Source: Limonium bicolor (Eukaryota; Streptophyta; Magnoliopsida; Caryophyllales; Plumbaginaceae). From it: a stretch of 64,000 nt of DNA. The stretch covers positions 95,701,298-95,765,297 of the forward strand of contig CM041783.1 of NCBI GenBank assembly GCA_023374045.1, read 5' to 3'. This document shows, piece after piece, positions 1 through 64,000 of this stretch; within the stretch, counting starts at the first letter, position 1, and each line of letters opens with the position of its first letter. The position numbers and the translations under genes are program-made. Under the pieces are notes generated by a model. The model ran no database searches. It was not told the origin of the DNA and worked only from the letters and a program-made list of their open reading frames with translations.

Positions 1-139
1 TCCAAGACTTCCGGGATTTTCAGGAACTAGGGTTCCTAGGGTTCCTCGGATTTCCGGGACTTTCAATTTCAGCAATTAGGGTTTCTAGTTTCCGGGACTT
101 CCGGGACATTAGGGTTGCTTTCTAACTTGGGGTATTTCA
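1..139 (-). repeat. Family A LTR 1, truncated by window edge
   Basis: This is the 5' end (element sense) of an LTR whose remainder lies left of the window. It matches the corresponding parts of the LTRs ending at 4,368, 8,621, 12,900 and 23,035, including the short CCGGGACTT repeats. It ends exactly next to the polypurine tract at 140-152. Confidence 0.9.
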
Positions 140-371
140 TTCTCCCCTCCTTAAACACAGCTTCGTCCCCGAAGCTTAAGCTATCACAGAAACCACACAA
201 CATTTACCTATAACACACAAGTTCTTCTTACACCATAAAATTACATTATCACATAAAATAATGATTCCTAATAACTTAACCTAAAACATGCTTCCAAGAT
301 GCTCAAACATATCAAAGCACATATTATCAAGAAATCATCAAACCATTAATTTCTATTCCAATTTTATCTTA

Positions 372-384
372 TTCTCCCCTCCTT
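372..384 (-). promoter_or_regulatory. Internal polypurine tract (copy 1)
   Basis: Element-sense AAGGAGGGGAGAA repeats the terminal polypurine tract at 140-152, some 230 bases away, and lies directly after the gag stop. Equivalent tracts are at 4,601-4,613, 8,856-8,868 and, split by element E, 13,136-13,140 plus 19,065-19,076. It could be a second plus-strand priming site or the relic of an older 3' end. Confidence 0.6.
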
Positions 385-417
385 AAAAAACTTTCTCCTA
401 AAACTTGATAACTAACC

Positions 418-1367
418 TCAACCGAAGTGACTTCCTGGATCCCGTGATGATTCCAAAGTACCTTTACCATTTCCAGTGTCTTTCCTCTGGTTATGGGTCC
501 ATGACGCTTCCGCTGCGCCACTCTGATTTGCATTTCTACCGTTCTCACCTCCATTCTTCTTTCTTTTCATGCATTCATAGGCTCTATGGCATAAGATACC
601 ACAATTATAACATCTTACTGGCCTCCCTTCACAGTCTTCCCCCGGATGATTTCTTTCGCACTGCTTACAGAAATGATGCCTGGCCCTTTTATCCCCAAGC
701 ATTTTACTTCCTGTTTGGTTTCCATTGTACTTTGTCCTCTTTTCTAAATCTCCTCCCTCGCTTGACTCAAATTTCCTCTTCTGGCCCGTCTGTGCTTCCT
801 TCCTTCTTTGTTGTATATGATAGAGATTTGCTGTCCTACTGTACGTCTCTTGTAAAGTAGCGACTAAAACAACACTTAATGCCTCTTGTAAACTCCAGTT
901 TAAGCCTCCAATGAAACATTGAACCTTGGCAGCCTCATCAGACACCATGTTTGATGCAAACCTTGCTAGTTCTATGTACTTGGAATGGTAAGTCTTCACA
1001 TCATCTTGTAGTTGCTTCAGCTCAGTAAGCTCGTGGTATTTCTGCATGCGAACATGCTCCGGATATAATCTTCTTCTCATGGCAACCTTGAGAACTCCCC
1101 ATCCAAAGTCAGGTTCTCCTTGTAAATTTTCTTGTTCTGCAGTCCACCACAGGTCAGCACCCTTGAAATAATAACAACTCCACTTACCCGCTTCTCTTCA
1201 GGACAATCAGTGATGTCGAATATCTTGTCAAACTCTCTAATCCAGACCTCCAAAATTACAGGGTCTTCCACACCGGAAAAGGTACTTGGTTTCATCGCGG
1301 CAATCCTTCTGGAGAAGTCCTTGGGAATCTCTGCTCTTTCCACTTGATTTTCTAAAATCTTACCCAT
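418..1367 (-). pseudogene. gag (family A copy 1), frameshifted
   Basis: Degenerate copy of the 317-residue Gag described for 8,903-9,856. The start ATG at 1,367 is kept. Length is 950 nt against 954 in the intact copy: three bases are missing in frame near 1,155 and one base is missing near 1,170, so the frame breaks after residue ~65. Everything from the MRRRLYP segment to the stop is open. Both zinc-knuckle motifs are intact here (CX2CX3HX4C and CX2CX4HX4C), unlike in copies 3 and 4. The lesion is a single-base deletion between otherwise near-identical copies, so assembly error cannot be excluded. Confidence 0.85.
489..527 (-). other. Initiator tRNA-Met 5'-part-like segment inside gag (copy 1)
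   Basis: On the element strand this begins ATCAGAGTGGCGCAGCGGAA and runs on through GCGT, three differing bases, and CCCATAACC. Against the plant initiator tRNA-Met sequence as I know it, 36 of 39 positions agree, including acceptor 5' strand, D arm and the CAT anticodon with its loop. It is read in gag as residues NQSGAAEASWTHN. The match stops after the anticodon loop, so no complete tRNA can form and this is not a tRNA gene. Confidence 0.85.
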
Positions 1368-1554
1368 GCTAAGGGCTAGATCCCTTAGGGTTTCAAGCTG
1401 GCCCCTATCGGCGTCCCTTCCTGGATGTTCACCATTCTACACACATATATTCATTAGTCACAAAATCATAAACAATCAAACATTCATACACAAGCATTCA
1501 CACACAAATATTCAGACAATGATCACCTATCCTTTCCACGATCTATAACCTATT

Positions 1555-1566
1555 GCTCTGATACCA
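1555..1566 (-). promoter_or_regulatory. Primer binding site, tRNA-iMet (A copy 1)
   Basis: Element-sense TGGTATCAGAGC is complementary to the 3' end of initiator tRNA-Met including CCA. It lies one base inside the end of the LTR at 1,568; this copy has lost two bases of the usual TTG spacer. Confidence 0.9.
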
Positions 1567-1567
1567 A

Positions 1568-4368
1568 TGTAACACCCCACTTTTCCTAGCTCTTTTTTTT
1601 GCCTTTCACTGTGAACAATACAGCGGAAGACTTACAACTCTAGCCGGGGTGCTACCGCCACACCCACACTCACTGTGGATGCTAAGGCTTATTACCACCA
1701 CTATACCAAATTAATTAAACTCTTAAACTTTATATATATTCAAAATCTAACCACAACATGGAACCTCTTGTACTTCCAAAATTATCTTCTAAACTTAAAC
1801 CTTTACTTACTAATACCAACTAACAACTTCTTTCAAAACTAAATATCAACTTACACTTCCTTTACTAGTTTACAAAGTGTTTAAACATACTACCACTGAA
1901 CTTAATGGAAATACTACATCCTCTTCTAGCTTCAGTAGCCCCATTTAGCTCCTCTCTCTCATGCAACTTCTTAACTGTACCTGTGGTTAGTCATGCAATC
2001 ACAGAAAATACCACAGGGCACATGCTAGAAAACAAACGTCAGCAAAGCTGAGTAATTCTTGCCACCACATGTAAAATACATTTAGTATAAGATAACACTT
2101 TGAAATAACATAATAACACAGAAGTAATCAAACAAGTCAGGAACATCTAACCACATTACCAAAATACAAACCAATACCAACCAAGATAATATCACCAAAC
2201 TTTAGTCCATTTTAGTCCTTCCACCAATCCTCGGGCACACTAGTCTTTCGACAAAGAGCACTAAGGCTCTTGGCCCCTTCGACAATTATTTCTTCTACCT
2301 CACCCCATGCCCTTAAGTGTGCACACCCCCTATAGATCATCAGCCTATAGAGTATATCATGATGGCTTGCCCACAATTCATTGGTAGTGGGAAAAATCAG
2401 TGTCGGGCCTCTAAGGGCTCATAAACTTGTGTAACCAGATTCCAAAGTGAGTACCAAGTGATTAAGCAGTCCAACCACGTCCTTAACCTTAATAAAACAT
2501 CCACACAACATACCAAGAAGAATCAAAGCACATAGCAACCATTAACCATATCAAAACCAAGTTAGAACACATCATAAACACCTTGAAAATACCTTAAGAA
2601 CGACCCCTTGTTTAAGGTCTTACCTCTGAATAAATTCGACTCACCTTTTACCCAGTTCAATATCACATCTTATGAGTATTTGGTCACGAAACCAAAGCAA
2701 GAAACCTTCGAACGCCCCTTCATAATTTGAATAGAGTCCAGAAAGGTCTTAAAGCACGTTTATAGGTCTTGTCTTACCTTTAACTCATAAAAACTCAACT
2801 GGAGAACTTACCCACAAACTGGAATATTGTAGAGGGATAAGTACTAATCCGTTTTAGCTAGAAACCCATGGATGTTATTCACGAAAATCACACACCAAGC
2901 TGGCTTCAAGTTAAAGCACCAAATCACAGAATCCGACATCAAACGTTCAAGGTTTGTTCACCTAGTTTCCCAGAACTTCTCGGGGCTTATTATACACAAA
3001 ATCACCATTGAAGAGTCTACTTTCACACCATGAAAAGAGTTGAGAGATACACAGTATAATCTTCCGAATATAGAACAAACAGAAAGCGTCGCCCGAATTG
3101 ACACATGAGGAAAGATTGGTGGAGCACGGGAACTACCTAGCTCCTTCTTGCCATATCTCTCACCAGCAGTTAGGTACTAAAGTAGCTACGTGGAGATACC
3201 AAGAACTCCAAGAGATTCGCTTGGGAAGGCCTCCAAATCCTCTCACCTTTACACGGATTCTGCACTGGGAAGGTAATTGGCTTCTGTTTTGGTGTTCTTG
3301 GGTGGCTGGCTTGATTTACCTATAATTCGTGCTTCTATGGGTTTAATGAGGTAGGAGAAGGATTGTGTTGTGTGTTGGAAGGCTTGGTCGTGGCTCTTCT
3401 TATAGGCAGAAGAAGAGATCTTAAGGCAAAAAAGGCTTATAAGCTTGACACCTCATGAAACACCTATCTACCCTGTAACCATTGATTGAATAAGTAGTGT
3501 GAACACATCTAAGGGCTAAGAATAGGTAGGGAAGGTCGTGGCTGCTGTAGGAATCATCATGAGCTGAAGAGAAATCATGGCATGTAATAAATGACATTAA
3601 ATGTGGCGGTGACCTTAAGGCATGGTTTGCTTTGCCTTGGCCGTTTTTGGCTTGTCTTGGTTTGGTAATATGTCATACTAATGTGTAAGTGTAAATGCAA
3701 GTGAATAAAATTCAGGTTGTAACTCATCTAAGGCATCACTTATGGGTACAAAAAAAAGGTTTTAAGAGCAAATAAGGAAAAAGTAATTGTACTTTGACTT
3801 AAAATCTAACCAATGACCTTATGACACCTCCTAATAACTTGCTTCACCGCCCTAATAGCTTGCTAGCTTGTGTGGATATCATATAACCAATCATTTTACG
3901 ACACATTGTGCTTCTCGACACCTCGTGCTTCCCGACACCTCGTGCTTAGGTTAACTAGGTTGCCACCTCATGCTTCCTACCAACTAGGTCACCACCTCGC
4001 GATTACCTCAACTAGGTATCCACCTCATGCTTACCAAGCTGTTTAAGGAGTTTCCTAAGGAGAAAAGTGATTATGACGGAATAAAACTAGCTATGGGGGC
4101 ATTGCCGGCTACTAGAATTTTACCGAGTCTTGTAGAATTTTCTAAGGCTTCCCATCTCTGGTTAGTAGGGTTTTCTAGGGTCCTATTAAGTTTTCAAGGC
4201 TTTCCTAAAGTTTTTAAGGTCATTTATGGAGTTTCCAAGACTTCCGGGATTTTCAGGAACTAGGGTTCCTCGGATTTCCGGGACTTTCGGGAATTTCAGC
4301 AATTAGGGTTTCTAGCGTTTCCGGGACTTCCGGGACATTAGGGTTGCTTTCTAACTTGGGGTATTTCA
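1568..4368 (-). repeat. Family A LTR 2
   Basis: 2,801 bp, running from GTTACA at 1,568 to TGAAATACCCC at 4,368 on the element strand. A run of T follows the LTR end near 1,595-1,605, and a U5 box CTTCCGCTG is at 1,621-1,629. Short imperfect repeats ending in CACCTCRTGCTT lie at about 3,905-4,035, and CCGGGACTT repeats occupy 4,225-4,345. No coding sequence is supported; the small open frames in it are not conserved between LTR copies. Confidence 0.92.
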
Positions 4369-4646
4369 TTCTCCCCTCCTTAAACAAAGCTTCGTCCCCG
4401 AAGCTTAAGCTATCACAGAAACCACACAACATTTACCTATAACACACAAGTTCTTCTTACACCATAAAATTACATTATCACATAAAATAATGATTCCTAA
4501 TAACTTAACTAAAACATGCTTCCAAGATTCTCAAACAATCAAAGCACATATTATCAAGAAATCATCAAACCATTAATTTCTATTCCAATTTTATCTTATG
4601 CTCTCCCCTCCTTAAAAAACTTTCTCCTGAAACTAGATAACTAACC

Positions 4647-5595
4647 TCAACCGAAGTGACTTCCTAGATCCCGTGATGATTCCAAAGTACCTTTACCATT
4701 TCCAGTGTCTTTCCTCTGGTTATGGGTCCATGACGCTTCCGCTGCGCCACTCTGATTTGCATTTCTACCGTCTCACCTCCATTCTTCTTTCTTTTCATGC
4801 ATTCATAGGCTCTATGGCATAAGATACCACAATTACAACATCTTACTGGCCTCCCTTCACAGTCTTTCCCCGGATGATTTCTTTCGCACTGCTTTCAGAA
4901 ATGATGCCTGGCCCTTTTATCCCCAAGCATTTTACTTCCTGTTTGGTTTCCATTGTACTTCGTCCTCTTTTAAATCTCCTCCCTCGCTTGACTCAAATTT
5001 CCTCTTCTGGCCCGTCTGTGCTTCCTTCCTTCTTTGTTGTATACGATAGAGATTTGCTGCCTACTGTACGCCTCTTGTAAAGTAGCCACTAAAACAACAC
5101 TTAATGCCTCTTGTAAACTCCAGTTTAAGCCTCCAATGAAACATTGAACCTTGGCAGCCTCATCAGACACCATGTTTGATGCAAACCTTGCTAGTTCTAT
5201 GTACTTGGAATGGTAAGTCTTCACATCATCTTGTAGTTGCTTCAGCTCAGTAAGCTCGTGGTATTTCTGCATGCGAACATGCTCCGGATATAATCTTCTT
5301 CTCATGGCAACCTTGAGAACTCCCCATCCAAAGTCAGGTTCTCCTTGTAAATTTTCTTGTTCTGCAGTCCACCACAGGTCAGCCTCACCCTTGAAATAAT
5401 AACAACTCCACTTACCCGCTTCTCTTCAGGACTATCAGTGATGTCGAATATCTTGTCAAACTCTCTAATCCAGACCTCCAAAATTACAGGGTCTTCCACA
5501 CCGGAAAAGGTACTTGGTTTCATCGCGGCAATCCTTCTGGAGAAGTCCTTGGGAATCTCTGCTCTTTCCACTTGATTTTCTAAAATCTTACCCAT
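4647..5595 (-). pseudogene. gag (family A copy 2), several frameshifts
   Basis: 949 nt against 954 in the intact copy. The ATG at 5,595 is present. Bases are missing at about 5,400 (one), 5,060 (one), 4,970 (two) and 4,770 (one), breaking the frame several times. The missing base near 5,400 is shared with copy 1. The rest of the sequence is almost unchanged from copy 3, so the defects are nearly all short deletions rather than substitutions. Confidence 0.85.
4718..4756 (-). other. Initiator tRNA-Met 5'-part-like segment inside gag (copy 2)
   Basis: Identical over 39 bases to the segment at 489-527, although the surrounding gag frame is broken in this copy. Confidence 0.85.
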
Positions 5596-5782
5596 GCTAA
5601 GGGCTAGATCCCTTAGGGTTTCAAGCTGGCCCCTATCGGCGTCCCTTCCTGGATGTTCACCATTCTACACACATATATTCATTAGTCACAAAATCATAAA
5701 CAATCAAACATTCATACACAAGCATTCACACACAAATATTCAGACAATGATCACCTATCCTTTCCACGATCTATAACCTATT

Positions 5783-5794
5783 GCTCTGATACCA
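5783..5794 (-). promoter_or_regulatory. Primer binding site, tRNA-iMet (A copy 2)
   Basis: TGGTATCAGAGC on the element strand, separated from the LTR end at 5,798 by TTG. Confidence 0.92.
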
Positions 5795-5797
5795 CAA

Positions 5798-8621
5798 TGT
5801 AACACCCCACTTTTCCTAGCTCTTTTTTTTTGCCTTTCACTGTGAACAATACAGCGGAAGACTTACAACTCTAGCCGGGGTGCTACCGCCACACCCACAC
5901 TCACTGTGGATGCTAAGGCTTATTACCACCACTATACCAAATTAATTAAACTCTTAAACTTTATATATTTCAAAATCTAACCACAACATGGAACCTCTTG
6001 TACTTCCAAAATTATCTTCTAAACTTAAACCTTTACTTACTAATACCAACTAACAACTTCTTTCAAAACTAAATATCAACTTACACTTCCTTTACTAGTT
6101 TACAAAGTGTTTAAACATACTACCACTGAACTTAATGGAAATACTACATCCTCTTCTAGCTTCAGTATCGAGCCCCCTTTTGCTCCTCTCTCTCATGCAA
6201 CTTCTTAACTGTACCTGTGGTTAGACATGCAATCACATAGAAAATACCACAGGGCACATGCTAGAAAACAAACGTCAGCAAAGCTGAGTAATTCTTGCCA
6301 CCACATGTAAAATACATTTAGTATAAGATAACACTTTGAAATAACATAATAACACAGAAGTAATCAAACAAGTCAGGAACATCTAACCACATTACCAAAA
6401 TACAAACCGAATACCAACCAAGATAATATCACCAAACTTTAGTCCATTTTAGTCCTTCCACCAATCCTCGGGCACACGGTCTTTCGACAAAGAGCACTAA
6501 GGCTCTTGGCCCTTCGACAATTATTTCTTCTACCTCACCCCATGTCCTTAAGTGTGCACACCCCCTATATCATCAGCCTATAGAGTATATCATGATGGCT
6601 TGCCCACAATTCATTGGTAGTGGGAAAAATCAGTGTCGGGCCTCTAAGGGCTCATAAACTTGTGTAACCAGATTCCAAAGTGAGTACCAAGTGATTAAGC
6701 AGTCCAACCACGTCCTTAACCAATAAAACATCCACACAACATACCAAGAAGAATCAAAGCACATAGAACCATTAACCATATCAAAACCAAGTTAGAACAC
6801 ATCATAAACACCTTGAAAATACCTTAAGAACGACCCCTTGTTTAAGGTCTTACCTCTGAATAAATGCGACCCACCTTTTAACCAGTTCAATATCTACATC
6901 TTATGAGTATTTGGTCACGATTCCAAAGCAAGAAACTTCGAACGCCCCTTCATAATTTGAATAGAGACCAGAAAGGTCTTAAAGCACGTTTTTAGGTCTT
7001 GTCTTACCTTTAACTCATAAAAACTCAACTGGAGAACTTACCCACAAACTGGAATATTGTAGAGGGATAAGTACTAATCCGTTTTAGCTAGAAACCCATG
7101 GATGTTATTCACGAAAATCACACACCAAGCTGGCTTCAAGTTAAAGCACCAAACTCACAGAATCCGACATCAAACGTTCAAGGTTTGTTCACCTAGTTTC
7201 CCAGAACTTATCGGGGCTTATTATACACCAAAATCACCATTGAAGAGTCTACTTTCACACCATGAAAAGAGTTGGAGAGATACGCAATATAAACTTCCGA
7301 ATATAGAACAAACAGAAAGCGTCGCCCGAATTGACACATGAGGAAAGATTGGTGGAGCACGGGAACTGCCTAGCTCCTTCTTGCCATATCTCCTCACCAG
7401 CAGTTAGGTACGTAAAGTAGCTACATGGAGATACCAAGAACTCCAAGAGATTCGCTTGGGAAGGCCTCCAAATCCTCTCACCTTTACACGGATTCTGCAC
7501 TGGGAAGGTAATTGGCTTCTGTTTTGGTGTTCTTGGGTAGCTGGCTTGATTTACCATATAATTCGTGCTTCTATGGGTTTAATGAGGTAGGAGAAGGATT
7601 GTGTTGTGTGTTGGAAGGCTTGGTCGTGGCTCCATTCTTATAGGCAGAAGAAGAGATATCTTAAGGCAAAGGAAAGGCTTATAAGCTTGACACCTCATGA
7701 AACACCTCTACCCATGTAGCCATTGATGGAATAAGTAGTGTGAACACATCTAAGGGCTAAGAATAGGTAGGGAAGGTCGTGGCTGCTGTAGGAATCATCA
7801 TGAGCTGAAGAGAAATCATGGCATGTAATAAATGACATTAAATGTGGTCGGTGACCTTAAGGCATGGTTTAGCTTTGCCTTGGCCGTTTTTGGCTTGACT
7901 TGGTTTGGTAATATGTCATACTAATGTGTAAGTGTAAATGCAAGTGAATAAAATTCAGGTTGTAACTGATCTAAGGCATCACTTATGGGTACAAAAGGAA
8001 ATAAGGTTTAAGGGCAAATAAGGAACTAGTAATTGTACTTTGACTTAAAATCTAACCAATGACCTTATGACACCTCCTAATAGCTTGCTTAACCTCCCTA
8101 CGTGCTTGCTAGCTTGTGTGGATATCATATAACCAATCATTTTGCACACCTTGTGCTTCTCTACACTCGTGCTTCCCGACACCTCGTGCTTAGGTTAACT
8201 AGGTTGCCACCTCATGCTTCCTACCAACTAGGTCACCACCTCGTGATTACCTCAACTAGGTATCCACCTCATGCTTACCAAGCTGTTTAAGGAGTTTCCT
8301 AAGGAGAAAAGTGATTATGACGGAATAAAACTAGCTATGGGGGCATTTCGGCTACTAGAATTTTACCGGGTCTTGTAGAATTTTCTAAGGCTTCCCATCT
8401 CTGGTTAGTAGGGTTTTCTAGGGTCCTATTAAGTTTTCAAGGCTTTCCTAAAGTTTTTAAGGTCATTTATGGAGTTTCCAAGACTTCCGGGATTTTCAGG
8501 AACTAGGGTTCCTAGGGTTCCTCGGATTTCCGGGACTTTTGGGAATTTCAGGAATTAGGGTTTCTAGTGTTTCCGGGACTTCCGAGACATTAGGGTTGCT
8601 TTCTAACTTGGGGTATTACCA
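5798..8621 (-). repeat. Family A LTR 3
   Basis: 2,824 bp. It is very close to LTR 4 (for example both share the CGAGCCCCC variant near 6,168 and 10,432) and slightly less like LTRs 2 and 5. U5 box at 5,852-5,859. The terminal bases at 8,613-8,621 carry a small change next to the polypurine tract. No coding content. Confidence 0.92.
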
Positions 8622-8902
8622 TTCTCCCCTCCTTAAACAAAGCTTCGTCCCCGAAGCTTAAGCTATCACAGAAACCACACAACATTTACCTATAACACAC
8701 AAGTTCTTCTTACACCATAAAATTACATTATCACATAAAATAATGATTCCTAATAACTTAACCTAAAACATGCTTCCAAGATTCTCAAACATATCAAAGC
8801 ACATATTATCAAGAAATCATCAAACCATTAATTTCTATTCCAATTTTATCTTATGCTCTCCCCTCCTTAAAAAACATTTCTCCTGAAACTTGATAACTAA
8901 CC

Positions 8903-9856
8903 TCAACCGAAGTGACTTCCTGGATCCCGTGATGATTCCAAAGTACCTTTACCATTTCCAGTGTCTTTCCTCTGGTTATGGGTCCATGACGCTTCCGCTG
9001 CGCCACTCTGATTTGCATTTCTACCGCTCTCACCTCCATTCTTCTTTCTTTTCATGCATTCATAGGCTCTATGGCATAAGATACCACAATTATAACATCT
9101 TACTGGCCTCCCTTCACAGTCTTTCCCTGGTTGATTTCTTTCGCACTGCTTATAGAAATGATGCCTGGCCCTTTTATCCCCAAGCATTTTACTTCCTGTT
9201 TGGTTTCCATTGTACTTCGTCCTCTTTTCTAAATCTCCTCCCTCGCTTGACTCAAATTTCCTCTTCTGGCCCGTCTGTGCTTCCTTCCTTCTTTGTTGTA
9301 TACGATAGAGATTTGCTGCCCTACTGTACGCCTCTTGTAAAGTAGCCACTAAAACAACACTTAATGCCTCTTGTAAACTCCAGTTTAAGCCTCCAATGAA
9401 ACATTGAACCTTGGCAGCCTCATCAGACACCATGTTTGATGCAAACCTTGCTAGTTCTATGTACTTGGAATGGTAAGTCTTCACATCATCTTGTAGTTGC
9501 TTCAGCTCAGTAAGCTCGTGGTATTTCTGCATGCGAACATGCTCCGGATATAATCTTCTTCTCATGGCAACCTTGAGAACTCCCCATCCAAAGTCAGGTT
9601 CTCCTTGTAAATTTTCTTGTTCTGCAGTCCACCACAGGTCAGCCTCACCCTTGAAATAATTAACAACTCCACTTACCCGCTTCTCTTCAGGACAATCAGT
9701 GATGTCGAATATCTTGTCAAACTCTCTAATCCAGACCTCCAAAATTACAGGGTCTTCCACACCGGAAAAGGTACTTGGTTTCATCGCGGCAATCCTTCTG
9801 GAGAAGTCCTTGGGAATCTCTGCTCTTTCCACTTGATTTTCTAAAATCTTACCCAT
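8903..9856 (-). CDS. gag: Retrotransposon Gag protein (family A copy 3), full frame
   Basis: 317 residues. Gag forms the cytoplasmic virus-like particle and binds element RNA. A retrotransposon Gag domain occupies roughly residues 28-180: KPSTFSG at 26-32, W42, and the GEADLWW motif at 70-76 typical of plant Ty3/Gypsy Gag. A basic linker (198-231) leads to two zinc knuckles. The second is intact, CX2CX4HX4C at 254-267. The first (235-247) has lost its first Cys (Tyr) and its His (Gln), both kept in copy 1. The start ATG follows the primer site by about 190 bases and matches copies 1 and 2. The C-terminal stretch NQSGAAEASW is encoded by the tRNA-like segment. No protease or pol frame follows; the stop is just before a purine tract. 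Expression is unknown. Confidence 0.88.
   Translation of the reverse strand: MGKILENQVERAEIPKDFSRRIAAMKPSTFSGVEDPVILEVWIREFDKIFDITDCPEEKRVSGVVNYFKGEADLWWTAEQENLQGEPDFGWGVLKVAMRRRLYPEHVRMQKYHELTELKQLQDDVKTYHSKYIELARFASNMVSDEAAKVQCFIGGLNWSLQEALSVVLVATLQEAYSRAANLYRIQQRRKEAQTGQKRKFESSEGGDLEKRTKYNGNQTGSKMLGDKRARHHFYKQCERNQPGKDCEGRPVRCYNCGILCHRAYECMKRKKNGGESGRNANQSGAAEASWTHNQRKDTGNGKGTLESSRDPGSHFG
8974..9012 (-). other. Initiator tRNA-Met 5'-part-like segment inside gag (copy 3)
   Basis: Same 39 bases as 489-527. Here it is translated within an intact Gag frame, so the DNA is constrained as protein and possibly as RNA. Confidence 0.86.
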
Positions 9857-10044
9857 GCTAAGGGCTAGATCCCTTAGGGTTTCAAGCTGGCCCCTATCGG
9901 CGTCCCTTCCTGGATGTTCACCATTCTACACACACTATATTCATTAGTCACAAAATCATAAACAATCAAACATTCATACACAAGCATTCACACACAAATA
10001 TTCAGACAATGATCACCTATCCTTTCCACGATCTATAACCTATT

Positions 10045-10056
10045 GCTCTGATACCA
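10045..10056 (-). promoter_or_regulatory. Primer binding site, tRNA-iMet (A copy 3)
   Basis: TGGTATCAGAGC on the element strand with the TTG spacer to the LTR end at 10,060. Confidence 0.92.
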
Positions 10057-10059
10057 CAA

Positions 10060-12900
10060 TGTAACACCCCACTTTTCCTAGCTCTTTTTTTTGCCTTTCA
10101 CTGTGAACAATACAGCGGAAGACTTACAACTCTAGCCGGGGTGCTACCGCCACACCCACACTCACTGTGGATGCTAAGGCTTATTACCACCACGATACCA
10201 AATTAATTAAACTCTTAAACTTTATATATATTCAAAATCTAACCACAACATGGAACCTCTTGTACTTCCAAAATTATCTTCTAAACATTAAAACCTTTAC
10301 TTACTAATACCAACTAACAACTTCTTTCAAAACTAAATATCAACTTACACTTCCTTTACTAGTTTACAAAGTGTTTAAACATACTACCACTGAACTTAAT
10401 GGAAATACTACATCCTCTTCTAGCTTCAGTATCGAGCCCCCTTTTGCTCCTCTCTCTCATGCAACTTCTTAACCTGTACCTGTGGTTAGACATGCAATCA
10501 CATAGAAAATACCACAGGGCACATGCTAGAAAACAAACGTCAGCAAAGCTGAGTAATTCTTGCCACCACATGTAAAATACATTTAGTATAAGATAACACT
10601 TTGAAATAACATAATAACACAGAAGTAATCAAACAAGTCAGGAACAATCTAACCACATTACCAAAATACAAACCGAATACCAACCAAGATAATATCACCA
10701 AACTTTAGTCCATTTTAGTCCTTCCACCAATCCTCGGGCACACCGGCCTTTCGACAAAGAGCACTAAGGCTCTTGGACCCTTCGACAATTATTTCTTCCA
10801 CCTCACCCCATGTCCTTAAGTGTGCACACCCCCTATAGATCATCAGCCTATAGAGTATATCATGATGGCTTGCCCACAATTCATTGGTAGTGGGAAAAAT
10901 CAGTGTCGGGCCTCTAAGGGCTCATAAACTTGTGTAACCAGGATCCAAAGTGAGTACCAAGTGATTAAGCAGTCCAACCACGTCCTTAACCTCAATAAAA
11001 CATCCACACAACATACCAAGAAGAATCAAAGCACATAGAAACCATTAACCATATCAAAACCAAGTTAGAACACATCATAAACACCTTGAAAATACCTTAA
11101 GAACGACCCCTTGTTTAAGGTCTTACCTCTGAATAAATGCGACCCACCTTTTAACCAGTTCAATATCTACATCTTATGAGTATTTGGTCACGATTCCAAA
11201 GCAAGAAACCTTCGAACGCCCCTTCATAATTTGAATAGAGACCAGAAAGGTCTTAAAGCACGTTTTTAGGTCTTGTCTTACCTTTAACTCATAAAAACTC
11301 AACTGGAGAACTTACCCACAAACTGGAATATTGTAGAGGGATAAGTACTAATCCGTTTTAGCTAGAAACCCATGGATGTTATTCACGAAAATCACACACC
11401 AAGCTGGCTTCAAGTTAAAGCACCAAACTCACAGAATCCGACATCAAACGTTCAAGGTTTGTTCACCTAGTTTCCCAGAACTTATCGGGGCTTATTATAC
11501 ACCAAAATCACCATTGAAGAGTCTACTTTCACACCATGAAAAGAGTTGGAGGAGATACACAGTATAATCTTCCGAATATAGAACAAACAGAAAGCGTCGC
11601 CCGAATTGACACATGAGGAAAGATTGGTGGAGCACGGGAACTGCCTAGCTCCTTCTTGCCATATCTCCTCACCAGCAGTTAGGTACGTAAAGTAGCTACA
11701 TGGAGATACCAAGAACTCCAAGAGATTCGCTTGGGAAGGCCTCCAAATCCTCTCACCTTTACACGGATTCTGCACTGGGAAGGTAATTGGCTTCTGTTTT
11801 GGTGTTCTTGGGTAGCTGGCTTGATTTACCATATAATTCGTTCTTCTATGGGTTTAATGAGGTAGGAGAAGGATTGTCTTGTGTGTTGGAAGGCTTGGTC
11901 GTGGCTCCATTCTTATAGGCAGAAGAAGAGATATCTTAAGGCAAAGGAAAGGCTTATAAGCTTGACACCTCATGAAACACCTATCTACCCATGTAGCCAT
12001 TGATTGAATAAGTAGTGTGAACACATCTAAGGGCTAAGAATAGGTAGGGAAGGTCGTGGCTGCTGTAGGAATCATCATGAGCTGAAGAGAAATCATGGCA
12101 TGTAATAAATGACATTAAATGTGGTCGGTGACCTTAAGGCATGGTTTAGCTTTGCCTTGGCCGTTTTTGGCTTGACTTGGTTTGGTAATATGTCATACTA
12201 ATGTGTAAGTGTAAATGCAAGTGAATAAAATTCAGGTTGTAACTCATCTAAGGCATCACTTATGGGTACAAAAGGAAATAAGGTTTAAGGGCAAATAAGG
12301 AACTAGTAATTGTACTTTGACTTAAAATCTAACCAATGACCTTATGACACCTCCTAATAGCTTGCTTAACCTCCCTACGTGCTTGCTAGCTTGTGTGGAT
12401 ATCATATAACCAATCATTTTGCAACACCTTGTGCTTCTCTACAGCTCGTGCTTCCCGACACCTCGTGCTTAGGTTAACTGGGTTGCCACCTCATGCTTCC
12501 TACCAACTAGGTCACCACCTCGCGGTTACCTCAACTAGGTATCCACCTCATGCTTACCAAGCTGTTTAAGGAGTTTCCTAAGGAGAAAAGTGATTATGAC
12601 GGAATAAAACTAGCTATGGGGGCATTTCCGGCTACTAGAATTTTACCGGGTCTTGTAGAATTTTCTAAGGCTTCCCATCTCTGGTTAGTAGGGTTTTCTA
12701 GGGTCCTATTAAGTTTTCAAGGCTTTCCTAAAGTTTTTAAGGTCATTTATGGAGTTTCCAAGACTTCCGGGATTTTCAGGAACTAGGGTTCCTAGGGTTC
12801 CTCGGATTTCCGGGACTTTCAAGAATTTCAGCAATTAGGGTTTCTAGCGTTTCCGGGACTTCCGGGACATTAGGGTTGCTTTCTAACTTGGGGTATTTCA
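10060..12900 (-). repeat. Family A LTR 4
   Basis: 2,841 bp, canonical ends, U5 box at 10,113-10,120. It closely matches LTR 3. No coding content. Confidence 0.92.
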
Positions 12901-13140
12901 TTCTCCCCTCCTTAAACAAAGCTTCGTCCCCGAAGCTTATGCTATCACAGAAACCACACAACATTTACCTATAACACACAAGTTCTTCTTACACCATAAA
13001 ATTACATTATCACATAAAATAATGATTCCTAATAACTTAACTTAAAACATGCTTCCAAGATTCTCAAACATATCAAAGCACATATTATCAATAAATCATC
13101 AAACCATTAATTTCTATTCCAATTTTATCTTATGCTCTCC
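12901..13140 (-). mobile_element. Family A internal region 4, 3' part
   Basis: Terminal purine tract at 12,901-12,913, then the spacer up to the internal purine tract, where element E has inserted after TCTCC (13,136-13,140). It continues at 19,065. Confidence 0.9.
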
Positions 13141-15579
13141 TGAAATACCCCTAAATTAATTTAAATTAATTTAGGGGATTTCTTTTATTAAACCTTTAAT
13201 AATACTATTAAATTTTTATTGGATTGCATATTAATTCTTCTATGGCCTTCTTCCTCTTATTCTTGGGGTTGTGCCTTTCTTTAGGGGTTTTCTTCTCTTT
13301 CCCTAATTATTCATTATTATAGTATTATGATATAATAATAATTTATAATTTCTCCTCTTGGGAAACTTATTAAACACTCCATATATATTATAATAGATTT
13401 TTGGGAAGTTGGAACATTGTTTTGAAATATACAGTCAATAGAAAAATTCTATAAACCTTAAAGCATATTAAAGCCTTGCTAGAGTTGACTTTTTAGAATG
13501 GTCAAACCAGGCCATGAAACCTATACCAATAAATAGGTTATGAAAAACCATGAAGATCGATAAAAAGAACGTCAAAAACGGATCATCCTAGCCAAAGTTA
13601 TGCTAGATTGAAGTTTTGAATCAAAATTTAAGAAGTGCCACGTGTCACTCTGTAAGGGGTCGCTCACACTTAGCCGATTTCTTCCCAGATTTTCGTAACC
13701 GAATTCCCTTGCTTAGCCCTAACTTTAGACGGCTATAACTTTTACATATCTGAATATTTTTCCATGCCGTCTTCACCACTCTCTTCTCCTACAATTCCTC
13801 TTTTCAACCATTACTCATACAAACCCTAGATCTATCTGAGTCAACCGGAAAATCGAGCCAAAGTAGCCACCTTGCGAGACTGTTTCCAGAATTCCAGAAT
13901 TTCCTTCGTTTTCAGGTAACTTGCGTCGATCATAACTTCTTCGTTACTCATCCAAATTCCATGTTCTTTAGCTCGTTTTAAAGAGCTCTAATTCCTCTAA
14001 AACTTTCGTGTTTATGCCCAAGTCCAATTCGTAACCAGTTGGGAGATATAGAGGCCTAAAGTTTCGGTCTTGCGAGCATATACCGAAACAGAGAGGTAAA
14101 CTCGTGTTTTGTGGCTTTGATTTCTTTCTGTGTGATGCGAGTTAGGATTAGTGCCTGCTATCATTGTGTAGGGCTATGTTTCTTCTTTCTAATGAGCCTA
14201 AGAACATGGCCTAATTCGATCTAGAACTTAACTTATAGATCTGCAAAGTGAGCTCCTCGAAAACATTCAAGTTCGAACTTTTCCAGATTTGCGAATTCGA
14301 AATCACTCAATTCGCACAACTCCTGTAAGTTTCCTTCAAATTCCTTCTACCATGCTAAACTATGTTACATTATCGGTCAAAAACACGTTTCAATTGTATC
14401 AATTACGCAATAGATTGAGTGAATTTGTAAGAATTGAATTCGGAAACCGTTTAGAACCCTAACATTCGAACTGAACTCGAATTCCATCGTATAGTGCATT
14501 ATAATTGGGGAAATTGGTATCATTAGAACCGTAATTGAATTTAGAAACCATAGAAACAATAATCACTCAATTTGGTTCTGTAGATTGGGAGATATCGTCG
14601 ATTTAGTACTCGACTTCGATTTTGAATTCGATGAAGAACTGGGGCTTCAGCATCCGTCCGATCTGGACTTAAGGAAATGGACGGCCAAGATTAGATCTGG
14701 TGGTTATAAGTTGTTTAAGTTCTATAAAAAAACTAGTAAATAGTCTTAACTTGTTGGGTTAATTTAAATATCTTCTATTTGACTTGAAATTTTAACCATG
14801 GATTCCTTATTTTATGTAGTTTATTTTGATGTAAATTATTATGGTTTTGGAGTTTTTAAACGTAATTTATGATTTTTACAAGTTACGGGTTTTCTGGAAT
14901 TATTTGGCTAAATTAAAAAGATATTTTTATGAAATAAAAATTTTATAATATGTCTAAAATGTTATAGTCACTGTATATTAAATTTGGGAATTTTTGGGCA
15001 ATGGTAAAGGGTTTTAAAAATTGTGTTTATGAGTTTTTCATAAGAATAACCTATAATGTAAGGTTTTTAATGTAATCAAAAATTAAAGTATGGTTTGTTA
15101 ATTAACTTTTAAGCTGGGGAAAATAAAGGGACCTAAATTAACATTTTATAACAGTAAGTTTATAAATGTTTTTGTATTAGCTTTTAAGAGAAATGAAATT
15201 ATTTACCTATATGTATTTTTACTCACTTAAGTAGGAACTTATATAAATTAAGGAATTCAATTATCCTACATTTTATTTACTATATTATATGGGAGTTAAC
15301 ATTTTAAATAAACTAAGGAACAAATATATATTTATATTATTTTTACGCATTTATAAAAGGGAATTAAGAAGTAACTTATAGAGAATCAAGGAATTTAACT
15401 AAACTACATTTTATTTATTATATATAATATGGAAGCTAATATGTTTAACTAAAACTAAGGGAAATACTTTATGTTATAAACCACAAATCAGTTTTGGATA
15501 TGTCTAAAAGATATTAGATATAATTAAATACAATAGAATTTCTTAAAGAGTGTTCTGGATAAATCTTAATATATGTAGG

Positions 15580-15587
<8 letters not shown>

Positions 15588-15610
<23 letters not shown>

Positions 15611-15668
15611 ATATAATACAATAAAAATAGATGAAGGAAATAACATTTCTTGTGAGAAATAAATGGAA

Positions 15669-15712
<44 letters not shown>
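15588..15712. repeat. Two (TA)n microsatellites in element E
   Basis: Alternating TA runs at about 15,588-15,616 and 15,671-15,710, separated by about 55 bases of AT-rich sequence. Confidence 0.9.
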
Positions 15713-17624
15713 AATAATAAATAAAGAATAAAATACCTTATAGAAAATATAATGTGAAGGAATTAATGAGTTAAACTAAACCTCTACATAATACTAATAA
15801 TAGAGTACTATATGAGGTGGTATTATTTTATGGTTATGAACTGAGTTTTTAGTTACCTTTGAATTTCTAGGATTTAGATTAACAGTATTAAAATACATGT
15901 ATATATTTAGTCAGTGACTACAATGTAAATCTATAATTGGGTTAAGAAATTAATAAGTTGAAGTTTAGGAATATTTGTAATTAGTTTACATAAAGTGTCA
16001 CAAATAGATCTTATTATATAATTAATAATAAAATGAATGAAATACTTTTACATTTAATGTTCATATTATATAAACAATAATAAAATAAATGAGTTACTTT
16101 TACATCTAAATGTGAAGAGGATAAATAAGTCTAGATTTAATTATTTCTTAATATTTATAGTATTGAGTAATAACTTAATATTTTAAGATAAAATCATTAA
16201 AAGGGATTATGATATAAAACTACATTAAACTATGATTAGGGGTTTAATCTAAATAATAATCCTTAAGTTTCTTACAACTAGTTAAGCCATATAAATACAT
16301 TAACACCAATATTCAGGATGTGAGTTTATAGTTAAGTAATGTATTTAGTAGTTAGATTTACTAAAAGGTTTATAAATAGAAATTAGATACTTAAAATCTT
16401 TAAACCTTTAATTAGATGAAACTGGGTTACGTAAGAGATTATATTGATTTACCTTTTTAACACTGGGAATATTAGTGCGTCATTTGAATATAGGGTATGG
16501 GGATTTTCAGAATGGGTTGTCTTATTACATAATTAACAATTTCACTTATGAATCAGAATTTAGTTCTTAGATAGACTTTACCTTATGTCGGGATATAATG
16601 TCCATCCTAAGATACAATAAAGGAAATTAATTTATTAAGTTATTCCTTTGAAACCTTGGTCTTGTAAGTAATATAAAATGTATTTAAGACATGGGTTTAT
16701 TTAAATTTAGTACAAAAGGATTATACGTACTCTATGGAGAGAATGTGTGTAAAAATTAAATACTTGGGAAATTAAAATGTAAGTAAGGATACATAAAAAG
16801 GGTTATCTTAAAACACCTTATTATATAGGTAATAATTAAGCGAATAATATACTTTGTGGATACTAAGTAAAAGAGTTGGAAGGGTTTGAGTTAATTAAAA
16901 TATAGTTGTCTCAGGATGAAGAGTAGTTGAACATCTTAAGACAAGGTAATTAAATGGTTATAATATTAAGTCATTCTAAAGTAAAGATAAAGTAATTGAG
17001 TCTAGTGGTTGTCTCTAAATTCTAAGATCAATGAGGTTGTAATGAAATGCATCTACGACACTATAATTCCAATATACAGGTTGTAGGTCTTAATTAAGTT
17101 AAGGGGAAAATTTAATCACAATGGATTATCTAGTAAATATTGATAAAATACCTAATCATTACCTTATGGAATAATAGTATAGTATTCTAGGATAAATCCA
17201 TCATAGGTTACAATATGATGACTGTCCTAAAGTAAGAATAAAGGTATTGAACTTAAGAGTTATTATTGAGATTCTAAGATTAATTGAGTAATGTAAAATA
17301 CACTAAGATATAAAGGTCTTAATGTGGGAATTACGGTTAAGTATTAGTAAAGTGGATAAGAGTGGAAAAATTAGCTAGTGTTAGAAGAATACATTCCTTC
17401 ATCTTACAACCTTGGGCTATACAACATTCTAAAACAAGTCAAAGGCTATACTTAACAATTAAGCGAAGGGCTTACAAGATGATCGAGGTTTGGAAATGAG
17501 AGTGAAGAATCTATTTAAGTTTAACTTAGGGTATGAGTTATTGATGATAGATTATCTTTAATATTCTTCAGAGTACTGTTGATTATTTACGCAAGTTGTC
17601 TAGAGTTGCTACAGCGTTATCCAG

Positions 17625-17730
17625 GTACGATTTCTCGTACTCAGATACTTTTGGTGACAAATTTTATGGAATGTTTTGTACGATTTCTCGTACTCAGCTT
17701 GTTGTGTTATGGACTTTATGGAATGTTTTG
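17625..17730 (+). repeat. Direct repeat with small hairpins in element E
   Basis: GTACGA, TTTC, TCGTAC, an inverted repeat, occurs at 17,625-17,640 and again at 17,678-17,693, each followed by TCAG. The phrase TTTATGGAATGTTTTG also occurs twice, ending near 17,678 and 17,730. Confidence 0.8.
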
Positions 17731-17870
17731 GAACACCAACTGATCTTGAATGGGTTTCAGAATGAGACTGTTGTGTGACTAACTGAGCTTGATGTGACTA
17801 ACTGAGCCTGTATGTGAAACTTCCTTGGTTATTGGTTCCTCCTATCTAGTTGTTTCACTAGATATTAACT

Positions 17871-17951
17871 GCCTAGGGTTTACGCTTCTGCACTCTGTAG
17901 GACTGAGTGTTTTGGTATTGCTCTGGTGCAGTTAATGATCTGGTGGGGTAA
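17871..17951 (+). repeat. Conserved GCACTCTGTA block, copy 1 in E
   Basis: Block of about 70 bases with TTTACGC, CTGCACTCTGTA, GACTGAGTGTTTTGGTATTG and a following GTGCAGTTAATGATC. A second copy lies 208 bases on, and relatives lie in the internal regions of B (34,741-34,814) and C (51,309-51,390). Function unknown. Confidence 0.8.
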
Positions 17952-18078
17952 CTAGGAATATAGGAAAGTATCTGGTATTGGTAAATTCTTCCTTTGGACT
18001 ATGGGTATTGTTTCATCCATGAGTCGAGTTTGATCAGCCTAATTGGGAATGGATTCTTTCTATTGGGTATTAATTGTT

Positions 18079-18150
18079 GAGGGTTTACGCCTCTGCACTC
18101 TGTAGGACTGAATGTTTTGGTATTGCTCTTGTGCAGTTAATAATCTAATG
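18079..18150 (+). repeat. Conserved GCACTCTGTA block, copy 2 in E
   Basis: Second copy of the block at 17,871-17,951, with a few substitutions (AATGTTTTGG for AGTGTTTTGG). Confidence 0.8.
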
Positions 18151-18244
18151 GGAATATGGGAAATGTTAATCTTGGTACTGAGTATGGATTATTTATACTA
18201 AGTGGTGCACACACTTTTCACCGATGACTGAGAACGGTCGGTGG

Positions 18245-18362
18245 CAGCGGAGGTCTGCTATACCTCGCCCTTTGTGGCAACTGACAGCGGAGGTCTGTTT
18301 ACCTCGCCCTTTATGGCAACTGACAGCGGAGGTCTGTTTACCTCGCCCTTGTGGCAACTGAC
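18245..18362 (+). repeat. Three ~39-bp repeats, each with a hairpin, in E
   Basis: Units start at 18,245, 18,284 and 18,324. Each reads CAGCGGAGGTCTG and so on to TGGCAACTGA. Within each unit GAGGT and ACCTC (after CTGTTT) can pair; the first unit has two extra bases in the loop. Confidence 0.85.
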
Positions 18363-19110
18363 TGGCGGTGGGGGCCATCTCTCCCAATTGGTTTATTCCA
18401 CTCTTGAGTATATTCTGTCTATGGGAATCATCTTCTGAAATGGTGGAGACATAAACTGTCTACCACGGGTTATGGATATTCATGTCACTCCTAGTCCTTT
18501 GTGGCTACTTAAGTCTTTCTCTTCTTAACCAGAATTGGTTCTAATATCAACAATGGGTGCTTACTAACTATGTGGTGTGACTACTTAAGTGGATGATTTG
18601 GTTTGGAAGTTCTTTATCTTTGTCTTGTTTTCCTTTCTCTTTAGCTTGATTGTTTTGAGGTGCTTTATCTCTGTTTTACTTTTAAGAGTTTGTTTTCATG
18701 TTACTGTTTATTTTGAAGAGTTATGTTTTATAAGTTTGTTTTTGGAGAATTGTACCAGTTCCATTCCAGGGAACTGACCCACCCCACTCTGGGTGGGCTG
18801 TTTGGTTTCATCTTGCAGGTACGAATTGATTTACAGGTGGCCACGAAGAGAATGAGTGTTTGGGATGGGACTAGGTTCTATGGAGAGTGAATGTGTTTTG
18901 GAATTGTTAGGTCTATGTTAAGTTTTTTCGAAGTTCAGACCGTAACTTAGTTAATTGTAATGGTTGTAATTGGTGAGGTTGGTACCGGGTGTTTGGAGCC
19001 CGATGGTCTGTAATCGCCTTAGAGTTTTATTTCCGCTGTATTTATGGTTAATAGGGGCGTTACATCTCCCCTCCTTAAAAAAACTTTCTCCTGAAACTTG
19101 ATAACCAACC

Positions 19111-20064
19111 TCAACCGAAGTGACTTCCTGGATCCCGTGATGATTCCAAAGTACCTTTACCATTTCCAGTGTCTTTCCTCTGGTTATGGGTCCATGACGC
19201 TTCCGCTGCGCCACTCTGATTTGCATTTCCACCGTTCTCATCTCCATTCTTCTTTCTTTTCCTGTATTCATAGGCTCTATGGCCTAAGATACCACAACTA
19301 TAACATCTTACTTGCCTCCCTTCACAGTCTTCCCCCGGATGATTTCTTTCACACTGCTTACAGAAATGATGCTTGGCCCTTTTATCCCCAAGCATTTTAC
19401 TTCCTGTTTGGTTTCCATTGTACTTCGTCCTCTTTTCTAAATCTCCTCCCTCGCTTGACTCAAATTTCCTCTTCTGGCCCGTCTGTGCTTCCTTCCTTCT
19501 TTGTTGTATACGATAGAGATTTGCTGCCCTACTGTACGCCTCTTGTAAAGAAGCCACTGAAACAACACTTAATGCCTCTTGTAAACTCCAGTTTAAGCCT
19601 CCAATGAAACGTTGAACCTTGGCAGCCTCATCTGGCACCATGTATGATGCAAACCTTGCTAGTTCAATGTATTTTGAATGGTAAGTCTTCACATCATCTT
19701 GTAGTTGCTTCAGCTTAGTAAACTCGTGGTATTTCTGCATGCGAACATGCTCCGGATATAATCTTCTTCTCATGGCAGCCTTGAGAACTCCCCATCCAAA
19801 GTCAGGTTCTCCTTGTAAATTTTCTTGTTCTACAGTCCACCACAGGTCAGCCTCACCCTTGAAATAATAAACAACTCCACTCACCCGCTTCTCTTCAGGA
19901 CAATCAGTGATGTCGAATATCTTGTCAAACTCTATAATCCAGACCTCCAGAATTACAGAGTCTTCCACACCGGAAAAGGTACTTTGTTTCATCGCGGCAA
20001 TCCTTCTGGAGAAGTCCTTGGGAATCTCTGCTCTTTCCACTTGATTTTCTAAAATCTTACCTAT
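19111..20064 (-). pseudogene. gag (family A copy 4), start codon lost
   Basis: 954 nt, exactly the length of the intact copy, and open throughout, but the initiator codon at 20,064-20,062 is ATA instead of ATG. The next in-frame ATG is well inside, so Gag would be truncated. The first zinc knuckle (CX2CX3HX4C) is intact. In the second the final Cys is Tyr, so zinc binding is likely lost. Changes here are mainly substitutions, as expected of an older copy. Confidence 0.85.
19182..19220 (-). other. Initiator tRNA-Met 5'-part-like segment inside gag (copy 4)
   Basis: Identical over 39 bases to the other three copies, even though this gag copy has accumulated many substitutions elsewhere. Confidence 0.85.
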
Positions 20065-20251
20065 GCTAAGGGCAAGATCCCTTAGGGTTTCAAGCTGGAC
20101 CCTATCGGCCTCCCTTCCTGGATGTTCACCATTCTACACACATTTATTCATTAGTCACAAAATCATAAACAATCAAACATTCATACACAAGCATTCACAC
20201 ACAAATATTCAGACAATGATCACCTATCATTTCTCCGATCTATAACCTATT

Positions 20252-20263
20252 GCTCTGATACCA
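20252..20263 (-). promoter_or_regulatory. Primer binding site, tRNA-iMet (A copy 4)
   Basis: TGGTATCAGAGC on the element strand with TTG spacer to the LTR end at 20,267. Confidence 0.92.
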
Positions 20264-20266
20264 CAA

Positions 20267-23035
20267 TGTAACACCCCACTTTTCCTAGCTCTTTTTTTTC
20301 CTTTCATTGTGAACAATACAGCGGAGGACTTACAACTCTAGCCGGGCTGCTACCGCCACACCCACACTCACTGTAGATGCTAAGGCTTATTACCACCACT
20401 ATACCAAATTAATTAAACTCTTAAACTTTATATATATTCAAAATCTAACCACAACATGGAACCTCTTGTACTACCAAAATTATCAACTTACACTTCCTTT
20501 ACTAGTTTACAAAGTGTTTAAACATACTACAACTGAACTTAATGGAAATACTACATCCTCTTCTAGCTTCAGTCTCTATCCCCCTTTAGCTCCTCTCTCT
20601 CATGCAACTTCTTAACTAGTACATGTGGTCAGTCATGCAATCACAGAGAAAAGACCACAGGGCACATGCTATAAAACAAACGTCAGCAAAGCTGAGTAAT
20701 TCTTGCCACCACATGTAAAATACATTTTGTATAAGAAAACACTTTGAAATAACATAATAATACAGAAGTAATCAAAAAATTCAGGAACCATCTAACCACT
20801 TTACCAAAATACAAACAAAATACCAACCAAGATAATACCACCAAACTTAAGTCCATTTTAGTCCTTCCACCAATCCTCGGGCACACCGGTCTTTCGACAA
20901 AGAGCACTAAGGCTCTTGGCCCCTTGGACAATTATTTCTTCTACCTCACCCCATGTCCTTAAGTGTGCACACCCCCTATAGATCATCAGCCTATAGAGTA
21001 GATCATGATGACTTGCCCATAATTCATTGGTAGTGGAAAAAATCAGTGTTTGTCCTCCAAGGGCTCATAAACTTGTGTAACCAGATTCCAAAGTGAGTAC
21101 CAAGTGATTAAGCAGTCCAACCACGTCCTTAAACTTAATAAAACATCCACACAACATACCAAGAAGAATCAAACCACATAGCAACCATTAACCATATCAA
21201 AACCAAGTTAGAACACATCATAAACACCTTGAAAATACCTTAAGAACAACCCCTTGTTTAAGGTCTTACCTCTGTATAAATTCGACCCACCTTTTAACCA
21301 GTTCAATATAAACATCTTATGAGTATTTGGTCATGAAATCAAAGCAAGAAACCTTCGAACGCCCCTTCATAATTTGAATAGAGACCAGAAAGGTCTTAAA
21401 GCACGTTTTTAGGTCTTGTCTTACCTTTAACTCATAAAACCTCAACTGGAGAACTTACCCCCAAACTGGAATATTGTAGAGGGATAAGTACTCATCCGTT
21501 TTAGCTAAAAACCCATGGATGTAATTCACGAAAATCACACACCAAGCTGGCTTCAAGTTAAAGCACCAAATTCACAGAATCCGACATCAAAAGTTCAAGG
21601 TTTGTTCACCAAGTTTCCCAGACCTTCTTGGGTCTTATTATACATCAAAATCACCATTGAAGAGCCTACTTTCACACCATGAAAATAGTTAGAAGAGATA
21701 TGGAGTAAAAGCTTCCAAAATAGAACAAACAGAAAGCGTCGCCAGAATTGACACATGAGGAAAGATTGGTGGAGCACGGGAACTACCTGGCTCCTTCTTG
21801 CCATCTCTCTTAACCAGAAGTTAGGTACTTAAAGTAGCTACGTGGGGATACCAATAACTCCAAGAGATTCGCTTGGGAAGGCCTCCAAATCCTTTCACCT
21901 TTACACGGATTCTGCACTGGGAAGGTAATTGGCTTCTGTTTTGGTGTTCTTGGGTGGTTGGCTTGATTTACCTTATAATTCGTGCTTCTACGGGTTTAAT
22001 GAGGTAGGATAAGGATTGTGTTGTGTGTTGGAAGGCTTGGTCGTGGCTCCTTTCTTATAGGCAAAAGAAGAGATGTCTTAAGGCAAAGGAAAGGCTTATA
22101 AGCTTGACACCTCATGAAACACCTATCTACCCTTGTAACCATTGATTGAATAAGTAGTGTGAACACATCTAAGGGCTAAGAATAGGTAGGGAAGGTCGTG
22201 GCTGCTGTAGGAATCATCATGAGCTGAAGAGAAATCATGGCATGTAATAAATGATATTAAATGTGGCCGGTGACCTTAAGGCATGGTTTGGCTTTGCCTT
22301 GGCCGTTTTTGGCTTGTCTTGGTTTGGTAATATGTCATACTAATGTGTAAGTGTAAATGTAAGTGAATAAACTTCAGGTTGTAACTCATCTAAGGCATCA
22401 CTTGTGGGTACAAAAGGAAATAAGGTGTTTTAAGACTAAATAAGGAACAAGTAATTGTACTTTGACTTAAAATCTAACCAATGACCTTATGGCACCTCCT
22501 AATAGCTTGCTTAACCTCCCTACTTGCTTGCTAGCTTGTATGGATATCATATAACCAATCATTTTACGACACCTCGTGCTTCTCGACACCTCGTGCTTCC
22601 GATACCTCATGCTTAGGTTAACTAGGTTGCCACCTCATGCTTCCTACCAACTAGGTCGCCACCTCGTGCTTACCTCAACTAGGTCTCCACCTCATGCTTA
22701 CCAAGCTGTTTTAGGAGTTTCCTAAGGAGAAAAGTGATTATGACGGAGTAAAACTAGCTATGGGGGCATTTCCGGCTACTAGAATTTTACCGGGTCTTGT
22801 AGAATTTTCTAAGGCTTCCCATCTCTGGTTAGTAGGGTTTCCTAGGGTCTTATTAAGTTTTCAAGGCTTTCCTAAAGTTTTTAAGGTCATTTATGGAGTT
22901 TCCAAGACTTCCGGGATTTTCAGGAACTTGGGTTCCTCGGATTTCCGGGACTTTCGGGAATTTCAGCAATTAGGGTTTCTAGCGTTTCCGGGACTTCCGG
23001 GACATTAGGGTTGCTTTCTAACTTGGGTTATTTCA
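20267..23035 (-). repeat. Family A LTR 5 (5' LTR of the array)
   Basis: 2,769 bp, the most diverged LTR of the array; the segment equivalent to 1,780-1,840 of LTR 2 is partly deleted near 20,480. The U5 box is CAGCGGAG at 20,319-20,326, one change from the others. No purine tract or gag follows its outer end at 23,035, which marks the element-sense 5' boundary of the array. The matching target duplication lies outside the window. Confidence 0.9.
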
Positions 23036-23277
23036 GGGGTATTAAACATCCGATCCGATCAATGTTGTTGGACAATCCGTCATCACCATTTGCACCTCTC
23101 CCTCGTGATTCATTAAATGCCTCTTTATCGATGTCTCCTTCTTTACAGTTAACGAGCAGCCAAGAAGCATCATCCCTGACAAGGACTACTCCGGATGACA
23201 TCAGCCCTACTTCATGTAGTGGTAGTCCATGTCATCAGCCGGTGAGCCAACCTGTTTGTCTCTTTCCCTATAAATAA
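23036..23277 (+). pseudogene. Coding-like exon remnant truncated by the LTR array
   Basis: Right after the LTR end, one frame stays open for about 80 codons to TAA at 23,275-23,277, with a Ser/Pro/Thr-rich, gene-like composition (for example RDSLNASLSMSPSLQL). The 5' part of the frame is lost at the array boundary. I do not recognise the protein. It may be the C-terminal exon of a host gene whose remainder lies left of the array, or chance. Nothing in the window continues it. Confidence 0.4.
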
Positions 23278-23340
23278 CAACCACTACCTCATTTATTATG
23301 GTGATATGCTCATGCACGCATATGCGAGACACATAAATGC

Positions 23341-23406
23341 TCTCTCTCACTCTCTCTCTCTATCTCTCTCTCTCTCTTTCTCTCTATCCCCCACACACAC
23401 ACACAC
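23341..23406. repeat. CT/CA microsatellite
   Basis: Interrupted (CT)n followed by (CA)n, ending near 23,410. It lies in the host-like flank between the A array and the MITE. Confidence 0.92.
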
Positions 23407-23491
23407 AACACACATATACGCACACAGAAATACCCCTAAAGATTATAAAATAATTAAGAAATAATTACATAATTACTAAGGCTAATGAAAT

Positions 23492-23552
23492 AAAAGGGTT
23501 ATTACACCTTACATGATTTTATGGTTCAAAAGGGTTATTACACCTTACATGA
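23492..23552 (+). repeat. Direct repeat of 25 bases
   Basis: AAAGGGTTATTACACCTTAC followed by ATGA occurs at 23,492-23,516 and 23,528-23,552, 36 bases apart. No further copies are seen nearby. Confidence 0.75.
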
Positions 23553-23615
23553 AATAAAAAATTAAGGGAAAATTTAAGGAGTAAATAAAATAAAGTTGAT
23601 GTAACATGTAATATA

Positions 23616-23853
23616 CTCCCTCCGTCCCTAATTGACCTTCCTCTTCACTATTTGGGCTTGTCGTTTGACTTCAATATTTAACATGTAAGATAACATAATT
23701 TTATAAATCTAAGTATTGCAATGGAATCTATATGTGAAAAACTATATGTTGTACAACTTTATTTTATAAAATTATTTTATCTTATATGTTTAATATTGAG
23801 GTGGAAAAACGTGCCAAAAAGCAAACAAGAAGGTCAATTAGGGACGGAGGGAG
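23616..23853. mobile_element. Stowaway-type MITE
   Basis: 238 bp with terminal inverted repeats opening CTCCCTCCGTCCCTAATTGA and closing with its complement (GGGACGGAGGGAG), flanked by TA at 23,614-23,615 and 23,854-23,855. The terminus and the TA target duplication are those of Tc1/mariner-derived Stowaway elements. It has no coding capacity; it would depend on a transposase elsewhere. The inverted repeat extends inward (AATTGACCTTC and GAAGGTCAATT), giving a long hairpin. Confidence 0.93.
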
Positions 23854-24070
23854 TATACAATTACATTAACTAATAGCACAAAATAATATGTGGGAGTTTG
23901 AAAGTTTATCTAACATAATAACATGAAGTGTGAACATTTAATGACTCAAAATGGGATGAATAAAAATGATTCGGGCCATGTTAATTTACCTATATTAGTT
24001 AATAACTAATAGGGCTCAAAAATAGCTAAAATGAAGGGCAAAAATTGGGCCTGTTCGGCCTAGCCCTATA

Positions 24071-27000
24071 TGAAATACCCCAAATCTAATTAATGCCTTA
24101 AAACTATTAAATAATGAAGAATTGATCTAAAAATAGATCATTTTAGTTAAGCATGCTAATTTATACATGCAAACGTTACGTAAATTAATATTACTACGCA
24201 TGTACATGCAAACTCACGCATACAAACGTCACGTAAAAATAGTCGTTTTACCATAAACGCTAACTGACGTAATTTTACTAAACATATTCACGAACTCGTA
24301 CAAACATTTATGTATGATTATTAACAAGGATTAAACTCCTTACATAACTAGCTCGAAAGAGAGAGCGTCAACAAGGAAGATTAATACGAACGTGTATACA
24401 AACGAGCAACGTAAATAATTTACGAATGCCTAAGCATCTATAAATGCTACAATAAATTGAAATACACATTTAGATAAATGTAACAACTTATGTTACACCT
24501 ATTGTATGTATTATGAAAATATAATAACTTATCAAAGGTCAAAGATGCGCACTAAACATCTTGACAAGAAGAACGTTCGTAAAATGCCTTTAAACGTACA
24601 ATTACGCGCGACCTTGTAATATATGAGTCCTATGACCTTTTATACTCAAACCAAATGTTCATACCCTCATTAGGTGACTATACAAACACAGTCCCTAGGT
24701 TATATTCAGTCAAAAACGCAAAACGCTCGGGAGCGCTCACGTACGCCCCTTAAAGCACGAAAAGCCCGGAGAGGTGCCGAGGTGGCAGAACTCCTATATA
24801 ATTCATTCTTAGAGTTCCTAAAATCATTAATAATCATTCTAAAGAGAACCCACGATCTAGTTTCTCAAAATTCAACAAAATCCTCAAGGGGATTTCTTAA
24901 CGCTCCTTTTTGCCCCGGGAGTGTCCCGATAGCCCGGGAATTATGTCATGAGTTGATGTAACCTCATATAACTCAATTTAACACCTTAATATATCATTAT
25001 TTACTATAATAAATGTTTATAAACACTTGGAACTCATATAGACAATTTATTTTCTAAAATATCCTTAGAGCACAAAAACGCACCTTCGGGAGTCACTAAA
25101 ACGCGTTTTACGCAATTACCTTGTAGTTTTTGACATGCCATGAATTATGAATCTTAAATGGGGATGAATTGAACCTCTAAATCAATTAAATGCAGTGTCA
25201 AACAAGGATCTCTATAGGGGCCGATTTTCTACCTAAAAACTGGTATAAAATTTACATTTAAAACTTATAAAAGGCATAGAACATGGTGACTCACCTTCCC
25301 ATGTGCTATAATACTTAATGGCAAAAGAATTTAGGTCTCATTTGACCTCCATGCTGTCGAAATTCTGCCAGAAAACAAGGCCATGTTAGCTACAAAAACA
25401 AAAATGATTAAAGCAAAAAGTAGATCTAGATTCTACTTTTTGATTTCTTAAATTCAAGTGACCATCCCTTGCTTGTCCATGGCTCTTAGATGCCGATTGA
25501 GAGGCTCCAATATACCCTAGAAATCGGCCACCTACAAGGGAAGAAGAAGACTAGCCTTAACATTGAAAAATCAAAGAAAAAAACCTAACCTAACTTACCT
25601 TGTCATTTAGCTTCCATTATTTCTTCCACCTTGCTTTGCTTTGTAACATGGCCGATTGGGTACCTTAATTTAGGGACTTTGGAGCCTAATAAACTAAAGG
25701 AAAACAATTAACAAAATCATGACCTAACATGCCATATGATAATGTCTAGAATAAACAAGTCAAATTACCAAAATTCAAGCTTAACCATACGGTTGCATCT
25801 CCATTCCTTTCACACATTGCAACCGGTTGGTAAGCATTCTCTCTTCTCCTTTCATCTTCTTCCTTTGAAGCTCTTAAGTCCATTAATGCAGATTTAACTT
25901 CTAACTTCATCCTTAAGGTAATTTCCTAGCATTTCTTATCAAGCCTTGTAGCAAAACTCTTCCTAGTACACCTACAAGCATTCAGCATCAATTAATACTC
26001 CAAGGAGGTTGTCTAAATCAACATTAATCCAAGGAGCATCTCAAGGTTACCTTAAGGTATTTTTCATGCTTGAAAATCCTTAAAGCACATTTTTATGTGT
26101 AACCGAATTCTACTTCTTCTAAGGCTCTTTTCTTCTTCATTTTCATGAAGGAAAGTTTGTTCTTCATCCATCTTAAGTGTGCCGAAATCCTAAGGAGAAA
26201 AGCTTAAGGTAAATCCTTGGAAAACTACTTACAAATCTACTTAAGATCTTTGTTAAAGGTCTAACTCCTAAACTCCTCCACCTCTTGCATAAAAACCGAA
26301 GTGGAGCATCAAATTCCTTTAGAGAAAGCTTGGAGATTCAAGAAGAGTTCAAGCACTTAACCATCCTTATTAAGAAGTAAGTTTACTAAGCTAATCTTTA
26401 TGTTTTAAGCTTGGTTAAGCTTCTAAAAATTATACAAAAATTAAGTACACCTTCTAAGGAGTCTAAAACCGAAACTACATGGTAACGTGTACCAAAAATA
26501 TAATCTATAACATACATGGAAAATATTTACCTTAAGACACATTTTTGTGTCACAAAATTAATCTATGTTAAATACAAATTCAAGCCGAATTGTCAAGGGC
26601 AAAAATGCTCTATTTTGAGCTAAAAATCAATATAAGACATTACAATAATTTTTACATGAGTTATATGACTCATATGAATTTATGTATAATTATTTTGACA
26701 TATAAATCTACTTTTATATACTTTATGGTAACTTAAAAATTATGGCCGAATGGCCTTGGTGAAGAATAGGTTTTAATGAGCTACTTATGTATATAAACTT
26801 ATATTATAAAGTTTGGTGAGTTAAAAATATTTTATTAGTGCTTAAATGGCTAATTAATTAAGTTATGTGACTAAATTGTAAATTTTACAAAGTTTGGTGT
26901 ATATATGATGAAAGTCGAGAGTTAAGGGTATCTTTGGAGTAATTATGATATAATATAAGGTTAGGTATTAAGTTTATGAATTTTAGAGAATTTAAACAAG

Positions 27001-27502
27001 TGTTAAAATAACAATTTATAAAGTTTTGGGCTATTATGTAATTTATAAAAGTTATTATGAAAATTTGGAGTTTAATATGGGGCGAATCCATAATTAAGAG
27101 AATTATAAAGTACACTTCTGAAATTTAGAGAATAAAATATTTAAACTATAGTTTATAAGTTATTAAGTAACTATTATAAAGTTTTGGGGCAAAATTGTAA
27201 TTTTTGGAAAGAATGGTGTAAAGCCAAGATTCATATAAGTTTATGGGTACATTAATGCATTAAGTATAAAATTTGACCTTGGTCAAAATGTTGACCGAAA
27301 ACTTTGGGTTAAAATGATTTATGACATGAAATATTAAGTTCATAAAAGTTTTGGGGTGATTATGTAATTTATAAGAGTTTAACTATAAAACCGGATCTTA
27401 TATGGGGCGAAAGCATAATTTGTAGAAATATAAATGTCCACTTGGTAATTAAGGAAATTAAATATTAAAACTGTAGTTTATAAGTTAATATGTAACTTAT
27501 AT
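24071..27502 (+). repeat. Family D LTR, 5' segment
   Basis: AT-rich, noncoding 5' part of the D LTR, ending at the TATAT target site of element B (27,498-27,502). Short imperfect repeats built on AAAGTTTTGGGG and ATTATGTAATTTATAA recur from about 27,000 to 27,380. Short open frames here are not supported as genes. Confidence 0.82.
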
Positions 27503-29534
27503 TTTAATACCCCGGATCTAAAAATGGTGATTAAATTACTCTAATAAAATTTTTAAGGGCCTAATGGTGCCTAAAGAGTATTGGTAAAAAGAATAAAACC
27601 AAAAGAAAAGAGAAAACGCTTGAAAAGCGAAAAACGCTAAAATGCGCATTAAATGAGTATGAGATATATGATCTCGAGAGGGTCCGAGATGGATTCCTAA
27701 GGCTTAGTTAGGCCTAATTAGTATACGGGAATGATTCCCGAAGAAAACGGATCCAAATAATGGATTAAAACGCTAATTAAGCATAAAAGCACGTTTTTCG
27801 AGAAAACCCGAAAACATGACTTTAAGTGGTCAAATGGACCCGTAAAAATTATAGTTGATTAAATAACTATAATTAAGTATTAATGGAAGCTTAATAGCCA
27901 TTAAAAATAAAGAAACAAGAAAAATCCGAAAAACGGGCCCGGTTAGTGAATAGTGCTAAACCGGGTAAATTATCGAGCGTTTCCTGTAAAAAAAAATGAA
28001 AAACGCTACCAGTTAGTATTTTGTGTGGGGCCGGTTTTAATTGGTACTCATACATGTCTTTAAATAAACAAGCTAGTTTATTTAGTCACAAAAGGACAAA
28101 ATATTAAAGTAAAGGGAGTGAATAGTTAAATGAGATATTAATACCCTCACTCCCCATTCTCTTCTATCTCTCACGATAATTCTTCCCCCACCAGAGCTTC
28201 TTCTTCTTCATTCTCTGTATATGGCGATTCCATACGTGAGCAAACAGCCCCTCTTCAACCTCTTCTCAGTTGCTCATTTCTTCACCGAATCGCACAAAAA
28301 TTATACCGTTAGATTCGTATCGGCGAGGGCTACGTTTTCCACCCCTCAAAATCTCGATTCCTCCACCTTCACTTCCATGGGTGTTGGGCCTTTTGAAGCT
28401 TGAAGAGCTTATTTTGACTCTCCATCATCTCCTTAATGTTCTAAGGTAAGAATATAGGCCAAAGCTCATCATTCCTAGCTTGTTCTTGCAATTTGGAAAA
28501 TTTTCCCACGTTGAAAATTTTCTTCCATTTCAGTCGGTTTCTTCATGTCCTTGTGGAGTGGTGGAACTTCATCATTTTGATTGCCTAACTCTCCATTTGG
28601 ATACCTTAAGGTAATACCTAAGCTAAACCTTGAAAACTAGCTCCTTGAAATATATTAGGTTATGTGGAAAATATTGAAACTTACTTGTTGATGTGTGTGC
28701 GGGGATATGGTTGTAGTTGGCAATCTATGCTCCTTTGTTTGGTGTGAGAACAAGAAGTGAAAGAGAGAACAAGATAAAGAAGAAGAAGAAGGGTGAAAAC
28801 CGAAATGAACAAGGTAAAAAGCTTACCTTGTGATAGTTTTATTTGCCTTGGGGAAACTTATGTTGGGGCTGTATAAACAACCTTGAGCTTGAGTAGTAAT
28901 GATACTACAATATTGAGTTGAAAGAGAATGTTTAAATGAGGTTTATGTGTGCAAATAAACCTAGAAACTAAACTAGTGTACATGTGTAAACAAGAGGGAA
29001 ATTTGGAGTATTGTAGTTGTTTTGTTTCATTAAACAGGAATGAAGAAGTGTTTATGAGCTGTTTTATGTGTGGTGAATATGCTTGAGAAGTAGGCAAATG
29101 CTGTCAAAATTTCCTTGGAGATTATGAACTTGGGTGTTCCATTATAAGGAAGGAACTAGTTGGTTTAAGAAGTGTTAGGTGAGTGATTAATGGTTTGAAA
29201 ACCAAACCAAGAAGAAGAGTGTGTTAGCAGTGAGGATAATGTCATTTGGGTGCTGGTAATGGCATTAATGAATGAAGTATTGAATGGTGGGAGGCAACAC
29301 CAAAATCTGTTACAAGAGTATTAGAAAACAAGGAAACAAGTTATGAAAGTGTAAGTGAATTTTGGGTGAAAATAATTAGAATTGATTAGTGTACTTGGTG
29401 GTTGGTTAAGGTGGTTAGGTGGGTAATTAGATGCTAAAACATGTGGATTTTAGTTGGTGAAGATGGGTTTCAATGGGTTAAGAGATAACCTGTAACAGAT
29501 TAAGAAACTGTCAAATTGGTAAAATCTGTAGCAG

Positions 29535-29789
29535 GGTCCGGGACCTAGTCCATGGACAAAGTCCCGGACCACCCCCTGTTTTCTTACCGAGAGTTCAATG
29601 CCCACCTTGGTCCGGGACTTAAGATGAGGACAAGGTCCCGGACCACCCCATTTATTTAGGCCGAGAGTGCAAGCCGTGTTTGTCCGGGACTTGGGATAGG
29701 GACAAGGTCCCGGACCAGTGTTGAAATTCCACCCGAGAGTTGTGATGAGTATTGGTCCGGGACTTAGGGTAAGGACCAAGTCCCGGACC
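29535..29789 (+). repeat. Array of four hairpin repeats, ~73-bp period (B 5' LTR)
   Basis: Four dyads at 29,535-29,570, 29,609-29,644, 29,682-29,716 and 29,754-29,789. The left arm is GGTCCGGGACTT-like, the right arm AAGTCCCGGACC-like, with a loop of about 14 bases. Between them lie unrelated spacers containing CCGAGAGT. The equivalent array in the 3' LTR is 38,920-39,175. Confidence 0.9.
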
Positions 29790-31479
29790 ACCCCCAGAAT
29801 CATGCCGTGAGTGTTTTAAAGGTTGTAAATGATGGGGGTTTGAGTGTTAATGATGTTATAAGATGTTAAGGCCTTGTTTGGTGACATGTAAAGGCCCTAG
29901 GAAGTGTAAAAGTGTTAGAAGTGATTGAGAAGTGAGAACTCAAATTAACAAAAGTAAAACCGAGATAACGGGATAACGGGGTAAACGGGAGTAGCATTTA
30001 ATAATGTACCGTATGAGCTTAGTATTAATAATAATGTTTGAAACATTATCAGAGATCGTGCGTGACCCGAGCATGGTGAGATGACACGGTAAAGTAAAAA
30101 CCCCGGTGAAAGGTATGATTTTCTCATGCCCCGTATGCTAACCGAGTTACTCTGATTTGTGTGTTTGTGTGCCGGCTTAATCAAGATTAAAGCATGAAAA
30201 TAATCCCTTGTTTGATTATGCATGCATTGTTGTATGTTGAATGAGCTAACATACTTGTATGCCGGCGTGGTCTAACTTAGTGCATAGACCGACTCTTAGT
30301 GAGTACTGATTGACTAGAAACCCGTTGAACGGGTAGTCACATAACCAATGGTATTATGCAAACACACACAAGCTATCGATTAAAGTATAACGATAACGCA
30401 AACATATGAACTCCCTAGAACGTGAGGAGATGTGCGGGTTGAGTAAATACCCGATAACGGTTAGTAAACCTTATTGAAACAATCCACGGAATAAATATGA
30501 GTGGAGGGATAAACGACCTCCATCGAGAGGATCGAAGTTAGTCCAATAATGTAAACATATAAGAAAGGTAAAAGGGACCTAAGAGACTATGTGACTCCCT
30601 TGAGATACGGTCGACCTCTTATATGAGGAATTTTACCCGGTATAAGAAAATATCCTATGTATAATCATATGATTGTGAGGGTAACCCTTAAACCTAAGAT
30701 TACCCGAAATTAAGTAAAGTTCCCAAGGTCATTAGAAACATCGAGAATGATGCTTCTAGACTAATATACATGATATTATTATAACTCCGAGAGAGGAGTG
30801 TACGGGAACGAGAGTAGTCCGAGAGTAGTCGGACCTAAGTAAAAGAGATAGGAACTAAGAGAGAGTTCCGTGAGCTAGTTGAACCTTCCCACCATGCTAG
30901 ACCCAGAGTAGGGTCGAAACCGGGGAAGTAAGACTATGCTAGAGAGCCATGAGTTTTGGCTTAAGTATGTATAAGAGTAACAAGCGTGACGTAGGAGACC
31001 TGTAGTGTCTCGAGAATCTACAAGAGCTTGAGTATGAATGACCCAAGAGTGTGGGTGAGTTAAATAACCCAAGAGTGTGGGTGAGATAATGAGTAAAACC
31101 CGAGAGAAAGGGGCGAGTATATGAATGTGTAACCCGAGAGAATGGGTAAGTATAAGAATGAGTAGCCCAAGAGAATGGGTGTGTATACGAATAAGTAACC
31201 CGAGAGAGCGGGTGAGGTATCGAATAAGTAAACAAGGCATAGTGAGGAATAACCCTCAATGCCTAAGAGTAACCAGTTACCACTAACAACATTGTTATGT
31301 TAGTTAGGAATCGTGTTCCGTGATTGGATGTAGATTCCTTGTGTGATATACATATATATTGTATTGCCATGATGCATGTTGTTTGATTAAAATGAACTCC
31401 ATGTATATCCGACCCAAAGTAGTCGGCGTACCGCGGTTAGCACGCGGTATATGCGAATTTCATGCGCAGCGTAAGTTGA

Positions 31480-31491
31480 CCCCCTAGGGGG
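31480..31491. promoter_or_regulatory. Palindrome CCCCCTAGGGGG in B 5' LTR
   Basis: Perfect 12-bp palindrome within a block conserved between B and C (CTGACC before it, AACGTTTTTAGTGTGCAGGTAC after it). Other copies: 40,878-40,889, 45,321-45,332 and 57,056-57,067. The following CAG|GTAC resembles a 3' splice-site context; function unproven. Confidence 0.75.
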
Positions 31492-31737
31492 AACGTTTTT
31501 AGTGTGCAGGTACTTGAAGCTGACCACCGTTCGAGAGAGTAGGACGGGGACTGCTGTGAGCATGGGTAGTTAGATTGTAATTACTTATGCGTTTGAATGA
31601 GGTGTAAGTCCGAGTATGTTATCGGCATCCGTATATTGTAGACTCGGTATAGTAAAGTAAGGAATTGAGTATTGTGCTATATGAAGTACTCGGTTGTTCC
31701 AGTCCATCAGACCGTTACTGTATGTGAGTCAGGCCTG

Positions 31738-31759
31738 GTTAGCCACGAGGGTGGCTAAC
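31738..31759 (+). other. U5 hairpin (B 5' LTR)
   Basis: Arms GTTAGCCAC and GTGGCTAAC with loop GAGG, followed by GGCGTTGTA. C and D have the same hairpin with a paired change (GTTAGTCAC and GTGACTAAC). 3' LTR copy at 41,136-41,157. Confidence 0.8.
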
Positions 31760-31866
31760 GGCGTTGTATCACCCTCTGTTGTATTTGAATTCCGCTGCGA
31801 GCTTAATGGTAAATTGTAACAGTTTAAGAGGTAATGATGAGATTAGCAGTTGGGGTGTTACAAAAA

Positions 31867-31894
31867 TGGTATCAGAGCGAAGTATCGCTCTGAT
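31867..31894 (+). promoter_or_regulatory. Primer binding site in a hairpin (B)
   Basis: TGGTATCAGAGC (31,867-31,878), complementary to the tRNA-iMet 3' end, lies four A's after the LTR. Its 3' ten bases form the arm ATCAGAGCGA that pairs perfectly with TCGCTCTGAT (31,885-31,894) around loop AGTA. The second arm copies the tRNA 3' strand that would bind here. Confidence 0.88.
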
Positions 31895-32812
31895 GACTGG
31901 AAATACCGAGCTTAGGAAATACCGAGTTAGGAATTAGAGACTTAGGGCTATGGGTTGAGTGGTAGCGTGAGAGATGCGCTAGATAGGAACTTCCAGTATG
32001 TTCTGGATACCTACAATACCAAACCCGCCCCCACAACCCCCGTATTAAAAGTTCGGGAAAGAACGCCAAAAAGACGGGAAACCCGATCTGGCACTTACAA
32101 ACTATTTCAAAATGAACTAGAACCTGTCATGCGGTAGATCCCGAGAACCGGAAACCCCGGAGGCGGATCCCGCTGGAATGACAATAACCGCACATAATGG
32201 CGAGAGACCGAGAAATCCTAATCCAAGGAGACCGAAATCTGTGGCAACTTGGGGCGACATGCTTAGCAGTCGCGAGAACCTAGCTAGCCGAGCAGTAGCA
32301 AGAAGAAAGCACTAACCGTGCAAGAAGGCGGATTAATGAGAAGCAATGATAATAACAAAAACCGAGACACATGTCTACGGACCGCCATAACTAAAATAAT
32401 ACCATCAACGGTACACTAACCGACTAAGAATCTAGTCAAGAGTAGATACACCCACCCTGCCACACCCGAAGAGGTTGCAATACCTAACGGGCACAGCTTA
32501 GACAGCTACGAGCATAGCTACGGGATATACCCGAATGGGACTACCAAAGTGGTACCTAAATAAGTTAAACCTCGGTAACCACAGTAAAGACGTGGGAACG
32601 AGCAACGAGGTAAAGCCTAGAATTAAAGTAATTAAGGAACTCCGAGAATGGAGAAGCACCTAAGGAATGACAGTCATGTCAAGGTGAATGAGAATCAGCT
32701 CCAAGGAGCAGTCATCCAACTAGGGGATCAAGGAAGAGCCAACGAGGCTACCAATTACAATGTGAACAATACCGTGACCGGTATGAGTTAACCCAAAAAC
32801 TGCCTATACCGC

Positions 32813-32832
32813 GCACTTGCCTCGGCAAGTGC
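32813..32832. other. Conserved hairpin GCACTTGCC (B)
   Basis: Arms GCACTTGCC and GGCAAGTGC with a two-base gap TC. C has the same arms with GT (plus strand) between them at 55,582-55,601. Confidence 0.75.
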
Positions 32833-34740
32833 AGTATAACGGACAGCTAAGAAGAGCTTTGACAAGCGACCAGTACTTAGCAAGTACCAAGACGGCAAGA
32901 GAAGCCAATATAGCATCACAAACCCTAAAGAAATTCTGAAATGAAACTTCGGAAAGGCCTGACAGCCTGACCACTTTATTGAGGAGCATACCGGTCGGCG
33001 AGAAGCTAGACCCGGTAAGAAGCAACCGGCAAGGGAATGCCATGAAGATTTTATTTTCTAAACTCAAATTTTTCTTTAAAAACGCAAGTTTTCCAAAAAC
33101 CCCCAAATTCTAAAACCAAACCAGAGAGCCATGGTAAATCATCATAGGACGATACAAGAGGAGTTGGCAACAGAATACTTCACTTAGGCGTGACCGACAC
33201 TACGAGTGTACACAAATGAGACATGGAACGACCGCACTCCAAAGGAGCTTGCGGGCCTGACAGACCAATTATGAGTTAGTTGGGTAAGTGGTAACGTATC
33301 AATAAGATACTCCATGTATGTATACAAGTAGAGTACGGAACACGGGAAGTAGCCCACTCCATACTACGGACGAAAGAGCCAATTCAAACCGAGACAGTTG
33401 GACACCTCGAATGATCGAAGAACACAAAGAAGCTTACTAAGCTAAAGGAGTCAAGAATCCAGTAGGATGATGGAGCTAAGAACATAACGTTAAGAAGTGC
33501 GAGAAGCACAGAGTATTAAGCACAGACATTGGATATGTCTCCGGAAATACTTAATAACTGGAATATATACCAGTGTAAGCAATAAGATGAATGCCTTAAT
33601 TGATCATATCAATGTTTGATAAACGGGATAGAATTCCCACAGTATATCTCACTAAGAGAATAACGACCTAATTAAGTAGGTAAAGGAAAAGTATTAATAC
33701 TCTACCCAATAACGGGAGACATTACAACCCTAAACGGGATAGTTTGAATTAGACATAGCCGCAAGGCGAAGTCACAACCGAACATAACCATGAGTACAAG
33801 CCAGATGTAATGGCATTACTCAGTAACACCCAGGAGCAATCCGAAAGGGTGCCGGAGTCAACAGTAGTTGAACGAAACATCGTGTTGAGAACACAAGTGT
33901 TTAAGCAAACACTCGGGTAGAACCCGAAGGGATCCCTCGTAACATGGGATACCCTAAAATGCTAGAGGGCATGACTTAGTATCAAAATACTTTAAGGGTC
34001 TTCCATGTTTGGAAGCGTGATGAAACTACCATATCAAAACCCAGTAATACCTCCAAACCATTTAATGGTATACGGAGAAGCGGAAACCTGTATAAACAGC
34101 CCGCATGGAGCATGGCGAGCAATGTGGCTTATAAGCCGGTAAACTAACTGCAACTTGTAGATCTAAACGTTCTAAACCTATGCATAGAGGCATAAGAGGA
34201 ACAGTGGAGAATGAACCACTACCTTAGAATGGGGATACCACTTGTTATTATGGGGCCTATGGAGCGGCATTTGCGTGAATCCTCCAGAGAAAGGCTACCA
34301 CCTAGTATGTTGTGAAACCGCTAGAGCGGTGTAGTAAAACTTGAGCATGTGTATATTGCCAATGAGTATATGAACAATAGTAGAGTATAAAGAGGAACCT
34401 CGATAGCAGCAATTCGAACCGAAGAGTAATCGGCTGAGTAGTAAACACTGTATGTGTGCAATATGAACTGCTGAGTAAGCAGCGCGCAAGTGCGCAGAGA
34501 GACTTTAAGAATAACGTATTTCATTGAGCCAAGTGAATGGCAAGCCATAGTATAAATGGCGGGAGTACATGAGCAGAAGCTAAAGTAGTAGCGGATGCCT
34601 TATAAGCGAATGTTGTTAATGAGTAGAACATGGTACGCAGCAAGCAACCATTGTAAGAATATAGCCAATTCATGATATGAAGTTGACGAGAAAATGTGGT
34701 AAGGAGACATAATCATTCCTATCCCATGAGAGATTTACTG

Positions 34741-34814
34741 CCAAGGGTTTACGCTTCTGCACTCTGTATGACTGAGTGTTTTGGTATTGCACTTGTGCGG
34801 TGATGATCGAGTGG
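34741..34814 (+). repeat. Conserved GCACTCTGTA block (B)
   Basis: Internal-region copy of the block at 17,871-17,951: ACGCTTCTGCACTCTGTA, TGACTGAGTGTTTTGGTATTG, then CACTTGTGCGGTGATGATC. CACTC and GAGTG can pair. Confidence 0.8.
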
Positions 34815-34907
34815 GAGAGCAAGGAATTGAGAAATGTCAACAAAGCCTGTTGAGTGAGAATCTAGAGAGATAACCGTGCGGCCATTGGCTAAAGATGCAC
34901 AAAGAAC

Positions 34908-34945
34908 GTGGGCAGTAACCCACAGGGCCCAGGATCGATATGTGG
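34908..34945 (+). other. Initiator tRNA-Met anticodon/T-arm-like segment (B)
   Basis: GTGGG, CAGTAA, CCCAC forms an anticodon-stem-like hairpin with the same stem as plant tRNA-iMet. The run from TAACCCACAGG through CCCAGGATCGA to TGG (34,916-34,945) agrees with the tRNA at 26 of 30 positions as I recall it. It is not followed by an acceptor strand. It lies about 300 bases before the 5'-part-like segment, the reverse of tRNA order. Confidence 0.7.
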
Positions 34946-35239
34946 AAAAATGCAGAGTAGTATGAATGAAGAACTCTGGTACAGAACCAAGAAACAAACA
35001 TAACCCATGAGCCACTATTAAACGAGGAAGCACTACATGCTAAGTAGTAGCTTGACCTCAACCGACAACAAGTCGGGAAAAATAAGTGAATAATCACAAA
35101 CGTATACAGTGTTATACGAAGTAGATTCCCAGAGAACTGGAGAGACAATCTAAAATTCATCGAATTCGCATACGGTAAGAGATACCAAGCGACGATTGAA
35201 ATACATTGAGAATACCAAAGAGCGAATTAAGCTCTAGTT

Positions 35240-35270
35240 ATCAGGTCACGCAGCAGAAGCTTGTGGACCG
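35240..35270 (+). other. Initiator tRNA-Met 5'-part-like segment (B)
   Basis: ATCAG, GTCACGCAGCAGAAGC, TTGTGG, CC in sense orientation: the most diverged of the family copies (one base missing in the acceptor strand, one in the D-stem region), but collinear with those in C and D. Confidence 0.7.
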
Positions 35271-35421
35271 TGATTCAAGGTTAAGTATACCTATGTCATA
35301 AACCCCTTGAAGCCTTAGAGGCTAGAACCTAACCCGGTTATGAGTTAATTAACCGCATTGAAGTTAAAATACTTCATAATACCCGAATTAATGAACCAAT
35401 GTTCAGTGATAACATATGGTT

Positions 35422-35458
35422 GGTTACGCGGGCGTAACCCCTTTTAAGGGGGGTAGGG
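35422..35458 (+). other. Hairpin plus internal purine tract (B)
   Basis: Arms GGTTACG and CGTAACC with loop CGGG, followed by CCTTTTAAGG pairing and AAGGGGGGTAGGG, which resembles the terminal purine tract AAGGGGGGTAGA. Equivalent structures: C at 50,444-50,480 (minus) and D at 63,795-63,830, with compensated stem changes. Confidence 0.75.
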
Positions 35459-36014
35459 CGAGAAACCGCTTAGAGTATGTTTTACGTATTGGTGCGTAAA
35501 CTACTATGTGCATAGCACAAAAGAAATTATTTTGATGATTGGAACTCATGTTACATAAACATGTCTACCCATTCATTGTAAGTATGAGTATTATGCATGA
35601 GAGATGCGAGTAATGTGCATGTAAATATGAAAAGAGGAGTAGAGAAACTCCTGGGGAATGAGAATCCCTATAGTATATGTCTAGTGAGATTAGACATGAG
35701 TTATGATGAGTATGAATCGGCATGAAACCGATGTGTAACCTAAGAGGGAGTGAGTTCCCTAGGTGATTTTATTTGAGAATGATTGATGGAGTGAGTTCCA
35801 TCCTTTGGAGTTGTATGTTGCATGTTTTAAGTTGAGTAATAATTTGACTAATGAGGCCACAAGTATGGAAGGCCTAGGCAAGGTAAGTGAAACAAATGAG
35901 AATAATGGATGACTAAGTTCCATGATAAAGATAATTGAAACAGATTGTTTTATGAATACGACTAGAAAGAGTAAAATAGAAAACGAAAATGTTTGACTAT
36001 CTGATTGTTTGAAA

Positions 36015-36149
36015 CTGACGTGGGAGGTGGAACTTGATCTGCTAGCGATCAAGGGAAACCAAACACAAATTGGGGTGGAAGGATAGTTCAACACTGATGC
36101 TGATCACATCAGGGTTGGATGATTCTTGAAGCTCCCTATAAGTGGTCAC
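36015..36149 (+). repeat. Conserved 135-bp box (B)
   Basis: Starts CTGACGTGGGAGG and ends CTATAAGTGGTCAC. It contains a hairpin CTTGATC and GATCAAG, and a dyad CTGATG and CATCAG. Shared with C (49,571-49,705, minus) and D (61,845-61,980). It is noncoding: gaps between copies are not multiples of three. Confidence 0.82.
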
Positions 36150-36873
36150 AAGTAATCACGCTAAGGAAGGATACAACTACCTTAAACCGGATTTGGAGTT
36201 GTGTGATGTTTTAAAAAGAATTTTCAAACAGATTTTGAAAAAGAATTTTCTTCAAGTATGAAGATGGAAATGAAAACTGGTTTTGAAACCGCTATCACCC
36301 GCCGATGGCTGAGCCTTAAGTCTTGATGACCGGTAGAACGGTGGGCGTGTATTAGTTTTGAAACCATTGCACCGTACGTGCGGCGGTCCTAAGTGACCGG
36401 TTGGGGCGGTGTCAGTGTGTGATTTTTTCCAAAGGCAGCGGGACGGGGAGAGTACCCTGAGATGTTCCTGTGTTGAGTGAGTCAACCAGAGTGCCTGAGG
36501 ATATATATATGTGTAACGTTTTGATCAGAACCGAAGGGACCGTGGGCCAGAGAGAGTAAGTGCCCATTTGTCATGAAACGGCCGTGAACCAGAAAGAGTA
36601 AGTGTTCAACGTGACCGGTACCTGAGGGATCAGTAGTATATCACTCAACGTGGATTCGAGGACTGTAGTGCCTTCTTGTCTACGGACCGATTCCATGGAG
36701 AGAGAACAAAAGTATTTTTGATTGCTATACATGCTGTGATATGTGTGTGGTATGTGTAGTATAAAATGAGACTGACTTGTGGAGTCAGTAAGGTTATACA
36801 TGTATTATAACCTTGGCATAGTACGCCATGAGAGTAACCATCTAGATTCACCAACTTTGAGGACAAAGTTCCT

Positions 36874-36886
36874 AAGGGGGGTAGAT
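36874..36886 (+). promoter_or_regulatory. Terminal polypurine tract (B)
   Basis: AAGGGGGGTAGAT immediately before the 3' LTR, preceded by the inverted repeat CTTTGAGGACAAAG. Expected plus-strand primer. Confidence 0.85.
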
Positions 36887-39800
36887 TTTAATACCCCGGA
36901 TCTAAAAATGGTGATTAAATTACTCTAATAAAATTTTTAAGGGCCTAATGGTGCCTAAAGAGTATTGGTAAAAAGAATAAAACCAAAAGAAAAGAGAAAA
37001 CGCTTGAAAAGCGAAAAACGCTAAAATGCGCGTTAAATGAGTATTAGAGATATATGATCTCGAGAGGGTCCGAGATGGATTCCTAAAGCTTAGTTAGGCC
37101 TAATTAGTATACGGGAATGATTCCCGAAGAAAACGGATCCAAATAATGGATTAAAACGCTAATTAAGCATAAAAGCACGTTTTTCGAGAAAACCCGAAAA
37201 CGTGACTTTAAGTGGTCAAATGGATCCGTAAAAATTATAGTTGATTAATAACTATAATTAAGTATTAATGGAAGCTTAATAGCCATTAAAAATAAAGAAA
37301 CAAGAAAAATCCGAAAAACGGGCCCGGTTAGTGAATAGTGCTAAACCGGGTAAATTATCGAGCGTTTCCTGTAAAAAAAAATGAAAAACGCTACCAGTTA
37401 GTATTTTGTGTGGGGCCGGTTTTAATTGGTACTCATACATGTCTTTAAATAAACAAGCTAGTTTATTTAGTCACAAAAGGACAAAATATTAAAGTAAAGG
37501 GAGTGAATAGTTAAATGAGATATTAATACCCTCACTCCCCATTCTCTTCTATCTCTCACGATAATTCTTCCCCCACCACTTCTTCTTCTTCTTCATTCTC
37601 TGTATATGCGATTCCATACGTGAGCAAACAGCCCCTCTTCAACCTCTTCTCAGTTGCTCATTTCTTCACCGAATCGCAAAAATTATACCGTTAGATTCGT
37701 ATCGGCGAGGGCTACGTTTTCCACCCCTCAAAATCTCGATTCCTCCACCTTCACTTCCATGGGTGTTGGGCCTTTTGAAGCTTGAAGAGCTTATTTTGAC
37801 TCTCCATCATCTCCTTAATGTTCTAAGGTAAGAATATAAGCCAAAGCTCATCATTCCTAGCTTGTTCTTGCAATTTGGAAAATTTTCCCACGTTGAAAAT
37901 TTTCTTCCATTTCAGTCGGTTTCTTCATGTCCTTGTGGAGTGGTGGAACTTCATCATTTTGATTGCCTAACTCTCCATTTGGATACCTTAAGGTAATACC
38001 TAAGCTAAACCTTGAAAACTAGCTCCTTGAAATATATTAGGTTATGTGGAAAATATTGAAACTTACTTGTTGATGTGTGTGCGGGGATATGGTTGTAGTT
38101 GGCAATCTATGCTCCTTTGTTTGGTGTGAGAACAAGAAGTGAAAGAGAGAACAAGATAAAGAAGAAGAAGAAGGGTGAAAACCGAAATGAACAAGGTAAA
38201 AAGCTTACCTTGTGATAGTTTTATTTGCCTTGGGGAAACTTATGTTGGGGCTGTATAAACAACCTTGAGCTTGAGTAGTAATGATACTACAATATTGAGT
38301 TGAAAGAGAATGTTTAAATGAGGTTTATGTGTGCAAATAAACCTAGAAACTAAACTAGTGTACATGTGTAAACAAGAGGGAAATTTGGAGTATTGTAGTT
38401 GTTTTGTTTCATTAAACAGGAATGAAGAAGTGTTTATGAGCTGTTTTATGTGTGGTGAATATGCTTGAGAAGTAGGCAAATGCTGTCAAAATTTCCTTGG
38501 AGATTATGAACTTGGGTGTTCCATTATAAGGAAGGAACTAGTTGGTTTAAGAAGTGTTAGGTGAGTGATTAATGGTTTGAAAACCAAACCAAGAAGAAGA
38601 GTGTGTTAGCAGTGAGGATAATGTCATTTGGGTGCTGGTAATGGCATTAATGAATGAAGTATTGAATGGTGGGAGGCAACACCAAAATCTGTTACAAGAG
38701 TATTAGAAAACAAGGAAACAAGTTATGAAAGTGTAAGTGAATTTTGGGTGAAAATAATTAGAATTGATTAGTGTACTTGGTGGTTGGTTAAGGTGGATTA
38801 GGTGGGTAATTAGATGCTAAAACATGTGGATTTTAGTTGGTGAAGATGGGTTAATCAATGGGTTAAGAGATAACCTGTAACAGATTAAGAAACTGTCAAA
38901 TTGGTAAAATCTGTAGCAGGGTCCGGGACCTAGTCCATGGACAAAGTCCCGGACCCCCCCTGTTTTCTTACCGAGAGTTCAATGCCCACCTTGGTCCGGG
39001 ACTTAAGATGAGGACAAGGTCCCGGACCACCCCCATTTATTTAGGCCGAGAGTGCAAGCCGTGTTTGGTCCGGGACTTGGGATAGGGACAAGGTCCCGGA
39101 CCAGTGTTGAAATTCCACCCGAGAGTTGTGATGAGTATTGGTCCGGGACTTAGGGTAAGGACCAAGTCCCGGACCACCCCCAGAATCATGCCGTGAGTGT
39201 TTTAAAGGTTGTAAATGATGGGGGTTTGAGTGTTAATGATGTTATAAGATGTTAAGGCCTTGTTTGGTGACATGTAAAGGCCCTAGGAAGTGTAAGAAAG
39301 TGTTAGAAGTGATTGAGAAGTGAGAACTCAAATTAACAAAAGTAAAACCGAGATAACGGGATAACGGGGTAAGTACGGGAGTAGCATTTAATAATGTACC
39401 GTATGAGCTTAGTATTAATAATAATGTTTGAAACATTATCAGAGAATCGTGCGTGACCCGAGCATGGTGAGATGACACGGTAAAGTAAAAACCCCGGTGA
39501 AAGGTATGATTTTCTCATGCCCCGTATGCTAACCGAGTTACTCTGATTTGTGTGTTTGTGTGCCGGCTTAATCAAGATTAAAGCATGAAAATAATCCCTT
39601 GTTTGATTATGCATGCATTGTTGTATGTTGAATGAGCTAACATACTTGTATGCCGGCGTGGTCTAACTTAGTGCATAGACCGACTCTTAGTGAGTACTGA
39701 TTGACTAGAAACCCGTTGAACGGGTAGTCACATAACCAATGGTATTATGCAACACACACAAGCTATCGATTAAAGTATAACGATAACGCAAACATATGAA

Positions 39801-41260
39801 CTCCCTAGAACGTGAGGAGATGTGCGGGTTGAGTAAATACCCGATAACGGTTAGTAAACCTTATTGAAACAATCCACGGAATAAATATGAGTGGAGGGAT
39901 AAACGAACCTCCATCGAGAGGATCGAAGTTAGTCCAATAATGTAAACATATAAGAAAGGTAAAAGGGACCTAAGAGACTATGTGACTCCCTTGAGATACG
40001 GTCGACCTCTTATATGAGGAATTTTACCCGGTATAAGAAAATATCCTATTGTATAATCATATGATTGTGAGGGTAACCCTTAAACCTAAGATTACCCGAA
40101 ATTAAGTAAAGTTCCCAAGGTCATTAGAAACATCGAGAATGATGCTTCTAGACTAATATACATGATATTATTATAACTCCGAGAGAGGAGTGTACGGGAA
40201 CGAGAGTAGTCCGAGAGTAGTCGGACCTAAGTAAAAGAGATAGGAACTAAGAGAGAGTTCCGTGAGCTAGTTGAACCTTCCCACCATGCTAGACCCAGAG
40301 TAGGGTCGAAACCGGGGAAGTAAGACTATGCTAGAGAGCCATGAGTTTTGGCTTAAGTATGTATAAGAGTAACAAGCGTGACGTAGGAGACCTGTAGTGT
40401 CTCGAGAATCTACAAGAGCTTGAGTATGAATGACCCAAGAGTGTGGGTGAGTTATAAATAACCCAAGAGTGTGGGTGAGATAATGAGTATAAATAACCCG
40501 AGAGAAAGGGGCGAGTATATGAATGTGTAACCCGAGAGAATGGGTAAGTATAAGAATGAGTAGCCCAAGAGAATGGGTGTGTATACGAATAAGTAACCCG
40601 AGAGAGCGGGTGAGGTATCGAATAAGTAAACAAGGCATAGTGAGGAATAACCCTCAATGCCTAAGAGTAACCAGTTACCACTAACAACATTGTTATGTTA
40701 GTTAGGAATCGTGTTCCGTGATTGGATGTAGATTCCTTGTGTGATATACATATATATTGTATTGCCATGATGCATGTTGTTTGATTAAAATGAACTCCAT
40801 GTATATCCGACCCAAAGTAGTCGGCGTACCGTGGTTAGCACGCGGTATATGCGAATTTCATGCGCAGCGTAAGCTGACCCCCTAGGGGGAACGTTTTTAG
40901 TGTGCAGGTACTTGAAGCTGACCACCGTTCGAGAGAGTAGGACGGGGACTGCTGTGAGCATGGGTAGTTAGATTGTAATTACTTATGCGTTTGAATGAGG
41001 TGTAAGTCCGAGTATGTTATCGGCATCCGTATATTGTAGACTCGGTATAGTAAAGTAAGGAATTGAGTATTGTGCTATATGAAGTACTCGGTTGTTCCAG
41101 TCCATCAGACCGTTGCTGTATTTGAGTCAGGCCTGGTTAGCCACGAGGGTGGCTAACGGCGTTGTATCACCCTCTGTTGTATTTGAATTCCGCTGCGAGC
41201 TTAATGGTAAATTGTAACAGTTTAAGAGGTAATGATGAGATTAGCAGTTGGGGTGTTACA
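36887..41260 (+). repeat. Element B 3' LTR
   Basis: 4,374 bp, nearly identical to the 5' LTR. Hairpin array 38,920-39,175, palindrome 40,878-40,889, U5 hairpin 41,136-41,157, U5 box 41,188-41,196. Differences from the 5' LTR are mostly one-base or few-base indels. Confidence 0.9.
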
Positions 41261-41265
41261 TATAT

Positions 41266-43700
41266 AAAGTTTTTGAGGTAAAAATATAATTATAAGAAAC
41301 TATATGGCATAGCCGAAAATCAATGTGGCTAGTTGGTGATTTACTAAAGTTATGGTGTTCAAATAATAAATACCAAATTTATAGAGGTGGTTTAGTGAAT
41401 TAATTAATTAAGAAAATAAAACTATGTTTTATAATGTATTTTGGAGTATAATCTAAAGTTTATGAAATAAAAGATGTAATAATATAATAACCGAAAAGTA
41501 TGGTGTATCTATGGGATTAAAAATATTTGTAGGACCTATATGGATATTTAGGGAATTTAGAAAAGAAAATTATGATTTAAGGATTTATGGAATTAAAACT
41601 ATATGATATACAAGTACAAGTAATTTACTTGTAAAAGAAATAATATTATTTGGGGTTAGTTTGTAATTAATAAAAGATATGGGAATAATATGTCCATGTG
41701 TGACATGTAAATATAATTTGAGAATTTATTAAGTGGTTATGTCATTTAGACAATTATAATCATGTACCATAAATAATACATGTATGTGAGATATATATAT
41801 TTTAGATTTTCAAGTAAATAAAAAGGAAATGAATATAAGGAATTATGGAATTAAAACTATGGTTATACAGTTATAAGGAATTTAATTATAACCAACAAAT
41901 ATTATTTATGATTAAGTGGAGAATAATAAAGAAATTATAAGAATATTATGTCCATGCGTGACATATAAATATACTTGAGAAAATTGTAAAGTTGTTATGT
42001 CGATTAGACAATTATAAACGTGTAACATAAATAGTACATGAATATATGTATATATATGTACATTAAAGGATTTGAAATAAAACACAAGGAATGTCAAATA
42101 AGTTATACATCCAACCATAGGTAAATAAAAGGAATTACCACACAATATAGGTTTTATAATTTAAGACTACATGTTTTGGAAATATATATATATAAATACC
42201 TTAATTAATAATAAGGATAAGAGGTTAAAGAAACTACCTGAGTATAAAGAAATAAACCTCACATGAAATAACGAATATAAAGTCGTTTCATGAATCAATA
42301 AAAATATTATACGAGAGTTACATAAATTAACACTCTCAGTTAATCCTATTCTAGGACATTGTTTGACCAGACGTTGACCGGGAACTAAACAAGTACAGTC
42401 TACGGTGAACGGTATGGAATTCTTGCAGTCTGCTTGCTACCGGATTACACCGGCTTGTGTGCTATCTGTTGTTTGAATTAACGACCAAGATAATTATATG
42501 TTAAATGTTGTATTGTTCTTGTGCACTGTTGTGCTACTTTACCTGCGTGATGTTACTAACTGTAACGTGTATGTTCCACGCATACATCACTACATTACCA
42601 GTGGATTAAATACCTGCGAATTATTATACCGAGGACTTGCACACAAGTTTCTCACTAACGTCACTTTATAATGAACGTCGTTATCCTAATCGTGATAAAT
42701 GACAATACACATTACTTTGTGTACTTGCTTAACGTCCTTGTGTGACAACTAACAATACTCTGCTACGAGAAGCGAGGAGCCCAGTTGTTTTGGCCATGCA
42801 TGCTACAGGAGCTGTACCTGTCTCAGGTCGTCTCCTATTCAAATATACGTCGCGACGGAAGTTTTGGGTGTACTCTTTGTCCACTCACCGGGACCGTACC
42901 GGAATATTTTTAAGTTGGGAGGAAGACTGCATTTCTCTCGAGGGTACGATACCCACCTTTTGAGTACAGGAGTTAACTATGTTATCTTCTGAGGGAATTA
43001 TTACCCACCTACTTATACGAGATTCCTACCTCGTCTAAGGGTTTATCATACCCGACCAATTTACTCTATGAAGATAGAGTTTAACGAGGTCACTATACCT
43101 CCACTGTTTTAATGAACTCTTATATACATGTTAGTCCCATTGTGTGGATCTGACTACTATCAAGCAATTACAGAACATCTAACTTGACCTTCTGAAGTCT
43201 TGTTCTGTGTGACATGATTGTCCTTGTATGAATGCTTGTTATGATTATGTTATGATGCTTATTTACAGCTTTACAAAAATGACTTACATGTATACGACAA
43301 AATAGTTGGTGTGGCCCAGTAGCTTGTGGGCTGCACGATTTCATACCGGCAAATTATTTTGCTGAGCCGTTTCATGGCTAAACAATTCCAGGTACCTGAA
43401 GAATTAAGAGATCACCCGACCGAGTGTAGGTGGGGTAGAATTAAGACAGGGATTGTTACTACCGGCATCATTTTACAGTACTGTATTTTCACTATTGGTT
43501 TTGTTATTTTATGCGGTTTGTATTCAGCGCTCAGACCGTATCATTTGTAAGTTGTATTGGAGTTAGCCTTGTTAGTCACATGGGTGACTAACGGCGTTGT
43601 AGCACCACCCGTTGTTATGTATATATTTTCCGCTGCATTTCTAGTTGAAGTTGGGAGCTATCATTGTTCAAGTTGTGGAGTTTCGGGTTGGGGTGTTACA
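41266..43700 (+). repeat. Family D LTR, 3' segment
   Basis: Continues the D LTR after element B. AT-rich to about 42,330, then more balanced. Near the end: CCAGGTACCTGAAG at 43,388-43,401, U5 hairpin 43,571-43,592 (GTTAGTCAC, ATGG, GTGACTAAC), U5 box TTCCGCTGC 43,628-43,636, terminus GGGGTGTTACA. No coding sequence is supported. Confidence 0.85.
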
Positions 43701-44828
43701 AAAAGTGGTATCAGAGCGTAGTTACGCTCTGAGATCTGAATACAACCGAAATTAACCTTGGGATACAGGGTGTGTGATAGTACAGTGAGGGCTAGTAAGT
43801 TAGTTTTTACTTGGTCCGCCGAAGGGCGTTAACAGCTGTCCAAACTTACAGTAACTATAAGTTGTGACCTGCCTAGATAACGAGCAGATGTCATGAAAAG
43901 AAATATATGAATAAACGTAAAGTACTTAAGACTACTTGAGCTATTGAAGGGATGTGTTGAAGACCGTACGGTGCCAACCACTACTCACATGAGGAGCTGA
44001 TGACATTCGACAGTGACGTCATACCAATGATAACCAGAAAGGCTGATAATACCGCCAAGCATACAATGATAAAGGAGTATATATATATCACGATGGACAT
44101 ACACTGCATGATGATCCAACCAGCATGGTGCACTTGCTACAACAAGTGCTGCTCCAGTAAACCAAATAAAGGTGGAAACCATAAAGACCTACAAGGGGTG
44201 GCTAACTATAAGGACGTCAGATCGTACCTCCCAAGATGGTGATGAAATAATAACCAGAGTCGAGTAAAGACATCATAACCTAATAATGCTTGAAGAGCGA
44301 ATGCACAAGTTAAGGCAACAGAAAAGCGAATGAAGAACTCCTCGGAAAGAGAAAACACTGAATTTTATGGGATACCCAGGCACTGAGCTTGCCACCCAGT
44401 GCGGGACTGGAAGATCTTACAATACCTTATTAACTTCACGAGAAGATCGTGCGAAACCTTGAAATATGACTATCACTATAGTCCTACAAAAATAACCAAC
44501 GATAATGTCAAGAGAAACATAATCTCACTATACCTAATGAATACATCCATCATGGATAAGCCCGGGATTTAATACCGGAGCAAATACAAAGGGTCTCAGC
44601 TAGTAACAATATTGTGATAATGCTGGACTCCTAATTAATAAAGAGAAGAGAACAAACCTTGAATATATAATTTGAAGTCAGGAAAACTACCAAAATAGCA
44701 ATATTAAATGCTATATATAAATACATATAATTGGGAGGTTATAAACCCAGAACATTTGAAGAGTATTAATACATTTCAGAGGGCTAAGTATCATAAAATA
44801 TACCTACCCTATTTTGAGGCACGTGTCC
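43701..44828 (+). mobile_element. Element D internal region, 5' part
   Basis: Primer site TGGTATCAGAGC at 43,706-43,717 after AAAAG, then about 1.1 kb noncoding up to the target site of element C (TACAC, 44,829-44,833). A possible relative of the GCACTTGCC hairpin (GCACTG, CAGTGC) is at about 44,372-44,393. Confidence 0.8.
43706..43732 (+). promoter_or_regulatory. Primer binding site in a hairpin (D)
   Basis: TGGTATCAGAGC overlaps arm TCAGAGCGT (43,711-43,719), which pairs with ACGCTCTGA (43,724-43,732) around AGTT. Relative to B and C the loop-closing A-T pair is T-A, a compensated change. Confidence 0.87.
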
Positions 44829-44833
44829 TACAC

Positions 44834-47800
44834 TGTAACACCCCTACTATTAATTCAATCATTACCGTCCAATCTCCTCGTGCTTCCCGAGTCACGCAGC
44901 GGATACATACTTACATACATCGGGTGATACAATGTCGTTAGTCACCCACGTGACTAACATGGCTACTACTTCTACATACAGCATCGGTCTGATGGACCGG
45001 AATATCCGAGTACTACTTAATACAATACATACTCTCATTACATACTGAATACTACAATACTCCATTCGATACATTACTCCATTCAATACCGTACTCCATT
45101 CAATACAATACTCCACAACTCCATGCAAGATAATACACTACGCATACCGAGTTTACTAGGTTCTAAAATCAATACAGTACTTCTCCCAAATTCATACACA
45201 CTCACTAGGAGTCAATCCGCTACCCATTCCTCACAAACTAGATACTTCTAATTACAAGGTGCGCCACCGGTCTCTTACCTTGACCGTATCCGCTCCGGGT
45301 ACCTGCACACTAAAAACGTTCCCCCTAGGGGGTCAGCTTGCGCTGAATATGATAACCGCATACCCCGCGTACTAGCGAGGGTACGCCGACCATTTGGTCG
45401 AATACATGCAATTCATTTTGCAATACATACATACATACATACATACTTCATGCTTTCATTCACAATACTACCCAAGGTATACATACGTACGCACAGTACA
45501 ATACATGCTTGGAAGACAATACGAGTCGACCAATACTTACTTACCATCTTCCAGAATACACATACACAGTATATACTCATTACACACTCCATACGCAATA
45601 CGGAGATACAATTCTCCAATACATACAAAGGTCCAGTTAGCTTCATTACACACCCGGGTTAATCGGATGTTCAATACTTTTTGCTCCAGGTCAATGACTT
45701 ACAATAGTCAAGACCAATACACATGCAATACTTACTTCTTACATACTTTACTTCCAGTTAAGTCGGTATGACCTCCGGGCAGGGATTACTACATCCCACC
45801 ACCGGGCTTTAGCGTGGCCCACTAATCCAGGATGCTACCCATTCAAGGGAATTGGTCCATGGAAAAGATTACAGCCAGGATTCGGATCCAACCTCTTGTG
45901 TTTCCTTATCCTCACGCGTGGCCGAAACTATATCGGACTTCTACTCATTCCATTTTACTCATTACTCAAGTTAGGAGTTAGAATGTTAGGAATTAGTAGA
46001 AGTCAGTACTTCATTCCCATACATACATACAATACACAAGTACACAATACTTACACATACTTCTCATTTCCATTCATTCTTTTCATGATTTATACAAACT
46101 AATTGTTCAAGAAGATACAACAAGAACAAATAGTTCAAACACAATTAAGTGCAATATAAATCCGATTCGTGCATTTATCTTATTGGTGATCACATAAGCA
46201 CACAAATCGGGGTAACCAAGTTAGGATACAGGGCATGAAGAAATCATACCGTACACCGTCGTATTCGCACTACCGGTTCCTTGGAGATCAACTATTTGAT
46301 TCCTATACATACATGGAGTAGCATGATCAATGGTCTATTATTGATCTAACTTACTCCTTCATTGATACTTTCAATATTTACTTACCACTTCATTACTTTC
46401 TTACTTGATTATAAAACCTTCCTTTACTTTACTACTTCTTAAACTTGTTTTCTTACTCATTTACTTACTTTCTTACCATTATTGCTTCATTAATGGTGTA
46501 TTACTACGTATATATGCATATATGTATATAGGCATATATATATGTATATATGATTACTATAACCATATAATTAAAACATTTTTTTTTACTCGACCGGACT
46601 TGCGACCGACCTTGCAAGTCCGGTCCATTCCAGTAGCTATCAGTACGGGAAATTTCTGGCTCGACCGAACTTGCAAGTCCGGTCGCAAGTTCGGTCCATT
46701 CCAGTAGCTTGCGTTACGGAAATTTTTCTGGCCGACCGAACTTGCAAGTCCGGTCGCAAGTTCGGTCCATTCCAGAAGGTTTCAGACGGGAGAATTTTCT
46801 GGTCCGACCGAACTTGCATGTCCGGTCGCAAGTCCGGTCGATTCCAGAAGGTTTCCCGTCTTGTAAATCTGGGCTTGACCGAACTTGCAAGTCCGGTCGC
46901 AAGTCCGGTCCGGCCCAGTACTCCAGTTTTAAAATCTGTTCTTGGGTGTTTTCTTTACCCATTGTTTCCCCAATCTTCCTACATGTAATCCCACATGTTT
47001 AAACACTGCTTAGGCCCTCCGAATTGCCTTAGTTCATCCACCAAACTCCTTACTAAATCCATCAATCGACTTACACAAATTCCTCACTTCTTTTCCAACA
47101 AATGTAACAGTTTTTGTTTACTTATGCTACAGATTTCTAACCCAACTTCTACCATTCAATACTTCCTATACCAATGTCACTCCTAACATCCCAAATACAT
47201 TTCCAAGCAATTACACATCTATACCCAAGTCCAACACTCTTTTTATCAATGCTTACACCCTATTTCTTTCTAGTTCCACAATGCACTTTGATAGCTCCTT
47301 GCTACAGATTTTTACACTTCTTATTTCTCTTACTACAACTACCACCTCATCATTACTAAACATACCTACTCAATCCAATATACACCTTGGTTCTCCCATT
47401 CACCAAGTCATTCTTAATTACATAATTCCTACCAAAATTTTGCCATAGTTCACCTACAATTTCTACTTCTCCACATACTTACTTTTTCATCAAATTCATT
47501 CCTAATATAGCCACACCCTTACAGGGGTCCTACCAGCAATACAAGGCAATACTCATTACATCATTACTCCACCAACATCAATATCAATACTCATACACAA
47601 TATACTTGGCTCTAAGGCCTACAATCCACTTACTAGTTCCCAAATACTCAAAACTCCAATACTACAACACCAATACAATACTTTGGGTTCTTTAAATTGG
47701 TTTATCCATTCCCATTACTCCAATGCACTAGAATTTAGCATTAGGAAAGAGCTCTTACCTTGAGCTTATAATTCCTTCATTTCTTTTCCACTTCTTCTTT

Positions 47801-49074
47801 CTTCCTTGCACCAAAATCGGTCATATGGGGAATGGAGTTGCCAAACTCCATTCCCATCACCCAAAGCACACAAAACAAGTGTAATTAAACTACTAACCCT
47901 TACATTAACACTAATTCATTGAAGTGTCAAAAATACAAATTCTAGGGTTTACCTTTGGAGTGATTTATGAGGGGTTTTAGCCCTTGGTTCAAGAAGGTGT
48001 TCTCACCACCATTGGAGGGTTGAAGCAAAGCTCCAAAACAAGAGGAAAAACAAGGTAAGAGAGAGAGACCAAAAATCGGCCATACCAAGAGATGGAGAAA
48101 AGTGAGGTCTTTCATGGGGATTTTTACCTTGTTGGAAAGAGGAGACTCCAAGCTTCACAATGGTGTGCTTTCCTCTTCAAATGGGGAAAACCCATGGAGA
48201 TGAAACTCATCCTTTTCGAATTTTGAAAAGATAGAAATGTAGAGGAGGATGAGGGGATTACAAATATGTAATTCATTTTACATTTGGAGCTCAAATGGAG
48301 CTAGAGCATGAGGAAGAAAGTGAGGAAGCCATGGGAGCTTCCTTTGGGGCTTTGAAATCGCCCAACCAGAAGAGATAGAGGGCAAAATCGATGGAGAGGG
48401 AAGGAGGGAAGGAGAGAGAAGAGAGAAATGAGGGGAGAGAGAGTGTGTGAGTGCTTTTTACTTTCCCACCTTTTTGCTTTTTGACTCTACATTAATCTAG
48501 CTAGTTACATGTGTGTGAGAGGGTTATTTGACCCCTTAAAAATCGGCCCCACACATTACTGCTAGTTGGAGCGTTTTTCGTCTTTTACAGAAAACGCTCG
48601 TTATTTTACCCGGTTTTGATACTACTCACTAACCGGGCCCGTTTTCCGGAATTTTCTCGTTTCTTTATTTTTATTGGTTATTAAGCTTCCATAAATGCTT
48701 AATAACTATTATTTAATGATTCATAATTTTTACGGGTCTGTTTGACCACATAAAGTCACGTTTTTGGGTTTCCTCGAAAAACGTGCGCTAAAGCTCTTTT
48801 AGCGTTTTAATACATTTCTTGGATCCGTTTTCTTCGGGAATCGTTCCCATATATTATTTAGGTCTTATTAAACCTTTAGAATCCATATAATACGCTAACC
48901 GAGGTCTCATACCTCCTATGGTTATTTAACGCTTATTTAGCGTTTTTCACTTTTTAAGCGTTTCTTTATTTCTTTCGGATTTATTTTCCCTTACCAATAC
49001 TTCTTAATCATTATTAGGCTCTTAAATACCTATCTGGATAATTTAATCGCCATATATAAGGTCGGGGTATTTCA
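44834..49074 (-). repeat. Element C 3' LTR (left)
   Basis: 4,241 bp. From the left edge: U5 box in GAGTCACGCAGCGGA (44,889-44,903), U5 hairpin 44,937-44,958, palindrome 45,321-45,332, (CATA)n at about 45,423-45,447, alternating TA near 46,509-46,551, hairpin array 46,592-46,910, inverted repeat AGCGTTT and AAACGCT near 48,569-48,600. No supported gene. Confidence 0.9.
46592..46910 (-). repeat. Array of five dyad repeats, ~71-bp period (C left LTR)
   Basis: Units begin at 46,592, 46,663, 46,734, 46,806 and 46,877. A typical unit pairs GACCGAACTTGC with GCAAGTTCGGTC around AAGTCCGGTC, and is followed by CATTCCAG. The same array is at 58,322-58,634 in the other LTR. Confidence 0.9.
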
Positions 49075-49570
49075 ATCTACCCCCCTTAAGAACTTTGTCC
49101 TCAAAGTTGTTCGAGGTTTTGGGATTACTATACTTACTCTCTACTATACTTGTCTAGTGCCAACGTCATACATCCTTCCTCCTTACGATTCCCAAATCCA
49201 TCCCTCAAGGTTCCTACATACCATACTATACCAATCTACTATAGTTACTCCAATCCGCACTACTACTAACTATCCGGCTCCTCATTACCAAGCTCGTACA
49301 TACGTACAGTGCAAGCTATCCCCAAAGCAATGCAATACACATACAATCCCTCAGGCACCAAGGTCATCTAGACACAGGACTCCTCTACGTCCCGCTGCCC
49401 TTGGAATAATACAACATACTACCTTACTATCTTCTTCGGTACACCCTTCTAGCAGATCCTCATTCTCCATACTAAAGGAAATTCTTTCACTACTACCAAT
49501 TAAAAATTTTCTAAAACACACAACTTCAAATTCCAATTTATATTCATTACTTCTATCCTATGTGATTCTT

Positions 49571-49705
49571 GTGACCACTTAAGGGGAGCTTCAAGAATCG
49601 TTCAACCCTGATGTGATCAGCATCAGTGTTGCACTATCTTTCCACCCCAATTTGTGTTCGGTTTCCCTCGATCTGATCAGGATCAAGTTCGACTTCCCAC
49701 ATCAG
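49571..49705 (-). repeat. Conserved 135-bp box (C)
   Basis: Minus-strand counterpart of 36,015-36,149, keeping CTTGATC/GATCGAG and CTGATG/CATCAG pairings. It lies about 500 bases before the 3' LTR, against about 740 in B. Confidence 0.8.
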
Positions 49706-50443
49706 TTTCAAACAAACAGATAGTTGTTTATTTCAATTTTCTATCTTTTTACTCTGCCTAGTCGTGATTACAATTTCACACATCTCCAAAGGATGGAATT
49801 CAGTCCATCAATCATCCTCACTCTACTTCCAAATACTTGCTTCAAGATTCAATACCTACATACTCATTTCATCATCTGTTACTACTTCCATTCACTCCTC
49901 TCCTTCATCTCAAATATTCTAGCTAAGGACTACAGTACTTAGGAAATTCGGTTGTCCTCGATTTACTTCCAATAACATACTTACGAATACACTACTCATG
50001 GTTACAATCCTCTACTACTCATAGTTAATCCGTACTACTTCTTTAAGAATACAATACTTGTGGAGCTCCATCCACTACTCATTCTCAATTTTCTCAAGAC
50101 AATCACCTAGGGAACTCAATTTCCTCTAGGTTATACATCGGTTTTATACCGACTCATGCATCGTAATACCATGTCTAACTTCAGATAGGCACACACTACA
50201 GGGATTATCGTTTCCCCAAGAGTTACTATACTCCTCTTTACTAATAACACTGTGGTTACAAGATGGGTATATTCATCCTATGGTATTCGCATCTCTTGTG
50301 CCCAATTACCACAGTTACAATATGAATGAATTCGTATGTTTATTTAACATAAGTACCAATCATTAAATCAATTCTCATTTGTGCTATGCACATTATAGTT
50401 TTATGTGTTTTATTTATAAAACTTGCATTAAGCGGTTTTCGCT

Positions 50444-50480
50444 CTACCCCCTTAATTAAAGGGATTACGCCCACGTAATC
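50444..50480 (-). other. Hairpin plus internal purine tract (C)
   Basis: Element sense: GATTACG, TGGG, CGTAATC, then a weak TTTAATTAA pairing and TTAAGGGGGTAGAG. The A-T pair at stem position 2 replaces G-C in B. Confidence 0.75.
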
Positions 50481-50724
50481 TACCATATGTTACTATTAAA
50501 CATTGGTTTACTCGATTTGGGCAATCTGAAGCGTTTAGCTTCATTACGATATACTATACCATATGCTCTGGTCAAAGGGTCTTAACCATACCAATGGTTT
50601 AGTCTTTGCACCGAGGATTCGTACATGAGTTTATTTAACTCCTAATTAATTCAGTTCTAGCCTATTGGGCTTCAAGGCATTAATAGCCATTCTTTCGTAC
50701 TTACTAGGTGTATTACATTTCTTA

Positions 50725-50760
50725 GTTAGGGCCCACTAGCTTCTGCTGCGCGACCCTGAT
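50725..50760 (-). other. Initiator tRNA-Met 5'-part-like segment (C)
   Basis: Element sense starts ATCAGGGTCGCGCAGCAGAA and runs through GC, TAGTGGGCCC and TAAC. Aligned to plant tRNA-iMet 1-38 it has four mismatches and two one-base gaps by eye. It keeps D-arm and anticodon-stem bases but has lost part of the CAT anticodon. Confidence 0.8.
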
Positions 50761-51308
50761 AACTTGGGTTACTCACCCTTCATGTTATCCTAAATGTGCT
50801 ATACATCACCTTTCTATCCCTCTGTTGTCGAAATAAGGTTTACTAACAGTGTGGTATTCTTTTACCGCTGTTTGAACTCAATGAGTTTTAGATTGTAACC
50901 AGCTCTCTGGTAATCTATTATACATATTATTCGTACTCCAATGATTATTCACTAAGTTCCACCGACTTGTTGTCGGGCGAGGTTAAGTCACTACCTAGTT
51001 GCAGTGCTTCCTCTGTTGCCACTAGCTTCTGAATGATACCAGTTCTTCTGGTTCAGTACAAGTGTTCTTTGCTTGTATGACCTTGCATTCTCAATGCGTC
51101 GGTCCGAGTGACTTTCTTCAGTCTTCTTTCACCTTTTATTCCAATGGAATTCACATCTTGTGATTGTTAGTGTGCTTACACTTTTCGTGCTTCTTTGGCC
51201 TTAGGCCGCACGGTTTTTTGCTAAGCTTGCTTGACTGGCTTATGCCATGTTGTTGGTGAAAGAAAGGTTTACTACGGTTTACATTTCCATATTCCTAGCT
51301 ATCGCATT

Positions 51309-51390
51309 GGATCATTACTGCGCGAGTGCAATACCAAAACACTCAGTCATACAGAGTGCAGAGGCGTAAACGTTCGGCAGTAAATCACTT
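51309..51390 (-). repeat. Conserved GCACTCTGTA block (C)
   Basis: Minus-strand counterpart of 34,741-34,814: CTGCACTCTGTATGACTGAG, TGTTTTGGTATTGCACTCG. Confidence 0.8.
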
Positions 51391-52021
51391 ATGTGATAGG
51401 GATGAATATTTCTACTTGTCATCTCATACTTATACTTCATGTCATTGTCCAACTACTTCCTTATAGCGGTCGCTTGTTGCGCACCGTATTCTTACTCACT
51501 ATACAACATCGTTTTTACGGTCTCCGTTACTGTGGTAGCTTACCTTTACTCCTTGCCATTATTGTTGGCACCATTTCCTTATGGTGTACAAACACTAGGA
51601 GGTTCCTAGTCATATGTATGACGGTTGTCATAGTATACCGTGATACTATTATCTTCCCATTGTAGGGATGTTTTATTTCAATTTAGGTTTCATGTGTAGG
51701 TTAGCTTACCTCACATTACTTCCTCATTCATGATATCGTTTTCCAAATACTTGGTTGACCAAAGATGAAGTGGTTTATCGGGTTACAAGTTCTCTTGAGC
51801 GCCGGTCATTCATGGTGTGCAATATGCACACTCATTGATTGTTTTGACAATCACTGTCTCCATAGTGCTGAGCATTGATCATAGGCTCTAGCTATGAGGT
51901 TTTACCTTTGCATGTACATGATAAGTGTGAGATATGAATGGTTTTGGTAGTCTTTAATGCCTAATTTGTGTACACGCATCAACAATATTCCACACTTATC
52001 TTATGTTTTCCTTTGGTTTGC

Positions 52022-53467
52022 TGTTTGTTAAGGCTTGATACTCTTTTTCTATGTTAAATGCAGAGAAAAGCCAAGGAAACACTAGATTTACTCACAAGGG
52101 TGATAATGCAACAAACGGGGGTCGAATCGGAGTCAAGATAAAGAATTTGGAGGATTTTGATGGAATGTCCGAACTTGTGTCCGAACTTCCATGTTCGGAC
52201 TCAAGTCAAAGGTTTGTGTGCTGCGCCTGATGGAATGTCCAAACTTCAGTCCGAGCATCGAAGTTCGGACAGAGTTAAGAAAAGTCGGAGGTCTGATGTA
52301 CGGAGCATGTCCGAACTTGTGTCCGAACATCTAAGTTCGGACACAAGTCGAAACTTTCTGGCTTGAAGCGCTCAGAACACTGTGTCCGAACATTGAAGTC
52401 CGGACCAATGTTCGGACAAGACGAAAAATTCAGCATAAACTCAGCGTTTTGAAGGGAAAAAGAGAGAGGAAAAGTCTATTTAACTGACCTAATCAGAGGA
52501 GGAAGGCATTCACGCATCATCGATCATTACATCACACTCTCTCACACTGATAAACGAAGTTCTCTCCATTCATCCACGCCAATTGCATCAGTTCACCTTC
52601 ATCCACATTCACCAATCATATCGACATCGTTCTGGAGGAGCATCGACAGAAGGAAGTGCGACCATCATCTTCAACCTTGCGCCTGCAGCCATCGATACTG
52701 GATAATCGTTCAACAGAAGGGTTTTTCTTCCTTTAGATGATTTCTATGTTGATTGTATTTATCTGTTCCATTGCAATGTCTGGGTAGTAGGGATTTAACT
52801 CTGGGGTAGGGTTTGTTCAAGATGGATTCAATGTAGTTAAAGATTCTGCAGTTTGATTATGATGATTGTGACGGATTGTTTCCAGGTTAATGATTATCAA
52901 TTTTCTTCTCTACTAATTTCGCGAGTTATAGAGTTGTTTTGCGAAACCTATTGAGATCAGACAAGGTGATTAATAGGGAGTTTGAATTAACCTGGGAATT
53001 TGGGGAAGGATTAGTCGGATAGATAATCTTTCCTACGAACGCTAACAATTCTTTGTGCTTATTCCACCTATATGTGTTTTGCCAACTGCTAGATTAGAGT
53101 TGTCACGTTCTGATAGGTGAGCTTTTCAATGAACTAGGATTTAGCATTGAAAGAGATAGAAAGAATTGGCCTGTCCGTTTCTCATAATTAAATTGTAGGA
53201 GTTACTAGATTCAACCAGAAAAGAACAACCCGAGCCCAGAGTTCCACTCATATTATCAAACTCATCATTCATTTTTACCGATTGCTTAATTCAATTCTGA
53301 TTCGCATTTATTTGATTCAGTTCCAAAAACAATTCACAACCCCCGTAAGTTTCCAGTTTTCTTAGGATTTAGGATAGGACTTAGGCTTATTTATTCAAGT
53401 CCCACGGTTCGATACTTGGTTGCTTAACTGTCTATTCTGTAGTGACCGGGATTTTTGCAACCCGACA
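52022..53467 (+). mobile_element. LTR-like insert F inside element C (boundaries approximate)
   Basis: Alignment of C with B by shared landmarks shows about 2.3 kb extra between 51,350 and 54,325; this segment has no counterpart in B. It has the look of a plus-strand LTR of a Tat/Athila-like Gypsy group: a dyad array at 52,166-52,420, a pyrimidine-rich UTR-like part, and a 3' end GGGATTTTTGCAACCCGACA at 53,448-53,467. I could not find a target duplication, so exact ends and lineage are unproven. Confidence 0.45.
52166..52420 (+). repeat. Array of four dyad repeats, ~72-bp period (insert F)
   Basis: Units start at 52,166, 52,236, 52,308 and 52,383. A typical unit is TGTCCGAACTTGTGTCCGAA followed by CAT and AGTTCGGACACAAG. 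They are dyad-symmetric like the arrays in B and C LTRs and similarly spaced. Confidence 0.85.
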
Positions 53468-55581
53468 GACTTATTGATTTATTATTTTCTAGATTAATTT
53501 GTTTAGTTTTAGTAGATCAATTTCCCTGTTTGCAGTACATTACCGGGACATCCCTAAAACGTCAAGGGTTTCCTGGTCCCGTTCTCTAATTAAAGATTAT
53601 TCTATCACTGGTAGGTGAAAGTTCCCGTTGAGGGGTGTGTTTCCACTCATAGGTCTCATGACAAGGTTTACCATGTAAGTATTCATACAATGGTTCACCA
53701 CATGTTTGGGTGCATAAGGAGTATACTTACTCCTTCGAGCTTCGATGCTCTTAAGCGATGTGCTTCTACAGTCCACAGCCTCTTGTAGGCGTAGTGGTTT
53801 GGAAATCTCATTTCCTTATTTGTCGTCCCTTGGCAATATCTATGCACAAGTTTTGTTGTTATAGTGGATGGAAGCCTTTTCTTAGGGTTCACATCTTCGC
53901 CACATTGGTGGTCTCAGGTTAACGAGGGGTACCTTCCTTTGGGTTCTCGCAGTGTCCAAGTGTGGACTAGGCCATTGTTGGCGTTATTACGATTCTTATG
54001 CCTCTGTGCTGCCATTGCTACAGAAGGCATGAGGTAATTAAAGGCTTGTCAACTGTATACTAGACGGATGCTCTAGTGACAGTAACACTGAGTTGGCCAT
54101 TACTCCAAGCCACTCAAAAGGTTGGGTTTGAATTGATGGTCCAGTTGTTGATTTCTTGTCATATGAGACAATATCTCTTGCAACTCTTATTATCAAATGG
54201 TGTGGTTCTGCAACCATTTTAGTTTACACAACGTATTTGATTTGTGGACATTAAGCCTTATTGCTGCAAGCTATGCTCCTTGTAAGCCGCTTACACACGT
54301 TCCCACTCCTAGTATACCGTCGTAGGGTTGGAGGTATTACTGGGCTCCATGGCAAGTCGTGACATCACGCTTCCGTTCATAGGAGACCCTTTTAGCAATC
54401 TGGTACTAATCAGTGCCTTTGTGTAATTCAGGGTGTTTTCCTCCATGCGAAATCCCTTCGATGTCCTACCCGAATGTTTGTTCTAGCTTCCGTGCTCTTA
54501 TCAAGACACTTGTTCAACTGTTGTTACCTCAGACACCCTTCAAGGATTGCTCCTGGGTGCCGTTAGATCACGCCATTACATCCGGCTGATGTTTATGATA
54601 TGTTGTGTCTACTATACCGCCTTGTGGTATTGTATTTGAGCTATCCCCTTTAGGGTTATAGCGTCTCCCATTCTTGGGTAGACTGTTTATACTTGCTCCT
54701 AGTGCTTAAGACTAGGTTTAATATTCTCTTTGATGGTGGATTATACCTTGCGGTAGTCTTGGGTTGCTCTTGGGAGTTCTGTCCCGTTTGTTGAGCATGT
54801 TGTGGTTAATGTTAGCTTTCGCCTTACTGTTCAGGCTGGGTATACTTTCCAGCTGCCATATAATCGTTTGAAGTCCTTGAGACATATCTAATGTCTATAC
54901 CTACTAGTCCGCGCTCTTTGCGCTTCCTAGTCCTCATTCCTTATCCTTAGATGGATTCTCTGAGTTCTTCCATACTTATTTCTTAGCTGAGTTCCTTCCC
55001 TTGATCGTCTGAAGTGTCAGCTGTTCTAGTTTGAACTTACTCATGTCCAGAACGGAGTTGACTACTTCCCATGTTTTCGTACACTACATGTACACACGGG
55101 GGTACCATATTGATACGTTACCACTTACCTAACTATGTCAGGCCCGCAAGCTCTTCGGAGTGCGGTTGTTCCCACATCCCGTAATTGGGTACACTCGTAG
55201 TGCTCGTCACCACGGCTAGTGAAGTTCTATTGTCAACTCCTCTTGTATCATCCTATGATACTCACCGTAACTTGTTGGTTTTGTTTAAAAATCCAAGGTT
55301 TAAAAAGGTTGTTGTTTTGAAAAGAAAACTTGGTCTTGAAAATAACAGTCCGGTGTTAAAGAAGTTCTTCATGGCATAGCCATGTTCTGAGGTTTCGACC
55401 AAGTCTAGCTTCTTGCTGACTGGTATGTTCTTTGTGCAATGGTCAAGCCGTCAGGCCTTCCCGAGGTTCCCTTCTCCCAGTTTTTAGGATGTGCGATCCT
55501 TTAGCTGTTCTATTACGGCCACAGTGCCTTACTATGTACTTGTGGTGTGTTAGGGTTCCTCTACATGTCTCTGTCCTTACT

Positions 55582-55601
55582 GCACTTGCCGTGGCAAGTG
55601 C
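55582..55601. other. Conserved hairpin GCACTTGCC (C)
   Basis: Same 9-bp arms as 32,813-32,832 with a different two-base gap. Confidence 0.75.
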
Positions 55602-56542
55602 GTGGTACTGGTGGTTTTTTGGGTAAACCTATACCAGTCTCTATGGTTTCCGCTTGTATTTGATGGTCTTGTCGACTCTTCCTTTGATCTTATTGATCAT
55701 TTACTTAGGTTAATCACTCTTCTGAGTAACTTCTCAGTGAGTTTGACATGGATGTCATTGGTCAGGGTACTTCTCCAATCCTTGGAGCTTCCCCTTTGAC
55801 TTGGTTGTGTTGTTCCTTGTTGCTTATTCCCACACGTTTGTTGTGGTTACTGAGCCTGATTTGGTTTAGGCACTACGGTTGTAGTTACGTCAGATTATAT
55901 CTTGTGACTATTCTTGTAGCTGTCTGAGCTATGTTGGCCAGGTTTGTAACCTTTTTGGCGTTGTAGTTTTGGAGTCAGTCACTCCTGACTATGTCCTTAG
56001 CCAGCTAGCTCACCGTTGGTGGTGTTGCTTGGCTATTACTGTTGTCCCGTAGACTTGTCTCGGGTTTCATTACTGCTCCTGTTTCCATTTCGTTGCACGG
56101 TTAGTGCTTCTTTTCCTGTTGCTGGTTGTTTCTAGGTTCCGCGACTGCTAAGCATGTCGCCCCCATGCTGTTGCAAGTTATAGCCTCCTTGTGGTTGGAG
56201 TGTTTATACTACCGCTATTAAGTGCGGCTATTGTTGTTCAACCGGGATCCACTTCCGGGTCTTCCATTTCTCGGAATCCACCATACGTCGGTTCTTGTTT
56301 ACTGTGTGATTGCTTCACAACTGCCAGATCGGGTTTTCCCCGAGTATGAGAAGGCTTTTCTTCTCTGGCTCTGTCCCTTTCCCAAGTTATACAATGGGGT
56401 TTGCGGTGGGCGTGGCTGGTGTTGTAGGTATCCGGTACTCACCGGAGTTCCTAACTAGCATCTCTCTAATGCTATCACTCAGCCCATAGCCCAAAGCTTC
56501 TAATTCCTAACTCGGTATTTCCTAAGCTCGGTATTTCCAATC

Positions 56543-56570
56543 ATCAGAGCGACACTTCGCTCTGATACCA
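56543..56570 (-). promoter_or_regulatory. Primer binding site in a hairpin (C)
   Basis: Element-sense TGGTATCAGAGC (56,570-56,559). ATCAGAGCGA pairs with TCGCTCTGAT (56,552-56,543) around AGTG. Spacer to the LTR end (56,576) is AAAAG. Confidence 0.88.
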
Positions 56571-56575
56571 CTTTT

Positions 56576-59500
56576 TGTAACACCCTACTATTAATTCAAT
56601 CATTACCGTCCAATCTCCTCGTGCTTCCCGAGTCACGCAGCGGACACATACTTACATACATCGGTGATACAATGCCGTTAGTCACCCACGTGACTAACAA
56701 GGCTACTACTTCTACATACAGCATCGGTCTGATGGACCGGATATCCAGTACTACTTATACAATACATACTCTCATTACATACTAAATACTACAATACTCC
56801 ATTCGACATTACTCCATTCAATACCATACTCCATTCAATACAATACTCCACAACTCCGTGCAAGATAATACACTACGCATACCGAGTTTACTAGGTTCCA
56901 AAATCAATACAGTACTTCTCCCAAATTCATACACACTCACTAGGAGTCAATCCGCTACCCATTCCTCACAAACTAGATACTTCTAATTACAAGGCGCGCC
57001 ACCGGTCTCTTACCTTGACCGTATCCGCTCCGGGTACCTGCACACTAAAAACGTTCCCCCTAGGGGGTCAGCTTGCGCTGAATATGATAACCGCATACCC
57101 CGCGTACTAGCGAGGGTACGCCGACCATTTGGTCGAATACATGCAATTCATTTTGCAATACATACATACATACATACATACTTCATGCTTTCATTCACGA
57201 TACTACAATACTACCCAAGGTATACATACGTACGCACAGTACAATACATGCTTGGAAGACAATACGAGTCGACCAATACTTACTTACCATCTTCCAGAAT
57301 ACACATACACAGTATATACTCATTACACACTCCATACGCAATACGGAGATACAATTCTCCAATACATACAAAGGTCCAGTTAGCTTCATTACACACCCGG
57401 ATTAATCGGGTGTTCAATACTTTTTGCTCCAGGTCAATGACTTACAATAGTCAAGACCAATACACATGCAATACTTACTTCTTACATACTTTACTTCCAG
57501 TTAAGTCGGTATGACCTCCGGCAGGGATTACTACATCCCACCACCGGGCTTTAGGGTGGCCCACTAATCCAGGATGCTACCCATTCAAGGGAATTGGTCC
57601 ATGGAAAAGATTACACCAGGATTCGGATCCAACCTCTTGTGTTTCCTTATCCTCACGCGTGGCCGAAACTATCAGACTTCTACTCATTCCATTTTACTCA
57701 TTACTCAAGTTAGGAGTTAGAATGTTAGGAAGTAGAAGTCAGTACTTCATTCCCATACATACATACAATACACAGTACACAATACTTACACATACTTCTC
57801 ATTTCCATTCATTCTTTTCATGAATTATACAAACTAATTGTTCAAGAAGATACAACAAGAACAAATAGTTCAAACACAATTAAGTGCAATATAAATCCGA
57901 TTCGTGCATTTATCTTATTGGTGATCACATAAGCACACAAATCGGGGTAACCAAGTTAGGATACAGGACATGAAGAAATCATACCGTACACCGTTGTATT
58001 CGCACTCCCGGTTCCTTGGAGATCAACTATTCGATTCCTATACATGTGGAGTAGCATGATCATGATCTATTATTGATCTAACTTACTCCTTCATTGATAC
58101 TTTCAATATTAACTTACCACTTCATTACTTTCTTACTTGATTATAAAACCTTCCTTTACTTTACTACTTCTTAAACTTGTTTTCTTACTCATTTACTTAC
58201 TTTCTTACCATTATTGCTTCATTAATGGTGTATTACTACATATATATGCATATATGTATATAGCATATATATATGTATATGATTACTATAATCATATAAT
58301 TAAAACATTTTTTTTTGACTCGACCGGACTTGCGACCGACCTTGCAAGTCCGGTCCATTCCAGTAGCTATCAGTACGGAAATTTCTGGCTCGACCGAACT
58401 TGCAAGTCCGTCGCAATTCGGTCCATTCCAGTAGCTTGTGTTACGGAAATTATTCTAGCCGACCGAACTTGCAAGTCCGGTCGCAAGTTCGGTCCATTCC
58501 AGAAGGTTCAGACGGAGAATTTTCTGGTCTGACCGAACTTGTATGTCCGGTCGCAAGTCCGGTCGATTCCAGAAGGTTTCCCGTCTTGTAAATCTGGGCT
58601 CGACCGAACATGCAAGTCCGGTCGCAAGTCCGGTCCGGCCCAGTACTCCATTTTAAAATCTGTTCTTGGGTGTTTTCTTTACCCATTGTTTCCCCCAATC
58701 TTCCTACATGTAATCCCACATGTTTAAACACTGCTTAGGCCCTCCGAATTGCCTTAGTTGATCCCAAACTCCTTACTAAATCCATCAATCGACTTACACA
58801 AATTCCTCACTTCTTTTCCAACAAATGTAACAGTTTTTGTTACTTATGCTACAGATTTCTAACCCACTTCTACCATTCAATACTTCCTATACTAATGTCA
58901 CTCCTAACATCCCAAATACTTTCCAAGCAATTACACATCTATACCCAAGTCCAGCACTCTTTTTATCAATGCTTACACCCTATTTCTTTCTAGTTCCACA
59001 ATGCACTTTGATAGCTCCTTGCTACAGATTTTTACACTTCTTATTTCTCTTACTACAACTACCACCTCATCATTACTAAACATACCTACTCATCCAATAC
59101 ACCTTGGTTCTCCCATTCACCAAGTCATTAATTACATAATTCCTACCAAAATTTTGCCATAGTTCACCTACAATTTCTACTTCTCCACATACTTACTTTT
59201 TCATCAAATTCATTCCTAATCTAGCCACACCCTTACAGGGGTCCTACCAGCGATACAAGGCAATACTCATTACATCATTACTCTACCAACATCAATATCA
59301 ATACTCATACACAATATACTTGGCTCTAAGGCCTACAATCCACTTACTAGTTCCCAAATACTCAAAACATCAATACTACAACACCAATACAATACTTTGG
59401 GTTCTTTAAATTGGTTTATCCATTCCCATTACTCCAATGCACTAGAATTTAGCATTAGGAAAGAGCTCTTACCTTGAGCTTATAATTCCTTCATTTCTTT

Positions 59501-60767
59501 TCCACTTCTTCTTTCTTCCTTACACCAAAATCGGTCATATGGGGAATGGAGTTGCCAAACTCCATTCCCATCACCCAAAGCACACAAAACAAGTGTAATT
59601 AAACTACTTAGCCTTAAAACACTATTCATTGAATGTCAAAAACAAATTCTAGGGTTTACCTTTGGAGTGATTTATGTGGGGTTTTAGCCCTTGGTTCAAG
59701 AAGGTGTTCTCACCACCATTGGAGGGTTGAAGCAAAGCTCCAAAACAAGAGGAAAAACAAGGTAAGAGAGAGAGACCAAAAATCGGCCATACCAAGAGAT
59801 GGAGAAAAGTGAGGTCTTTCATGGGGATTTTTACCTTGTTGGAAAGAGAAGACTCCAAGCTTCACAATGGTGTGCTTTCCTCTTCAAATGGGGAAAACCC
59901 AAGGAGATGAAACTCATCCTTTTCGAATTTTGAAAAGATAGAAATGCAGAGGAGGATGAGGGGATTACAAATATGTAATTCATTTTACATTTGGAGCTCA
60001 AATGGAGCTAGAGCATGAGGAAGAAAGTGAGGAACCATGGGAGCTTCCTTTGGGGCTTTGAAATCACCCAACCAGAAGAGAGAGGGCAAAATCGATGGAG
60101 AGGGAAGGAGGGAAGGAGAGAGAAGAGGCATGAGGGGAGAGAGAGTGTGTTGAGTGCTTTTCTACCCACCTTTTTGCTTTTTGACCTTCATTATCTAGCT
60201 AGTTACATGTGTGTGAGAGGTTATTTGACCCCTTAAAAATCGGCCCCACACATTACTGCTAGTTGGAGCGTTTTTCGTCTTTTACAGAAAACGCTCGTAT
60301 TTTACCCGGTTTTGATACTACTCACTAACCGGCCCGTTTTCCGGAATTTTCTTGTTTCTTTATTTTATTGGTTATTAAGCTTCCATAAATGCTTAATAAC
60401 TATTATTTAATGATCATAATTTTACGGGTCTGTTTGACCACTTAAAGTCACGTTTTCGGGTTTTCCGCGAAAAACGTGCGCTAAAGCTCTTTTAGCGTTT
60501 TAATACATTTCTTGGATCCGTTTTCTTCGGGAATCGTTCCCATATATTATTTAGGTCTTATTAAACCTTTAGAATCCATATAATACGCTAACCAAGGTCT
60601 CATACCTCCTATGGTTATTTAACACTTATTTAGCGTTTTTCACTTTTTAAGCGTTTCTTTATTTCTTTCGGATTTATTTTCCCTTACCAATACTTCTTAA
60701 TCATTATTAGGCTCTTAAATACCTATCAGGATAATTTAATCGCCATATATAAGGTCGGGGTATTTCA
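56576..60767 (-). repeat. Element C 5' LTR (right)
   Basis: 4,192 bp, nearly identical to the left LTR apart from many short indels. U5 box 56,630-56,644, U5 hairpin 56,677-56,698, palindrome 57,056-57,067, (CATA)n about 57,161-57,182, dyad array 58,322-58,634. No supported gene. Confidence 0.9.
58322..58634 (-). repeat. Array of five dyad repeats (C right LTR)
   Basis: Counterpart of 46,592-46,910, with several one- and two-base losses within arms. Confidence 0.88.
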
Positions 60768-61844
60768 TACACTATCCTTATGGATTTATACGAGTATATG
60801 TCTTTTACGGCAGCTCAATTTATGAAGGCAAGTAAAGAGCGGATGAGATCAAATAAAGTTAACCTCTATATAATATAAAGTTTAATGTGTACGTGGAAAT
60901 GAATAACACACTTTGACACTAGCAATGGAGGCAGTGTAAGTTATATTAAGACTTTGAATTCATATATACACTAAAAGTGAGTGGAAGTTAAACTTAAAGG
61001 TAGGAAAACCTACCCCTTGGATTGTAACAAGTGTTGTACACATGAACTTTCCTATTGTTATATACCAACCTCTATAATTTTTAAAACCCCTATTTAATTC
61101 ACCTAATCGACCTATTTTGGAAGCCATTGAGTTTGTGGTTTAACCACGTTTCTAAGAAGAAGAAACAAACAACAAGCTTGATTGTCTTGTCACCAAACCG
61201 TAGGATCCAAACTGGAAACCCTTAGTTGAAATGGTACTAATGTTAAAAGGCACTTAACCTAGGTTGAACACATAGTTCACCTGACCCATGAAATTTAAAT
61301 GGAGTAAGGAAAAGCCAAGCTTCAAGGAACAGGAAATAATACTTTATGAAACCGTAATTGATCAAGTTATAAAACTTTTCTTTGGAGTCTTATCCCAGAT
61401 TTAGTAATAATTATGATTGTCTTTGTTCCAAGTGATGATAACCGAAGTGTAGGCAATGATCAAGCCATGATAAGTTAAATACTAGATAAAGCCTTTTAAA
61501 GAGAAGAGTGTATGTCATGGTATCCAAGTCCATAACTGAATTTATTGCTTGTATGATAAGTCAAAGAGTCAAATGATTGATGAAATAATTATTAGACAAT
61601 ATGTGTCTAGGTGTTTAATAAGAATTTATCTTTTATGCCAAGAAGAAAAACTAGATTTCACGCTAAATGATTTGATCAAAGGAACTTATTTCCGAGAATT
61701 AAGGAATACACTAGTTTCAAGTGTAGGTTATAACAGTTATTAAATTAGTTGTATAACAGTCAAGGAAGAATGTTGTAATCACCCCGTCACAAAGTCTGGA
61801 TAAGATAAAATTTGGAAATTTGCAATTATGTGGTTGTTTGATAT

Positions 61845-61980
61845 TTGACGTGGGAGGTCGAACTTGATCCTGGTCAGATCAAGGGAAAACCAAACACAAA
61901 ATGGAGTGGAGGGATAGTTCAACACTGACGCTGACCCCATCAGGGTTGAATGATTCCTGAGACTCCCTACAAGTGGTCAC
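61845..61980 (+). repeat. Conserved 135-bp box (D)
   Basis: Counterpart of 36,015-36,149: TTGACGTGGGAGGTCGAACT, then GATC/GATC pairing, GGATAGTTCAACACTGACGC, and GTGGTCAC at the end. Confidence 0.8.
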
Positions 61981-63590
61981 TAATATCTCCGTGATAAGTA
62001 AATATATGTTCTGATTTCTAAAATAAAATTTGTCTAATAAAGTATATTAGATGTTGAGGATGTAAGTCAAAGGTTAAATTAACCAAGCTACCCTGAAAGA
62101 ATTAAATAGCTAAAACGACCCCGCATATGTTTGAGAGGAAACAAAAGTGACTGTGAGGGAAATACTATCTGTTAATATACCATGAACCATGTTAATAAAT
62201 TAAATATGATATCAAGAGACATTTATCTATAATGACAGTATTTACAAGCTACCTTCTAAGTTATGGTCTTATTGCCATCTGAAGGGAAAGATCGACTTTA
62301 AGTCTTTCTTTATGAAATCAAACCCAGTATATTAAATGGGAACCTACCTATAAGTATGGTAGAATATAAAGTGTAAAAACATTATACTAATACTCACATG
62401 AGTTGTTTTATAAACCGCAAGAACATGCAGAATTGTGAGAAAATTGTACCTTGTTAGAAACCTTAACAAGAACCTTATTGTGGTATACTTGATGAACAGA
62501 CAATAAAAGATCGTGTATGTACTACCGACAATTGGTGAATCGATAATAACAGGAAATCTTTTTATACTATAAACAAGATGCCCGGCTCGACCGTATCTCA
62601 TACTCTATATTGAGAATGCAAACAGAATATGGTGACAGCAAACTAAATACCAGAATCACAAGATGATGACCCGAAGACCGAAGAGAGGAACTTTAACATG
62701 CCCCAGTTTTATACAAGACCCGAACACCGACGATCATAACTACAGGAGGCGATGAATAGAATACAAATCTAAGACCAACAAGAATACTGCAACATTACAG
62801 CTACAACAACTGAACCACTGAATGCATCAGCAACACCGACAAGATGATGAACCTCACTATCTGGACGCTACCACTGTAAATGGAGGATATGTATAGTAAA
62901 CCAATCGGGTAAGTAGTAATATGTCAAGAAGTACCACACATGCGAAGGCAACTAGCGTAAGGAACACGGGAAGCAACTAACACTGTAACTAAAAAGAGTA
63001 ATGGAGACTCTAATAAAGAGCAAGACGCCTCAGTAACATCGACGAGAAGAATTCCAGTGGAATCACCGACAAAAGCAACAATCAGAGATAAGCATACATG
63101 CATAAAACAATCAAGTGGAATTTGGAAAGAACTCAATGATGAGAGATCAAGGCCAACCTTACAATATTGGTGACAACCCGAGGTACAGAAATAGAATACA
63201 CAATGAAGAATACCAAGCAATGCTGCAACTAACAGTTACTTAGAGACAAGATAATCTGGAGCAGTGGCATAACGTGGCATATCGATCCGACAGTCTAAAC
63301 AAGCCCCGAGATAATGTTGGCAACAAACAAGATGGAAGATCACCTTCACCCATACATACGGGATTCAAATATAAAAGCATAATAATGCAATATAGAACGT
63401 GTCAGAGAATACACAGATTTTAGGGGCAATACCCCGTAAACGGACAGAAGTCCAGACAAGATCAACAATGATAATCAAACGAAGGAAATGATGAACACAA
63501 CTCATCAACCATACATGTACATAAACAAACTTAAACATACCACCTACAAGGCGCATTTAAGACTATCCCAGAATGATTAGACATTATTTA

Positions 63591-63625
63591 ATCAGAGTCA
63601 CGCAGCAGAAGCGTGGTGGTCCCAT
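63591..63625 (+). other. Initiator tRNA-Met 5'-part-like segment (D)
   Basis: Starts ATCAGAGTCACGCAGCAGAA and continues GCGTGGTGG, T, CCCAT. It agrees with plant tRNA-iMet 1-35 at 31 of 35 positions as I recall the tRNA, ending in the anticodon CAT. The sequence then diverges, so it is not a tRNA gene. Confidence 0.82.
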
Positions 63626-63794
63626 CAGTTAGAATTACCTACTGAGTCCAAGGGGAATGCACAACGTATTTCACGTATCTTAACAAAAAATAAAAGTCTT
63701 ACAGCTGAGATGCTATCTTTTTAAATTTATCATAAATTAAAATAAGAGTGAAGATTCCTTTACTATAACCGACTAGCTATACTAGTCTAGTCTA

Positions 63795-63830
63795 GGGTAC
63801 GGGGGCGTACCCCTCTTTTTAAGGGGGGAG
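63795..63830 (+). other. Hairpin plus internal purine tract (D)
   Basis: GGGTACG, GGGG, CGTACCC, then AAGGGGGGAG. The G-C pair at stem position 3 replaces the T-A of B and C. Confidence 0.75.
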
Positions 63831-64000
63831 AGCCTACTGCGTTTTAGCATTTTTAGCATGGAAGTACACTTCCGTTGTACTGTTGCATTGTGATTTTAGC
63901 ATGGAAGTACACTTCTATTGTACTGTGCACTGTGATTTGTATGTTACAAGTATGACTTTGTGATTCTATGAACTCTTACTTGATGATGTGTACTACGTTA

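Follow-up and report, generated by a model that had tools for sequence, protein, structure and literature searches.

Why should a retrotransposon carry, inside its own gag gene, a sense copy of part of the tRNA that primes its reverse transcription? The question is raised by a stretch of 64,000 nucleotides from Limonium bicolor (the window, in full 64 kb), in which four related LTR elements, A1 to A4, hold the same 39 bases. The gag coding strand is the minus strand of the window, and the tract lies in sense with gag:

489..527, minus strand: tRNA-iMet nt 1-39, sense, copy A1; 36/39 to the host tRNA-iMet
4718..4756, minus strand: tRNA-iMet nt 1-39, sense, copy A2; 36/39
8974..9012, minus strand: tRNA-iMet nt 1-39, sense, copy A3; 36/39
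19182..19220, minus strand: tRNA-iMet nt 1-39, sense, copy A4; 36/39

The original prediction, made from the letters of the window, was of 39 identical bases on the coding strand of four gag copies, and it proved exact at all four places. The sequence ATCAGAGTGGCGCAGCGGAA has four exact matches in the 64-kb window, against 0.00 in shuffles even at three mismatches. The tract aligns to tRNA-iMet with a score of 63, the maximum in 10 shuffled windows (one strand) being 27, and these controls rule out a chance match. The mismatches in the alignment are at nt 25, 26 and 30. The agreement of 36 of 39 positions with plant tRNA-iMet was likewise borne out, and the genome from which the window comes (2.92 Gb, 2686 contigs) contains this very tRNA: among the 40 of 184 candidates scored, 33 matched over 72 nt at 100% and 7 at 99%, and ARAGORN called tRNA-Met(CAT) for 8/8 host candidates tested. 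A genome-wide count of the first 22 bases of the tract, with tRNA genes among the places counted, gave 206, and the backward control gave 0. Within the window, ARAGORN found no tRNA genes and an Rfam search gave no tRNA match up to E 5; a viral collection gave no match to two patterns and no gag relatives.

It is true, as had been pointed out, that copy 4 keeps all 39 bases. However, this is uninformative, because the identity between copies 4 and 1 is 96.4%, and 240 of the 1168 39-column windows show no variation at all in the four A copies; we therefore rejected four-copy invariance as proof of selection. Beyond what had been noticed earlier, sense tRNA-iMet 5' pieces occur in three more elements of the window (B, C and E), which brings the window to seven PBS and seven such pieces.

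The A elements have LTRs of ~2.8 kb (1568-4368 and its repeats) and an internal part of ~1.43 kb, in which a PBS for tRNA-iMet, gag, the tRNA tract, PPT1 and, in A1-A3, PPT2 precede the LTR:

10045..10056, minus strand: PBS of A3, TGGTATCAGAGC (A1 1555-1566, A2 5783-5794, A4 20252-20263)
8903..9856, minus strand: gag ORF of A3, 317 aa, ending in an extension for which the tRNA tract and integrase tail code
8869..8973, minus strand: integrase 3' tail of A3, frame +1 to gag, between the tract and PPT1
8857..8868, minus strand: PPT1 of A3, internal polypurine tract (A1 373-384, A2 4602-4613, A4 19065-19076)
8623..8634, minus strand: PPT2 of A3, terminal polypurine tract before the LTR (A1 141-152, A2 4370-4381)

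The element is thus primed by the very tRNA that the tract resembles, as had been proposed, and the sense copy indeed lies about 1 kb from the primer site (1,026-1,032 nt from the PBS). From the tract to PPT1 there are 104-105 nt, and from PPT1 to PPT2 220-222 nt in A1-A3. Positions 1-13140 form tandem LTR-internal-LTR units with LTRs in common, and a further A gag lies ~8 kb outside the window (C8:95693325). The 5.9 kb at 13141-19064, between TGTAACGCCCC and GGGGTATTTCA and directly after PPT1 of A4, look like a long insertion splitting one A element.

The gag ORF of A3 matches PF03732 (E 2.4e-10) and also PF19259, and the gag frames of A1 and A2 are broken. Gag alone among Pfam pol and gag domains was detected in the A copies. 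In a large protein set its only matches (E up to 0.001) were a pair of gags from Ipomoea nil, with identities of 39% and 42%; in one of these (P0001) a different sequence follows the zinc knuckle. Of pol, only a stretch behind the tract remains, which we take to be an integrase or chromodomain tail. That of A3 was likened by eye to VKILWDHHGIQEATWE and VKVLWTHHGEEEATWE of the gag-pol relatives L066 and L067, where the tail-like sequence precedes PPT1, close to the end of the pol region, and an equivalent stretch is present in A1, A2 and A4; the tail peptide gave no Pfam match above the cut-off. L067 also has two polypurine tracts, at 5425 and 5825.

To place the tract among related elements, the A gag was searched against its own genome, which gave 126 matches (125 of 67,348 candidates scored). 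The gag-only sample comprised 18 copies (L047-L064): the ten best matches, among them window copies A3 and A4 (L047 and L048), and eight from the matches reaching residue 316 or 317. Gag identity to the query spans 62-100% in this sample and is 62-73% in eight copies. The tract was present in 18/18, with scores of 25-35, although the choice of these copies is biased towards the tract because the query contains it. It spans exactly nt 1-39 in 16 of the 18, the others being L054 (nt 1-37) and L063 (nt 3-39). In one gag-only copy, L064, an in-frame stop interrupts the opening bases of the tract, and the linker is shortened.

Because the query includes the tract, 12 further matches that stopped earlier, at residue 230-309, and had frames under 355 aa were also examined as a less biased set. 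The tract was found in both gag-only copies in which its place was covered (L103 and L108). Five others (L105, L106, L107, L109 and L110) have protease-side sequence and no tract, four judged by motif and L106 by eye; in L102, L111, L112 and L113 the stretch starts behind the tract's place, with integrase tail or PPT after it. One match, L104, could be assigned to none of these classes. The first gag-pol set held 17 loci with open frames of 464-920 aa. Three gag-pol stretches of ~8 kb lack the tract (scores 9-11), and fourteen gag-protease junctions of 0.5 kb each, 13 with the protease motif, gave background only, so that the tract was found in 0/22 gag-pol loci (3 + 14 + 5). No gag-only copy without it was met among those examined. 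With gag ahead of the tract and the integrase tail behind it, the tRNA sequence occupies the place where the gag-pol relatives have protease, reverse transcriptase and most of integrase.

In all 18 gag-only tracts, nt 25 (C or T) and nt 30 differ from the tRNA, and nt 30 is A in the 12 tracts printed. From these common changes, we infer that a single capture lies behind the gag-only tracts.

The bases at the junction point to how such a capture could have come about. The sequence after the tract is KTLEMVKVLWNHHGIQEVTS in A, to be set beside EMVKILWDHHGIQEATWE in L066 and DLVKVLWTHHGEEEATWE in L067, and the integrase end GAAACC(A/C)GAGG of L066 and L067 aligns opposite ATAACCAGAGG of A. At the 3' junction the tRNA reads CATAACC then CACAGG, the element CATAACC then AGAGG, and pol GAAACC then AGAGG (L066) or CGAGG (L067); the four bases AACC are thus common to tRNA and pol, in 2/2 relatives with a readable integrase end. 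On the 5' side the tRNA starts with ATCA, and all three gag linkers compared (3/3) contain AATCA, those of L065, L066 and L067, whose gags are 60-66% alike; these linkers are repetitive and Asn-rich, and microhomology on this side can be called suggestive only. None of the loci examined proved to be a parent with exactly these breakpoints.

We suggest, with a probability of roughly 0.78, that the 39-base stretch is a sense tRNA copy made when reverse transcriptase switched onto the primer tRNA, deleting pol. That the tract is in gag-only elements and absent from gag-pol elements, and that AACC is common to tRNA and pol, make it most likely the template-switch scar of the pol-deleting event, and this origin is favoured by pol being missing with the tRNA at its junction. 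Minus-strand synthesis would have run from the 3' end into the integrase tail as far as AACC, and the nascent strand would have paired anew with the AACC at nt 36-39 of the tRNA. Copying of the tRNA, or of a 5' half of it, would then have gone on to the first base, after which synthesis could have landed on the Asn-rich gag linker at AATCA. Protease, reverse transcriptase and most of integrase would have been lost in that same switch, within one replication cycle, and the tract would then have been inherited as the tail of gag. Since pol loss at that place made the tract the gag tail, its overlap with gag is probably incidental. The original prediction had set primer copying aside on the ground that read-through would leave the tRNA antisense and next to the primer site. 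This holds for read-through at the PBS only, whereas a minus-strand switch onto the tRNA gives a sense copy anywhere. In a second step, of which we are less sure, the tRNA piece would have been kept as a cis-acting RNA signal, best supported in the LARD-like relatives described below, that would serve packaging or handling by the Gag and reverse transcriptase of a helper.

One of these relatives, element B, holds a further piece of the same tRNA:

34908..34945, plus strand: tRNA-iMet piece, nt 26-64, found in B only and replacing lost sequence

B is without a stretch that is present in C and in 7/7 compared loci, and has tRNA nt 26-64 there instead, with alignable sequence flanking the piece on both sides (B against C and the seven loci); in this alignment L029 differs further left, where B has a second gap. 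The B-only piece was found in 0/38 other loci (30 places), with up to 6 mismatches in 26 allowed. By this alignment, element B is a fresh second case of tRNA filling lost sequence.

The chief alternative is that element RNA was selected from the start to imitate the primer tRNA, whether for packaging or annealing or to serve as a decoy. A comparison of synonymous sites had been proposed as its check, and the result went only partly its way. In a comparison of seven gag-only representatives, identity at third codon positions is 0.87 within the tract and averages 0.64 elsewhere. Of 279 non-overlapping windows only 2 match the tract's level, both of them from the integrase tail behind it, and in upstream gag 0/268 do so. 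In a smaller set of three families 13/279 windows reach the tract's third-position level, 2 of them in gag, and over all positions 35/1014 windows reach its identity. The integrase tail, having been joined in the same event as the tract, is the comparison of the same age; gag itself could predate the junction, if there was exchange of gag with gag-pol elements. Against the tail the tract is barely slower: the difference per site is 0.22 in the tail and 0.15 in the tract (p 0.076), and other sets give p 0.051 and 0.13, and 0.52 within the A group, where there is no excess. Selection in the gag-only elements is therefore not established, and a retained RNA-level role there would be only marginally supported.

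A different picture emerges from B, C and E. LARDs are large non-coding LTR derivatives, and B and C fit this description, having long LTRs (~4.4 and ~4.2 kb) and a long internal region without coding capacity. These measurements come from B and C, E being cut by the end of the window. The longest sense stop-to-stop pieces are 64 and 72 aa. A Pfam search of eight peptides, which took five from B and C and also covered E, produced no match above a cut-off. The relevant features are:

35240..35269, plus strand: tRNA-iMet 5' piece, nt 1-32, sense, element B; homologous position in C and E
50725..50760, minus strand: tRNA-iMet 5' piece, nt 1-38, sense, element C
63591..63625, plus strand: tRNA-iMet 5' piece, nt 1-35, sense, element E
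35424..35456, plus strand: hairpin1 and PPT1, downstream of the tRNA piece, element B
50444-50478, minus strand: the same, element C
63798-63830, plus strand: the same, element E

In all three, the tRNA piece lies ~155-250 nt upstream of the internal hairpin and PPT. B has two polypurine tracts, one internal (35442-35456) and one terminal (36871-36884). Element C (44834-60767) is apparently inserted inside E, with the PBS of E at 43706 and its tRNA piece at 63591; the two appear to belong together across the inserted element. The LARD-like PBS lies in or close to a hairpin, ATCAGAGCG..CGCTCTGAT (31867-31890 and 56547-56570; also L039, L041, L043, L044 and L046). We considered pairing of the tract with the hairpin arm CTCTGAT as a switch that opens the PBS, and rejected it as a general device because the A elements are without the hairpin. 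Weak Rfam matches to MIR6224 and MIR6440, under the curated cut-offs, at 23615-23854 and 46590-46698 are perhaps transposon-derived.

One LARD tract form has 8,088 exact copies in the genome (4,140 and 3,948 by strand), against a control of 0. In the first 30 of these a PPT lies 257-354 nt downstream in 26 and the exact hairpin in 24, and in eight 10-kb stretches a PBS stands 3.5-4.2 kb ahead of the tRNA piece in five. Over nt 23-32 the 30 loci have a mean identity of 0.81, with 0.62 upstream and 0.52 downstream; these bases lie outside the search pattern, which covers nt 1-22, including the changes at nt 9 and 17, and biases the sample by picking loci through the tract itself. The sample was therefore replaced by one picked by the hairpin alone, for which the first 20 of its 12,283 places were taken. 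A 5' half that is recognisable in full and beats shuffles by more than 2 is present in 4/20, while AGC-GTGGRCC (tRNA nt 20-32) occurs 167-337 nt upstream in 16/20, against 0.03 of 20 in shuffles. The core, nt 20-32, is in register in 17/20. Its 12-column window is 0.76 identical, the upstream mean being 0.36, and 0/362 other upstream windows match it (158 of 190 pairs, those less than 75% alike overall). This is strong evidence that the tRNA-derived core is under constraint in the LARD-like elements, and a retained RNA-level role is well supported there as a reading of these alignments. In C and in most loci listed, the LARD form does not show the nt 30 change of the A type, and it has changes of its own at nt 9 and 17. 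On these differences, it was probably captured separately from the gag-only one. Alternatively, both may go back to one older common capture.

How, then, does mimicry from the start fare? The part of the original prediction that stood is a real sense sequence of the primer tRNA, kept far beyond four copies. The slow third positions, the retention of the tract across gag-only families together with its absence from gag-pol relatives, and the conserved LARD-like core are all in its favour. However, the integrase tail of the same age is nearly as slow, and the tract is only half a tRNA, in which ARAGORN detects no tRNA. Furthermore, B, C and E all carry departures from the tRNA at nt 9 and 17, which break the Pol III box A, and in B and C a D-stem base is also lost (E keeps the D stem). 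Because of this damage to box A and the D stem, the tract, judged by its bases, is not preserved as a faithful tRNA mimic, and we regard selection for imitation from the outset as possible though doubtful.

A function in plus-strand synthesis fares worse. In minus-strand cDNA, a 5' tRNA half might pair with the tract's complement and prime synthesis just upstream of PPT1. The tract does lie 5' of an internal PPT in A, B, C and E and in 26/30 tract-sampled loci, and its 3' end is at the anticodon loop, where tRNA halves end. The half-tRNA of copia is 39 nt long. PMC5371799 provides precedents in the half-tRNA primer of copia and the anticodon-loop cleavage in Ty5. Nevertheless, B, C and E are mismatched to the tRNA, and PPT1 alone could suffice, so that such priming would seem quite improbable. 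We consider insertion of a tRNA-derived SINE, or of a piece of a tRNA gene, to be less probable still. Many SINE heads are derived from tRNA, and the A copies have an intact box A, but a SINE consists of a head with boxes A and B and then a body; box B is absent, as is a common body, since A, C and E have no common sequence behind the tract (by eye). The identical integrase-tail junction of the gag-only families and the microhomology at that junction also speak against an insertion. Finally, a Pol III promoter of the Helenus type is scarcely credible, for although A has box A (TGGCGCAGCGG), there is no box B, box A is altered in B, C and E, and the tract is internal, outside the LTR.

Returning to the template switch onto the primer tRNA, we tentatively offer a wider interpretation that we ourselves hold to be less than likely: that the non-autonomous elements here took sense pieces of the primer tRNA, probably at least twice, and kept them as a cis-acting ticket for the Gag and reverse transcriptase of a helper, with ticket gain and pol loss occurring in one template switch. 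If true, this would be a parasite of a parasite, stealing part of the primer tRNA as a passport. It bears on how non-autonomous LTR elements arise and are mobilised in trans. The birth of a gag-only lineage is readable here at the level of single bases, with a primer tRNA bridging the lost pol and pointing to the mechanism. Should the tract prove to be a functional signal, it would offer a handle of 12-39 bases on the packaging of non-coding and gag-only elements by a helper. Thousands of related elements in the genome have tRNA pieces of this kind, and we predict that one well-conserved core of these serves as a signal.

Several known systems resemble what we describe. TR-GAG elements are plant non-autonomous elements with LTRs and gag only, and A1-A4 are similar in having LTRs, PBS, PPT and gag and no pol but a tail; unlike TR-GAG, the pol-deletion junction of the A copies is filled by primer tRNA. 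Unlike known LARDs, B and C carry a conserved relic of the tRNA 5' half upstream of an internal hairpin and PPT. A tRNA piece at a TR-GAG pol deletion or inside a LARD was not mentioned in the titles and abstract openings searched, a scope that left subscription journals mostly outside. According to PMC5371799, primer tRNA-iMet makes a second contact near the 3' end of the element in Ty3, which has a bipartite PBS; the second site of Ty3 pairs with the tRNA, whereas the tract here is identical to it. The tRNA-like element of HIV-1 is described as genomic RNA that resembles the virus's own primer tRNA. However, it is reported to be adjacent to the PBS and bound by LysRS, while ours is a sequence copy 1 kb from the PBS.

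Helenus, as described in PMC10886601, is a non-autonomous LTR element with tRNA-derived sequence, as here. There the sequence lies in the LTR, has boxes A and B and was likely acquired via SINE insertion; our tract is internal, is half a tRNA and has no box B.

A further parallel, to a recombination scar in which sense tRNA stands in place of deleted element sequence, is with HIV, and such a replacement is seen in the gag-only elements and with the B-only piece. PMC12220202 describes, as work of the Berkhout laboratory, HIV variants in which a deleted hairpin was replaced by tRNA sequence, either tRNA-Asp (63 nt) or tRNA-Glu (65 nt), through tRNA-mediated non-homologous recombination in which tRNA copied by reverse transcriptase fills the deletion. 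As described there, that was a laboratory event, later lost, and involved tRNA-Asp and tRNA-Glu, whereas in Limonium bicolor the sequence is 39 nt of the element's own primer tRNA and has been inherited by several families.
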